Source of the DNA: Branchiostoma lanceolatum
Taxonomy: Eukaryota; Chordata; Leptocardii; Amphioxiformes; Branchiostomatidae
Direction: 5' to 3'
Length of the DNA: 64,000 bases
NCBI RefSeq assembly: GCF_035083965.1
Contig: NC_089722.1
Location: forward strand, 24,364,142 to 24,428,141
The notes under the pieces were generated by a model. The model ran no database searches, was not told where the DNA came from, and worked only from the letters and a program-made list of their open reading frames with translations. A program made the translations under genes and the position numbers. Of the stretch, positions 1-64,000 are shown piece after piece (the stretch's first letter is position 1; the number at the start of each line of letters is the position of its first letter).

Positions 1-335
1 ATTTGAATACAGGATTCGGACATTGGAATCAATGTTGTGACAATTTCTTTGTTCGAGAACATAAAACTCTCTGGCGCATTTCACATTGAAATATGTGTTT
101 TTTCGGGTGGGTATGACATAAATAAACTACAATGGTGTATTCTGCATCACCCTCAGTCCTGGCCCTCCTGCGGGTCGGATCACCTGATGGCCACCTCTGG
201 TCTTGTCGGTACCTTGGGCTATACTGAATATACCTTGTTGTATTCTCTGTGAATTGCTGGTAGAGTTATTTAAACTGATAAAAAACATACATTCAATAGT
301 AATTATAAGAGATTTTTTTTCTTTTCCTTCCCCAG
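1..335 (+). other. Intron of FLOT2
   Basis: This is the 3' part of the intron upstream of the first visible flotillin-2 exon. It ends in a pyrimidine tract and CCCAG at 331-335. I see no coding sequence or repeat in it. Confidence 0.7.
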
Positions 336-3300
336 GCTGTCCCTTGAGGTCATGACCCTTAACCCGACCTGTGAGAGTGTGGAGACAGCTGAGGGTGTGC
401 CCCTGACTGTGACCGGTGTGGCGCAGATCAAGGTCATGACGGAACCAGAGCTGCTGAGCACGGCCTGCGAACAGTTCCTGGGGAAGTCTGTGGCACACAT
501 CGAGTCTGTCATCCTGCAGACCCTGGAGGGTCATCTCAGGGCTATCCTGGGTAGGTAGGAGAACACGTGGGTCATCTCAGGGCTATCCTGGGTAGGTAGT
601 AGAACACGTGGGTCATCCCAGGGCTATCCTGGGTACGTAGTAGAATACGTGGGTCATCTCATGGCTATCCTGGGTAAGTAGTAGAACACGTGGGTCATTT
701 CAGGGCTATCCTGGGTAGGTAGTAGAACACGTCATCTCAGGGCTATCCTAGGTAGGTAGTAGAACACATGGGTCATGTCATGACTATCCTAGGTACATGT
801 TTGGAACATGGGCAAGTTCAGGGCTATCCTGTGTATGTGTTTGAAAGGTGTGGGTTGTCTTCATGTTGTAACTTGTGTGCAACATGTTTTTTTTCCAGGT
901 ACCCTGACCGTGGAGGCAATCTACAAGGACAGGGACCAGTTTGCCCAGTTGGTACGAGAGGTGGCCTCCCCCGACGTCGGGCGCATGGGCATCGAGGTTC
1001 TGTCCTTCACCATCAAGGACGTCTTTGACCGTGTGGAGTACCTGTCGTCTCTTGGGAGATCGCAGACGGCCGCCGTGAAGAGGGATGCAGACATCGGTGT
1101 GGCTGAGGCAGAGAGAGATGCAGGAATCAGGGTGAGTTTTGGAGAAGTTTGGCATTGTTTAAAATATGTTTGACATTCTGTAAAAGAGTCTGTGAACATT
1201 ATGTATACCAGTAAGCTTAACTGGTAGGTACTTTTCAGAGTTTGAGTATAAGACCTATTTCCTCTCAGTAGCAGAGGCCTTTTTCCAAGGTTGTTCCTTG
1301 ACTTGTATATCTTCATCTAGGATAGGCTGGTTCCAGTGGGCCAATACATCTGCCTGGCATAAGAAAAATGCTTTCCTGATAAAGATGATGATGGGGTGTA
1401 GATATGCTTTTCTAATCCTGCTGAATTCTATTCCTTCCAGGAAGCTGAATGTGAGAAGGCAAGGATGGACGTGCGATACGACGCGGACACGCTGATCGCT
1501 GACCACGACAGAATGTTCAAGCTGAAGAAGTCGGAGTATGAGATGGAAGTGCAGGCCAAGGTAGGCCTGACAGTTGCTTTGTAATGCCTTGTTCTATTCA
1601 CAGAATTAGGCCCCAACTAGGCAAAGATCGTGCATGCACGTATGTACAAGATTTGAGTATGAACCCGATGTATCAACAAGATCATGACAACTTCTTCCCA
1701 TTTTGTTTTTGCACGAAAACAGAAAGCAGAGGCCAACCTGGCCTACGAGCTGCAGGCCGCCAAAGTCAGACAGAAGATCCGTAACGAGGAGATCGAGATC
1801 GAGGTTGTGGAGCGGCGCAAGCAGATCGACATCGAGGAGAAGGAGATCCAGCGTAAGGACAAGGAACTGATCGCCATCGTGAGGCGTCCGGCAGAAGCCG
1901 AGGCCTACAAGGTGCAGACAATAGCAGAGGGCAAGAGGTAAGTAAAGTTGTTAGGTTGTCTCATGCATTCCCTCGGGTGTCAGTCAGACAATGTATGACT
2001 TCACCTGCAGCCAATGTATGTCTGACTGACAACAAGAGATACAGAAACAAGTCCACCTGTCCTGCAATTTGTACTTCTGCTTGTAAGTTGTATTATTAGA
2101 ATTTCTGTATAAGGAGCTCTTGTGAGATTCTATGCTATGTTATGGAAAAGGCTAAGAAATAAAAAGGCAATACACTACAAGGTCTACACCCCATCCTGAG
2201 ATGTTTATTGTTTGTTGTTCCCAGGACACAGACCGTCAAGGTGGCCCAGGCCGACTCAGGTAAGATCAAGCTGATTGGAGAGGCTGACGCCAGTGCAATC
2301 GAGGCCATCGGAAAGGCGGAGGCCGAGCGCATGAGACAGAAGGCCGCCGCGTACAAGATGTACGGAGACGCCGCCATGATGGCTCTGGTGTTGGAGTCCC
2401 TGCCTAAGGTGGGAGCGTTTCCTGTGTTTTTGTCTTACTTCTATTCTTATTGATTTTAAGACGCAAGTCAGGGAAAGGGTATCCTCTATAGTAGACTTTG
2501 AGTGGTATTTTCACAATTAGAGTCTAAAACCTACATGATTTCATCAGATTTCCAACAATATCTTTTGTTGTTGACTTGATTGTAGATTGTTGTTCAGCAA
2601 ATCAGTAGAACAAAATAATTTCAATATCTTAGAAAGATAGTGGGTTTGAGTGGAAGTGGTCACATGGTTAACAGTGGGTTCATAACAACATGTTTGGATA
2701 GGCTGTAGCTGTAGCGTTCTTAAACTCACTATTCATGTCCTGTCTCCAGATTGCTGCGGAGGCGTCTGCTCCACTGGCGAGGACCCAGGAGATTGTGCTG
2801 CTTGGGGGAGAGGGCAGCCGCAGCACACAGGAGATCACCAAGCTGATCAGCGAGCTCCCGCCAGCCGTGCAAGCACTCACCGGGGTCGACCTGTCCAAGG
2901 TGAGAATGCCTCCTTAAAGTTCATATTAGCAAGCAACTGCTGAATATTTCCCTGCCTCATCTTCTCAAAAAGTATAATCCATCAACCACTGCTTGCAACT
3001 TGAGCTGTCCAAGATGAGAATGGCTCCTTAAAGTGAATACAGTCAAACCTTGTCAGGCAACCACCTGGTGCAGGCAAGCCCCTCCAGTTACAAGCCACAT
3101 TAAAACAGCCCCATCCTGTCCTGAGCAACCACCTGTCTTCAGCAACCATTTTCCTCAGTCCCTTGAGCATGAGTTGTTGCTGAACCCAGGTTTGACTGTA
3201 TTAGCTCGCAACTGCTGAATACTTCCCTTCTTCATGTTCGCAAAAAGTATAGTCCATTGACCTCGGCTTGCAACTTGAACTGGCCATGCTGAGATTGATT

Positions 3301-3514
3301 GTGCAAATGAATTCTGAAATTGTGCTGAAAATGAACAGTTTGTCTACATGTACTGTCAGTTGAAAATGCCTGTTTTATCAGTTTGTTGGATGTAATCTTT
3401 CTAATTACTGCATTTTCAAGAATGGTAGCATCATCTTTACAACATGCTTTTTCAATGACATTTTTTCTCCTGTTTGTTTTTCAGGTGTTGACTAAGGTGC
3501 CCGGAGCAAAGTAG
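336..3514 (+). CDS. FLOT2: Flotillin-2, C-terminal ~382 residues (5' exons lie left of the window)
   Basis: Membrane-raft scaffold of the SPFH family, acting on the cytosolic face of plasma-membrane microdomains. Coding exons: 336-550, 899-1131, 1441-1560, 1723-1937, 2225-2408, 2750-2899, 3485-3514, all with GT..AG introns and consistent phase. The first visible exon corresponds to the SLEVMTL / CESVETAEG part of the SPFH domain, followed by EQFLGKSV and TLEGHLRAILG. The middle exons carry RDADIGVAEAERDAGIR, then the Glu/Lys/Ala-rich coiled-coil flotillin domain (EEIEIEVV, IRRPAEAEA-like VRRPAEAEAYK, GDAAMMALVLESLP). The C-terminus holds the conserved ALTGVDLSK. The match is closer to flotillin-2 than flotillin-1. 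The N-terminal exon with the acylated MGNC-type start is not in the window. The last coding exon encodes only nine residues before TAG. Two introns contain tandem copies of the preceding exon/donor junction. Confidence 0.95.
529..845 (+). repeat. 41-bp minisatellite copied from an exon end plus its splice donor
   Basis: About seven to eight copies of a 41-bp unit start at 529, 570, 611, 652, 693, about 731, 771 and 808. The first copy is the last 22 bases of a FLOT2 exon (GGTCATCTCAGGGCTATCC) plus its donor (GTAGGTAG). Later copies therefore carry the exon tail followed by GT donors (GGTAGG, GGTACG, GGTAAG), diverging to the right. Unit length is regular except for a short unit at about 731. 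Confidence 0.9.
2886..3295 (+). repeat. Tandem duplication of the exon 'GVDLSK' donor junction in the last FLOT2 intron
   Basis: The segment starting at CTGTCCAAG|GTGAGAATG (about 2891) is repeated at about 3005 as CTGTCCAAGATGAGAATG and continues with CTCCTTAAAGT and, past an inserted element, GCAACTGCTGAATA. A third partial copy starts near 3270 (CTTGCAACTTGAACTGGCC). The real donor GT has become AT in the second copy. Unit length without the insertion is about 110 bp. Confidence 0.8.
3040..3198 (+). mobile_element. Mariner/Tc1-type MITE with TA target duplication, inside the duplicated FLOT2 intron unit
   Basis: A 159-bp element is bounded by the inverted ends CAGTCAAACCT and AGGTTTGACTG, each flanked by TA (3038-3039 and 3199-3200). 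Removing it with one TA restores the neighbouring tandem unit (AAAGTgaaTATTAGC versus AAAGTtcaTATTAGC), so the insertion site is exact. It has no coding capacity. The end sequence and TA target fit non-autonomous Tc1/mariner elements. Confidence 0.85.
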
Positions 3515-6331
3515 GCCTGTGTGCAAAAACACAGGCAGTTGTTTTCCTAACTTGATCTTTAGCACTCTGAAGTAGCTGTTTGGTACCCAAGTCCCTATTG
3601 GTTACAGAGTTAGTCAGCAGGGAGAAGGTTAAGTATAAGTTTGTATAACTACACCAGACTTACTGTGTCATTGGAACCCTTGATTAAGCAAGGATCTGAA
3701 TCTTAGCTCTAGACTTTCATTTGTTTTTGTTCAAGTTTAGTAATAGTTAATGTACAGTACGATTTTGCCAGTAGACAGTATGTTGTTGTTAGAACAATTG
3801 CTAACCCAAGATACACATGTACTATAGATGGTATTCTAGAAACATTAGAATTAGTCTAGATATAGTAGTGCATGTTTTACACATTTGTACAACTTGACAG
3901 TCTTTTCTAGAACAGTTAATGAACTAGCAAGCCTATCCACTGTCTTTTTTTGTACATTGCCCATGGTCTATGTGCACTACAAAGAAATCAAAACGTATGC
4001 AGTAAAAATGAATGTAATGTTAGTAAGGTTGATTTATTTGTATGATTTTAACGATTTCTAGAGGACCAGATGCATGTATGTTTGCTTAGATATTTCAGGA
4101 CTTTGAACATTCTTGTCATTTAAAGCTTTGCATGGCTTGATTTTGTAGCAAAGAGGATTTTGTAGTCCATTTGATTGCTTGCATTCCACATCCAAGTTAA
4201 CTTATTCTGGCGTACCGGTTGTAGCTTGCAGTTGGTAGATGTTAGCATTGTAGTGCGTAGATCTACTCTAGAACATATCCATCAAATAGACATGCCAAAC
4301 TGATTCTGTTTTCAGATGTATATAATCTGTGTGTATTGTTGGGAAAGAAATGGACATTCTGTGTTGTTGTTCACTTGGAAAACCTGGCAATTTTAACAAG
4401 TTATGCAACATACATTGGCACGTGTGTTTTCCTTTACTTTGCAAGTGTTTAAGATGTGTCTTTCTGGGTTTAATGATGATGATGATTATGTAAAAAAAGA
4501 AAAACTTCTTAATTATAACCAGCACTGTTAGACAACTTACTTCAAAGTTCTACAGCATTGACGAAGCACTACTTTGGTACATACCTTCCAACACTTTTTT
4601 ATAATAATGATTTTAATGTGTTGATTTTATCAATATTCAGATTTTGAGGAAATGTCCTTTAATTATTTTACTACCTCTATACCTCAACTGAAGCTCTCTC
4701 TCTCAAGGCCTTTTCTATTAAAAGCATTGAAACAAACATGCACCTTAGATGCCAACTGTGCGAGTCTGAATTAAAGCCTCCCCCACAGTCAATTGGGTGG
4801 TTTGAAGGAATTCCTCATTTTCAAGGAGGTATCTTTTGCCTTGCTTTGCTTTGTACGTGAAGCTGCGTTCCTAAGACTTTTGTATACCTCAAACTCTTGT
4901 AAATAATTTTATGGCATGTAACAGTAGATAAACAAAAGGCATGGCTCTGATACTGTTTAGTGCCCACAAACTTTAAAATCTCATTCACATAAACAGCTAC
5001 CAAATGGATGAAAGTTTCTATTAGCAAAGTATAGGCCAAATACATGTCTTTAGCCAAATGTTTCCTTATTTTTTCTACAGCCCCCACTCCTAATACATAG
5101 GTGAAAACACAAGTCAGGTAATGATTGTATGGAGTCTACATGCAAAATTTCAAGCCTCATGATATCTACAAGGCAGCTCCTGAACTAAAACTAAGTTGCC
5201 TTCCTAGCCAATGGTTAATTATAACCAATGCATGAATGCATTTTACACAACTGTTAGGTAGACGTTGTTACAATTTACATGTACATCACCTGTACAAGTT
5301 AAGCCACGCCAACATTTATTTGTTCTTGATTCTTTTAAGGTCAACATGTTGGAAATGTACTTTGTAGTGAAAAATACAAAAGCGTAGATCACATTGCATT
5401 TTCAAGCATTTTACCAATTATAGCTGAGCCTGTTAACCTCAAAGCACTCTTTAGGGTGCTGTATGGTGCATTTTAGGTTAAAGGTACAGTTGGTAATTTT
5501 GTTAGTGTTGTCTTTAACAAGTTCACATGGCATCCTCTGCTTGTATGTGTTAATCTTCATCACTTCAAATGACTTAATTTGTTGTGACTCATTCTGTGGA
5601 AAGTCGTGTGTAATGTTACAGATCAGCTGTTGACATTGAGTCTTCTGTAAATAATTCTGTGACAATGGGGTACAAGATGGCAATGGCTGTAAAGAAAAGA
5701 AAGTAATTGTGCAAGGGAAAGACAGTTCTCGGGTATTTCAGAATCAGAAATAAGATCCTGGTGAAACATTCTACAACTCGAGTAAGCCAAGAAAAGACTG
5801 AAGAATGTATTGAAAGAAAGTTGTCTTGAAGCCACCATTACCATTTTGTTCCCATCATTGCACTGGAGCACAGTTAATGATTTTTGACACGTGTGTGACA
5901 TTGGTTTTGTACTCAAGAATTACAATGCAAAACTGAGAAATTTGTATCACTACATGAAGTCTCTGTCCTTCCTTGTAAGAGACTGTGAGGTATGGAAGTA
6001 CAGTTGATCCACTCATATGATGCACATCCACTCATATACTGCAGATGTACAGAACACGGCTTACTCTGAAAAAGATGAAGGACAATTTTCTTGAGGGCCA
6101 TGGCTACACTGCTTAATTTGTCATCAAAGACCCCCAAATGCCCTAAAGCCACTTTGTGCAACTCTGCTCTTAAGGTGCAGCAGTACTTCCACTACCTCAA
6201 GTGAGTTGATCCATTTTTTTAATGATAGTTGGAGTGTGTCTATATTCTCACTCTTGTGTCTCGACATGCGTACAATGAAGTGCAGCAAAAGTAACAGAAA
6301 ATTTTAGTATTAGCCTACATACAACAATAAA
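3515..6331 (+). other. FLOT2 3' untranslated region and downstream sequence
   Basis: AT-rich sequence without plausible coding exons. Candidate poly(A) signals on the plus strand are ATTAAA at 4770-4775 and AATAAA at 6326-6331, so the 3' UTR could be about 1.3 or 2.8 kb. Transcript data are needed to choose. The ORFs on either strand here are short and resemble no family I know. Confidence 0.4.
3548..3634 (+). repeat. Dispersed repeat shared by FLOT2 3' UTR and a PPP4C intron
   Basis: About 85 bp (key parts TCTGAAGTAGCTGTTTGG, GTTACAGAGTTAG, CAGCAGGGAGAAGGTTAAG) recur at about 15285-15364 in a PPP4C intron with roughly 85 percent identity by eye. No inverted ends were seen. It is probably a fragment of an interspersed repeat family. 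Confidence 0.75.
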
Positions 6332-7572
6332 CTTTCATGGTGTCATGTGCTGTACTCTTGTGTATTATCACTTCTTGTCTTACAAAGGAATGAAAAGTAG
6401 TGATAGTGGGGGGGGGATTTGTACATTTATTTGCAACTTTCTTTGAAACACTTCAGCAACCTATAACATCTACAACACAAAGGGGAAATGAAACAACTTA
6501 TCATTGCTATCATTATCAACATTTCCATCATACACATTAGGTAACAGACATTATTTGCAACAACAGGTATCCTGGGAAATATGAAACCTTACAGCACTTC
6601 TTTTTGCTATATTTTTTTTGCATTTTTAGCTTTTTTGGTCATCACAGTATATTGCACATGTACACTTCTTGCTACATATACATGTATACAACATGTATAG
6701 TCAAATATTTTCTCGTCAAAAATGCCATAATATTCAAACAATATTTATTCTTGAAAAATGTAATGATGTACTGTACTAGTAGTTGTTGATCTGTGTGGCT
6801 GCACTTCTTCAACACATCACAAGAGGTCTCTTTTACCAGTCCATAAAAGATGCACTATGGCACAGGAGAATAAAGACAGTAATGTTCATACAGTTCTTCA
6901 TTATCAATCTGTATCACTATTTCTAAGTCTGAGTTAGTCTCACTGACTTTTCTTGGCACATCTCACTTCACAATTGTTATCTGTGCATAAATAAGGTAAT
7001 AATATACGTGGCATGACTACACCAAAAACAAAGACGACGTGAAAACCATGAACATTTTACACCCCACAACGTCTACTTAAATATCACAACCGTATATTAA
7101 GCCTCCCCAACCATGTGCAAGCACGTCCAACCCCAAGATAATGGGGAACAGAAGACGTTAAACCGGATAGTGTGTGAGTGATATACAGTACCACTCACAG
7201 ACAATCTCTATTTTGGCACAAATCCTATGAGTATGAAACATGTAGATGCTAATGGCTAATGCAACAATATTGCAAATACTAGTTATCATGGAAGCACTTT
7301 GCTAGGAGAACCTTACACATGAACAATAAATGTTTGGTCCGCAAACCTTTTTTGAACACAGTGGCTTCGACAGCATTGGCACTAAAATCATCAGTCAGCG
7401 TATTGACTTGATCCTCCAATCCCATTATCATTTGTGGGATTTGTTTCCTTGATAAATAGTGATCAAATAGGAAATCCCCAACATTATTGGAAGCCTTTGA
7501 GTTTCTTAAGCCCTTTTCCATAGAGTAAATGAGGTAAAACAGAAGATGATGGAATTCAGTCCTTTGGCACAT
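6332..7572. other. Non-coding; probable 3' UTR of the minus-strand secreted-protein gene
   Basis: No coding exon is visible. A G-run lies at about 6409-6416. TTTATT on the plus strand at about 6425 would be AATAAA for a minus-strand transcript, giving a possible 1.1 kb 3' UTR for the gene that ends at 7573. This is inference from motif position only. Confidence 0.3.
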
Positions 7573-9184
7573 TCACAGATCGTCATGCATGAAGTCGAAG
7601 TCCTCGGCGCTGTACGTGGGTCTCCTGACGGGCGCGTCCGTCACCCAGATCTTGGTGTCCTCCATGATGGTGATGGTGTCATCCAGCGGCCCCCTGGTGT
7701 CCCAGTCCAGAACATCAACAACCTCAAATCCAAGCTGAAAAAAAGTAACACACTTTGGTGTAATAGGCCAGGTCCCTAGTCAAAATATACCTGCACACAT
7801 TCTGTCTAGGAATATCACCCCCTGGAACCATATGCCCCCACTCCCCAGGTCCATGCCCCCCACCCCATGGGAAATATTAGTCCTAATTAGGAAAATAGCA
7901 ATATAGACCACAGTGGCTATGACTGTTAAACGCTGTATTTGGATAGCTATTTGTGATGAGTCCTGTATAAACATGAACAATTTTGCACCGAGATCCTTAC
8001 TCTCAAAGCAGATGTGAGGCTTCAGTGTGTTTTGGGCGTAGTTTTAGGCATTTTCATCAGGGTTTCTATTTTATCAGGTTTTCTTTTTATATGCGAGGAA
8101 ACAAAACAAAAGCCTGGCAAAGTAGAAAGCCCGGCAAAAACACCTAAATGGTGTCACAAACTTAGCCTAACCTCTGCTTGGAGAGTAGGAGATTCCCATT
8201 TCAGCACTAAGGACATAGACAAGATAGAACAATGTGTAGAAAACAAACAGAATTTCACCAACAGCTGCCATTGACTATGTCAGACACCCCCATAGGGAAA
8301 GGTCGATCTTTTGCATTCTCAAAGACAAATATTCACCATGAATATTGCTACCTTAATTATTGTGCCTTCTGTCTGTCCTTTTCCTATGGTTGAATGGTAG
8401 AATTAATTTCCCAAGTGGCAATTGTGACATACTGATTATCAATATCAAAACAATGGCTCAATCAATGGCAATGGGTTATATGCCAGCAGTCTATGTGACC
8501 ACAGAAGTAGACCCAATAAACAACATTAAATCCCTATCCATTTCCATTTCTGCTGAACAACACGAGGGAACATTATTGTAGATTTGCTGAATATTCAACA
8601 CGCTGATTGATATTGATACTCTATGAGCGCAGAAAGCAAAGAGCCAATGCCAAAAATAGATCTAGACTAAACCAAAGGTTTACGGTAGTAAATGCAGAGA
8701 CGATATTTGAGAGCAAAATCGTGTTTCTGAACCATTCCACTAGTCTACATCATCAATGACTCTATGAAAGACGAAACCATTATGATCCCGCTAGCCTCCG
8801 CACTAGGCTCCCTCCGGCTGTTTTCTTTAAGTTACCGTTTTCCTATTTCAGTTTTCTTGTTACGGGCCTTAAGAAAACGGTAACTGAAAGAAAACAGCCG
8901 AAGGGAGCCTGAAGCGGAGGCTATGATCATTTTCTGCCGCCCGTTCCTACCTTCTCGGATGCCCCTACCCGGATGCTTTCCAGTGTGATTTGCTCCCCGC
9001 ACCTGACTTCGTGCATGGTGCTGCATGGCCCGCCCGGGTTCAGAACCTTCGGCTGGACCCGTTCCACCTGCACCTGACACACCCGGTCCTTGCTGAAGAA
9101 GTACTCCTTACAGCAGGTGTGCTGCACCAGGAGGAGGACGGTGATGGGGAGGAGCAGGAGGGAGATGGACCGCACGGAAGCCAT
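7573..9184 (-). CDS. Small secreted cysteine-containing protein, family not recognised (131 aa)
   Basis: Two exons, 8951-9184 and 7573-7734 on the minus strand, join in phase 0 with a GTAGG donor and a poly-T CAG acceptor. The first exon begins ATG and encodes a clear signal peptide (residues ~1-25: MASVRSI then LLLLPITVLLLV). The mature part starts with TCCKEYFFSKDRVC and has PCSTMHEVRC, five to six cysteines in all. The second exon is acidic at its end (AEDFDFMHDDL) and contains VLDWDTRGPLDDTITI and DTKIWVTDAP. The cysteine count suggests an extracellular, disulphide-bonded protein. I do not recognise the family. An additional internal exon in the 1.2 kb intron cannot be excluded. The start codon is head to head with the PPP4C promoter region, about 450 bp away. 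Confidence 0.6.
7997..8187. mobile_element. Foldback element of the CTCCAAGCAGA family
   Basis: About 190 bp in the secreted-protein intron. The left end TTACTCTCAAAGCAGA is matched in inverted form by the right end CTCTGCTTGGAGAGTAG, and GTGAGGCT/AGCCTAAC extends the pairing inward. It has no coding capacity. Other members of the same family appear at several places in this window. Confidence 0.75.
8792..8923. mobile_element. Near-perfect palindromic MITE (~50 bp arms)
   Basis: Arms of about 50 bp (left TAGCCTCCGC..AGGCTCCCTCCGGCTG, TTTTC; right GGAGGCTA preceded by its complement) flank a spacer of about 30 bp, so the whole element folds into one hairpin. ATGATC occurs just outside both ends and may be a short target duplication. 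It lies next to the donor of the first exon of the secreted-protein gene. Confidence 0.85.
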
Positions 9185-9589
9185 ACTGGATCAGACTGAG
9201 GTAAGGGTCAAAGGTCGTACATCAACACGATCGATCTCACAGCATGCAGATGTCGGGTTCTGGCTTGTTTTGCACCGCTATTTGCATCTCTTTACTTGTG
9301 CGTCTTTCTGCAACAAGACGAACTTATGAGAAAAGTGCGCACCACGAGCAGTACAGAACGACTTGCAAAATAATACAATAGAGCTTAGTTATCTTGATGA
9401 TGATGATGATTAGTTATCTTATAATGATTATTGAACATTACAAAAAAGAAATCCAATGCCTCATTGCGGTAGGTGAGACTGTTTGCAATATCCGAATGTA
9501 CCACCGAATACGATTTTTACATTATCTTGAATGCTATGACGTTAATTTATGCGCCATTGGAACTGTAAGGTTACATTGTTTACAAATGA

Positions 9590-9751
9590 CATGGAGAAGT
9601 TTTCGCGCCACGTGAACAGGGGGCCTGACCATATATGGCAAAAGCAGTTTTAGTCAGCAGTGCGTCATTTCCGGTAGAGAAACAGAGCTGAGGCCGGGCG
9701 AGCACGGAGTGACAGTGCGCGAGCGCTAGCCGCAATTTTCTACTCAAAAAC
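9590..9751 (+). promoter_or_regulatory. Promoter region and putative non-coding first exon
   Basis: A compact cluster of known motifs: E2F-like TTTTCGCGCC (about 9599-9608), E-box CACGTG (9609-9614), a perfect CArG/SRF box CCATATATGG (9629-9638), and TGCGTCATTTCCGG (about 9661-9674), which combines a CRE/AP1-like half with an ETS core. GC-rich sequence follows, then a good donor (C|GTAAGT at 9752). This looks like a promoter plus 5' exon for the PPP4C and/or 9899 transcript, and may be bidirectional with the secreted-protein gene. Function is inferred from motifs only. Confidence 0.55.
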
Positions 9752-9898
9752 GTAAGTCTACGTCCAAAACTTTACCTCACATGGTTCAAATGGCATGGTT
9801 TGATATACGTAGCTATGGATATTGAAGAAATATTGTCGAAAAGGCGAGAGTTTGACTGATTTTGGGTTTGCCGCCAGGACCTGTAGAGAGAAACCAAC

Positions 9899-10048
9899 AT
9901 GGCGGCGCACCGGCACTATTTGCATGCTTCCCATGCAAACGATCAGGAGATTTATCGCGCTTTTTCATCGACTTTGTCCCGCTTTTATGATCTCCAGTTA
10001 CTGTCAGATGAAGAACAGAAATACATGGATGTCCTGAGTGTGTCATAA
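9899..10048 (+). CDS. Possible 49-aa microprotein
   Basis: An ORF starts at a strong context (ACCAACATGGCGGCG) and ends TAA. The encoded peptide begins MAAHRHYLHASHANDQEIYR and ends DEEQKYMDVLSVS. A CAG acceptor (GCCGCCAG at about 9869-9876) sits 22 bp upstream and could splice to the donor at 9752, leaving a 125-bp intron. It may be a stand-alone small protein, an upstream ORF on an alternative PPP4C transcript, or chance. I do not recognise it. Confidence 0.3.
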   Translation: MAAHRHYLHASHANDQEIYRAFSSTLSRFYDLQLLSDEEQKYMDVLSVS

Positions 10049-11589
10049 GTTGTTAATTTGTCAATGAGAGTCTTCAGACCCCAGAACTACAGAGTTCAAA
10101 TCGTCACATGATTGAACGGAACCGATTGAACAAGGTGGTTTGACTTAGAATCACACTCATTCTTCTTACACGAAAACTCACAACAAATTCATCTATTTCT
10201 GAAGACCTTTGAAGACTTCTGTCTTTTGTCTAGAGACACTTAATGATGTATGTATTCTTCCTCTTGTGTACTGAACTACAAGTTGTGTTGTATGTTTGGA
10301 ATTACATTTACATGTGTGGTCTTCGTAATGCTTTGTGTTATGTAAGGAAGATTTGCTAAAATCGTAATTGCACATCTAAAATGTTCAAAACACTTCTTTA
10401 CTCAATTTTTAGTAAAGAAAATTCCACATCTTGCCGGTTCATTTCTAGGCATAATCCAAAAGTGATGTCTTCAGAGAAAGCTTAAAGTCAGGGTCAGAAC
10501 TAAACAAGGAACTGAAGTCACAATAACCTAATTTGTGAGTGTCTGACTCAGGTCTTAAAATAATCATCTTAGTCTTCTTGCCCTTTTTACTTCATTACAG
10601 TGAGTAAAGATTTGCTGTGAGATACAGAAGTCATATCTTTTGGTGAACATCAGGTAAGATTCAACCTCGGTGTCAGTCAAATATTTCCTTTGTTAATATT
10701 CGAACATTTGCTTGCAAAATTTGAGAATAACAATAGGATATGTAAGGAAGTGGTTTTATCAATGTCTTTATGACAACATGATTTCTTTTTTCATATTGGC
10801 CCGAAAATATTTACTCCTTCTTTTCATTCATACTCAGACATGTAGTTGTGCCATGCTTTGTTTATGCCGTTACCTCATAAAGTTTGATAAACAAATCTGA
10901 GTAAGCTGGCGGCACGCCAACGATCACAGTATTGTGTTTCTGCACGGACAGCAAAATCGTGCAGCGAACACCTGTACGCATATTTTAGATAACGCCAAAT
11001 TACACCAAATCAAGTGTGTGAAGAATGTGATTGCCGATAATTTCTAATGGCTGACCATTGGTTTAGCCAGCTGTCTAGAATCCAAATCCAGATAGTACTG
11101 GGCAAAACTGACCAGTAAATTTAAACATAAGGGAGCGTAACATAATCTGGGGTATTGTACATGTGATACCATGTTAGGCCCCAGTCTAGACCTGACCTCA
11201 TGTTTAAATAATTTTACATCCTTGTAGTAACTTGTTTACACCATCCGTTGTTGTGCATTTGTTGCTGAGAATTGACATTATTTCCTGTACATGTCATGAT
11301 ATTATTCAATTACACATATAGTGTACCACATTGATCTCAATCAGTTACCGTACTGTTAGTTTCTTTGTTAAACACAAAGCAAGATTTCGAAATTTTCTAG
11401 CATTGGTGAAATACATGGCTAAAGCCAACATACATGTAACCAAGATTTAGTGCCATCCTAATTTGATTGTTATTGACGAATATGTCATTTCTGTTTCCCC
11501 TAACAGTAACCTGCTGAGAGCCATTTTTGTTTTTTTACGGAGATATCTACGACTCGTGAAGAATATTCCAGTGACTTCTCACCATTGCC
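10049..11589 (+). other. PPP4C 5' intron / intergenic sequence
   Basis: AT-rich with no coding exon. A CCCCTAACAG acceptor at about 11506 starts the probable exon that carries the PPP4C start codon at 11590; the donor at 9752 is the likely partner. Confidence 0.4.
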
Positions 11590-14500
11590 ATGACTGACTG
11601 CAGTGATTTGGACAGGTCGGTTGGTGTTTGTTTGTCCTTGCTACTGGTGTCATGATTGGCACTTGTTTTTACTTTAAGGTATTTAGCACCATGTTCTGAT
11701 GTCCCACAACCAGTTTAGATACATGTGTTAGTCACAAGATGCTTGGGCTATATGTTTAAAGGTTAAAGGGATGACAGAAACATGTATGGTTTCCATGATC
11801 ACAAGACAAAAGGTCAAACACAGTTTCAGGATTATTAACTGGCACACATTTTTACAAGTGACTGTTATACTTATAGGATAAAAAGAAGATCCATAACATT
11901 TACGCCAGCTTACAATGTTACGTAGCATGTTTTGAACCTGAGGCCAGTCTGGACAGACACATTCTATCCATGTCAGGTTGTGTATGTGTGAGGGTGTGTT
12001 TCCCATCTATAGCCATGGCACCTGGGTGTCAGATGGGCTGGGAAGTATTTTGAGGGGGTACCAGTCAATGACCTGAGGTAACTGCAGGTCGTGTCTACTG
12101 CAGAGGCTTGCAGGAGTCAGCATGCTAAAGAAGTGGTGAAAAACATGGGGTATAAGACCCCGTTCTTACAAAGTTTTGTGAATAGAGATTCACCCATGCA
12201 CGGGATTGATCCCGATTCACGACTCCTGGTGTGTACGGGGCCTTGCTTGTAAAAGGAATATTTGTTGAAAATAGAAAATGGGACAGATTTGGTCAAAGTG
12301 CACGAGGTAATCGTGTAGACCATGTTCATACCAGATTTTGCAAGTCAGGATTCACCCAGGCACAGGATTGATCCTGGTTCAGGGCTCCTGTCATGAACGG
12401 GGCCTTGCTTGTAATGGAATATTTGTTGAAAATAGAAAATGGAACAAATTTGGTCAGAGTGAACGTGGTAATCGTGAGGGCCATTTGAAATGTGCAAATG
12501 GTCAAAATGGTATTACTTTTGATTGACTTCATTCTGACACCGAGGTAAATTTGCCCAGAAGAAGTTTTCGGCTTTGTTACATTTGCTTCACTCACTCTGA
12601 TTGCCAACATCACAGTCAATCTGCCAAATTCTTCGATCATCACACAATTTTGTAAGACTTCTATTTAACAGCCTTACAACTAAGAAGTTACATTTGTATT
12701 TACAATGAGAAAAGTGCATCTAAATTGGCTTGTATAACACCATGCCAGGTTACACCAAACCTGCGCCTTCAATTACCCAGCATGCCCTTTCACCCACCTC
12801 TGACAACCACAGTGTAGAATTGAATTTTGTGGCGTCATTTACTGTAATGGTTTTAACGATTTCTTTTCAATCTTTCAAACCGCTAACAGACAAATAGAGC
12901 AGCTTCGGCGCTGCGAAATCATCAAGGAGGGAGAGGTAAAGGCTCTCTGTGGTAAAGCAAGGTAACTATGTTTCTTCTATTTTTTCTGTACTAGTTAACT
13001 GACATTTTAAGGTGTCCACTATCTGTGTACATGCACTATCTGGTTTTACATGAATGAAACTGTTGTATTTTGTTTGTTTATATTATTGTTTTGTAACATT
13101 GTTTTGATTTGTTATACTTGTATCCTGTAACATTTCGAGTATTATCAACATCACGTATATCCTATAATATTTTGATTATTGATTGATAGGAGAAAAAAAT
13201 CAATTAGATTGTTGAGTAACAACGTATTTCTGTTGAAACAAACAAGCCAAGTACAGTTCACAAATTGTCAGTACCAATGTACAAGCATTGTTCTGATGGT
13301 TGAAGTTATCTGAATCTCTCATTTCACAGGGAAATCCTTATAGAAGAAAGTAATGTCCAAAGGGTAGACTCACCAGTTACTGTGTGTGGGGACATCCACG
13401 GGCAGTTCTATGATCTTAAGGAACTTTTCAAGGTAAGAAATGTAGCAAGAAACATCCTTGAGTCAAAAAATTTAATTAAAACTATTCCTCAGTCTCACAC
13501 CAAAATTTTAGACGAGGCCAGGTTACTATTATTGTCACTGTTGACACCGAGATCTCTGTATCTTAAGCCTTTGGAAGACATAGGTTTATGTCTTTCTCTA
13601 ATCCATTTGATGAGCTTGTCCATGCAAGTCAGATCGCTAGAGAAAGTAGAGAAATGCAGAACACAAAGCTACGGTCACTGTCTACCGTCAGTAACTGTAG
13701 TAACTGTAGAAGAGATCCCTGCAACAGATTATGGACACCAAATAATTTGTACCATTGAAAAAGTCTCCTTTTGTGCCAAAGTATAATAGTCAAGGCGGTA
13801 GGTTCAAAAATTTGCTCCGATGATGATAGAAACCCAGGGCTCAAAATTCGTTTTTGGAAATAAGCGCACTGGTGCACCTAACTTAAAGATTTAGTTGCAC
13901 AGAAAGAATTTTTGGGTGCACAACATAAAGTAAAATGTCTGCAAAACTTCTGATTATAAACCTTACTCCTGTCTAGTGCAGCTTATTCTGCACATTAAGT
14001 GCACAGTTACAGGCATACAGAAAAAGATGTGTGAATTGTCTGTAAGATTTACCAAGGGACATGTTTTTGTTTATTCCCAGGTTGGGGGGGATGTGCCAGA
14101 CACTAACTACCTGTTCATGGGGGATTTTGTAGACAGAGGGTTTTACAGTGTGGAGACATTCCTGTTGCTACTTGCTCTTAAGGTAAGTTCTGATTTTTTC
14201 TTTGCTTTGGCTTAAACATATACTGTAAGTCTACTTAGATCCGCAGGGCCTAAAATCCGCGGTTTCGGGCAAATGGAAAATCCGCGGTGGTTCTAAATTC
14301 GCGCTGGGCGATGAGTAGAAAAAACAGCAACTGAATACTGCCATCAGAAAATGCTTGTTCAATTTTTTAAAATAAAAAATGTTACGAAGGTCGCTACAAA
14401 ACTGCTTCAAAATCGTCATAAAATGCGGTCTACGCCGAAACTGTGACGGGGACTTCCCGCCTTGTGATCACGTGAAATCTTGCAGTCAACCAATCAGAGC

Positions 14501-17500
14501 ACAGTTTTTCTGACTCGAACCAATCAGTGCTTAGAACAGCGGTAAACATGAGTAAACAAAGATGGCGGCCCGGCCCTGCCGCTAGCGCGCCGTATTTTGA
14601 AGTAAAATCACGGCGTAAAATACGAGTCATCTACGCTACGTAAGCAGAATTTTCACGGGAAAAAAAATAAAGGAATAGATTCTCCACCGAATACGACCAC
14701 AAATGGCGGCAAATGGCGGCAAATCACAGCGTAGGGACTCACATGCTCGGGTGAAAATCTTGTTTTTCTTTACGTATTTTTGCTCGCTTTCTTGAAAAAC
14801 AGGTTTTTAATGAGATCAACGTATGTCAGAGGCACCGATATCGATTGTTTGCAAGCATAACAATAGCAAGAAACAAAAGAGTGTGATTGTACAACGGTAG
14901 ACGGCGTCCCCAAGCCCGTAACAACAATGCAAAGCCCAAATTGTGGCGTGTATGTCGATAATTATTTTCTGATTTCTCGGTAAATTACTACTGTATATGT
15001 GTAGCGGTCGGGAGTAGCGACGCCGCTCGGCCAAACTTCTGCGAATCATATGTAATATCACATGTTTACACGTATGTACTGTGTAAAAGTTTGTCATGTT
15101 TTACACAATCGCATGCATTGTTTATGTGTCGCTTTTCCCTGAAGTCGAGCTCACTCGTAAATGTGGGGAGGGGGGCAAAAGTATGATAAACATATCCGCG
15201 GGGAAAATTGATTCGCGGCGCAGAGGTCGCCGCGGATTCCGCGGATCTAGTTATACCGCGGATCTAAGTAGACTTACAGTAATACCTTTAGCGCACTGAA
15301 GTAGCCGTTTGGCACCCAATTCCCTATCGTTTACAGAGTTAGGCAGCAGGGAGAAGGTTAAGCTTGGAAGCACTCCAGTTCTCACTATGAAACCTTATAG
15401 TAGAAAAAAAGGACTTTTGAAACTCTGTCAAGGGGTTTTATCTCAACCAGATATCAGTATCATAAGCCTTTGGAGGACATTGGTCTGTGTCTTTCTCTAA
15501 TCCATTTGATGAGCTTGTCCATGCAAGTCAGATCGCTAGAGAAAGTAGAGAAATGCAGGACACAAAGCTACGGTCACTGTCTACCGTCAGTAACTGTAGA
15601 AGAGATCCCTGCAACAAATAGTAATGCGACTTTATAGTTCTAGTTGTATTTGATTGGTGCAGTTTCTAAAATTCCCACGCATTTGCCGGTAGGTTCGTTA
15701 TCCAGACCGTATTACGCTGATCAGAGGCAACCACGAGAGTCGACAGATCACTCAGGTGTATGGGTTCTACGACGAGTGCCTGAGGAAGTACGGGTCCATC
15801 ACGGTCTGGAGATACTGCACCGAGATCTTCGACTACCTCAGCTTGTCAGCCATTATAGACGGAAAGGTGGGCTGGTTAATGAACTCAAGGTTACATTGTG
15901 GCTCAAACAATAGCATATTCACCATTACAGCCTCCAATATATTATGATACTGTGCAATGTACTTCATGTAGTGCTTACACAAGGGGGTGGGCAGGTAGAA
16001 TTTTGCGGTGGTTTTACGTTTGTGGTAAAGAGGTCACTGCAAAAGCAGCGAAAATTTCACAATTTACAGTAATCCTTATTTAAGTAGGGGGTCCAAAGTA
16101 AGACCATTAGGCAATCAGGACTTTGACAGATTAGTAACTATAGGGGGTATCTCACTGGACTTTGCCGAATTGCGCCAAAGTGCAAAAGGCATATGCAAGT
16201 GCTGCAATCCAGCACTAATCGGCATCAGTCTGCCCCAATTTGTCACCTGAAATTGCAAATTTTCAAAAATTTTTAAAGATTTACAACTGGCAAAATAGCG
16301 CAAATGGGCGACAAATCTTAATCATATTTTAATTATTTCTAGTTCAGTGCCAACACCTCGATTTCCAATATAGTTACCTTGTATTTGATCCAGAGCAGTG
16401 CGATAGTGCTTTTGACATAGGGCTATGTGAATTTGGACTAAAAGTTTGTTTCTTCATGTTTCAGATTTTCTGTGTACACGGAGGCCTGTCCCCATCCATC
16501 CAGACATTAGACCAGGTAAGTAATGCCACAATCACAATACATGAACTTTTCACAAACGATGATTTCGACAAAGAAGATAAATTCGACGGAGAGAAAAAGA
16601 GATTCATGTCTTTCTCTAATCCATTTGATGAGCTTGTCCATGCAAGTCAGATCGCTAGAGAAAGTAGAAAAATGCAGGACACAAAGCTACGGTCGCTGTC
16701 TACCATCAGTAGCTGTAGAAGAGATCCCTGCAACAGATTATAGACATCAAATCGGTAGGGAGAAAATGGAGTGTACGAGGTGGTTTTAAGTTCACGTTTG
16801 AGACAATAGTAGCTCTACAGAAATACAGGCAGAAATGTTTGCGGTGGTTTTAAGTTCGTGGTGAAGAGCTTACCGCAAAAACAAAACCACTTTGAACATT
16901 TCTGCATTTACAGTATATCGAACCATAACAAGCTGGAAAAGTCTTTGAACTCCAACAAACTGTCTTGTTTCTGTAAGTATAAGATGATTTTTTATGAGAA
17001 CAAGGAACTCACAGTGCTTCATATGACATTCTTTAATATACCTGTTGATTGAAGATTGATGATTCTTAACTCTCTCCATTTTCCCCCACAGATTCGCACA
17101 ATAGATAGAAAACAAGAGGTTCCCCACGACGGTCCCATGTGTGACTTGCTGTGGTCCGACCCAGAGGATACCCAGGGGTGGGGGGTCAGCCCCAGGGGGG
17201 CGGGGTACCTGTTTGGCAGCGACGTGGTCGCGCAGTTTAACGCCGCTAACAACATTGACATGATCTGTCGAGCGCATCAGCTGGTGATGGAAGGGTACAA
17301 GTGGCACTTTAACGAGACGGTCCTGACGGTCTGGTCAGCTCCTAACTACTGCTATAGGTGAGGAACTTTCTGTCACAACCTTCATATACATGTACATACT
17401 GCTTCTTTGTAATTGGATTTTCCCTTAAGTGACCAAGGATCAAGACAAGCTTTTTGTGTTTATATTATCTCTTGATATCTCTATACTGTAAAATTCATGT

Positions 17501-17896
17501 ACTTCTGCGGTGGTTTTAATTTGGATAGGTGGGAAGAGATTTTCGCTGTGTTATGAATTCGCAGTTGAAACAATTCTGTAGTACAGTATTCCTACACGGG
17601 AGACATATTCCCAGTGTCATGAAGTCCCCGTGGAGCAGCCGCCATGAAAACCACCGAAGTAAAACCACCGCCAAAGTTTCAAGATTCACAGCATGTGATT
17701 TCCATATGTACACTGTAATAAACAAGAAAGTGAAGCCTGATGTTAATGCTGTTTGTTTCTCCCCAGGTGTGGAAATGTAGCGGCCATACTAGAACTAGAC
17801 GAACACTTGCAGAAGGACTTTACCATCTTCGAAGCAGCACCTCAAGAAGCCAGAGGCATTCCTTCCAAGAAACCTCAGGCCGACTACTTCTTGTAA
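11590..17896 (+). CDS. PPP4C: Serine/threonine protein phosphatase 4 catalytic subunit, complete (307 aa)
   Basis: PPP-family metallophosphatase acting in nucleus and cytosol with PP4 regulatory subunits in DNA-damage response, centrosome and splicing functions. Eight coding exons: 11590-11615, 12890-12961, 13330-13432, 14081-14182, 15693-15866, 16465-16515, 17092-17357, 17767-17896. They sum to 924 nt, the same 307 residues as the human protein. Signature metal and catalytic motifs are intact: GDIHGQ, GDFVDRG, RGNHESR, and the C-terminal-half histidines in ICRAHQLV and [12 protein letters not shown]. It ends in ADYFL, the methylatable PP4/PP2A-type carboxyl end. [10 protein letters not shown] near the N-terminus and [17 protein letters not shown] identify PP4 rather than PP2A or PP6. 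The start MTDCSDLDR is chosen because it joins in phase to exon 2. Introns carry many repeats. Confidence 0.97.
12150..12485 (+). repeat. ~170-bp tandem duplication in PPP4C intron
   Basis: Two adjacent copies (about 12150-12315 and 12316-12485) share GATTCACCC, GATTGATCC, ACGGGGCCTTGCTTGTAA, AATATTTGTTGAAAATAG and GGTAATCGTG. Each contains a short internal inverted repeat around GGGATTGATCCC or AGGATTGATCCT. Confidence 0.8.
13566..13740 (+). repeat. Coding-like intronic repeat, copy A
   Basis: This is one of three copies of a ~140-bp sequence in PPP4C introns (others at about 15464-15617 and 16603-16746). In one frame it reads [18 protein letters not shown], then [18 protein letters not shown] and CRRDPCNRL. 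The reading frame is open in all copies. Copy A has an extra SNC triplet repeat and continues to a stop after NNLYH. The source is unknown. Confidence 0.75.
14223..15279. mobile_element. ~1.06 kb DNA transposon-like element with TA target duplication
   Basis: Inverted ends CTGTAAGTCTACTTAGATCC and GGATCTAAGTAGACTTACAG are flanked by TA on each side (14221-14222 and 15280-15281). Sub-terminal GCGG/CCGCGG motifs occur at both ends. The interior is unusually GC-rich for this intron (GATGGCGGCC, CCAATCAG twice) but I find no transposase ORF, so it is probably non-autonomous. Confidence 0.85.
15285..15364 (+). repeat. Second copy of the FLOT2 3' UTR dispersed repeat
   Basis: This matches 3548-3634 (TGAAGTAGCCGTTTGGCACC, TTACAGAGTTAGGCAGCAGG, GAAGGTTAAG) and lies immediately right of the transposon at 14223-15279. 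Confidence 0.75.
15464..15617 (+). repeat. Coding-like intronic repeat, copy B
   Basis: Copy B shares AGCCTTTGGA(A/G)GACAT with copy A upstream and the [18 protein letters not shown] frame, ending at a TAG after DPCNK. See copy A at 13566. Confidence 0.75.
16603..16746 (+). repeat. Coding-like intronic repeat, copy C, in frame with a PPP4C exon
   Basis: The upstream PPP4C exon (16465-16515) stays open through its donor and into this copy, ending at TAG 16741-16743. If the intron were retained, the protein would gain about 76 residues ([20 protein letters not shown] at the start) including [19 protein letters not shown], and lose the C-terminal third of the phosphatase. Confidence 0.7.
16750..16918. 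mobile_element. MITE-like sequence with GGTGGTTTTAAGTTC motifs
   Basis: Two GGTGGTTTTAAGTTC(A/G) motifs (about 16780 and 16843) and a right end ATTTACAGTATA. Related motifs occur at about 16006, 17509 and 42940 (GGTAGTTTTAAGTTTGC). It is probably a decayed member of the CTGTAA-ended families in these introns. Boundaries are uncertain. Confidence 0.5.
17486..17691. mobile_element. ~206-bp MITE in the last PPP4C intron
   Basis: The left end CTGTAAAATTCATG..GCGGTGGTTTTAA pairs with the right end (reverse complement CTGTGAATCTTGAAA..GGCGGTGGTTTTAC). The arms are about 34 bp and no ORF is present. Confidence 0.75.
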
Positions 17897-20610
17897 TTCC
17901 TCTTAAGATGTTATCAACTGCAGCCCTGTTCCTTATAAGACACTGTGACGTCTTGTGCTGAGAGTTTAAGAAGGGAGGATGAGTATTCCTTCTTCTGGGG
18001 ATCATGACTTGAGTTTTGGGACCTTACTGAAAAAGTTTTAGGATAACATTTATATTTGTTGCACTTGAAACAGGACAAACAGGAAATGGAGTAGTGACTA
18101 GGCAAAAGAAATGCAAATCTAAGATCTTGACACTTCACAGGAAATACAGTTCTCAGAGATTAAGACATATGGCACCCCTCATCTGAGGATGTGGATTGTC
18201 TTTACCTCCCCTTACTGACTCCCAAGGTAAGGAGCTAGTAAGGAAGGAAAAGAAGACTTCTTACCATATCTTCTCTCTAAGAAGTGGTCTTTCTTTGAAG
18301 TGTGATTAACTTCAAGACAAACTCGATTTTTTTTTGAGAGTCGTTGTAGTCCTTCCAAAAACACACATGAAATTGTTTCTACTTCTTAATCCATGCCAAT
18401 TACTAACTTACTGAAAATATAAGACCAAATAAATATCATAAAAAAGGGAGGAGTCTTTTCAGTGTATTATTCGCCATTGATACATGAACACTCTTCCTTA
18501 TTGGACAGGGTAGCAGATTCAAGTTCCTTTGCACAAGCCTTTCAGGTTTTACTTGGCATTCTGGTATCTAGTTCAGTGGCACAGATCATGCTCAATACAG
18601 GACCAGGAAATATCTGGAACAAGTTAGTTCGCATCTCTTTCTTGTACCTTATTCTGTTTATATATATATGTATATGTTAGTATCTGTGGTATGTATTGTA
18701 AGGTTCGGTTTCACGTGCAGCAAATTGACTTCTTGACCTTGGACCTTATGTCTGGGCCACTACAAAAAGCTCCTTGCTCTCTTGACTCCCCAAGTACAAA
18801 CTGGACCCAGGCACCACTGACTCCTGCTGCAAGGAAAGACACCAGAAGGAAAATCTATTTTAGTCTTTGATGTCAGCTGTGCTGGGAAAGGAGGAAATAT
18901 TTTCTGAAAATGACACTCAATTTGTCAATGGTACAGTTTCTTTATATGTTGGTTCTGTGGGAATTTGAATGGCGAAGGGGGAATAAAGTGAAAAAGAATT
19001 AGTTTTTACTTGTATATAAAGCCGAGAAATAGTGTCGTATCTTGTCACATTTGTCTTAAGCTACTGCACCTTAGAGAATTAAGGAGACGTTAGAATATTA
19101 TGCACTGTGATTATTCTTTTGCACTGCCATGTTACTTTTCTGTGTACATGTATCTGTTTTATATTATGGAGCCACAAGTTATGTCATGAATGGAAAATGT
19201 TAATCTTCATACCAATTGTTTAAAAAATGCAGTTACCTTGCGACAGTTGTGATAATGTTTCATGCTATACTGTGACTTCTTGGTATGATTTTATGTCACA
19301 CGGTACTAGTGCGCTATTCAAACACTCAAAACTCACATTGTTATGAAATTATGTGTTGTAACACAGAAATGCAAATGTCAAATATCAGCATAGGGGCAGT
19401 CATGAAATACTTTTGAAACATATTTTTACTTAAGCAGCTGGCAAGAGGCATTGCTATTATACAACATTTAGGAGCCTGTTGTCTACTGAAAGGCATTTTA
19501 GAATAAAGGCTTCACCAAACACCTTTCCAATCAGACATAGTGGTGAAGTCAGCAGACCTACAGTGAAGATGTGAAACATTTTGAGAAACGCAGAGCAGTC
19601 TTAAAACTATTACAGCTAGGTGGTGTTCTAAAACACGGAAAACTGGCAGTTCTCAAATGACTTGGAAAATATTTCAGTTAGGGTCTTCTTGGACAATTTA
19701 TGTTTGCCATGTAAACAAATTGTATCAAAAGTATTTTAAACCAGGCATACAGCAATATGGAAGTAACTCTTGTAATGACTTGTTTATGAGCAGTTTGTGT
19801 GTATTTGGATGACTATATTCTTTGGTTGTTGATTATACATGTATTATCTTGTGTTGTATGTATAATATACAAGCTGAGGTATAACCGTCCGCCCTGTAGC
19901 TGCTAGACAGAAATATACAGGAATACTACGTAACTAACTACCATGATGTAAACAATGATTTTTCTCTGGGTCATTCCATTTAGAAAGAAGGTTCTAGGGG
20001 GATCTATTTGAAATCAAAAGAAAGTGAGTATTTGAAAGTCCTTTCCCCCAACCTCTGAACTTTCTAAATGGATTTGTGTATCATTACTGTAATGTACCTA
20101 CTCCCTTCCCTACCAAAGGTAAACATATTTAATGTACATTTGCCCGTTTTCTGCAATTGCCCCCACCTTATATTTTCACGGCGCAAGACAGATCCTTACA
20201 ACATGGAGATCCACATGTGTAGCTGTGCAGATGTTAGTTCATAGGGAGATATGTGACTTTTTATTTGTGGAGAAACAAGTGTCCAAATAAACCGAGAAAC
20301 AGTTTCTACTTGCCATTGTCATGTGTGTTTTGTTGTCCTGAAGCTTATCTTGTGTGTGTATGTGTGAGCCAGCACTTGTATTCTGCCTTGGACAGTGTCC
20401 GGATGTGGAGAATGTGTAGTTGTCATAACACCAACTGGAGAATGTCTTGTGGACAATGTCTTGCTATAATTGCAATGAGGTTGATGACACAACTTGTGAA
20501 AAGCTACTAAATCATCATCTACCATCTTTCTAATTCCGGTAATGTCCAGCGGCCAAAAAAATCGGCCATCACTGTCATTCACACAGAAGCCCACACTCAA
20601 ACATAGAGAC
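17897..20610 (+). other. PPP4C 3' UTR and intergenic sequence
   Basis: AT-rich, with no recognisable coding exons. Possible AATAAA signals lie near 18428, 18982 and 19502. Nothing else could be supported. Confidence 0.4.
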
Positions 20611-20620
20611 ACAAATTTAC

Positions 20621-20735
20621 CGAAGACTCTCCGAATCGTATACCGTGGCCGCTGTAGCGGACATGGTTGTTGACGGAATTTTCCCCGTGGATCAAAAGCG
20701 ACTTCTATTATTGGATTGCAGTACTGCAGCGCCAT
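20621..20735 (-). CDS. Candidate first coding exon, unrecognised
   Basis: ATG at 20735 on the minus strand (context ATAATGGCGCTGC) opens a frame starting MALQYCNPIIEVAFDPRGKF and reaching a donor TTCG|GTAAAT at about 20620. Composition is GC-richer than its surroundings. I found no convincing downstream exon and recognise no family, so it could be a chance ORF in a promoter-like island. Confidence 0.2.
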
Positions 20736-20868
20736 TATGACCGCATGCTGCTGTAATATCAATAACCGCTAGATGTCCACGGGGTCAACGGAGGGTTTGA
20801 TAAAGTGTTATAATCGTATAATATAGGTAAGCTTATGTTAGAGGTTATGATTAGAAACATAAGTCAAG

Positions 20869-21036
20869 AGTTCAAGCAGATGAGCGGTCTCGGCCATTTT
20901 GTTGCTCTTTTACCACATTTCTTTTTTCTGATTTCCTAACGGTGCGCGAGAGGAAAATTGGAAACAGCCGTAGAAATGCCGAAAAGGCCGCACCCGACCG
21001 ACAAAATAGCCCCGACCGCTTCATCTGCTTGGAGAG
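20869..21036. mobile_element. Foldback element of the CTCCAAGCAGA family
   Basis: The left end AGTTCAAGCAGATGAGCGG continues into CGGCCATTTTGT; the right end reads ACAAAATAGCCCCGACCG then CTTCATCTGCTTGGAGAGA. The arms are about 35 bp and the total is about 168 bp. Confidence 0.75.
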
Positions 21037-21437
21037 AAGATCACAGAAGCGGCATTTTGCCCAACTGTCCGGAATGCCCTTTTTGTTTTGAGTAAAAATG
21101 AATGAACAAATGTGTTTGAAACTACCAACGAACCGTTCGGCACGCGTGATGATCTTTGTTCCTACATGTATATAACAAAGGGCTGATTGGTGTATCGCAT
21201 GATCAGCAAAAGGCCGCACTGAGAGCACACAAAAAAGATAAGAAAAAAGAAGATGTCTAATTTCTTACATCTAAGAATGTTGTGAAATAATTGAACACAC
21301 ATAACAAACAATTCATCCTCTATCATTGTTATTTCATTAGAAGGAAGGTTGTAGGTATGACGGTGTTCAGATGTTTATCATATGAACGGATGGACAGTCA
21401 AATAAAAGGCCAAAGTTGTCAGAGGAAATCCGATGAG

Positions 21438-22796
21438 GTCTCCAAGCAGATGTTGGGCTGAAAGATCGTTATGTTTCTGGGTAACGACCATGCGTCTCTG
21501 GCAGTCCCTTACCCAATGTAAACAGATGAACAGTTGAGTACAAGGCCAAAGTTTTTAAGGGAAAACGGGTTATGTCCACATATATCCTTAATCTACTCAT
21601 TACGTACTTGCTTTTTTAACAGCTACGATATGTTAACTGTTGTGTAGCTGTATGGTGAGAAAAGAAACGTGCTTCAACGGCCTTCAAAATTGCCTCTTTA
21701 ATTCAAAGGTGATAGACACCTGTTATGTCAATCCTTCCACAATAAACCTTTACAAATAAGTTATACCTCTTTAGAACGTTAACCGACCGATCCTGCAAGA
21801 CGGTAGCTGTTCTGCTTCCTTCGAGACAAAAAATATCATTTCCCAGTGCCATGGCCAGTTTTGAGTCCACACTGCTGTAGGGTCCTGCATTGAGACCTGG
21901 GGACCTCCCCATGTGAATTCTAGGCAACTCTACAAAGAAAAACGCTGCGATCCGTGACAACAAATTAAACCCTTAAGCCCAAGCGTGTTTATTTTGTGGT
22001 CGTGACCTTTCAAGTCGTCTGTCATCACGGTCGCCGTGAAGTCATTTAGACCGTGCCGTGTAAGGGGAAGTGGCGCAGGATCTGTAGGGTCGACACTTGG
22101 TAGCCTATAGATCACAGCGTTCCTCTTCACTACACTTGGCAGCTGACTGTAGCTAGTTCGTTAAAAACATATAATGGTCGATTCATTCGCCCCTTTAAAG
22201 GAAAAAAGGTGGTGCCAACGTCTACTGGTAGCTTACTCACGACAGATTCAAATCCGCGGACCGAGCAATGCAGTTCAAGCAGATATTGAGAAGAAACGTT
22301 CTAACATTGATCAGCTCAGGTGAGATTGACTGGTTGTGGAAAAGAATTACCTATTGATATTACTGTATAAGAATCATCTAACCGCACGTTTTTCTGACAG
22401 GCGCTGGGATGGCCTCCGATCCCAAGTAGCTGATGACATGAAAAAACAAATCTTTCCTCCCAATATCTGAATGGAGATTACATCGAGTGTGCTTGCTTTG
22501 AATTTGAATATACGTGATAACATTGCATGTATCGAATTGCCAACCGAAATGACACAGATACTAGTACGTGTTTTCAACATCAGAACTGACACGTTCGTAT
22601 CTGGAGGTAATATTTTGTATAAAAGCTGGAATGGTAGTCATTTCGAAGGAAAATATTCCCTCGATGAAATACATAAAAGAACTAATATTAATATCTAAAC
22701 AGCTGAATATGGCAACGTTTTCTGACCAATGCAGCAGAAAAGCCGGTTAGTCATAAATCGTTACGATTTCCCCCCTGACATCTGCTTGGAGAGTAA
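21438..22796. mobile_element. Possible 1.36 kb element with CTCCAAGCAGATGT ends
   Basis: GTCTCCAAGCAGATGTTGGG followed by AAAGATCGTTATG at the left, and CGTTACGATTT..ACATCTGCTTGGAGAG at the right, form imperfect inverted ends. The two halves could instead be independent solo ends. The minus-strand candidate exons at 21754-22130 would lie inside. Confidence 0.4.
21754..22130 (-). CDS. Candidate exon pair or gene fragment, unrecognised
   Basis: On the minus strand an ATG at 22130 opens MKRNAVIYRLPSVDPTDPAP. Downstream, a TTTTTCTTTGTAG acceptor at about 21930 precedes an open stretch containing RIHMGRSPGLNAGPYSSVDS and SRTATVLQDRSVNVLKRY, ending near an AAG|GT at about 21754. Codon pattern looks coding but no complete gene or known family could be built. 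It may be a gene fragment carried by the surrounding element. Confidence 0.2.
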
Positions 22797-23082
22797 GCTA
22801 GAATAACATAGACAGTACACTTTCCAAGCTACGTCCGAGGAAATACGATATTATCTGTCTAAATATACACGTACATGGCATACAAACCTGTGTTTATCTG
22901 TGAGTGTAATTCTAGTCACGGTTATCATGAGGGTGGGGGGATATTGAGAACATGCTAACCTGTACATATATAAATCTGACCTGTCAGTAAGTGCCTAAAG
23001 GGTCATGAATGCCAACCCGGGCTGCCAAAACGGGCCGCTTCATCATACAGCAGTAGCAGAAGCGCTGGGGGAAGGTTTACAG

Positions 23083-23208
23083 TAATCTCCAAGCAGATGT
23101 TGGGGATGGAAAATTGTAAGGTTTTTTTTGGTCGACTTTCCGGAGGTGGATTTTCAGAAAAGCCGACCAGTCGACAGATTTTCCACCCCAACGTCTGCTT
23201 GGAGATTA
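23083..23208. mobile_element. Foldback element of the CTCCAAGCAGA family
   Basis: About 126 bp. TAATCTCCAAGCAGATGTTG at the left pairs with CAACGTCTGCTTGGAGATTA at the right, with GGTCGACT/AGTCGAC in the inner arms. The whole element folds on itself. Confidence 0.85.
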
Positions 23209-23456
23209 GGTTACAGGGCTTGTATGTGGAAATGTTGTTATAAAGTTTTCTAGTTTTATTTTTTTATGTTAACTTCTTCTGCAAATTATATCGTTTCCAC
23301 ATTGACTCCCAGTGAAATGTTTCACTAGTGGTCCTCAGAATTTATAACCAGAACCCCGAATTCTTCTTGGTCAAACCGTTGCTGGGGAGCAGCGGACACA
23401 GGGTCTATAGCGGACACAGAGGCACGGCGGATACGGGATCCCAAGCAGATACGTGG

Positions 23457-23492
23457 CGCCCCCCCCCCCCAAAAAAAAAATTGAAAAAAAAA
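23457..23492 (+). repeat. Low-complexity C-run/A-run
   Basis: A run of C followed directly by runs of A separated by TTG. Likely length-variable; a solo CCAAGCAGAT motif lies just upstream at about 23443. Confidence 0.7.
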
Positions 23493-23499
23493 CACGCTG

Positions 23500-24586
23500 C
23501 GGGGAAAAGGACTGCAACGGAGGCTACCTAGGTCGCTGAAGAAATGATAGTACAATAGATTTACAAGCATGCTACAAATCGACCAAATGGCGTGAATAAT
23601 TTGCCAGCGGGCTGCAAATGTGTAGCTTTATGATTGGCTAACACTTTGGGTTGTTCTCCCCGGCCTATTTGTATTATTTTTCAGTCACCGAAGGCGCCTT
23701 TTGGAGACTGCCCAAGAGAAACCAAGGACGGAAGTTTTATCAGTGATCCTTATAGCGCTGTTGATATAAACAAAGTCAAACTTTGGTCTGGCCCGCAGGG
23801 CCGTGTCTGACGGGGAGGCGGTCGGACGACTTTGCCGGTTCCCACACACAGATCACACCGAGGGGGGCAAGCCACTCATTTGTCGTGGGGAATACGTCAT
23901 CGTCGGACGACAATAGTATATCAATCTGGGAGGGGAAGTACGTCATCAGAGAGGGCGAGGAACACGGCGCATCCTGTGCAGCGTGAATGTTAGCTATTTG
24001 TCGGGCTGTGTCGGACAGGGTGACCCGACCACCCCACCCACAGCGGGCTCCGCGTGGTTTCATAATACAGCACAGCATTCCGGGACAGGTCACTGTGTAA
24101 AGACGTGGAGGGTTCTGTGATTCGTCCTCTGGGGTTTGTACTTTGAACTGTGGCGCAGGATTTCTCTCCCGACCCGCGTAAAGAGGTAAACAGTGTCTCG
24201 GCAAGGCTATTCACCGTTCATAGGATCACCTGCGTGCCGTAGATTCGTCACTTCCGGCAGACTGCGTTACGTGCCATACGGATTTGGGAGGCCAGTGCGG
24301 ACTGAATTCGTGCTCTGTGTACATTGTTAGCAGTATAATTGGTTTAATTGTACGGTAAGGAGATCGAGAGGCGGCCAACAATACGGAGAAAATCTCCTGG
24401 GAATTCACAGATTGAAGCCCAGTCGCGCCGTGTGACCGGGTTTGCCCTCTAACCTGTTGTTCCGCCTAGCTTGTTTTGGGTCTCGTTTGAGGAAGGAGGT
24501 GGTCGTCAAATAAAGGCCGTAATATTTGTCACCGCGGGGCGGCTGGCCGGGCAAGGCTGGGACGGAGAAAAACAGACGCCTTCGCC
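23500..24586 (+). promoter_or_regulatory. ELMO upstream region / 5' UTR
   Basis: GC-richer sequence that should hold the ELMO promoter and 5' UTR. No single core promoter element is convincing. A 142-codon minus-strand ORF (23776-24204) runs through it without family resemblance. Confidence 0.35.
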
Positions 24587-26390
24587 ATGTCTATTATCGG
24601 GGACCTGGCCTTGAGGAGTGTGGTGTTGGAGAGCGAGGGACGTCGGTCGCGACGCGAGACGTCTGGGTTCTCCACCATGCGACGTTCCCGCGCGTCCAGG
24701 GAGATCATCAAGGTGGACGTGGAGGACACGGCTCACGTGCCGTTCGGTACCAAACACAAGGACGTGGTGAAGGTAGCGGTGGAGATGCAGGGACAGACGA
24801 CTCAGCTCGTGGACCTGGACCAGAAGGAGTCTCTGGAGATGATTGTGGAGAAGTTGTGTGAGGGGTGGGGTGTAGAGAACTCACACTACTACTCCCTGTC
24901 GCTAGTTTCGCACGAAGGAGCCCGAGGGGTCTACATTACAGAAAAGAATCGCTACCAGATCAAAAATGGCAGCTACCTGAGAGTCAGCACGGCGCCGTCT
25001 AAAGCGGCCAGGGACATCATAACCAGGATCAAGAACAGAAACAGACCCATGGCGGAGAAGAAGCCAGTCATGCAGAGACTAGCCCAGATGTCGTCGGACG
25101 AGACCTTCGCAGTGGAGTTCATCACCTCGGACGGAGTCACACTGTTGATGGATTTGGTGGTGTCTGGTGTGACGACGGGGGAGAACTTGGGGCTTGTCTT
25201 GGCAGCTTTCCTCGCCCTGATGGACCACGGCATCGTCTCCTGGAACTCTCTCAACCCCAGGTTCGTGCAGAGGGTCGCCAGCTTCGTCAACAAGAGCACG
25301 GTGGCGGAGGCCATCATTGTCCAGCGAGCCCTCGCCATCCTGGAGAGCATTGTGTTGCTAAGCGACGCGTTCGGCCAGGTGGTGTCCGGTCAGGTCAGCC
25401 TTCAAGTGTTGACGGAACATTTCAAGAGCCCGGCGGCGGAGATTCAGCTTAACTCTGTTACTTTAATCAACGCGCTGCTGATCAAGGCGACCCCGGCCAA
25501 GGCCAAGGAGATTCTAGACATCATCAACTCCCGTCACGTGCAAGGGCTGATCCTCCAGGGCATCATAGACGGACGGAGAGCGGTGGGCGCGGAGATGGCG
25601 CACCAACTGCACGTGCTGCAGGTAGGAGTTATGATATAGCTGTAAATACCGAATACATTGATGTGGTGACGCTTTGTGTATGCCATAATATTTCTAGTTC
25701 TAGTTCTATTCTATAGTCTGCAAACACCCGGGAAGGGGTATCGCGCATATCTGAAGGGGGTGGATTCCTATTGATTGTAACAGTGTAGAATTTTGATCTG
25801 CTCAGAGGCTCAGAGTAGTTGAGCGTAAAACGTTACAGTTAGATTATTGCCAAATCACCCGATGGTAAGTCGGTTCAAGGATTTTCACAGGGATGCGAAT
25901 TAATTGCAAACGAAGCACAAACTGTAGGTTATGTCTGGGCGTGAGTGTGCGAGGACAGCAAGACAAAAACTGATTCTTCCATTTTCTAGTTTAATTTTCT
26001 CTCTACATTCTCCTCGAAATATCTGTTGTATCGCCTGACTAATACCTAGTCATGTAACGTTACATGTGTACGAATCGTTGACCCGTAGCCAGTTTATTTT
26101 GGCAGGGTTTCCCTTCACACAAAGGTTCGTCTTTCGTCTGGGTCACATTTCCTCTTAATACATACTACAGATGATTTGGACAGTTTAATTTCCTGTTTCG
26201 TTTTCAATCGGGACTGTACAAAAAGGAATTTAGGGGGAGGAAGATTTCGGCTACAAAACGTCAATTCGGAGATAGTTTAGAAGACGCATTGTACAATTCA
26301 GGTACAATACAAGTCAAATTAAAAAGCAGCGCAGATGTGTTCAAGTTCATAGAAACCAGTTATAATTAGTAGATATAAATGTGTATGTGC

Positions 26391-26436
<46 letters not shown>

Positions 26437-26837
26437 GTGTGTGTGTGTGCATGTATGTGTGCGTGTGTCTGTGAGCGTGTTTGTACCTCAGCTTTTGTGC
26501 CCACCTAAATTTTCCATTCCCAAACGGTACAACAGCATTTCTCGGATTCGATTTTGTGCTATGTGCTTAGCAAACAATAATGAAAACGGTAAAACACATG
26601 TGCCAATGCTATTAGACTTCCCATTTCAGGTCTCGTGGGTTTCCTTATCGCAATGGTAATGACGTTTCTGGTGTAATTTGTACGGCATTGGGGACTATAA
26701 ATGTATGGTTCAATCAATATCAATCTGCCCCTTCCTGGTGAGTGGCCATGGCGAGCAATTGATAGCAATTTAAGCTGTCTGAAGGTCATGAATTCAACAA
26801 TAGATATTTCAGGTGACTGAGTCTGTCCCTCTCTTTC

Positions 26838-26874
<37 letters not shown>

Positions 26875-29764
26875 ATCTCTCTCTCTCTCTCTTTCTTATC
26901 TCTCTCCCGTCTCCCTCTCTCATCTCTCTCCCCCTCTCTCATCTCTCTCTCGCCCTCTCTCTCGCCCTCTCTCTCGTTCCTTCTTTCTCTCTATGAATTA
27001 GGAGATGAAATACGTATTTATCTATGTTCTCGTTCCCGGTCTGCCCTTCAGGTGTTGCTGTTCTGTTGCCTTGACGACCGAATCCAGACCGAACTTGACC
27101 CCGGTGATCCCGAGCAGCTGGACAAGGTGCGCAAGCTGTACGCCCTCGCCTTTGACCGTGACCTCAGCGCGCAAGGGAGCGCGTTATTCGCCGAGAACAA
27201 GGGGGCCATCCGCCGGTCAAAAGTCGAGTATATGGAGAACTACAAGAAGCTGGGTTTCACCAACCATACGAGCCCCATCCTAGACTTTGAAGAAACGCCC
27301 CCTGGCCTGCTCGCCCTAGACTGCATGTTGTACTTCGCAGAGAATCACACAGAAAGCTACAACAAGCTGGTGTTTGAGAACTCCTGCAGGGATGACCAAT
27401 ACGTCTGTCCCTTCGCAAGGTAATATGGTGCATCAATTCGAAAATTGTGTTGTATTAGACACAAAAGCGTTTGAAACTAGAAAGGCCGTCATTTGCCCCT
27501 GAGCAAATACAGCATGTTTAGCCATACTCCTCCCCATGCAAGAAGTGGGCTGTCCCAAAATAACACCTGGGCAAATCGAAATATTAACTGTATGTAGAAA
27601 GGCAACATTTGCGAGAGCATCATACTTCGACAATCTCCCTCCTGATGCATAAATTGACTGTTCCAAAATCACCCGTACAAAAACTCTCTCTACAAGTTCT
27701 GCGAGACCCCAAGAGCTTCTTACTGCAAAGGCTTGCGTGTGTTCCTGCAATATGACCTCAGGTGACCTAAATAGAACAGTGTTCTTTGGCCAGTAGCAAA
27801 TGGAACGGGGGGATCCTTAGATAGAACATGGATTCCTTGGCCAGCAGCAAATAGAACATGGAACGTGGATACCACTTTTGGCCTGTTTTTGGTCTGAAAA
27901 TGGGTCCAAAAGTCCCCAAAATGAAGCATTCTGAAGTGATGTACACCAGAATTGTGATTGAAATCCTGTAGGGACATGTTCAAGGCACCCTTGTACCGAA
28001 TTTCAGGTCACTTGCTAGCAATACCAGGGCACAGGAGCCCAAAATATAAAAATTGTCTAAAAATGCCCCAAAAAACCTCCATAAAAATGTTTTTAAGGCC
28101 TGTTTCGAAAGAAATGAAAAAGCACCTAAGGGTATTTGCCATCTTTACCTACATGCCAAATTTCAGGTCGTTTGGCCCAAAAATGACGGAGTAGATTCCA
28201 TTTGAAGACTTGGCAGGAGGAGAAGAAGAAGAAGAAGAACGTGAACAAAAACAATATGTTGAGCCATACTAGGTATGGCTAAACATAAAGATGTTCGTCA
28301 ATTCAATGTACAAATCTTTTCAACTTCACCGTTTTCCATCAATAGCAAAAATCATGAATTGAATCCAAGAACTGTTCTTCTTTTACCCGCAGGTGTGCCA
28401 TTGCCCTCACCCTACTGCTCTGCAAAATGCTCCAGGTCGGAGAGCCCCCTCTTGAGACGGGTCAGGACTACCACCCCATGTTCTTCGCCACCCCAAACGC
28501 CTTTGAGGAGGTCTTCTGTGTCTGTATACAGTCACTTAACAAGGTATACTATATTTTGTCCCAATTAGAAGAACATATATATATGTATATGTGCCTCTGT
28601 ACTTACACTTAGTCATCCGATCCAGTGCTAGTATATACTAAGTGTAAGTAAAGAGGGCCGGGATATAGCTAGGCAGAGCTAATCTCCAAGCACATATGTG
28701 TGCCATACACCTTGTTTTGAACGTATTTCATAATATCCAAGCAGATGTAGAATGGCAAAATCGCAATGCATATTAGTATATGTTTTTTCAAGTTCTAGGT
28801 TCCGTGGAGCAGCGGTCTTTCTACAAAATTATGAAGTCGGGCGTAGAAAAGCCGCTGCTCCGCGAACTTGAGAAACATTACGATTTTGCCTTTCTACATC
28901 TCACGGTTGGATATGTCGTCTTTCAGTGGAGTGTACGTATCACTACCTGCACATCCATAAATTAATGTGTATCCTGTGTTTCAGACCTGGCGGGAAATGC
29001 GCGCCATCCACGAGGATTTCGACAAGGTGCTGGACGTGTGTCGGGAGCAGATCGGCATGGCGCTGTCCCACCGCCCGCGCAGTCCCACCATCTTCGGCAC
29101 CAAGCTGCAGGACTACAGCTACCACGAGATCATCCGCCAGATCCAGGACAGCCGGGTGTCCAAGCTGCCTCTGGACGGGGACGTGGAGCCGTTATGCGGC
29201 CTGAGGAAGACCATCACCCCGGGTGTCGTCCAACTCATCAAGGCGCACCGCCTCTCCCACCTCGTCAAGGGCGGGCTCTTCCAGAAGTTCAACAAAAGGA
29301 GGGTCAAGGACAAGTTCTGGTTCTGTCGTCTCGCGCCGAACTTCAAGGCGTTCCACTACGGAGACGCCGGGGAGGGGACGACTCCCGACATCGACCAACT
29401 GAGCGGGAAACTGGACCTCGCTGACATCAAGCAGCTGGTGACAGGGAAACAGTGTCCCCACATGAAGGAGTCCCGCAGTCAGAAGGACAGCGTCACTCCG
29501 TACGCCTTCTCCCTCCTGTACTACCCGGACCTGTCGCTAGACTTTGTGGCGCCGACTAAGGAGATGTACGACATGTGGACGGACGGCATCAGCGCGCTGC
29601 TGGACCAGGAGATGACCAGTAAAACCACGAAGAAGGAGATGGAGATGTTGTTGTCCATGGAGATGAGACTAGCTCTGTTAGACACGGAGGGACTACAGCT
29701 CCCGTCCGAACCACCGCCACTGCCGCCGGAACCTGACAACTACGACTTCGCTGTCAAGTTATAG
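24587..29764 (+). CDS. ELMO: ELMO family engulfment and cell-motility protein, complete (777 aa)
   Basis: Cytosolic scaffold that pairs with DOCK-family exchange factors to activate Rac during engulfment and migration. Four coding exons: 24587-25621, 27052-27419, 28393-28543, 28985-29764 (2334 nt, phase-consistent). Order: a basic N-terminal extension of ~38 residues ([20 protein letters not shown]), Ras-binding/ubiquitin-like and armadillo region ([42 protein letters not shown]), ELMO domain ([37 protein letters not shown]), PH domain ([28 protein letters not shown]) and a C-terminal Pro-rich tail ([13 protein letters not shown]), the expected SH3-binding site. It is longer than human ELMO1 (727 aa), mostly at the N-terminus. 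The first 345 codons are one intronless exon, unusual for this family. Which vertebrate paralogue it matches best is not decided. Confidence 0.95.
26396..26470 (+). repeat. (GT)n microsatellite
   Basis: Runs of GT with occasional GC and CATGTA interruptions, in ELMO intron 1. Antisense ORFs rich in His/Thr here are artefacts. Confidence 0.95.
26826..26992 (+). repeat. (CT)n microsatellite / polypyrimidine tract
   Basis: About 165 bp of CT repeats with CCC and TTT variants, about 60 bp upstream of the ELMO exon 2 acceptor (27051). It could influence acceptor recognition. Confidence 0.9.
27513..28287. mobile_element. Putative ~775-bp non-autonomous element in ELMO intron 2
   Basis: ATGTTTAGCCATAC at the left (about 27514) is inverted at the right as GTATGGCTAAACAT (about 28274-28287). 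The interior has AAATTTCAGGTC-type motifs twice and a GAGGAGAAGAAGAAGAAG tract near the right end. No coding capacity was found. Boundaries rest on the 14-bp inverted ends. Confidence 0.55.
28595..28657. repeat. Small inverted repeat
   Basis: CTCTGTACTTACACTTAGT pairs with ACTAAGTGTAAGTAAAGAG across a ~24-bp loop, in ELMO intron 3. Confidence 0.8.
28733..28902. mobile_element. Foldback element in ELMO intron 3
   Basis: CCAAGCAGATGTAGAATGG, AAAATCG and GGAGCAGCGG on the left are matched in inverted order by CCGCTGCTCC, CGATTTTGCC and TTTCTACATC on the right. Arms are about 75 bp. The left end carries the CCAAGCAGA motif of the family; the right end lacks it. A further AATCTCCAAGCACA lies at 28680. 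Confidence 0.8.
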
Positions 29765-29936
29765 ATCACAAAATGAGACCAAACAGCTAGATCTTAAAGG
29801 GGTTTTATTTTTTATTTTCTTAAAGGATTGTACATGTATGCTGATTAAGGTTGTTTTTCCTGGTGTAAACTTGTTGCATTATTTTGCTATTGGTGTATAT
29901 GTATGTTGGACAGTATGACCACATGTTTGGTTACTC

Positions 29937-29942
29937 AATAAA
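29937..29942 (+). terminator. Probable ELMO poly(A) signal
   Basis: AATAAA followed by an A/T-rich stretch, 173 bp after the ELMO stop codon. On the opposite strand TTTATT at 29804-29809 and 29811-29816 would serve as AATAAA for SIRT4, so the two convergent 3' UTRs probably overlap. Confidence 0.6.
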
Positions 29943-30144
29943 AAAAATTTAAAAAACGTGTGCTGTGCGTGACTTGCGTCTCAACATGATATAGTCAATA
30001 CATTCTTTTATCCTGGTACTGTTAATAAGATATTTTATGACTCATTCTCCCCAGCTATTTGAATAATTGTTTAAAGATCCTTCATAAACATCAAATTCTA
30101 AACCCTCACTCTAGACAATAACAACCATCTGCGAGCCTCTATTG

Positions 30145-31252
30145 TTAGATTTCTAACTTGGTCAGGACTTCCCCGCATCTGCTGTTGATTTTCAGCCCCG
30201 CTAGTTTGTCCGCTCGTGTCGGTCCGATGTTCAGGATGGCCACGGGCTTGTTCTGTTTATGCGCGGCGGACACAAATCTGTAGGCTGAATACACCTGCAT
30301 GTAGTGAAACGGAGAAGAATACGTCAGAGAGGGGAACAGAAACGATAGTAGCAGAAAACATAAACATTGACAAGGGAACTATAGGGAACGGGAACAGCAA
30401 AAGAGTGAACCTTAATTCTCAAAACTGAAGGCATAATACTGGTCGACTATATCGGTCCTTCGAGCAAAACACGACTGAACAGATTTTGACCAAAACGGGA
30501 AAGCATAGACCCTACCCCTTCCTTCTAACCCGAAAAGTCTCCAGATTGGGCCAAAATTTTAAAGGAAAAGAACACATATAATTTATACAGTAGGCCGTAA
30601 GATCGACACCAGCAAACCATGGAGCATAATGTACCAGGGAAGGGACTGAACAGGAGTCATGAGTCTGCATGGGCCTTTCTTGCAACCTGATGCTACAGCT
30701 AGAATCTTTCAAACAAACAAAAATTACCATATATGTACATGTTTTCCCTACTTCAAACGTCCTCAATGATTCATATGTCATAAATTACATGATACCATTG
30801 ATGAAGATTTACAGACGTGTAGTGAAGACCCGGCCACCAGAACGCTGTCAGACTCCTCCAGTTTGTCAAAGACCAGCTGGACCGTATCCCTGGGCACACA
30901 CTCCCCGAAGTACACCATGTCAGGCTTCAGGGGTCCGCCACACTTTCTACAGTACAGAGACAATAGGTCAGTAGGAAACGATGGATAAGAAAGAACGAAC
31001 GGATGTATATTAGCAGACCAGTTGATGCAATTTATATTTCATATCTTTTTCTTCTGCTGTTCTTCAGTTAAATATCTTTAGAAATATTCGGCTGTTCTTT
31101 CTTTTTTCTGCATGCGCGTGTGCGTGTGTATGTATGTATGTATGTATGTATGTATGTGTATTGGTGTGTGTGTATGTTTGTGTCTGCTTGTCTGTATGTA
31201 CAATGGTATGTATGCGTGTGTGTGTGTGTGTGTGTATGTGTGTGAATGTGTG

Positions 31253-31349
<97 letters not shown>

Positions 31350-32095
31350 TTGTGTGTGTGTGTGATTGTGCGTTGTGTGTGTGTTCTGTCTGCACCTACG
31401 TACCCGCAGTGCGGCGCTCTAAACCCCTCTATCTGTTCCGGCGTCAGTGCGACGTCGGCGTCCGGCCTGATCTCGAAGGGTACCGCGTCCCAGTGCGGGT
31501 TCATGTCCGATATCACCTGCTGTAGCTCCGACCTCGGCACCACGTGCTTACAGGACAGACATGCCGCCCTGAACGCGCTTCCATGGAGCTCTGTCATCTT
31601 CTTACTGCCGGCTTTCCTGTGTAGATCGTCCACGTTCTGTGTCACCAGCCAGTGGAGTTTCCCCCGCCGCTCCCACTGCACCAGCGCCCGGTGAGAAACG
31701 TTAGGCCGGTGAGAGGAGAACCCGGGCCACCCCACGTAGTTCCTAGCCCAGTTCCCCCGCCGAACGTGCGTGTTCTTCACGAAGTCTTGGTACATAACAG
31801 GGCCGATGACGGGCCGGTCTTTGCCGGCCTGCGGTGGGCTCTTGACAGAGCGGTAGTCTGGGAGACCGGATTCAGTGGACAGCCCAGCTCCTGTGATCAC
31901 CAACAGCCGTTTGGAAGCGTGGACGAAGTCCTGTAGTCTTTGAATGTCGTCAGAGGTAGCCGAGTCGGTTGGAGGAACGAAATTCAAGTCTTCGACGAAA
32001 ACAGTGTTAGCAGACGACGTTGTATAACACTTCCGGGTTGGACCGAGAATGCTCTTGATGTGGTTCACGGTACCTTTACCAAGTATCAAACGCAT
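30145..32095 (-). CDS. SIRT4: Sirtuin 4, mitochondrial, complete (323 aa)
   Basis: NAD-dependent ADP-ribosyltransferase/deacylase of the mitochondrial matrix, a brake on glutamate dehydrogenase and fuel use in vertebrates. Minus-strand exons: 31404-32095, 30817-30946, 30145-30294 (972 nt, phase-consistent). The N-terminus ([17 protein letters not shown], basic, no acidic residues, then RKCYTTSSA) is a likely mitochondrial presequence. Sirtuin motifs are complete: [29 protein letters not shown], catalytic His in ELHGS, zinc cysteines CLSCK and CGKCGG, and VYFGE, then [14 protein letters not shown] and [12 protein letters not shown]. Length is close to human (314). The exon 2 donor is weak (CAC|GTCTGT). 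The first intron holds a long GT/AC microsatellite. The poly(A) end faces ELMO. Confidence 0.95.
31120..31380 (+). repeat. (GT/AC)n and (TGTA)n microsatellites in SIRT4 intron 1
   Basis: About seven TGTA units near 31128-31156, then interrupted GT runs, with an uninterrupted (GT)n of about 90 bp from about 31258 to 31348. The first ~140 bp downstream of the SIRT4 exon 1 donor is almost pure dinucleotide repeat. Confidence 0.95.
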
Positions 32096-33067
32096 TTTTT
32101 ACACCATCAGAGGACACTAAAATGTCACAGGGAATGATAGAGTGAGTGGTTAGTAATCAAAGGGATGACTGAGACGGCGAGTTCTTCCCTGAGATATCAT
32201 AAAGCAGCCATTTTGGATCTTGTTTGTGTCGCTGCGTCTGATTGGTTTAAGAAAGTAATCATTCATCAAACTGGCCAATAGGAACTCGTATGACACAGAT
32301 CGATAGTTGTCTGAATGAAGTTACGCAAGTTGGTGTATTACTGCAGTTCACATTTTCTTTGCTAGATGGCAGTATTGACTGGTGAAGGATCAGAGTATTT
32401 ACATAGTAGTACATCTAGATCAAAAACCTTCTCAGTTCAAAACAAATTGAGTTATCGGGCAAGCCAGACAATAGAGTGTGTGAGCACAAAGTGAAATTCT
32501 TAAATTTTCAGGCTAGTATCTTAGTTCTTAATCGCATGTTTTGAAACTACAAGCTTTTCTTGTATAAATCATTCAATGTGTATGGTCCATTTGCAGAAAT
32601 GTATCTTTATCATTATTATCATTATTATAAAGCTTATGCATGTAGCTGTTCAATTTTCTTGTAGCCAAATTTGAGGTGACAGCAAACCATTCTCAATGGC
32701 CAAACTTGCTATACTTTGTGGCTGGCAACAAAACAAGGAGTCTCTCATATAATGATAATGGAAAAGTTTTATTACATTTTCCAGTTGTTTGTTTCACAGC
32801 AACCTAACAAATGGAATTGTAAAAAGGTAAGACTGGATGAAAATTATACATTTGGCATCATGTACATTTTGCTTTTTGGTCTGGACTTCCTATTATGCTC
32901 TTCCAAAGTATAATACTCGTAGTCATTAGTCCGGATACAATCAAAATAACAGCTTTTGACTGATGACGAAATAACATGAAGAAAGCCTTGTTGTTGTTGA
33001 ATAATGAATACATTTATACTACAGTATAATGCATTGCACTCTATGAAGAGCCTTCTATGAATCAAAG
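32096..33067. other. SIRT4 upstream region and MRPS23 3' flank
   Basis: A GCCATTTTGGATC (YY1-like) site lies near 32207, close upstream of SIRT4. The rest is AT-rich. TTTATT near 32769 could be the minus-strand AATAAA of MRPS23. No exon was seen. Confidence 0.4.
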
Positions 33068-33822
33068 TCACGACTTTTCTGTCTCTGTTTTCTGCAACGC
33101 TTCCTTTATCATGTCACTGATCCGAATGTTCAGTGTAGGATCTCTCTGTCCTTCCCGCGGCTCATCTACTGTCTCAGTCACTGGTTTCAACTGTCTCTTC
33201 TTCAGGATGACCCCGTCCCGCTGTAGTGCCCTTGCTGCTGCCTCGAACAGTTCAGCCTCTTCTTGGTACTTTCCCAGTCTCTCCAGTTGTTGGTACTTCA
33301 GAATGAACTTCTGACACTCTGATACAGAGTCTAGGTCAGTCAGGTCCATGGGGCGGGGCGTGCCGTAGGTCTTATAGAAATCTGAAAATAATGAAGAAAA
33401 ACGATTTTAATTTGAATAGCTGAGCAGTGCAATAGTAAAAGGCTATTAGAAAAATACATCATGTATTTATACTTATACTATCAAAAATATTAAATCTGTT
33501 TATTCAGCAACATAAAATATGTTCGTCTTTCTAAATGTTAAGTGATCAGTATTTTGATCAAGCTCTGGTATTGCTAAAATATTGATAATAGAAATATTGG
33601 AATACTAGTGTTACCTGCACGAATCTTGTCCTCTGGGTACAGGATTCGCCTGACCGGTTTGATATCGTAGTTCCTCTCAGCCAGTGGCGGGTCTCGAGGC
33701 GGAAACGCCGCGTACACGTCGTACCAAAGCGGCCTTTCCTCGTGCTTCATCACTCCCCCGCGTATCAAGTCACGAACGCGGGTAAAAATCGTACCAAACT
33801 TCTCCAAACGACTCCCAGCCAT
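33068..33822 (-). CDS. MRPS23: Mitochondrial ribosomal protein S23 (mS23), complete (173 aa)
   Basis: Small-subunit protein of the mitochondrial ribosome. Minus-strand exons 33615-33822 and 33068-33381 join in phase (522 nt). The start MAGSRLEKFGTIFTRVRDL is nearly the human start, and PLWYDVYAAFPPRDPP, EDKIRADFYKTYG, CQKFILKY and LGKYQEEAELFE..GVILKKR follow in family order. It ends KTETEKS, shorter than the human C-terminal tail (190 aa). The start codon lies head to head with MRPL37. Confidence 0.93.
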
Positions 33823-34199
33823 GTTGGAACCGACGAATGACCTCTCCTCTTGGCTCTGCCCTCCGACCTCTGATAATTTAGAGGTTTGATGCGAACAATA
33901 TAGTGCCTGACTAAATTTATTGCTTTTGAAAAATTCCAATGCCGATCAATTTCAATATAATCCAATAGAAATAATACAGAAATTTAGAAATTGTGTTGTC
34001 TAGATCGAATACTGAAATAATTTGGATAAACTACACAAAAAGGCATTTTAATTGGATACTTCTAAAGGTATATACAAAGGACAGCCTTATCGTAAGGTAT
34101 GACGGGACTGAAACAAAATGGCAGCTCGTGGTAGAAATTTTGGCATGGCCTGAGAGTTTGAACGATTTTATCCCTCTGACACCGTCCTAGGAGTAGAAA
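33823..34199. promoter_or_regulatory. Shared intergenic region between MRPS23 and MRPL37
   Basis: Only 377 bp separate the two divergent start codons, so the promoter is likely bidirectional. The two encoded proteins sit in opposite subunits of the same mitochondrial ribosome, which fits co-regulation. No classical TATA box is evident. Function is inferred from spacing. Confidence 0.5.
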
Positions 34200-36452
34200 A
34201 TGCTAACCATGAATGTTTCAAGGCCGTCTGGCTTGCTTCTTAAGTCAGGTTTCCGCCTGGCACTTTGCCCCAGACCGGTGGCCACGAGCGCAGTGATGTG
34301 TAAGGGGGAGGAGCGGGTTGTTCGCAAGGACATCCGAGACAACCCCTCCAACCACCCGTACAGGTCCGACTGGCAGTCCGGGCAGTACTACGACCCTAGG
34401 AACTTCAAGAGCGAGTTCCTCAAGCCTAAGAGGATCAGGGTTTGGGGAAACTTATGACATCACAATATGAGTCTTTTTTTCTGTGGCGATAAATTGTAGA
34501 GAAAGATGATATGGGGTGAAAAATCGAGCAGTCACATATTAAAATATTTAATCTTTTTAGCCCCCTACCTCTCCCCATCTATGTGATCATATGATATATA
34601 CTAGTATTTGACTAGCCCTCCATTCTGTCATCATATATGACAAAAAATCAAATTCAATGCTTGGGTAGCTTTACATAGTCATTTGTAAAAAAAAAAGTAT
34701 CTGTTACATGTTATAATACAGCAATTTCACATTTTCTGATTATATACTGTTTCTAACTATTCCTCTCCCACAGTATGACTATGAAGACATCGAGTGCCGT
34801 CTTGGGACGTGGTTCGACCCAGAGAACATTGGCTGGTCCACTTGGCAATTCAAGTACGTGTTTGTATCAGCTGGTTTGTATCATGTCATTGGCTGTTGAT
34901 TTTTTTCTAGTCTGTGTCAGGTTGCAATTGTATCATTGACCCTAAATGACTTGATTTTTTTTTCTTATACCTTTGCACACATTGTAGAATCGTAATTACT
35001 GAAATTTGTTTTTACCTGGAGAGCGCTAAGTGCATATATCATATGTGTCACTACGGTTTACTCTACTTTTGTTGTGCATATGACAGGCGGCCCTTTGACT
35101 GGAATGAAAGCCCACTGAGAGACGAGGAGAAAGAACCAGGACCTGAGGACAAGAACTGGCACGACAAGCCTGTCCACATTTTCCACCCCTTCACAAAGGT
35201 ACACTTTGACAGGAATACACATGGTATCTTGATCAGTAAACATGTTACCAGTGGGTACTGTACTAGAAAAGTCTGTAGCACTAGCAGGGCAGTTGTGTTG
35301 TGACTAGCAATCATAACTTTCTTATCTCCCATGCTTACTTCTGGTAAGTATTTTAGTCTTAACAGGCAATGTTGTCAAGTTGTGAAAGTTGAGAAACTGT
35401 TAATGTAGTGTTATACAAGGTATCACAGATTGCCGAAGTGCAGATTTCCCTTCTGTTCCATGTAGGTGCTGGAAGGTGAAAAACAGGGTCTGTTGCTGAC
35501 CAAGTCGAAATGGATGCAGAAGGAAGGTGACAATGGAACTCTTCCACAGCACATCACAGACCTGGGGAACAACATCACCATTCCTGATCACGAGGAGCGC
35601 ATACGGGAAGCCATCTTGTACGCACATGAACACGACACTCAGGACCCTATGGTAAGCAGGAACCAGTCTGCACAATACATGCTGTCCCAGCTTCTGTTCA
35701 TGTGCTCAACTGTTACGGGACAGTACCCAGAGCTGCTCGACCGGCGTGTCGTAGACGGGATGGATGTCACTGCAAACTGGCATCGCGGCGAAGACCTGAT
35801 CCAGACGAAAGGAAAGATCGGGACAATGATGCTTTCCAAGTCACCTCTGCCTCCATTTGCCAGTCCCGACGACATAGCAGAAACAGCTGATCATGAGTTA
35901 GAGTCCATCTTCCCTGTTGCCCGCATCATAGACCTGCAACCAGCCAACATATACACGACAGAGGATCACACCGGTTTCTTGGATGGGTACTCCTTCCCAC
36001 ACATGCACACCCTGTTTCTGCTGAACATCGACAGAGCGGCGCGACGGAGGCACATGACTGTCAAGATGATGATGTTTGCTCACGCTAACTGCCTGGCTCG
36101 AGCAAGAAAGCTGTACGGAGACACCGAGATGGATCTACCGGAACCAATCACTGCGCAGGGTGTCGCCATGGAGGATGGAGTCTTCCACTTCCTAGTGTAC
36201 CAACTGAACACAACAAAGTTACGAGAAGATGGTGGGGTAAAGAACATGGTGTGGCTTGACTGCGACAACCGTCTGTACAACTACATGTACCTCATGGATC
36301 ACGCTGCCAATGTGTGGCCGCTGAAGAAACGTAAAAGTTGGGTGAAGCACAACAAGAAAAGACTGGAGGTTGGACTGCTCGAGTACAATCCTGATGTGTT
36401 GAAGAAGTTTGTAGGCATGTACATGAATGGGGTGGCTTCTGGTCATCAGTGA
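34200..36452 (+). CDS. MRPL37: Mitochondrial ribosomal protein L37 (mL37), complete (472 aa)
   Basis: Large-subunit protein of the mitochondrial ribosome. Exons 34200-34439, 34774-34853, 35087-35198, 35466-36452 (1419 nt, consistent phase). The long last exon matches the family closely: LEGEKQGLLLTKSKW, TANWHRGEDL, ARIIDLQPANIY, DHTGFLDGYSFPHMHTLFLL, ARARKLYGD, FHFLVYQLNTT, GVKNMVWLDCD, KKFVGMYMNG. The N-terminus (MLTMNVSRPSGLLLKSGFR) is basic and suits a mitochondrial presequence. A second in-frame ATG at 34209 is an alternative start. The exon 1 donor is atypical (AGG|GTTTGG). It is related to MRPS30/mL65, but the match is to L37. Confidence 0.93.
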
Positions 36453-37386
36453 CAGTGAGCAACATTGAAGTACATGATTATGTGATCATGATAAACAGAA
36501 CATTGTACAACTTGTATTTTTTTTCATAGACAATGTTACACATAGTAACTGTTACTGATCTTGATTGGTATTTGAAATATGGTAGATCATAAACTGTGTC
36601 TGACTGAAGGCATTAATGAGATGTGATCATGAGAAATAGAAAGCAGTTCCATTACTTAGAAATACATTCAAATTCTGGCTTATCTCTGGCTTGTGTCTTT
36701 CTTTTCATCCTCAGACTTTGTTAGAGATCTCCAGCTGACAAGGGCATTAAAAAGAAAGCAATGATAAGCAGTTTGGTGCACTGAGACTGATAATACTATA
36801 TAAAAGCTGATATATCTGATATCATCATCATAATGTGCCACAAAAGCATGGGATTATAAAAGTGCATAATGCGATAAAAAAAGGGTCAACATTTCATGTA
36901 CCGTATGTTGTTTCTGGTGGCTTTTTTATTGTGGAAATAATGAGACAAGGCTAAACTCCATTTAAATGATGCTGAAATTTATTGACTGTACAAAATCAAA
37001 CTATTATATAACAACCACATTATTTACATGTGCTGTTAAAAACACCATTAAAAAGTTCAGGCTATTTAGAATGTGTTGGATTTTTACATTTCCTCTGTCA
37101 AGAAGTTCTACATACAAATGTTAAAATTCAGTGCAGGGTGACAAATTCAATGTCATGATTTTTTAGTTAAGATGTAGAATCTTCGCACCCTATGATGTTT
37201 ATTTTTACTATGTTTATTTGATTGAGAAGACTGCAATGATAGTTGCATTCTGTTCAGCAAATACTTTCTATGTACACTTAAGAAGTACCAAGAGGCACAA
37301 CTAGGCAACCTGTCTACGTCTAGAAATGAACCATATGTGTGGAGCATTCTAAGGAAACCATGAAAACTAGCGCTATGGGTGAGTTC
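36453..37386. other. Convergent 3' UTRs of MRPL37 and RSPH14
   Basis: AT-rich. TTTATT motifs near 36924, 36977 and 37197-37213 could be minus-strand AATAAA for RSPH14. No coding exon was seen. Confidence 0.4.
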
Positions 37387-39660
37387 CTATGGTTTCCACG
37401 TGATAACCCTAACAGCAATAGTCGCAGCTTTCACCACTGCCTGACTTTCATCCTCCATCCTTTTCTTGATAAGATCTACATGCTTCAGTAGCTCCTTCCT
37501 CCCCTCAGGAGCCTCGGACAAGGTGGTCAGGGCTTTCAGACTATTCAGCCTCACTTCACTGTTCTTGTCTTCTACGAGTTCTACAAGATGGGGGATTGCT
37601 CCGGCCTCCAGGGCCAGGTACTTCCCCTGGGTCGTTATGGTGATGGTCGCTATGGCGCCAGCCGCCATCGATCGGACGTACGTGTCTCCATCCTTCAGTA
37701 GCCCCACCAATGGCGGCAGGGCTTTCACCTCACAGGCCTTGTTCTTGCCATCAAGCGGGACGCTGAGGTCCATGATGTCGCGCGCCGCCTTGGCGCGGAT
37801 GATGGCCTGGTTGTGGCCAAGGAGCTCGGTGAAGACTTCCATCGCCCCGGCGACGAGTGCGTGCATGGTTTCCTCGCGGAGGCAGAAGTGTAACGTGTCA
37901 AGGATGAGTTCCTTGATCTCGTTAAGCTCGTCACGCAGTTTTCCGACAAGCTTGGGGACAAGTTGTGCCTCCACTACACCTGCAGCACCTGTAGAAAAAC
38001 AATGAAAACGCGAAAAAAATAACTTAATTTGAGCACCAAGAATTATTTTCAGCAGATACTGTAGGCAACCTTTTACTAAGCAGTGTCACTCTGTAACAAT
38101 GTAATACTTCAAAGGTACTTGTAAAAGGTCAACTGAGAAATTGGTGAATAGAAGAAACATGAAAGTGTACTTATGTAGCTATGAAATATTGATGAACTAA
38201 AGATAGGGACAATAGCTTCCTGTCCAATGGCATCAACCCTTGAGGTGTTAACTGAAGCATGTCCAAGAGAAGGAAAATTAGATATATGACTGCTTGGGAC
38301 AAACTTGGTAACAACTACTATAGTCTAAACAAAAAAGTGGCATTGCGGTGGTGCAATGGCAGGGTGTTTGGCCCAGAACCTAGAGGTCCTGGGTTCAAAT
38401 TTGGGGTCCCCTGATTTGTATTGTTGACGTTGTGCCCTTGGGAAAAGCACTAAAAAAAAACCCAAAAAAAACACGACTTTCCCCACTTCACTCAGGTGAA
38501 AAATAAGTACCTAGCTTTGGTTAGGGATGTCCCTCGGATAGGACTTTACATGGAGGTCTCGTGTTTGAGGAGGTACAAACCTGTACAAACCTGGTGTGTT
38601 ACATCATTAGGTGGTTTAATGGGTATGCAATACAAACAAAATACATGTAATACAATGATGGGAAAAGTAAGTTACCATAGGGGATCTCTGACATCATCTC
38701 CATGGCCATGTGTGCATTCTTCCTGGCAAGGTCCACGCTATCGTCAAACAGTTTGGACAGAGGCACAATAATGCCATAGTCCAGGAAGGCATCCCTGCCC
38801 TTGTTGTGAGTGGCAATAACATACAGCACCTGGTAAGGACGGAAGACTTAAGGTTAGACATTGATAAAAAAAGTACATGTAGTCTAATAAGTAAGAGTAA
38901 GATTTACATTGCCTTCAGGTTGAGTTGACCATGTGATAACCTCAGTCTTAACATTTAAAGTGAGACTTCACCATTTCCTGGCATTAAAATGTTGATCTTG
39001 CAAATATTAGTCATGTTATATACTATTAAATTGCATTGAAATTATGTTTGAATACTGCATAGTTTGAAATCTTGTCAGTACAATAAATTACATTTACACT
39101 TAAACTTTTGTTTTCCAGAGGAATAGTTTAAAGTCTTACTTCTGTAGTCTTGTGTCTGACAGTCGGATCCTTGTCACTCAAAAGCGCCTTAAGACTCTCA
39201 GCCACACCCACCTTTAGGGAAGCAAAATAGATTCATTGATTGGAAATGCATCAGCAATACAACCAATACGATGATACAAGATTGCTATCAACTAAAAATG
39301 TTCCCCATTTAAAGGGAACAGCAAAGCTGGTATCTTAACATGAAGAAAAATGACATGAACAAAAGTAGCCACCACAGCAACAAATTATGACATCAGTCAT
39401 CACAACAGCAACTTATGATAAGTCACACAAAAAGTTTCAAGACGAAAACAGAACACAGAACGAACCCTCAACGCATCTGCAATGTGTTCCGGGTCGTGCA
39501 GGTAGTCACAGAGAGTCATCAAGGCCCGCTGGCGGGTGATCAGCTCTTTATCGTTCAGCTCCCGGTTGAGTCTGGGGAGGGCCCGGTCTCCGTACGCCAG
39601 CGGAGCCTTGGTCGGGTCGATGTCCGGGGGAAGCTTCTGCGAGATCACCGTCTTAGCCAT
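37387..39660 (-). CDS. RSPH14: Radial spoke head 14 homolog, armadillo-repeat axonemal protein, complete (340 aa)
   Basis: Component associated with radial spokes of motile cilia and flagella (also called RTDR1). Minus-strand exons: 39466-39660, 39140-39211, 38676-38829, 37387-37988 (1023 nt, phase-consistent). LPPDIDPTKAPLAYGDRALP near the start, RQRALMTLCDYLHDPE, KTTEVLYVIATHNKGRDAF, AKAARDIMDLSVP, LLKDGDTYVRSMAAGA, GKYLALEAGAIPHLVEL, LNSLKALTTLSEAPEGRK and the end ITWKP follow the vertebrate protein in order, giving a helical ARM-repeat fold throughout. Length is close to human (348). The ATG at 39660 is used; upstream in-frame TTG is not needed. The exon 1 donor AGG|GTTCGT is atypical. 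An intron holds a SINE. Confidence 0.94.
38336..38644 (+). mobile_element. tRNA-derived SINE, copy 1 (RSPH14 intron 3)
   Basis: A-box-like GTGGTGCAATGGCAGGG and B-box-like GGTTCAAAT spaced as in tRNA, then GTGCCCTTGGGAAAAGCAC, GGAGGTCTCGTGTTTGAG and AACCTGGTGTGTTAC. The 3' tail is AATACAAACAAAA. It is colinear with 60411-60774 and is shortened internally. It lies opposite to RSPH14 transcription. Confidence 0.85.
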
Positions 39661-40090
39661 AGCTGAAGTTGTACTCAATCACTAGAGAATGAAGTTTAGC
39701 GTTTATGGGTACGTGGTGGTGAAAGCACTGGATTTGAAACGTTCCTGACGAAAGTTCGCGAATCGATACTTGAGGAAAGTCAGACCGCAACCCTTTGTTT
39801 AACTTGTTGTCAGGGCAACCACATCTAAACGCTACAAACAAAATAGGCTAATCAAACGATAGAATAGAAAAGAATATTTCTAGTAATAAATAAACATCAT
39901 TCTCAATTTTTTTATGACATTATGAGTGTAATTGAAAGAAGCATGTACTCGATAAAGTTGGTTTTGTTGACTTAAAGGTTTCCGTTTGTATCGAGTTTTG
40001 TTAGTTTTGTTGCTGTTATCCACTCTCGTTCACATCTCGCGAGACTAAAGTGAGGCGAGATTTGAGACAAGATGGCGGGCCGTTTCGAAG

Positions 40091-40166
40091 TGTTACGCGC
40101 CGAAATGAGTCCTTCGAACCCTCCATACAATCAGTCGTAGTACAGTCACAATATGTTGAATCAGGC
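40091..40166 (+). repeat. 76-bp repeat, inverted copy at 49789-49864
   Basis: TGTTACGCGCCGAAATGAGT through CAATCAGTCGTAGTACAG to TTGAATCAGGC. The reverse complement occurs 9.6 kb away with only a few mismatches. The two copies bracket the whole satellite region. Confidence 0.9.
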
Positions 40167-42499
40167 CATATAATATGTCCTCGTAACGATGACGGCCCAG
40201 AGAACCCCGTGTAGTTCACAAAATAACTAAGACTTCTACTATATTGACGGGTTACCACGTCAAAGTCTGCCCATAACTAAGATTTTCAGAGGTCTCCGCC
40301 ATTGTTTTTTGGCTGAAATACGCACCACATGGGGGTTTCGTGGCACCCGGTTACAGGGTGAGGCGCATCTGTTTCCGGGTCACACTGGTTCATAATAGAA
40401 ACGACTTGACAGTTTACCGGGGATACTTGGCACAAATATGTGGGACTGTTTGGACGACAGTAATGCTTTTTCTGGCCAGCTGCGTGTCCAAGAAGGCAAG
40501 AGGTTTGTGTAGACATTGTTCACAGTGTAAACATTTCTGTAACGTAACGTTAACGTTAGAACGTTTAGTTAGAACGTTAGAGTTTCGATACGATACATAT
40601 GGGGAATCATACCATCTCTACGTACACATGTACACCTGTTGGGTGTTAGGACGAGTAATAATATGCTGTAATTCTTTTCGTTGCTATGTTTGCGGCATTT
40701 ATGGAGAAAAAAAAAAAACACGTCACGCTCCTTAGTTGGGGAGGGGAGGGGGGCGATAAAATGTTCTCGGTAGAGCCAGCCATGCCATGTGTAAGCTCGG
40801 GTGATTGTTGGTTTAAAATTCTATATGGTCAGGAGGCACTGAACTTGTAAATACACTAACATGGATGATATGCATGGTGTAGTTTGTATTTTTGAGAATG
40901 CTTCACTAACCATATAACTATAATATAAAACATAATTTTGTGTAATAATCTGTGTGTATATATTTTATTTGTTAGTTAATCCATGCGAAGAAACATAATT
41001 TTTACTACTTTTAGCCTGCAACTAGTGTGTCCGTGCACAATTTTGATTCAAAGGTTTTCATTTGAATACTAGTAACTTACCTTTATACAAATACATGTAC
41101 ATTCTTCGGGAAGGGAGACACTGGCAATTGTTGTAATGCCCATCTGAATAAATTTTTGTTGTTGAATACATTTTCAGAATGGGCATTTCAGGCCCTTTTC
41201 ACTGTCCTTGATGCATCTACATACCCTGTCACCATAGCTGCCTGTTGATGTCTCGTGTGGGTAACACAAGGGTGCATCATATACTTGTGCATGTATTTTC
41301 TTGAACAACCAACAGAATTGAACAGAATACATAAATGAATCAATGTTTTATGACTATGCTTCTTTCTGAAATTAATGAAAACAGATATTAGTATGTTGAT
41401 TTCCAGCCCTGCTGGATATTGATAATCCTATCAACCGTTCATTGCATGTTACGTCTTCATACCTGATATATGTTACTCTCATGTTGCTTTATTACATTGT
41501 AGATAGATTTGATATGTCCCGATTTATGTATTTGCAGAGAATTGTATTAACTGTTGTAAAAATGATAGACTCCTCATATAGCAAAGTGCGACTCTGTATT
41601 TGAGAAAATGCGGATCCAACAGTCTGTGCTGAACTCAGTAGATGATGCCGTTTCTTTGAAAACAATATGAATTTGATTATGTGTATAGAATACTAGATTG
41701 TCCTTTTGCTGCTTATTAGTTATACTACTCTATCTCACTACTGCTAGATACTAAATGAAAAATTACCCAGCTCTGTACATACCTGACGTGTGATTTTCCT
41801 TGTACATAGTAAGATGAGTGTGGTTTCTGAACTTGATCAATTTGTATATCTATGCCAGCTACTATGTGCCTCCAAGGATTGCTGTGCACAGAATCTTCTA
41901 ATCCTGACAGTACACTGTTTACAGAGTGTAGGTTCATGTAGAATATATAGTGAGTGCAGCAAGGCCATATAAACATTTTGCAGAATGCTTGCATCCTTCC
42001 TTTGTCCGGTGACGCAGGTTCCTACATAAGTCCCTTTCTTACCATAACTCATCAGTTTGTATTCCAATACCTTCCTCAATCACTTTGTGAAATAGACATG
42101 GATTCATCATTATTAGTATAGATCTTTTAGTTTTAGTGTAGTGGTGAAGACTGGATACAAATTGTAGATTCCATCTCAAGCTTCTGTGCAGAAGGCTACA
42201 ATACCTTTTCCCTTTGTGTAATGAAGAAATTATTTCATTTTTAACCTGCCTGTACGTACATGTAGAAAAGAAGATGAAGAATTTCCTATGTGCCGTAAGT
42301 TGTACTATGCAGGAAGTAGGAATTTGCAGAAAATATAGTCTATGCAATAGTCAGTAACAGTAGCATTGTGCAATAAAAAAGTATTTGTAAGAAGAATTTG
42401 GTGTTATTTCTATGTGCCTAAAGTTGAATTTTGAGAAAAGTCAGTGACTATAATCTAAAATTACAGGAAATATATTTGTATAGATTAGAGCAAGAGGAC

Positions 42500-42537
42500 C
42501 TGAGTGAGTGAGTGAGTGAGTGAGTGAGTGAGAGTGA
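42500..42537 (+). repeat. (GAGT)n microsatellite
   Basis: About nine GAGT units, slightly interrupted at the right end. Confidence 0.95.
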
Positions 42538-44104
42538 ATATACAAATGTAACTGATAAACATGCATAAAGAATGCTGGAAATGGTCAAATGCTCGACCAG
42601 TAAAACAAACATCTGAGTCACACATATGTATATTGTTTTCACTGTCAAATTCACAGTAGGTACAAAATGGAATTGCATTCTTCATATAAGCACAATTGTC
42701 TGTGGCAGGAGGAGAAAGGAGTTGCTCCACAGGATTGTAGAATTTGGCTCTGGCCGTTTTATTGGCCAACACAGGTTTCAAATACCAGGGTCTTTAAACA
42801 TTTGAAGTTGACTCTGATATTGCCCAATTGGTTATTGACATTCATCAGGTGAGGAAGATGATAAATCTATCCATATGTTGTATTATTCTGATATACTTTA
42901 AATGCATTTAATTTCACAGGTAGGGAGAAAAGGGAGTGTTCGCGGTAGTTTTAAGTTTGCAATGGAAACAATATTAGCGCTACAGTCATCGCGGGCAAAA
43001 GATTTCTCAGATTCCCACTGGCATTGGCAGCACACTCTCTTTCGATATCTTAATTCTACCCAGTGTCTACCCATTAAAATGACACACCTTTGGGACTACT
43101 GTTTTTACCTCTGTTGATTCGAATGACACCATTGAAACCACTTAATTTTCTCTGTGTGTGTCATTCCAATGACAGATGACACAGTTGGAAACTCAGCTTT
43201 CAGGGTGTGTCATTCCGTTGACATAGGGGGGAACTCAGCTATACCAAGGGTGTGTCATTCCAATGACATAGGGGAAACCCAGCTATACCAATGGTGTGTC
43301 ATTTCAATAACATAGAGGAACCTCGGCTAAACCAAGGATGTGTCATTCCAATGGCGGGAAACAGCTATAACAAAAGTGTGCCATTCCAATGTCATTGGGA
43401 GAAACATAGCCGTGCCATTGGTGTATCATTCCAATGATATAGGGTGAAAACAAGGTATTCCAAGGCTGTGTCAGTCGAATGACACAGGGTGAAATATAGG
43501 TGTGATGAGGGTGTTTTATTCCAATGACACATGGTGAAATTCATGTATTCATGTGTCGTTTGAATGACATAGGGTTAAATTCAGCTGTTCCAAGGGCTTT
43601 CCAATGACAGAAGGTGCAATTTAGAAGTTCCAACTGTGTGTCATTCCAAAGACATAGTGTGCTCCAAGGGTGTTTCTTTCCAATAAGGCAGGAATGTTTT
43701 TAGAATTTTTCATTTCATTTACTTTACCAGCGAACACATGTGCACTCAAGTCTCTGGTCCTCTTTTTCAGGCTATAGCTATAGCTACTTTCGTGCCTTTA
43801 ACATATTGCCTTAAAATAGTTACTAGCGTGTTCCTTTCCACGTGCATTCAGTGGCTCGAAACCCGCCTCCACTATCAGGCTATCGGTAACAGTTAGGTAC
43901 GCGTTCTGCCGATGATGATCCTTGCTGCTCGGTATAGCAACCTGTTCAGTTATGGCAATTTAGTCATGTTGCAATTAATCAGCGTTGGCAACCAAGCAGT
44001 GATACAATTGTCCATGTATGGGCATATCATGCACAAACGGTTTCACTTTGGCACGGCATTATGCTTAAAGGCCAGCAAGGAGCTTCTTTGTAATCTTCTT
44101 GATA

Positions 44105-44425
44105 TGAGTTCCACACAGTAGAGTCAAGAGTAACGCCGATGTACGTGAAGGAGTCTATCCGTTCGAAGTTGCTTACTCCATACTCCATATGTTATAGAGA
44201 CAGTCTTTCCCATATGTCGCAATTTCTGAGGCAGACCAAAAACCGTAGATTGATTTGTCCGGATGTCATTCAGTTTGATAACTTAATTTCTGTAAACCAG
44301 TTAGCTGCCCTTCTCATCTCCTCAGATACAGCTTCCTAATAATCACTTCTCGAGATTACCGAATGAACAGTGTCAAATGCATTTCTCAGATCGAGGAAAA
44401 GGACGGCCGTGCACGCTCTTACGGG
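44105..44425 (-). pseudogene. Decayed CR1/L2-like LINE reverse-transcriptase fragment
   Basis: Read on the minus strand, the region gives FLDLRNAFDTVHS (RT motif), then ANWFTEIKLS, and IDSFTYIGVTLDS, in the order of CR1/L2-type reverse transcriptases, with several stop codons. It interrupts the left satellite array of unit 1. Confidence 0.7.
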
Positions 44426-45307
44426 TACTGCATGTCAACTTGATGTCCTCCACTACCTTCTAAACGGCTGTACCTGTGCTGTGGTGTTTTTTTTTTTAAT
44501 TCTTTGGTGGGCCATGAGCTGACCACCACTGTTCATAAAGTGCTCTCGGATTTGTATATGGGTGAAATTCTTGCCATTTTCCAGTCACAATCCAATTTAT
44601 CTACAGTACTCCAAGGCTGTGTGAATCCAATGTCATTCTAATGACACAGGGTGAAATTCAGTGCTTCCAAGGGTTTGTCATTCCATGACACTGTGTGGAA
44701 TTTAGGTATCCTGAGGCTGTGCCATTCCGATCGGTGAAATGTTTGTATTCCAAGGGTGTGTCATTCCTGTGGCATAGGCGGAAACTCAGCTATTACAAAG
44801 GTGTGTCATTCCAATAACATAGGGGGAAACTGAGTTATCAGAAGGGTGCTGTGTCATTCCAATAGCATACGGATAAATCATGAAGTGTGTCATTTCAAAG
44901 GTGGAAAATCAACACTACCAAGGGTGTGTCATTCCATTGAAATAGGGGGGAAATCAAGTATACCAGGGATTTGTCATTACAGTGACATAGGGGGAAACTC
45001 GGCTATCACAAGGGTGTGTCATTCCTCGGGTCGTGTCAGTCCAATTTTAAAGAGACTAAGCTATCCTGAGGGTATGTCATTTTCTGTGTATGTGTATTTT
45101 TCTGCTTTTTAGCGGCGTCGCAAAATGACGACAGGTGAAGGCCCTATATGTACAGCGCAACGGTATAGCACAGCTACTGACGACTTTGACAGCACAGATA
45201 GATTAGAATATTAGGTGACTGTTACGTTAACGCGTTGAGAAAACTCCCCTTTCACCAGGTTTTAGAGAGAAAAGCGCTCCTAATGTAGTCTGTGTATCAG
45301 CCTTTTC

Positions 45308-45370
45308 AGCTTTCGTCCGCTCTCCAAGCTCTGCTACCGACCAAAAAAACTTGGGGAGCGGACAAAGGCT
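45308..45370. repeat. Short palindrome in the foldback spacer
   Basis: AGCTTTCGTCCGCTCTCCAAG is inverted as CTTGGGGAGCGGACAAAGGC with a ~20-bp loop. Confidence 0.8.
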
Positions 45371-46659
45371 AAGAATGCTGGTACTCAGCTTACTCAAAAT
45401 GACGGTGCACGTAGCACGTAGGAATTTACCTGGAAAGCTATGTGCAGCAGCATATATGCCAGGCCATCTCGCCCTGTGCCAGAATATGGTGAAGTCGCTT
45501 TTTTATATCTCAAATATAAAACATCGCATTTCCTTTAAACTTGGCTGCCGGATTAAAGACGGCTTACTCAGTTATCATAGGAACTCCCAAAAGAGGACCG
45601 TCAATGGCCGTAGTGATACTAACCGTTAAATCTCTTAGATAAAAGCATAGATTTCTTGCACAACGTTCAGATGATAGATCAGATTCCCCCTATGCCATTG
45701 TGATGACATACCCTTGTTAAAGCTGAGTTTCGCCTATGTCATCAGAATGACAAACATTTGGTATTGCTGAGTTTCCCCCTAAATAATTGGAATGACTCAC
45801 ACTTGCTATAGCCGAGTTTCCCCTATACTATCGGAGTGGCACACACATGGCACAGCTAAGTTTCTCCCTATGTCATTGCAATGACACACCCTTGGTATAG
45901 CTGAGTCTTTGCCTATATCATTAGAATGACACACCCTTGGCATAGCTGGATTTCCCCTATGTCATTGAAATGACACACCCTTTGTATAGCTGAGTTTTCC
46001 CCTATGTCATTGTAATGATATAGCCCAGTTCCCCTTATGTCATTGGAATGACAAACTCTTTGTATAGCTGAGTTTTCTCCTATGTCATTGTAATGACACA
46101 GCCTTGGTTTTTGCCAATGTTGTGTCAAGGACAATGACTTGGTGATCTGGATTACAAGTTTTAGATTAGATGTAACGTTAAGTTTCTCAACGATTCTGGT
46201 CAAAATACATAATGGTAGATCTTCTAAGGAGAATAACTCAACAAAAGGTACAACAGATTTTCATGTTATTTGGTACGCAGGTAGGTTGGACATAGACGTA
46301 CACACTGAAGTGCAAATTATGCAAATTGGGACTGAATTTGCAGAAGTAATGAAGAAAATCTATACCTCCATTCTAGGCATGTTAGTAGCAAAACTGGGTC
46401 ACACCCGTCACGTTAGTAGCAAACCTGGGTCACTTCTCCAGGGGCACGACAGGTGGTGGTCATACCATTGAGGGTTATAGAATGACATTGGTAGGGAACT
46501 GGTTTCCAAGAAAACCACATATGAGAACCAAACAAGCACCCACTGGCACAAAAAAGCACAACTTGCAACGGCAAGAACAATTCACTATGGCAAAAAAGAC
46601 ACCATTTAATTTTCATGAAGATTTCGCGTCGTAAGACTCTTATTAACGCATTGGGAAAT

Positions 46660-49340
46660 GAAGCTATACCAAGGATGTGTCATAATTCTATGACATCGGG
46701 AGAAACTGAACTATCAGAAGGGTGTGTCATTTCAAAGACATAGGGGGAAACTCAACTATACCAAGGGTGTGTCATTCCAATAATATAGGGGGAAACTGAG
46801 CTATCAGAAGGGTGCTTTGTCATTCCAATTGCATACGGAAGAAATCATGAAGTGGTCATTCTAATGACATACGTGGAAAATCAACAATACCAAGGGTGTG
46901 TCATTCCATCTCAAGACAAGCGATGGTACTGCCTTGGAGGAGGTAAAGGACTTTAAGTACCTGGGATCTAGGATGGAAAGCACAGAAAAGGACATAGCAG
47001 CAAGAAAAGCAGCAGCCTGGCAGGCTTGTAACAAGCTGAAGAAGGTTTGGAGATCAAACCTCTCTCGCAAGCTGAAAGTGAGGCTTTTCCTCTCGACGGT
47101 TGAAGCAGTCCTCTTGTATGGATGTGAGGCGTGGACAATCACTTCCAAGCTAGAAAAGCAGCTGGATGGATGCTACACGAGGCTCATGAGATCAGCACTA
47201 AACATCCACTGGTCACAACACATTACCAACAAGGACCTGTATGCTGGACTACCAAAACTGTCTGACAAGATCAGGACAAGGGGGTTAAAGTTCGCTGGAC
47301 ACTGCCTCAGAAGCAAAGAAGAAGTGGCTGACCTGGTTCTCTGGACTCCCAGGCATGGGAAAAGGAGGCCTGGAAGACCCGCAGCAACATACATTGACAC
47401 CCTGAAGAAAGACACTGGCCTTGAAGTTGATAGTCTGCTCCAAGCGATGAGGGATAGAACCACATGGACTGCCATCACGACTCGAGACCGTCCAGTCTCG
47501 ACATAAGCAAGCAAGTAAGCAAGTCATTCCATCGACATAGGGAGAAACTCAGCTATACCAAGGGTGTGTCATTCCAATGACATAGGGGAAAACTCAGCTA
47601 TATCAATGGTTTGTCATTCCTCAGGTCAAGACCAAGCTTTCATGAGAGTATGTCATTCTCTGTGTCGTGACACAAACGAAATTTGTATTATGTTTCTGCC
47701 TTTGAGCGGCGTCGCAAAATGACGACAGGTGAAGTCCCTATATACTTAAGCAGCGCAACGGTACCTGTAGTAATACTAGCCGTTTAATCTCTTAGATTGC
47801 AGCATAGACTCCTGATACACCCTTGGAAGAACACACCCTTGTTATAGCTGGATTTCCGCCTATGTCATTGGAACGACACACACTTTTGCTTGTTATAGCC
47901 GAGTTTCCACATATGTCTTTGGAAAGTTCACCCTTGGCACAGCTGAGTTTCCCCCTATGTCATTGGAATGACACACCCCTGGCAAAGCTAAGTTCTTGCC
48001 TATGTCATTGGAATGACGCACCCTTGGCACAGCTGAGTTTCCCCCTATGTCATGAGAATGACAGACCCTTGGTTAGCTGGATTTCCCCCTATGTCATGAG
48101 AATGACACACCCTTGGTATAGCTAAGTTTCCCCCTAAGTCATTGGAATGACACACCCTTGGCAAAGCTGAGTTCTTCTCTATGTCATTGGAATGTCATTC
48201 CCTTGTTATAGCTGAGTTTTCACCTATGTCATTGGAAAGCACACCCTTGGCACAGCTGATTTCCCCCCTAAGTCATTGGAATGACACACCCTTGGCAAAG
48301 CTGAGTTCTTCCCTATGTCATTGGAATGACATTCCCTTGTTATAGCTGAGTTTTCACCTATGTCATTGGAAAGCACACCCTTGGCACAGCTGATTTTCCC
48401 CCTATGTCATTGCAATGACACACCCTTGGTTAGCTGGATTTCCCCCTATGTCATTGGAATGACACATCCTTGGTTAGCTGGATTTCCCCCTATGCCATGA
48501 GAATGACACACCCTTGGTATAGCTGAGTTTCCCCTTGTCATCGGAATAACACATCCTTAGTATAGCTGGATTACCCCCGATGTCATCGGAATGACACACC
48601 ATCGGAGTCTTTGCCTTATCATTGGAATGACGTACCCATGACACAGCTCAGATTTCCCCATATGTCATTGGAATGAAAGAACCTTGGTATAACTGGATAT
48701 GCCCCTAAGTCATTGGAATGACACACCCTTGGTATAGCCGGACTTCCCCTATGTCATTGGAATGACACACCCTTGGTATAGCTGAGTTTTTGCCTATGTC
48801 ATTGGAATGACGCACCCGTGGTATACTAGTATCTGATTTTTTTGCCTACATTATTGGAATGACACACCTATGGCACAGCTTAGTTTCCCAATATGTCATT
48901 GGAATGACACTCCCTTAGTATAGCTTAGTTTCTTCCGATGTCATTGGAATGAGACACAATTGGTATAGCTGAGTTTCTCTTGTGTCATTAAAATGACACA
49001 CCCTTAGGTCATCATAGAAGGCACAGTACACGATTCATTTTCTACTTTATCCAGGCTACACATGGTTGTTACCGTCCCAGAGTGACACAGACTTACGATT
49101 AGGGCACACTCATATTACTGGAAGGACAGAATTACACGCCCTTGGGATACCTCAATTGCTCCCTATGTCTATGATGATCCATCAAGTGTCAAGGACAATG
49201 ATTTGGTGATCTGGATTATAAGTTTTGAATAACATGTAACGCTATTAGAGGGAGAATACAAAAGAATGGGGGTCAAAAACTCACTCAAAGTCCTTTATCT
49301 CAAGGATTCTGGTCAAAATGCATAATGGTAAATCTTTAAT
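46660..49340. mobile_element. Foldback-like structure, unit 2: mirrored satellite arrays
   Basis: Forward arrays at 46660-46900 and 47530-47640, a spacer at about 47640-47815 homologous to that of unit 1 (GCGGCGTCGCAAAATGACGA, CTTAGATTGCAGCATAGA), a long reversed array at 47815-49015, then GTGTCAAGGACAATGATTTG and GATTCTGGTCAAAATGCATA, the same tail as unit 1. The repeated order implies a ~3 kb segmental duplication. Confidence 0.65.
46911..47522 (+). mobile_element. 5'-truncated RTE-like non-LTR retrotransposon with target-site duplication
   Basis: A 202-codon open frame (46898-47506, reading in from the array) encodes the C-terminal part of a reverse transcriptase: KDFKYLGSRMEST, VEAVLLYGCEAWTITSK, CYTRLMRSALNI, KFAGHCLRS, GKRRPGRPAATYIDTLKKD. 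The 3' end has GCAAGCAAGTAAGCAA, a short simple-repeat tail. The 11-bp GTCATTCCATC stands on both sides (46900-46910 and 47523-47533), and removing the insert restores a normal satellite unit. The ORF is intact, so the insertion looks young. Confidence 0.85.
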
Positions 49341-49788
49341 ATGTTTATATATGCTTCTAGTGAGTTCTACGCTTCATATTCATTTCGGCCAAACTTTCCT
49401 TATAGTGTTAGTTAACATTAGTTTCGCGATTAGAATGACTCGATTTGAAGTAGGTTTCATTTTGGTAATGAGTTAACCTTTGTTGACATATACAAAATTC
49501 ACATACGGATCTCCAAACTGAAGGTACAATATCGGCGATCACTCGGCTGAATGTGCTTGGTGTTCTGTTTGTTTGGCTTTGGGTGCTTCCTTTGACCCGG
49601 AAGTAGACTGGATCATGATATACATCGGTCGTCTGGAAACCCCCATGCAGACCGTAAAACCTCGCCAAAATGAGTACTTAGAAGGTCAACTTTGAAGGAA
49701 CAAATTTCGTGTTCAAATACTTTTTGAATTCTCAACTGACCTACACGAGGTTGTCAGACGTGTTGAGATCACAGGGACACATAAACCA

Positions 49789-49864
49789 GCCTGATTCAAC
49801 GTATCGTGACTGTACTACGACTGATTGTATGGAGGGTTCGAAGGACTCATTTCGGCGCGTAACA
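49789..49864 (-). repeat. Inverted partner of the 76-bp repeat at 40091
   Basis: Reverse complement of 40091-40166, about 280 bp before the STK36 start codon. Confidence 0.9.
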
Positions 49865-50145
49865 GAAGTCCAGTAATTATCTCCAGAAAATTGCTGAAAA
49901 TTCGTTTCACAAAGATATATACATAAAAAATGTTTAAAGTAACAAAGAGTTAATAGTATAAAGAATCAAGCCAGTCATTGTGATCTCCCATTCTACAAAG
50001 GTATGGTGATATATTCAAGGTTATATTTGGTTGTTTACACCTGTGAGCTTGTCGGCATTTTTCTCTCGATAATAATTTCGGCACTCTTTCATCTGGGAAT
50101 ATGTTTCACCTTTTGCAGAAATCTACCTTAGACGATTGAAAAGTT

Positions 50146-53100
50146 ATGGATCGTTACCATGTCTTGGAGTGCATCGGGGAGGGGTCTTTTGGGAAAGTCT
50201 TCAAGGGGAGAAAGAAGTACACTGGACAGGTGAGTAAAATTTGGTGGTAAGATAATCAATCGAGGCTACTGACAGGATGTTCCTGTCCATTGATTTTTTT
50301 TGCACTATTGACAGGACGTTCCTTTGATACGGATTGTGAAAACACCTCATAATCCTGTCAACCCTAACCCTAACTTTGAGGATAATGCTGTAAAATAATG
50401 CATAAATGTGAATGATAAAAAAGGGATGTTGTGACCCAGGATCGAACCCATTACCTTCGCATGCAAGCCTAGTCAGTCCAATCACTGTGCTCGGGGAGGT
50501 CGGATGTATGTCGTGTTGGTAACGGAATAATACCAGATTTCTGTCGGTTTTTCCCTGCAGCTTTTACCGATGTTGAACCCGATACAGATCCAGAAATCAG
50601 GCTAAATCAATGGAGTTCGCCCCTTGCTTTCCCGATAGCCTTCCTATACATTACCGACGAATGTCGGGCATGTATCGGTTTTCACGCAAAAGGTCACTCG
50701 CGGTCATGATGGGTGTCAGGTCCCGATTATTACGATATTGTAGCAATATCTCGTCGGACGAGTTAGACATTTTTTTCCATTGTTTTCTAATTACCGTAAA
50801 TTTTCATTGATATATTTTCGTCAAAAGGCAAACCAGGTCATTGAATTATTACCGTGTTGGTAGATAATTTTGTTTGTTTGTTTGGGGTCCTTTTTTTAAA
50901 ACTCCGCCGCTATTGTTATTCGTGGATAGTTGACCACTACATTATGCTGTTTATAGCTACATCTCATGTATTCCATATTCGTCTTTTCAGATTCGTGACA
51001 ACCGGCGGGCCAGTTATACCGGCCATGCTTGAGGATGGGGACGGACTTTCCGGACACATCGATTCATTTTAATAAAAAGACAATTGTTCATTAATTTATT
51101 CGTTTTGTTCCCGTTCAGTTTGCTTTCGTATTGATCTGTTTGTTTGTTTGTTTGCTTCGGTGTTGGTTTTTTTCCAACTGTTTGTTTCATGTCACTAACA
51201 CTAACACCTGACGTTCCCCGGAACTAACAAGTTCGGAAAGCTAACATGAACTCACATAAAATTTTCACAAATTATATTCTATTAACAAAATAACAGTAAT
51301 CACACTTGACACGGTCACAATAGATATGTAAAATCTGTTAAAAGCACGCTTACCATAGTCACATTAGATATATTATAATCTTGTTGGCGATCATCGTGCA
51401 AATACTAAGCTAAAACATTAACAGATATAGAGATCATGGCAATCAATGTAACCTTTTGGCTCATTGTTGCATCAATTTTAGAGTTCTGGGGAAGAAGACT
51501 CGTGCCTCTTCGTACGGCTCAACGGTACTTTGTTGGCTGAAGTTTGTCTTAGATCGTACTTAGTGTCTCCGGATTTCACAAGGAAGTGCCGGCAGGGGTG
51601 TGTTTCGTCCGCCACCACCCTACCGAACTCACGCACGGATGCCTCGCGTCTCCGCTTCTCCAGGGTTGGCAGCTGGTCGGAGGGGATTCCAATAATCCTG
51701 CAGCAGGTTTTCTGTACCTTCTCGACCTCGTCAGACAGCCCACGAGGCAGTCCTCCCCACACCGGTGAGCCGTACTCTAACACAGGTCGAATTAATGTTG
51801 TGTAGATCTGAAGGAACTTGAAGTTGGTCCACATCAGTTCAAGCATCGAGACGGATTAACCACCATCGGCTGCATTTTTCCGGACCACGGTAATTTAGTA
51901 CGCTGTATGTGAACAACAGAAGACATACTGAAATAATATGATAATGTAAATTGCTGAAATAAATCAGGAAATACAATCAAACTACGAAATGAAAGTTGCA
52001 AACATTAAGAGGGATAACGAACTTTGTCGATGCAACTCAGTTGTCCAGCATCCGTAACTTTCGTCTTGCCCGTATAAATTTCTTGTCACCGACGGCAAAC
52101 GAAGGACTACTGAGAAACGAATGACTACTGAGAAGAAAAGTATTAGTACTCCTAGATGGTAACCGGGGTGTTATGATGGTCATATCAATGAGGTTTTATC
52201 AAACATTCCATTACTTTTACTGAATCTCGCACTGGATAAGCGACTTTATTTGTAACGTTCAAAACATGCTGCGACTTGACTAGTGACTACGGGATTCGGA
52301 ATTATATTGTCAATTTATTTTCATGTAACGAATATGATTATGGAATATTGAAATATTCCTCCCAGTTTTACTGCTGATTCTTGCCACAGTTCAACCAAAC
52401 ACTACGTAGCGCAAAAATCAAAAGTACAGCGATTTGGGCCATTAGGAGTTGACGGCTCCACGAACAATTAAAAAAGAACGTTTGTTCACAAACTGTTGGG
52501 ATGTTTTCTAGTTTCAATAAAAATGCATCGCCATTGTTTCCAATTGTAAGTAACAACCAATTTTTGTTTTCTTTTCCAGTGTCCCAACCAGGCTAGGAAA
52601 GATATCTGATGATGGCTCACGTGCTTTGTTAGCGTTGGCAAAGACGCCGTCAGAACAAAACGACGTGTCAATTAGTAGAAGTGCAAAGACAACACCCAGA
52701 GACCTTCATCAAGGAACAGAGGTTGATTTAAAAAAATAAAGAATAACAAAAATTTAAACATGATAATATAAACATAAGATGATGAAAGATAAAGAATAAA
52801 TTAAAGTAATGTTGACTGTAACAGAGAAAAGTAAAACATAAAAATGGATCGTTGGGCTCGAACCTGCACATATTGCCTGCTTCGGACTGATGGACAACAA
52901 CACTACCAGGTGAGCTATCAACGCTGGTTACAATCACGCTCGTTATTTTACGTATATGATATGGGCACTTGTCGTCTGTTAAAATGAAATCGCGTCAATT
53001 CTTTATATTATCACTTTGTTAGCGAACGACGACCAACTAATATTTATTAATGAAACGAAATGAGTGACATGTTAAAATAGAATTGAAGAAAACAAACAGA

Positions 53101-56100
53101 AACACGTAACGTTCGACCGTAGAACAATGCAAGTATATTCATTACGGACTGCAGCTGCGGAACCCCACGTGATGGGCCGTTTGTACTAAAGTGGTTTGAG
53201 GGTATTGTCACCCCGCCGCAATATTTAGCTCACCGCGATACGCCGCTTGCGTTTGCGAACAAATGGCTGCCGTACGGCGCCGCGAGTTGCAGGTTCGATC
53301 CCGGGTTTATGCTTCCGCGTCCTTTGACATAAATTTCCTTGGTTATTAAGAATTTATCGATGTTTCCTCGATTATGATATCTTAACTATGCTTCCCATAC
53401 TTGCCGATTACAGACTTCTACGGAAATATCGTTCCTTTCAATATTTTATTTTTTGCCGGTTGTAATCAAAGTTTTATTGACACAACAAACAGTACAGCGA
53501 GTTCCGCACGTAGTACTACAAACTACGTACAAACTAAGTCTTGTAACTAAACAATAAAAGTTAACATCCGTAAATGTCAAATATGGTGCTGGAGAACAGC
53601 TGATCGATTATCGTCTGAAGTTTCCTTTTTATTAAGCTGCATGCCGCGACGACCACGTGCTTGTCTTTCTGCTGTCAATCATGCAGTGTCCATGGTAACC
53701 AGTACAGCGGCTACACGTCAATCAACGCCGTTGCCATGGTTTCATCCAAGCCGGGGAGTCCCCTCCGCCGTGTTTGTAACTTGTTGCCTTGACGACCGGC
53801 ATCGGAAGTCTGTGGGAAAAAGAAACGACGTATTACCGACAAATTTGTCGGGAAAACATGGGTTTCTTATCAGGAATTTTGAGACCATCGAAAAATTACC
53901 GTGTGTATGTCGGGAAATGTACATCGACCGATGGAACACCGATGGTGCTCCGACCAGCCTAAAATGCGGGGGACAACTGTTAACGTTTCCCGATACATTC
54001 CCAGAGAATTGTGACTATGTATTCCCGACATGTTTCCCGTGTATACCCGACCTCCCCCAGCACTGTGAATGCTCTACCCATATGCATTGAGCTACCAAGT
54101 ATTGCTCTGATACTATTATCACTATTGACAGGATGTTCCTGTCAATAGCCATGCCAATTATAACCTATATGCATTAATATTGATATCTCATGCTTCCACA
54201 AGTTCACGAACCCTATATGTACTGAACCAAAGTGGAGTCTTGTACAAAATTTCACTTGTCAGACTTAATACATGTAACAAGAAGAAAAAAAAAATCAAAA
54301 TCAGGTTTACACGTCCAAAAGCACCACACCCATTTGTATGAAACACCAGGAGTAAGATCACCAGTATTGTTTGCAGATATATAGTTGCAGGACGAATGTC
54401 TACTTCTGATGTCTGACACACTTTTGGCATCCCTCCTTAAACAGGTGGTAGCCTTGAAGTTTATCCCCAAGGTCGGCCGTCCAGAGAAAGAGTTGCGGAA
54501 CCTTCGGCGTGAGATTGAGATCATGCAGCACCTCCACCACCCCAACATCATTGAGATGCTCGACAGCTTTGAAACACCAAAAGAGGTACGGGTAGAGACA
54601 AAACTCCTGTCATTTCCGCAAAGAAAAGGAAAGTGAAATATGGGTAGTATTAGTTGTCCCATTTTTCAATGTTTTTGGTCATGTCAGGACCTACATTCCA
54701 TGTCCTGTATTGATGTTCAATGAAACAGGGCTAGCACTTTTTGATAACCACTGGCTTGTTGGGCAGCCTTGCCTGTATGTCTCAAAACAATAGATAAAAA
54801 GATGAACATTTCATCTGAAGGTTATTTGTTTTTGTTTAAATTTGTGCTTTTTTTGTTTCATGATAATCTGATTTTTTTTAGCTTTGTGCCATTTTGCCAT
54901 GGTGAAGATTCCTACGATAAAAGATTCTTAAACCTTAGACCTGAGTTTCATCATTTCATAACATTGTTTCATCATTTATGATAAAAAATAAAAAGAAATA
55001 AAAAGAGGGGTCAAGCTGTGGGCGTGGGGGTTGATAGCAGCCATTACAGGATAAGCCTATCTGATGTCAACACAACACAGTTAGGTTTTTATTTGAAGTG
55101 AACGTCTATCGCTAATCAGCCACGATTAGACGCCGCACGCCCTCCGGACCCCTCCGACTCTTCATGGCTGCCACACAAGCTTTTAAACACAGGAAAGGTC
55201 TGGGCAACAGGGTTTATGGTATCACTATATGTGTAACAAGCAGCTGATACTACTTCCAATTTTAGTTTCTTTATCTGTCAGACCTTATACATGCATGACA
55301 GTTGTTACTGAAAATATTGAGTTGATACTTTGTTGGTAGCAAGTAAGGAAACTCTCTAGAAATGGTAAAAATCAAACGGAACACTGTTCCGTGCATACAT
55401 TATGGCATGAAATTGACATATACTGTAAGTCTGATTATTTTAGCCAGATGAAATTTTATGTTTTAAATAACTGTTGGTAGAGAACATTCAATGGGGGGTT
55501 TCTGATATGTAAATCTCTTCATATTAGTCACAATTGGTGTTCAATTAGAAGGGAAGTTGATGTTCAAAATGCTTCAAAATGTATCAGCCTATATGTAGAT
55601 AACATATATGATATCACAATAACCTATTGCTTATAATATGCTATTCAAAACATTGCAATATCTTCAGATACATTACTAGTGTTTGTGTACTTGTTAATGA
55701 TGCTTTGATAACTGTTACAGATACCTATTAGTTCATTGACAGTGATAAGAGTGAGTATTTTCAGATTGAGTGATAAACTAGCCTGCCATTGCCAAAGATA
55801 ACAGTGTAGTTTGAGAGGCCCCAATGCCTGATTACACCATATTTGCATGAGCAGTAGTCCCTAGTTACAATTACATGCCTCGTTTGGATTCCTGTAAGTC
55901 TACCCCTGGTCCCCATCCACTCAGGGTTACTAAAGGTCAACCTTATCTCCATATGCTGCACAACTGTATACTATATTGGGCTGGCATGATGTCTAGTGTT
56001 GTCATGTGTTACTCTCCAAGCAGAGGTTTGACTCCGACTGGTTTTTGATGTGTTTTTAGGCGTTTTTTGTCTGGCTTTGTCTTTTGTCCCGTTTTCTTTA

Positions 56101-59100
56101 TGTTGCCAAGTCAGGCTTGTCCAGCTGGAACCAAACCTTTGCTTGGAGAGTTGTCATATGTACTATAGAAAAGGTTTTCAAACATTGGCTGTATAGCAAC
56201 AATGTCTTACTTGATTTAAATTACAGGTAGAAGAAAATAGATTTTAACTTTTGGTAAAAATTCTTACAAATTTAAGCCTTAAAACTCAAAACTTAAAACA
56301 GTATTCCGGCAGTCTCTAGTTTAGTACAGATGTACATGAGTTATTTTAGCCATGTATTATGATGTATTATGTTGATTGTATCTCACTGGAGTAAATCCGG
56401 AAGAATGATGATGATGATGATTATGATGTAAGGTACACAATTCCTTTAGAAATTTACAATAATGCAATTTCCAGGTTGTAGCTGTCACAGAGTTTGCAGA
56501 GGGGGAACTGTTCCAGATCCTGGAGGATGATGGGAACTTACCGGAGGAACAGGTTAGTGTTGTCACTTTTTTAAAAACATATTTAAAATGATAATAGCTA
56601 AAAAGTCTTCTTAAAATGTTCATTGGAATATCAACTCATATGTGAATATCAACTGATACAGTACATTCAAAATTCTGAAGGCAGAGTGATTGCCAAACTT
56701 GTCAATTCCTTTTCCTATCTACAGGTTCAGTCCATTGCGAGTCAGCTGATCTCAGCCCTGTACTACCTGCATGCCCACCGTATTCTACACAGAGACATGA
56801 AGCCTCAGAACATACTACTGGGGAAGGGAGGGGTGGTCAAACTCTGTGACTTTGGGTAAGTTCATGCTAATAGTATCTTTTGATGAGCTAGGATGTGGTA
56901 GAATTGATACTGTGGTAGAATTGATACTAAGTTGTTTATAATATTTGACTTGAATTTGAAACCTGGAGATGCAAATATGATGATTACTGTTGCGTTGTTA
57001 CAGATTTGCAAGAGCCATGAGTATCAACACACTTGTCCTGACTTCAATAAAGGTAAGAGCTTTTCATACATTCATCCTGCTTAGCGTTGCTGACTGTGCG
57101 CCATTGTCTTAAAATTCCTTACCTCCGGGGCTTGATAATCCTTCATGTGCATGAAGTAAATGATTCAGCCATCAAAATCCAACTATTTTGTTTGCATATC
57201 CTAAATGGTTAGGTTATAAGAGTAAGGGACATTGAAAGAATATGACAAAGTTTGTTTGTTCCAGGGTACACCACTGTACATGTCTCCTGAACTTGTTGAA
57301 GAGAAGCCATATGACCACAATGCTGACTTATGGTAAGTTCGTATCAAGGACAGTGCAGCACTTCTTGATGTGTTATTCAGCACCAAGGACAGTACATGTA
57401 CATTACTACTGGTACAATAGATTAAGTTCAATAGGCACATTGTAGCATACCATCGACTCCCATTTTAACAGGCTTTGAAAATGTTGGATGCATAAAATGT
57501 ACATAGAAGTCAACTTTCTTCTAAATACATTATTAACATTGTGCTCTTCCTGATGGATTTGCATTCCAACAATTCATTACAGGTAATTTTGCAAAAATCT
57601 CAACTTTGAAGAATCAAAATTGCATTGTAGAAATTTCAGGTTTTAGCATTGATTTTCCATAACATCATGGCCTTTGTCCTTTTCTTCCAGGGCTCTTGGC
57701 TGTATCCTGTACGAGTTATTTGTGGGCCAGCCCCCCTTCTACACAAATAGTATCTTCCAGCTTGTCAGTCTTATTATCAAAGACCCTGTCAAGTGGCCCA
57801 AAAACATGAGCGCTGAATTCAAGGTGAGTCCAATCTGTTAACACCCTTGTTACAGAAAAGAAAGTCTTAATTCTAATGTTGTATATTGTGTGATGTTGTG
57901 TCAAGGTCTTCTTTGGTACATGTAGTTTGACTCATCAGAACATTTTTCTGTTCTCAGAATTTTCTGCAGGGCCTCCTGGTTAAGGACCCCAAGAAGCGGC
58001 TGACCTGGCCTGCACTACTGCACCATCCCTTTGTGAAGGAGGGAGTTGTTGGTATGGCAGCATTCTTTAGTAGAAAATTTGTCTCAAGTTGTTTGGATGT
58101 TTACTCATTTCACACAAAAAATTGTTGGACTGTAACTACAAAATGTAATGAGAGTTCTTGCATGCTCGGAGTTTAGATGAAATAACCCCAAAACTGCAGC
58201 TCAACAATTTTGAGGGTTTCTGAATGTCCAGCTTTTCTTTTCTCCACCAACAAGACATAATTGTAATCATTTGAGGATTACATACATTGATATACCTAGT
58301 AGTGGCTCACATTTCCAATGTGTTATTAGTGCAGAACATCTTAAACATTTATCTATCAATCTGAAGAACCAATGGCCATAGATGGATCACTGCTAGTAGC
58401 TATAGCTCCAACTTAAATTGAGGACAAGACTCTGATTTTAAAGCCTTTTTCTTCAGTTCTTGAGGAAACTAAGAAGCTGACAGCTGCTGAGATGCCCTTT
58501 ACTGAGGAGCCTCCACCCGAGGTGCAGGCTGCCAAGGCTAAGGCAGTGAAGGAGCAGACTAAGAAGACTGGACAATCTAAGATCCTCAGCAAGGCCAGGG
58601 AGAAACGCAGAGAGGAGAAGACAAAACCTGTCTCGGTAAGTTTTGACGGCTGAACGTAGTAGGCTTTTCTGCTATCCAACATTGGGGTGGCAAGATAGCA
58701 AGGTTGAATGAATTGGGATCAGGGGGTCCTGATTATTTTTAACAGCAGAGGTATTTCTTCATCATGAATACTCTGTAACAGTACATTTACTGTAAACCTG
58801 TCTGTATTGTAGATTTGGACATGTAGAAATACCCATTTGAACACTCTATTTCTCTGTCAATGGCTCTTTATACAATAAAGAAGAGAAACATGCTATAAAA
58901 GAAAAGCAAAGACATTTTATTACACAATGCTCATGAATGGCTAAGCACTTCTACTCCTGTGTATAAGGAAAACTGCTTAGGCATCTTAACAAAATTATCA
59001 TGGATACGTTATGTCAGTGTTTTTGACATTTTTTTCAGGGCAAGCCTGATGGAAAGGGAGAGGCCTGGTCCAAACAGCAGGGCCCTGAGAAAGGTGCAGG

Positions 59101-62100
59101 GAGTACCCCAACAAAGATTCCACGTGTTGCACCTGCTAACCCTGCATTGGGGGCAAAGGTGAAAGGTCAACCACAACCAGAGGACGACTGGGAAACCGCT
59201 AGCAAGGGCAAGCCTATCACCCCCAGGTCTGTTTTTTTCTGCACAAACTTTTTTGTTATTGGAAACCATCATTTTAGCAACATTTTACACATTACAAACA
59301 TAACTGAAATCACTTTCACTGTATGCATATACATACATGGCCTGCCATGGTCTTTTTATCAAGATTATCTAGTATTATGTGAGAAAATAAACAACAGATA
59401 TGAAGACTGTTTTCTTGTCTGTTAGGTTCAGTTTTTCCAGTAATCACAAATTTGTCGACTGTAGACTTATCATTGTCTGCCTTGGCTCCCAACGTCACTA
59501 ATGTTTGAAGTATAGTCTGTCACAGCCCTAACTTAACACCAGGAACATATTGCTATTACATGGAGTAGTCCTGAATATTTCCTATGTCCCAACAGACCAG
59601 ACCGGATCAGCCATGACTATGCCAGGGAGGAGGACATTGCTGCACAGAAGGCGGCAGCAGCAGCTAAGGAGAAGGACAAGAAGGCAAAAAAGAGCTTTGA
59701 AAATGTCAACTTAGAGAGTGAGGTGTGATACCATTCTTCATCTGTTTAAAAGTGTTTTTTATTTACTTCAATTCACCACAACGCAATGCCCGTTTAGAGC
59801 CCCTCAGATGTTTTGGGTTACACTTACTGGATTTTGATGACAACTGTATGCTCACGTTTGACTTGAAAAGTTTTAGGTTGTACCTACCAGGGAAGCAGTC
59901 ACGAGGAGCTTGCTCCATTAAGATATACAATGTAGTTCTACAAAAGAAGTTTTAGTGTGGAACTTCCTCCTGAGATGTGAACTATGGAAGTTTAAGTAAG
60001 GCTGATTTGCTTCTGTGGTTTTATTCAATAATCACAATATATCAAATTGAAAAGTTGTTAGTATAATAGTACATGTACAGAAGAGAAGGCCCGGGAAGCC
60101 CGGCTGCAACAGAACTGATGAACTCATGTAGACTTGCCCTACTCTTTCGAGTGGCTGTCAACACATGTACATGTACTTTAAGATCTGTATCTAGTCTAGT
60201 ACGTTAAGGTTGACCATGACTTTGCTAGGAGCTGGACAGTGATGATGAGTGGCAGCAGTTCATCGAGGCGACTGAGCCATCCAACATGCAGCTGACTGCG
60301 CCCATGACCCTGCTGCAGGACGAGCACTTCGCCTCCAGGATCTCTGCACGACTGCAGGCATCAGGACAACAGGTGGGGTTCCTCTTGTACCTTTTGTTCA
60401 TAAATGTGCTGTTGCAGTGGCATAATGGCAGTGTTTGACCCAGAACCTAGAGGTCTTGGGTTCGAATCCGGGGTCTTCTCACTTGTCCTGTTGATGTTAT
60501 ACCCTTGGGAAAGGCACTTTACATGAATTTCCTCACTTCACTCACAGGTAAAAATGAGTATCTAGCTTTTGTTTGGGAAGTCCGTCTGATAGGACGCTAA
60601 ATGGAGGTCTCGTATTTGAGAGAGCCACACCTGTAGCACACCACACAAAGAGTGGAGTCCTTCCTAGTGTGGTTCAAATAAATCTATACGGGTATACAGA
60701 TTGTACTCTTCAGTATAAACCTGGTGTGTTACGCCGTGAGGCAGTTAACTTGGTATGCAATACAAACAAACAAATGTTATCCTGAAATATAAAAACAGAA
60801 AAGTTGACAGCTGAAATTATATAGCAACATCAATAAGGACAAAAAAGAAACTGATCACTAATAAAGGAATACAAAAATATCTGAAGTTACTCTTTTTCCT
60901 CTGGAACAGAAAATGTTTGCCAATATTAACTAATATGTTCCCTATCAGGTTCTGGAGGGTATGTTGGAGGGAGCTTCCAGACTCAGACCTGTCCTAAGAG
61001 TCATCTGTAACCTACTGGCCACTAAATGGTAGGTAATCAGTGTATAAAGATATGTTCTAAACATTCATATATGATGATGACGAGAATTGATGCGGATTTA
61101 TTATGATGCAAAATAGTTTTGTTTAACGCTAATGATAAGCTTCATTTGTACAACACAATATAGCTTGTCTTATTCAGCATCAGTGTGAATGTGAGTAACT
61201 TGTGAGTTTTTGTACACCCTCTTTAGTGACAATGTGCTGAAATAACATCAGTGTGAATGTGTAGTATCAGTGCAAACAGGAGTTAAGGTAATGTTTTTCC
61301 CTCCCAGTGACAACGAGCTGCTGTATAAGCTGTGTCAGCAGATGGAGGTTCCCTCCTACACCCTCCACCTTACTAAACAACTGCTGGAGAAAACAAACAT
61401 CAAAAAGGTACTTCAATTTGTGACTTTGTTTTTCATAATAACTTACTGTGCTACAAGGTTTCAATGCAATGTGAGATTCAGCAGTCTTGAATTCTATTGC
61501 CAAGAATCCAAGACCTTGTTTCTTGATATATCTTAAAGAAAATTCATGTCTTTTGCAGCTTCCATGGTGTCTTCAGGTTCTTGGTGATCTGGTCAGCCTT
61601 CTCACTGCATACTTCTCCAGTGACTTCAACATCTCAGAAATCAAGGGGACAAAAAGGTACTCTAGTTGTAACTTCTAACTTAGATATGATCTCCATGCAG
61701 ATCTATCAGAGGCAAGGCAGTTTCAAAAGGGCCAACTAGTATCCAAAGTTTGGTTGGCCCTTTTGATACTGCCTTGCCACGAATAGATCTGCTTGGAGAT
61801 TAACTAGATAACCTCTGTGCAGAATAAGTAAAATATAGACATTGTCATCTGTGCACTAATGTGTTTCAAGCCACACATGGATGATCCTTAAGTTAACTGG
61901 CACTTGTATGCCTTTGTGTATCTTGACTACTTGATATTTTTATACTACCTCTTGTATCAAATGATCTACTGTTACCTTGAACAAGACACATTAAACAAAA
62001 AATTTACAACATATCTATCTTTACTCTTCCCTGCAGCTTTGAAGTTTTTGAGAAATCAGCTCTGTCATTTGTGGAAATCTTACCTCTGGTCATCAAGGAA

Positions 62101-63959
62101 CCCACAGACCACGATCTCAAACTCAGGGAACACGGACTGATGGTAAGTACAGGATGAGAAATGCCTCCACCCATGAGGTGTTGCCAAAAAATATTATATA
62201 TCCTTAGGAATGGCAATGAATGTGGGTCTGGAATGTGGTCTGAAAGTAGTCTCTGTGTTTTTTAATCCAGTGGTACAGATGAATTTGTCTGCATATATTG
62301 TCTATCGAGATGTCAAACCTTCATCAACTTGATTCTTTACTGTATTTACCATCAATGATAATATTGTAGTAAGAATGCTCTGCAATGTTCTGATGTATTC
62401 CCCAGTGCCTGATGTTCCTGTGTGACTCCATGGACCATAACCAGACAGACATCCCCCGGCGGTTCTACAGCCGGTTAGTGGACCAGAACCGCGCCGTGCT
62501 CAACTCTCTGGTTGCCATGACACGGATAGAACCAGGGCTGCTCAGGAAACTGGAGAGTAAGTCCTGCTGTGTCAGATAATGAGACATTTTTGGGCACATG
62601 ATAGTCCAGATTTTCTTTCCTGAATGTTAAAGCATAACTCTTTAAGCGGATGGAAAATAAAGAAAACCCGATGTTCTCTTTTAAGAGGCATGCTGTCCTG
62701 TTGCCATGGTTGTTGTAGGGAATACATTTTGTATCTTCAATTTAGCTCATGTGTTCCAGGTTATTTGACTTTTTTGTAGCAAATTCACATAGCCTGGGTA
62801 CCATCCTCCATAGTAACTGCTGGCTCAATCTTTTCGCTTTCTAACTGTGGTACTACAGAAGATGGTACCCAGGCTAAAACATTGTTTAGACATGAGAACA
62901 TTTTTTCTCCATGTATTCATTAACGTTTGACCAATGAAGGATGGGGTTCATCGACACATTGGTACAAGTGGAACTGTAATAACCCAATCTGGAATAAGAG
63001 TCTTTCTATTTTTCATTTCTCCAGTTGTGCTCCCCAGCCCAGCAGAAGCCTCAGCACGGGTGGAACAGATGTTCACCATGACAACGTCTGTCCTGGCCTC
63101 CATGATCCACACTGGAAAAGACAATGGGAAGAAGATGGTAACCTTATGTTATGATATATCATACACTTAACAAGTAACTATTATAGCTAAATCTTAAACA
63201 TCTACAGCAAAGGAAATCCCAAAGTCTGTATTTTTCCTTTCCTTCCATAGCACACAAATGATTCATATACTGTATATCATTGGTTAAAACACAGGCATAT
63301 GGTCGCAGAACACAGTATTAATGGGCGACCCCCGTGGACAATAGTAGTTCGGGTACGAAGTAGTGCGTCACATTGCTTGAAAAGGCCGTAGTTTTTTTTC
63401 TGTGCACGTTAGCGAGGCTGAAACTGTGGTGAATGGCAGAGGAATACGTCAGTTTTGAGACAGTACGAGTTTGATTACGATGTTTGTTCGGTCGAGTTGG
63501 ATTCGCGCCTGGATATTGTTACCGCCCGACTACTGTAAGTCGCCTGCAGTACGTTGACCTCCGCTGGGGGTCATATCAAAGTGGCTTTTAAAAGAGAACG
63601 AGCCGGCAAATCTAACCTCATTTTGCAGATATTTTGTAGATTGAACCTTGAAATCAAACATATAAAAATCTGGCACCCTAATTGTGCACCTTTCTATAAA
63701 TTTTCAAGCGTCGAAGCTTCTCACCTTGGGATCCTTAACTATATAAATCCCTATAGGAGAAATACTGTGGTCTGCAACCATATGTGCCGTATACACTAGA
63801 ACTGAAGTCAAACTTGTGACCAAATGGTGCAATGCCTTGTTTTGTCACTAGGTGGCCTCGTACATCACTGACCAGTTGCTGAGCTCCCATAATGAGTACA
63901 TCCTGAAGGAACTGATGGAGAGAATCATCGACCCAAACAACTGTGTCAGTGTCATCAAG
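50146..63959 (+). CDS. STK36: STK36 / Fused serine-threonine kinase, N-terminal 724 residues (continues past the window)
   Basis: Kinase linked to Hedgehog signalling and to central-pair assembly in motile cilia. Nineteen exons: 50146-50229, 54445-54585, 56475-56552, 56725-56855, 57004-57052, 57265-57332, 57691-57823, 57958-58051, 58457-58635, 59039-59226, 59596-59722, 60229-60372, 60949-61028, 61308-61407, 61559-61656, 62037-62142, 62406-62556, 63025-63137, 63852-63959, all in phase. Kinase core: GEGSFG (11-16), Lys33 in [14 protein letters not shown] (123-130), DFG (143-145), GTPLYMSPE. Then a Lys/Glu-rich linker ([14 protein letters not shown]), [20 protein letters not shown] matching the human EPDSDNEWQ segment, and a helical ARM-like region ([17 protein letters not shown]). 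The active-site residues are all present, so it should be catalytically competent. Intron 1 is 4.2 kb and repeat-rich. Confidence 0.96.
50405..50485 (-). repeat. tRNA-like (B-box) sequence
   Basis: On the minus strand, TGGACTGACTAGGCTTGC then GGGTTCGATCCTGGGTCAC resembles a tRNA/SINE promoter. No complete cloverleaf can be drawn. Similar B-box sequences lie at 52855-52925 (minus, GCTCACCTGGTAG..GGTTCGAGCCC) and about 53280-53310 (plus, GGTTCGATCCC). Confidence 0.35.
51478..51846 (-). pseudogene. LINE (CR1/jockey-like) reverse-transcriptase C-terminal fragment
   Basis: A 122-codon ORF contains [34 protein letters not shown] and [18 protein letters not shown], the usual order at the end of CR1/jockey-type polymerases. 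The N-terminal parts are missing, so it is a 5'-truncated copy inside STK36 intron 1. Confidence 0.8.
56009..56151. mobile_element. Foldback element of the CTCCAAGCAGA family (STK36 intron 2)
   Basis: TTACTCTCCAAGCAGAGGTT at the left and AACCTTTGCTTGGAGAGT at the right, about 143 bp in all. The interior is T-rich and non-coding. Confidence 0.8.
60411..60774 (+). mobile_element. tRNA-derived SINE, copy 2 (STK36 intron 12)
   Basis: A-box GTGGCATAATGGCAG and a perfect B-box GGTTCGAATCC about 45 bp apart, then a body colinear with 38336-38644 (ACCCTTGGGAAAGGCACTTT, GGAGGTCTCGTATTTGAG, AACCTGGTGTGTTAC) and the tail AATACAAACAAACAAA. It is the fuller of the two copies, about 365 bp. Confidence 0.9.
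61688..61802. mobile_element. Foldback element of the CTCCAAGCAGA family (STK36 intron 15)
   Basis: GATCTCCATGCAGATCTAT and ATAGATCTGCTTGGAGAT at the ends, then GGCAAGGCAGT..TCAAAAGGGCCAAC matched by GTTGGCCCTTTTGATACTGCC. The arms are about 50 bp with a loop of ~15 bp. Confidence 0.9.
62791..62875. mobile_element. 85-bp palindromic MITE (STK36 intron 17)
   Basis: AGCCTGGGTACCATCCTCC at the left pairs with GATGGTACCCAGGCT at the right; TAGTAAC/GGTACTAC extends the stem. Confidence 0.85.
63296..63784. mobile_element. ~490-bp non-autonomous DNA element with 24-bp inverted ends (STK36 intron 18)
   Basis: CATATGGTCGCAGAACACAG at the left and CTGTGGTCTGCAACCATATG at the right, extended by TATT/AATA. 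An unrelated GC-richer interior without a transposase ORF. Confidence 0.85.
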
Positions 63960-64000
63960 GTACCTGAACGTTCTTTAGAGCAGATCTATTGGGAAAAGCA

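Follow-up and report, generated by a model that had tools for sequence, protein, structure and literature searches.

Between the start codons of RSPH14 (position 39660) and a kinase-like gene (50146), which are divergently transcribed, the Branchiostoma lanceolatum window analyzed here (64,000 nucleotides, numbered from its first letter) contains an intergenic set of tandem arrays. The two flanking genes, RSPH14 and an STK36-like kinase, are presumably ciliary. A 45-bp unit, near-palindromic at its core (7+2+7), occupies 43072–49170, and its copies are ordered as forward array, spacer, reverse array and tail, twice over, at 43153–49336. Tandem Repeats Finder (TRF) placed forward and reverse arrays of 45-bp period between 43202 and 49005, and a profile of the unit gave 72 matches at E ≤0.5 in the 64-kb window (nhmmer), all inside 43052–49169. 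When the E-value was fixed per window, the profile returned 71 matches, with 0 outside 43000–49400; 20 control windows randomized by a first-order Markov model yielded 7 matches in total (best E 0.073). The arrays found by TRF in both directions, together with the restriction of the profile to this locus, confirm the first-pass annotation in its description of a 40–50 bp unit arrayed in both orientations around a spacer.

At the left edge of the region lie approximately 1.3 decayed reverse units (R0, 43072–43130, minus strand); aligned locally to the reverse consensus, they score 44 (shuffle mean 12.6, reached by 0/300). Directly to their right lies forward array 1, identified by TRF and the unit profile. 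Its outer part (F1a, 43153–43672, plus strand) consists of about 12 strongly decayed units, and its inner part (F1b, 44606–45094, plus strand) decays into spacer 1 (45095–45679). This spacer contains an imperfect hairpin at 45290–45388; folding of 45250–45420 as DNA gave a z-score of −2.87, with 1/200 shuffles as good. Reverse array 1 (R1, 45680–46112, minus strand; TRF and unit profile) has 10 units and is followed by tail 1 (46122–46223); the DNA from there to about 46655, ~430 bp, is unmatched. In the right structure, the outer and inner parts of forward array 2 (F2a, 46655–46910, and F2b, 47523–47662, both plus strand) were delimited by the unit profile, the former also by its match to F1b, and spacer 2 (47663–47807), a short form, by alignment to spacer 1. 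Reverse array 2 (R2, 47808–49010, minus strand) has ~26 units, a TRF score of 1055 and periods of 45, 89 and 134 bp. It carries three-unit higher-order duplications, evident in the unit pairs R2.15/18 (100% identical), R2.16/19 (96%) and R2.14/17 (93%). Decayed reverse units extend from R2 toward tail 2 (49120–49172, minus strand; local alignment score 42, shuffle mean 13.4, reached by 0/300), and tail 2 itself, located by alignment to tail 1, spans 49186–49336.

The unit consensus sequences of F1, R1 and R2 are identical across 45/45 columns and that of F2 differs at one, indicating that both orientations descend from one unit. Its core, TGTCATTCCAATGACA, has 65 matches with ≤2 mismatches at 49 distinct places (0.04 expected); since a palindromic site can score on each strand, matches outnumber places. 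The first-pass annotation called the core palindromic; with 7-bp arms and a CC center it is a near-palindrome, and all seven pairs are intact in 16/64 near-complete units. A 15-residue reading frame is open in the unit consensus; searched as a protein it gave no candidate, and we rejected a coding role because many units have indels that disrupt it. Rfam had no match at gathering thresholds anywhere in the window, exact searches found neither the unit, spacer nor inverted-pair sequences in viral contigs nor the unit in prokaryote genomes, collections whose viral or prokaryotic content makes these negatives little informative, and sequence words from the unit, spacer, tail and inverted pair were absent from the papers searched.

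Several lines of evidence relate the left and right structures. The spacers are homologous in two pieces (45053–45165 with 47629–47763, and 45610–45651 with 47767–47808), including 29 identical bp (47706–47734 and 45112–45140). The tails are likewise homologous in two, of 59 and 39 columns (46122–46180 with 49186–49244, 88% identical, and 46185–46223 with 49298–49336, 92%). Across the alignable spacer and tail pieces 227/253 ungapped columns are identical, a difference of ~10%; in global alignments extended into the array edges and past the tails, identity is lower (160/215 and 140/213 ungapped columns). The homologous spacers and tails show a single origin for both structures. The order including spacer and tail does occur twice side by side, as the first-pass annotation reported, although spacer 2 lacks ~440 bp found in spacer 1 and tail 2 is longer in the middle. 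In the forward arrays, 46718–46909 is 86% identical to 44752–44937 over 193 columns, and the nearest-unit pairs, two mutual (F1b.05/F2a.03 and F1b.06/F2a.04) and two one-way (F1b.07 to F2a.05 and F2b.02 to F1b.10), all have the same order counted from the spacer. Unit-order permutation tests of copy against copy do not reach significance (P 0.32 for F1/F2, 0.45 for R1/R2), so the claim of copying rests on the spacers, the tails and the 86% stretch. DNA beyond tail 1 does not match that beyond tail 2 (P 0.81), placing the ends of the copied block near 46223 and 49336. Of the tandem duplication proposed earlier, the common ancestor is upheld; the ~430 bp of unmatched DNA between tail 1 and F2 is at odds with its simplest form, which would join the two directly, and explaining it takes either a separate insertion event or an insert acquired later.

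The arrays are real, with two further corrections to the first-pass annotation: reverse units lie left of F1, and two inserts break the forward arrays. In forward array 2, the 3' end of a LINE (46911–47522, plus strand) lies inside a unit, flanked by an 11-bp target duplication, GTCATTCCATC, at 46900–46910 and 47523–47533; two named proteins of Branchiostoma belcheri are among its relatives (66% and 73%). Forward array 1 is split by a decayed insert whose ends are not defined (43690–44600, minus strand). Read by eye, pieces of its minus-strand frames appear to resemble a frameshifted reverse transcriptase. Searched against Pfam, the three minus-strand frames, with X at stops, gave nothing at E ≤1, and tblastn with 120 LINE proteins had no match at E 0.001.

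Drosophila FB and sea-urchin TU elements belong to the foldback-type DNA transposons, whose terminal inverted repeats (TIRs) are internally repetitive, and the first-pass annotation proposed a foldback-type element here. This reading is partly supported: the anatomy is present, in the form of inverted arms with tandem repeats around a middle domain (the homologous spacers 1 and 2), but mirrored flanking and inner domains and a target duplication in the edge zones were not found. In silico, the arms can pair into a long, foldback-like hairpin; F2b, spacer 2 and inner R2 folded as RNA gave a z-score of −9.4 against 20 shuffles. For a mirrored flanking domain, reverse complements of the tails were compared with DNA left of F1 and F2, and none was found (shuffle P 0.45, 0.98, 0.99 and 0.14); the positive control, tail 1 against tail 2, was reached by 0/300 shuffles. 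A mirrored inner domain, which can be one of three in Tetris arms, was not found at the spacer edges either (P 0.89, 0.76 and 0.87). In the edge zones, whose left ends are not exactly placeable, copy 1 had no shared word of at least 6 bp and copy 2 had two 6-bp words, as in shuffles. Translated in six frames, spacer 1 matched no Pfam family above a curated cut-off (best E 0.015). A right end resembling that of Helitrons was discarded by eye, since no consistent end motif occurs in both tails.

Self-comparison identified only one inverted pair flanking the mirrored region, with a 76-bp left copy at 40091–40166 (plus strand) and a right copy at 49789–49864 (minus strand) that are 97.4% identical. 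This pair is absent from the first-pass annotation. Its ends are TGT...ACA (TGTTACGCGCC...GGCGCGTAACA), and GAAG lies directly outside both copies, at 40087–40090 and 49865–49868. The bounded stretch is separated by 431 bp from the RSPH14 start codon on its left and by 282 bp from the kinase start codon on its right. Terminal inverted repeats and a target duplication, here GAAG, are features of TIR DNA transposons. Among 20000 random position pairs, 0.57% have a flank match of 4–10 bp, a chance estimated after the match had been seen.

We tentatively favor, at a little under even confidence, a history in which an old lancelet minisatellite was inverted around a unique spacer and the resulting block was copied once. 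The 45-bp unit with its palindromic core would have multiplied by slippage or unequal exchange, consistent with the 45-, 89- and 134-bp periods and the near-identical three-unit blocks. One arm is observed in the opposite orientation, a state that inversion or inverted duplication may have produced. Copying of the whole forward-spacer-reverse-tail block beside itself would account for the homologous spacers, tails and 86% forward-array stretch, and the LINE end and decayed insert would have split the forward arrays. The evidence suggests that the inverted state preceded block copying; the LINE is in one copy only. Orientation switching at the palindromic core lacks support as a general mechanism: no forward/reverse junction was seen in a core, and the only close one (43130–43153) lies outside unit sequence. 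In favor of the proposed history, the nearest units outside a given array show no same-orientation preference (0.39, versus 0.49 permuted), the units of the two arms do not pair in mirror order, and the edge zones revealed no target duplication. The mirrored pair is most likely the product of local rearrangement, with mobility unproven; as a counterpoint, the enclosing 76-bp pair and its 4-bp direct repeat suggest that a mobile element may be involved.

The main competitor, which we regard as possible yet clearly less probable, is that both structures are decayed copies of a non-autonomous DNA transposon of the foldback type, with the arms as internally repetitive TIRs, the spacer as middle domain and the tail as a flanking domain lost on the left, moved twice into neighboring sites by a transposase acting in trans. 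Tandemly repetitive arms on either side of a middle piece, the strong in silico hairpin and the lack of a match beyond the two copies, as expected of two insertions, speak for it, and unequal arm repeat numbers and rearranged copies are also reported for Galileo and Tetris (PMC3573991, PMC4079207). Against it, mirrored domains and an edge-zone target duplication were looked for and not found, spacer 1 has no recognizable coding trace, and the arms are not in mirror order (P 0.64 for F1/R1 and 0.14 for F2/R2 by best-diagonal permutation). We consider it unlikely, though compatible with the other readings, that 40091–49864 is one TIR-bounded insert of ~9.8 kb between the RSPH14 and kinase genes, with the mirrored arrays as cargo or sub-terminal repeats. 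The 76-bp pair, its identity and the GAAG outside both ends fit such an insert, but no transposase was seen in the scanned parts of the interior, two ordinary short dispersed repeats in opposite orientation would look identical, and the GAAG was noticed before its chance was computed.

An assembly artefact joining two haplotypes side by side is very improbable. Lancelet genomes are highly heterozygous, at 3.2–4.2% (PMC12500494), but the copies differ by ~10% in the alignable pieces, only one has the LINE, and their flanks are unmatched, whereas a join would be expected to repeat them. There is similarly little to recommend the idea that the array was selected as a cluster of palindromic binding sites for proteins or serves as a source of hairpin RNA. 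Among 16-column windows of the unit, the palindrome is the best conserved, and pairing of arm changes slightly exceeds that in shuffles (358/418 cells versus a mean of 352.1, reached by 10/500; 4 double changes versus 1.0, reached by 8/500); however, the effect is small, the units are related by descent and few keep all seven pairs.

Like Tetris, Galileo, Drosophila FB and sea-urchin TU, the lancelet locus has inverted tandem-repeat arms of variable copy number and a middle domain without apparent coding. It differs from them in that no mirrored flanking or inner domain or 8–10 bp target duplication was detected, and in that the terminal position of the arms and the mobility of the locus are both hypothetical. 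Amphioxus "mirages," known from the Adh3, globin, troponin C and PGBD5 genes, are also lancelet tandem repeats with unit turnover. As described in PMC3087553 and PMC3902484, they are tandem duplications over exon-intron boundaries; the present arrays, by contrast, are intergenic and run in both orientations. TIR-220 of Drosophila virilis, a satellite derived from foldback arms (PMC4079207), offers a parallel, as a tandem unit may have been seeded inside inverted arms; here, unlike TIR-220, no seeding element or wider array is known, and the unit occurs at only one locus of the window. KolobokP multimers, which PMC9587614 describes as tandem monomers with direct repeats, hence do not match.

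The locus bears on the origin of mirrored tandem repeats, and in particular on the open question, raised for Drosophila in PMC4079207, of whether satellites arise from foldback transposons or vice versa. Our most far-reaching reading, a speculative one that we consider quite improbable, is a ~9.8-kb lancelet transposon with 76-bp inverted repeats and 4-bp target duplications, which would carry two nested foldback modules of the palindromic 45-bp unit, their arms serving as internal cargo rather than as ends. If the 76-bp pair is real in this sense, a large lancelet transposon would lie beside two genes, RSPH14 and the STK36-like kinase, in their common upstream region.

The mirrored arrays of a unit with a palindromic core, described in the first-pass annotation, were confirmed by Tandem Repeats Finder, which reported 45-bp arrays in both orientations, by a unit profile with a randomised control and by counts of the core. 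A profile built from 49 units gave 72 matches in the window, all at 43052-49169; in the controlled run, 71 matches fell within 43000-49400 and 0 elsewhere in the window, with 7 in total across 20 randomised windows. The core, at ≤2 mismatches, matched 65 times (49 places) against an expectation of 0.04. The order forward array, spacer, reverse array, tail is also present twice, as first proposed: spacers and tails match between the copies, and the forward arrays (F1 and F2) are 86% identical over 193 columns. The leftmost part consists of about 1.3 decayed reverse units (43072-43130). F1 comes next, in two parts (43153-43672, 44606-45094) with an insert of about 0.9 kb between them, and leads into spacer 1, reverse array R1 (45680-46112) and tail 1 (46122-46223). 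Between tail 1 and F2 lie about 430 bp of unmatched DNA. F2 is likewise in two parts (46655-46910, 47523-47662), here interrupted by a LINE 3' end, and is followed by spacer 2, reverse array R2 (47808-49010, with decayed units to about 49170) and tail 2 (49186-49336). Immediately left of the arrays, 42919-42985 is a copy of a short dispersed repeat also found at 16754-16820 (82% over 67 bp).

The two structures appear to be one structure, copied. BLAST pieces of spacer and tail are 76%, 86%, 88% and 92% identical between copies with gaps counted; summed over ungapped columns, 227/253 positions agree (about 90%), a figure for BLAST-chosen pieces, and global alignments reaching the array edges and beyond the tails give lower identity (160/215 and 140/213). 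Some units at equal distance from the spacer are mutually nearest (F1b.05/F2a.03 and F1b.06/F2a.04, numbered within pieces of the forward arrays) or nearest in one direction (F1b.07 to F2a.05, F2b.02 to F1b.10). Because unit order alone was not significant in permutation tests (P 0.32 for F1/F2, P 0.45 for R1/R2), it is the spacers, the tails and the forward-array stretch at 86% that carry the case for copying. The DNA past tail 1 does not match that past tail 2 (P 0.81), nor does the DNA left of F1 significantly match that left of F2 (P 0.08). On this evidence the inverted state probably predates the block copying, and the copied block ends near 46223/49336. A 29-bp stretch, GCGGCGTCGCAAAATGACGACAGGTGAAG, is identical at 45112-45140 and 47706-47734; elsewhere the spacers' alignable pieces differ by about 10%. 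Spacer 1 also contains an imperfect hairpin (45290-45388), in a portion absent from spacer 2; only 1/200 shuffles folded as well as 45250-45420 did as DNA.

Unit statistics used 64 of 76 array pieces (those with ≤9 gapped columns; 12 were left out). The consensus is the same in F1, R1 and R2, and F2 differs at one column. Among 16-column windows, the palindrome is conserved best (mean identity 0.908, runner-up 0.905), and information averages 1.48 bits in columns 7-22 versus 1.16 elsewhere. Paired cells in its arms (358/418 versus a shuffle mean of 352.1) and double changes (4 versus 1.0) are in slight excess, a weak signal given the common descent of the units. A unit and its nearest unit agree in orientation more often than by chance when the unit's own array is included (0.66 versus 0.50, P 0.004), with no excess when it is excluded (0.39 versus 0.49, P 0.96), and no mirror order of units was found across the spacers (P 0.64, P 0.14). 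R2 has grown, at least partly, by three-unit blocks.

The LINE 3' end in F2 interrupts a unit and is bordered by an 11-bp target duplication, GTCATTCCATC. Among the best 120 of 161 matches, its best organism-named relatives include B. belcheri proteins (66% and 73%). A tblastn search with 120 LINE proteins gave 120 match rows, all in 46-47 kb, so the F1 insert bears no sign of belonging to the same family. By eye, parts of that insert's minus strand resemble a decayed reverse transcriptase; a Pfam scan of the three frames on that strand returned nothing at E ≤1. On visual reading, a minus-strand open frame at 51478-51855 resembles the terminal part of a further LINE reverse transcriptase; none of the 120 LINE proteins matched it.

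We consider the mirrored structure, which is real and unusual in detail, most likely to be an old local minisatellite that would have undergone inversion and then block duplication. A serious rival is the foldback transposon suggested by the first-pass annotation. Tetris is described as comprising flanking, outer tandem-repeat, inner and middle domains with 8-10 bp target duplications (PMC4079207), and in Galileo repeat number varies independently between arms (PMC3573991). Like Tetris, the lancelet structure has an outer domain of tandem repeats and a middle domain, and the 637 nt spanning F2b, spacer 2 and inner R2 fold in silico as RNA at -238 kcal/mol (mean of 20 shuffles, -164), so that this stretch is predicted to be able to form a hairpin, foldback-like in that respect. 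Unlike Tetris, it has no detectable mirrored flanking domain, at either copy, or mirrored inner domain at the spacer edges. Spacer 1 held no recognisable domain, and the array edge zones yielded no target duplications, the left ends being impossible to place. We do not class the structure as a foldback element. Words taken from the unit, the spacer, the tail and the inverted pair did not turn up in the literature searched, and among the papers listed on amphioxus foldbacks and MITEs, Branchiostoma inverted repeats, TU elements and chordate foldbacks, titles and abstract openings showed no element recognised as the same; a term search of the main text of an amphioxus transposon paper (PMC5802833) returned neither "foldback" nor "minisatellite".

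The window carries other repeats. A separate direct minisatellite (528-830; 41-bp unit, about 7 copies) lies near a gene that, by eye, we take to be flotillin-like. Three direct copies of 130-180 bp (13550-13743, 15449-15619 and 16600-16752; 89-96%) lie within one gene, by eye presumably PP4/PP6-type phosphatase-like, and may be another intragenic lancelet duplication. Amphioxus mirages are described as tandem duplications across exon-intron boundaries (PMC3087553, PMC3902484). Self-complementary palindromes at 8792-8923 (132 bp) and 61689-61800 (about 112 bp) resemble small inverted-repeat transposons, and a dispersed pair (38330-38640/60399-60770) matches in two pieces (74% and 83%).

The mirrored arrays sit between the start codon of RSPH14 (39660, minus strand), whose translation opens like the B. 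floridae protein, and a kinase-like start (50146, plus strand) in a putative STK36-like gene. The exon at 37387-38085 (minus) aligns to Branchiostoma floridae radial spoke head 14 at 99%, with 86% of the query covered, and Ptychodera flava is next at 76% among the best 120 of 211 matches; from this the window was judged to be lancelet DNA, probably B. floridae. Self-comparison of the window revealed one inverted pair around the whole region (40091-40166/49789-49864; 97.4% over 76 bp). The two may be copies, in opposite orientation, of a short dispersed repeat, or they are possible transposon ends: the outer ends read TGTTACGCGCC and GGCGCGTAACA (TGT...ACA), with GAAG immediately outside each, a 4 to 10 bp match at such flanks arising in 0.57% of random position pairs by a post hoc estimate. 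Should the pair delimit a transposon, the ends, which differ at 2 of 76 positions, would appear younger than the internal block copying (about 10%).
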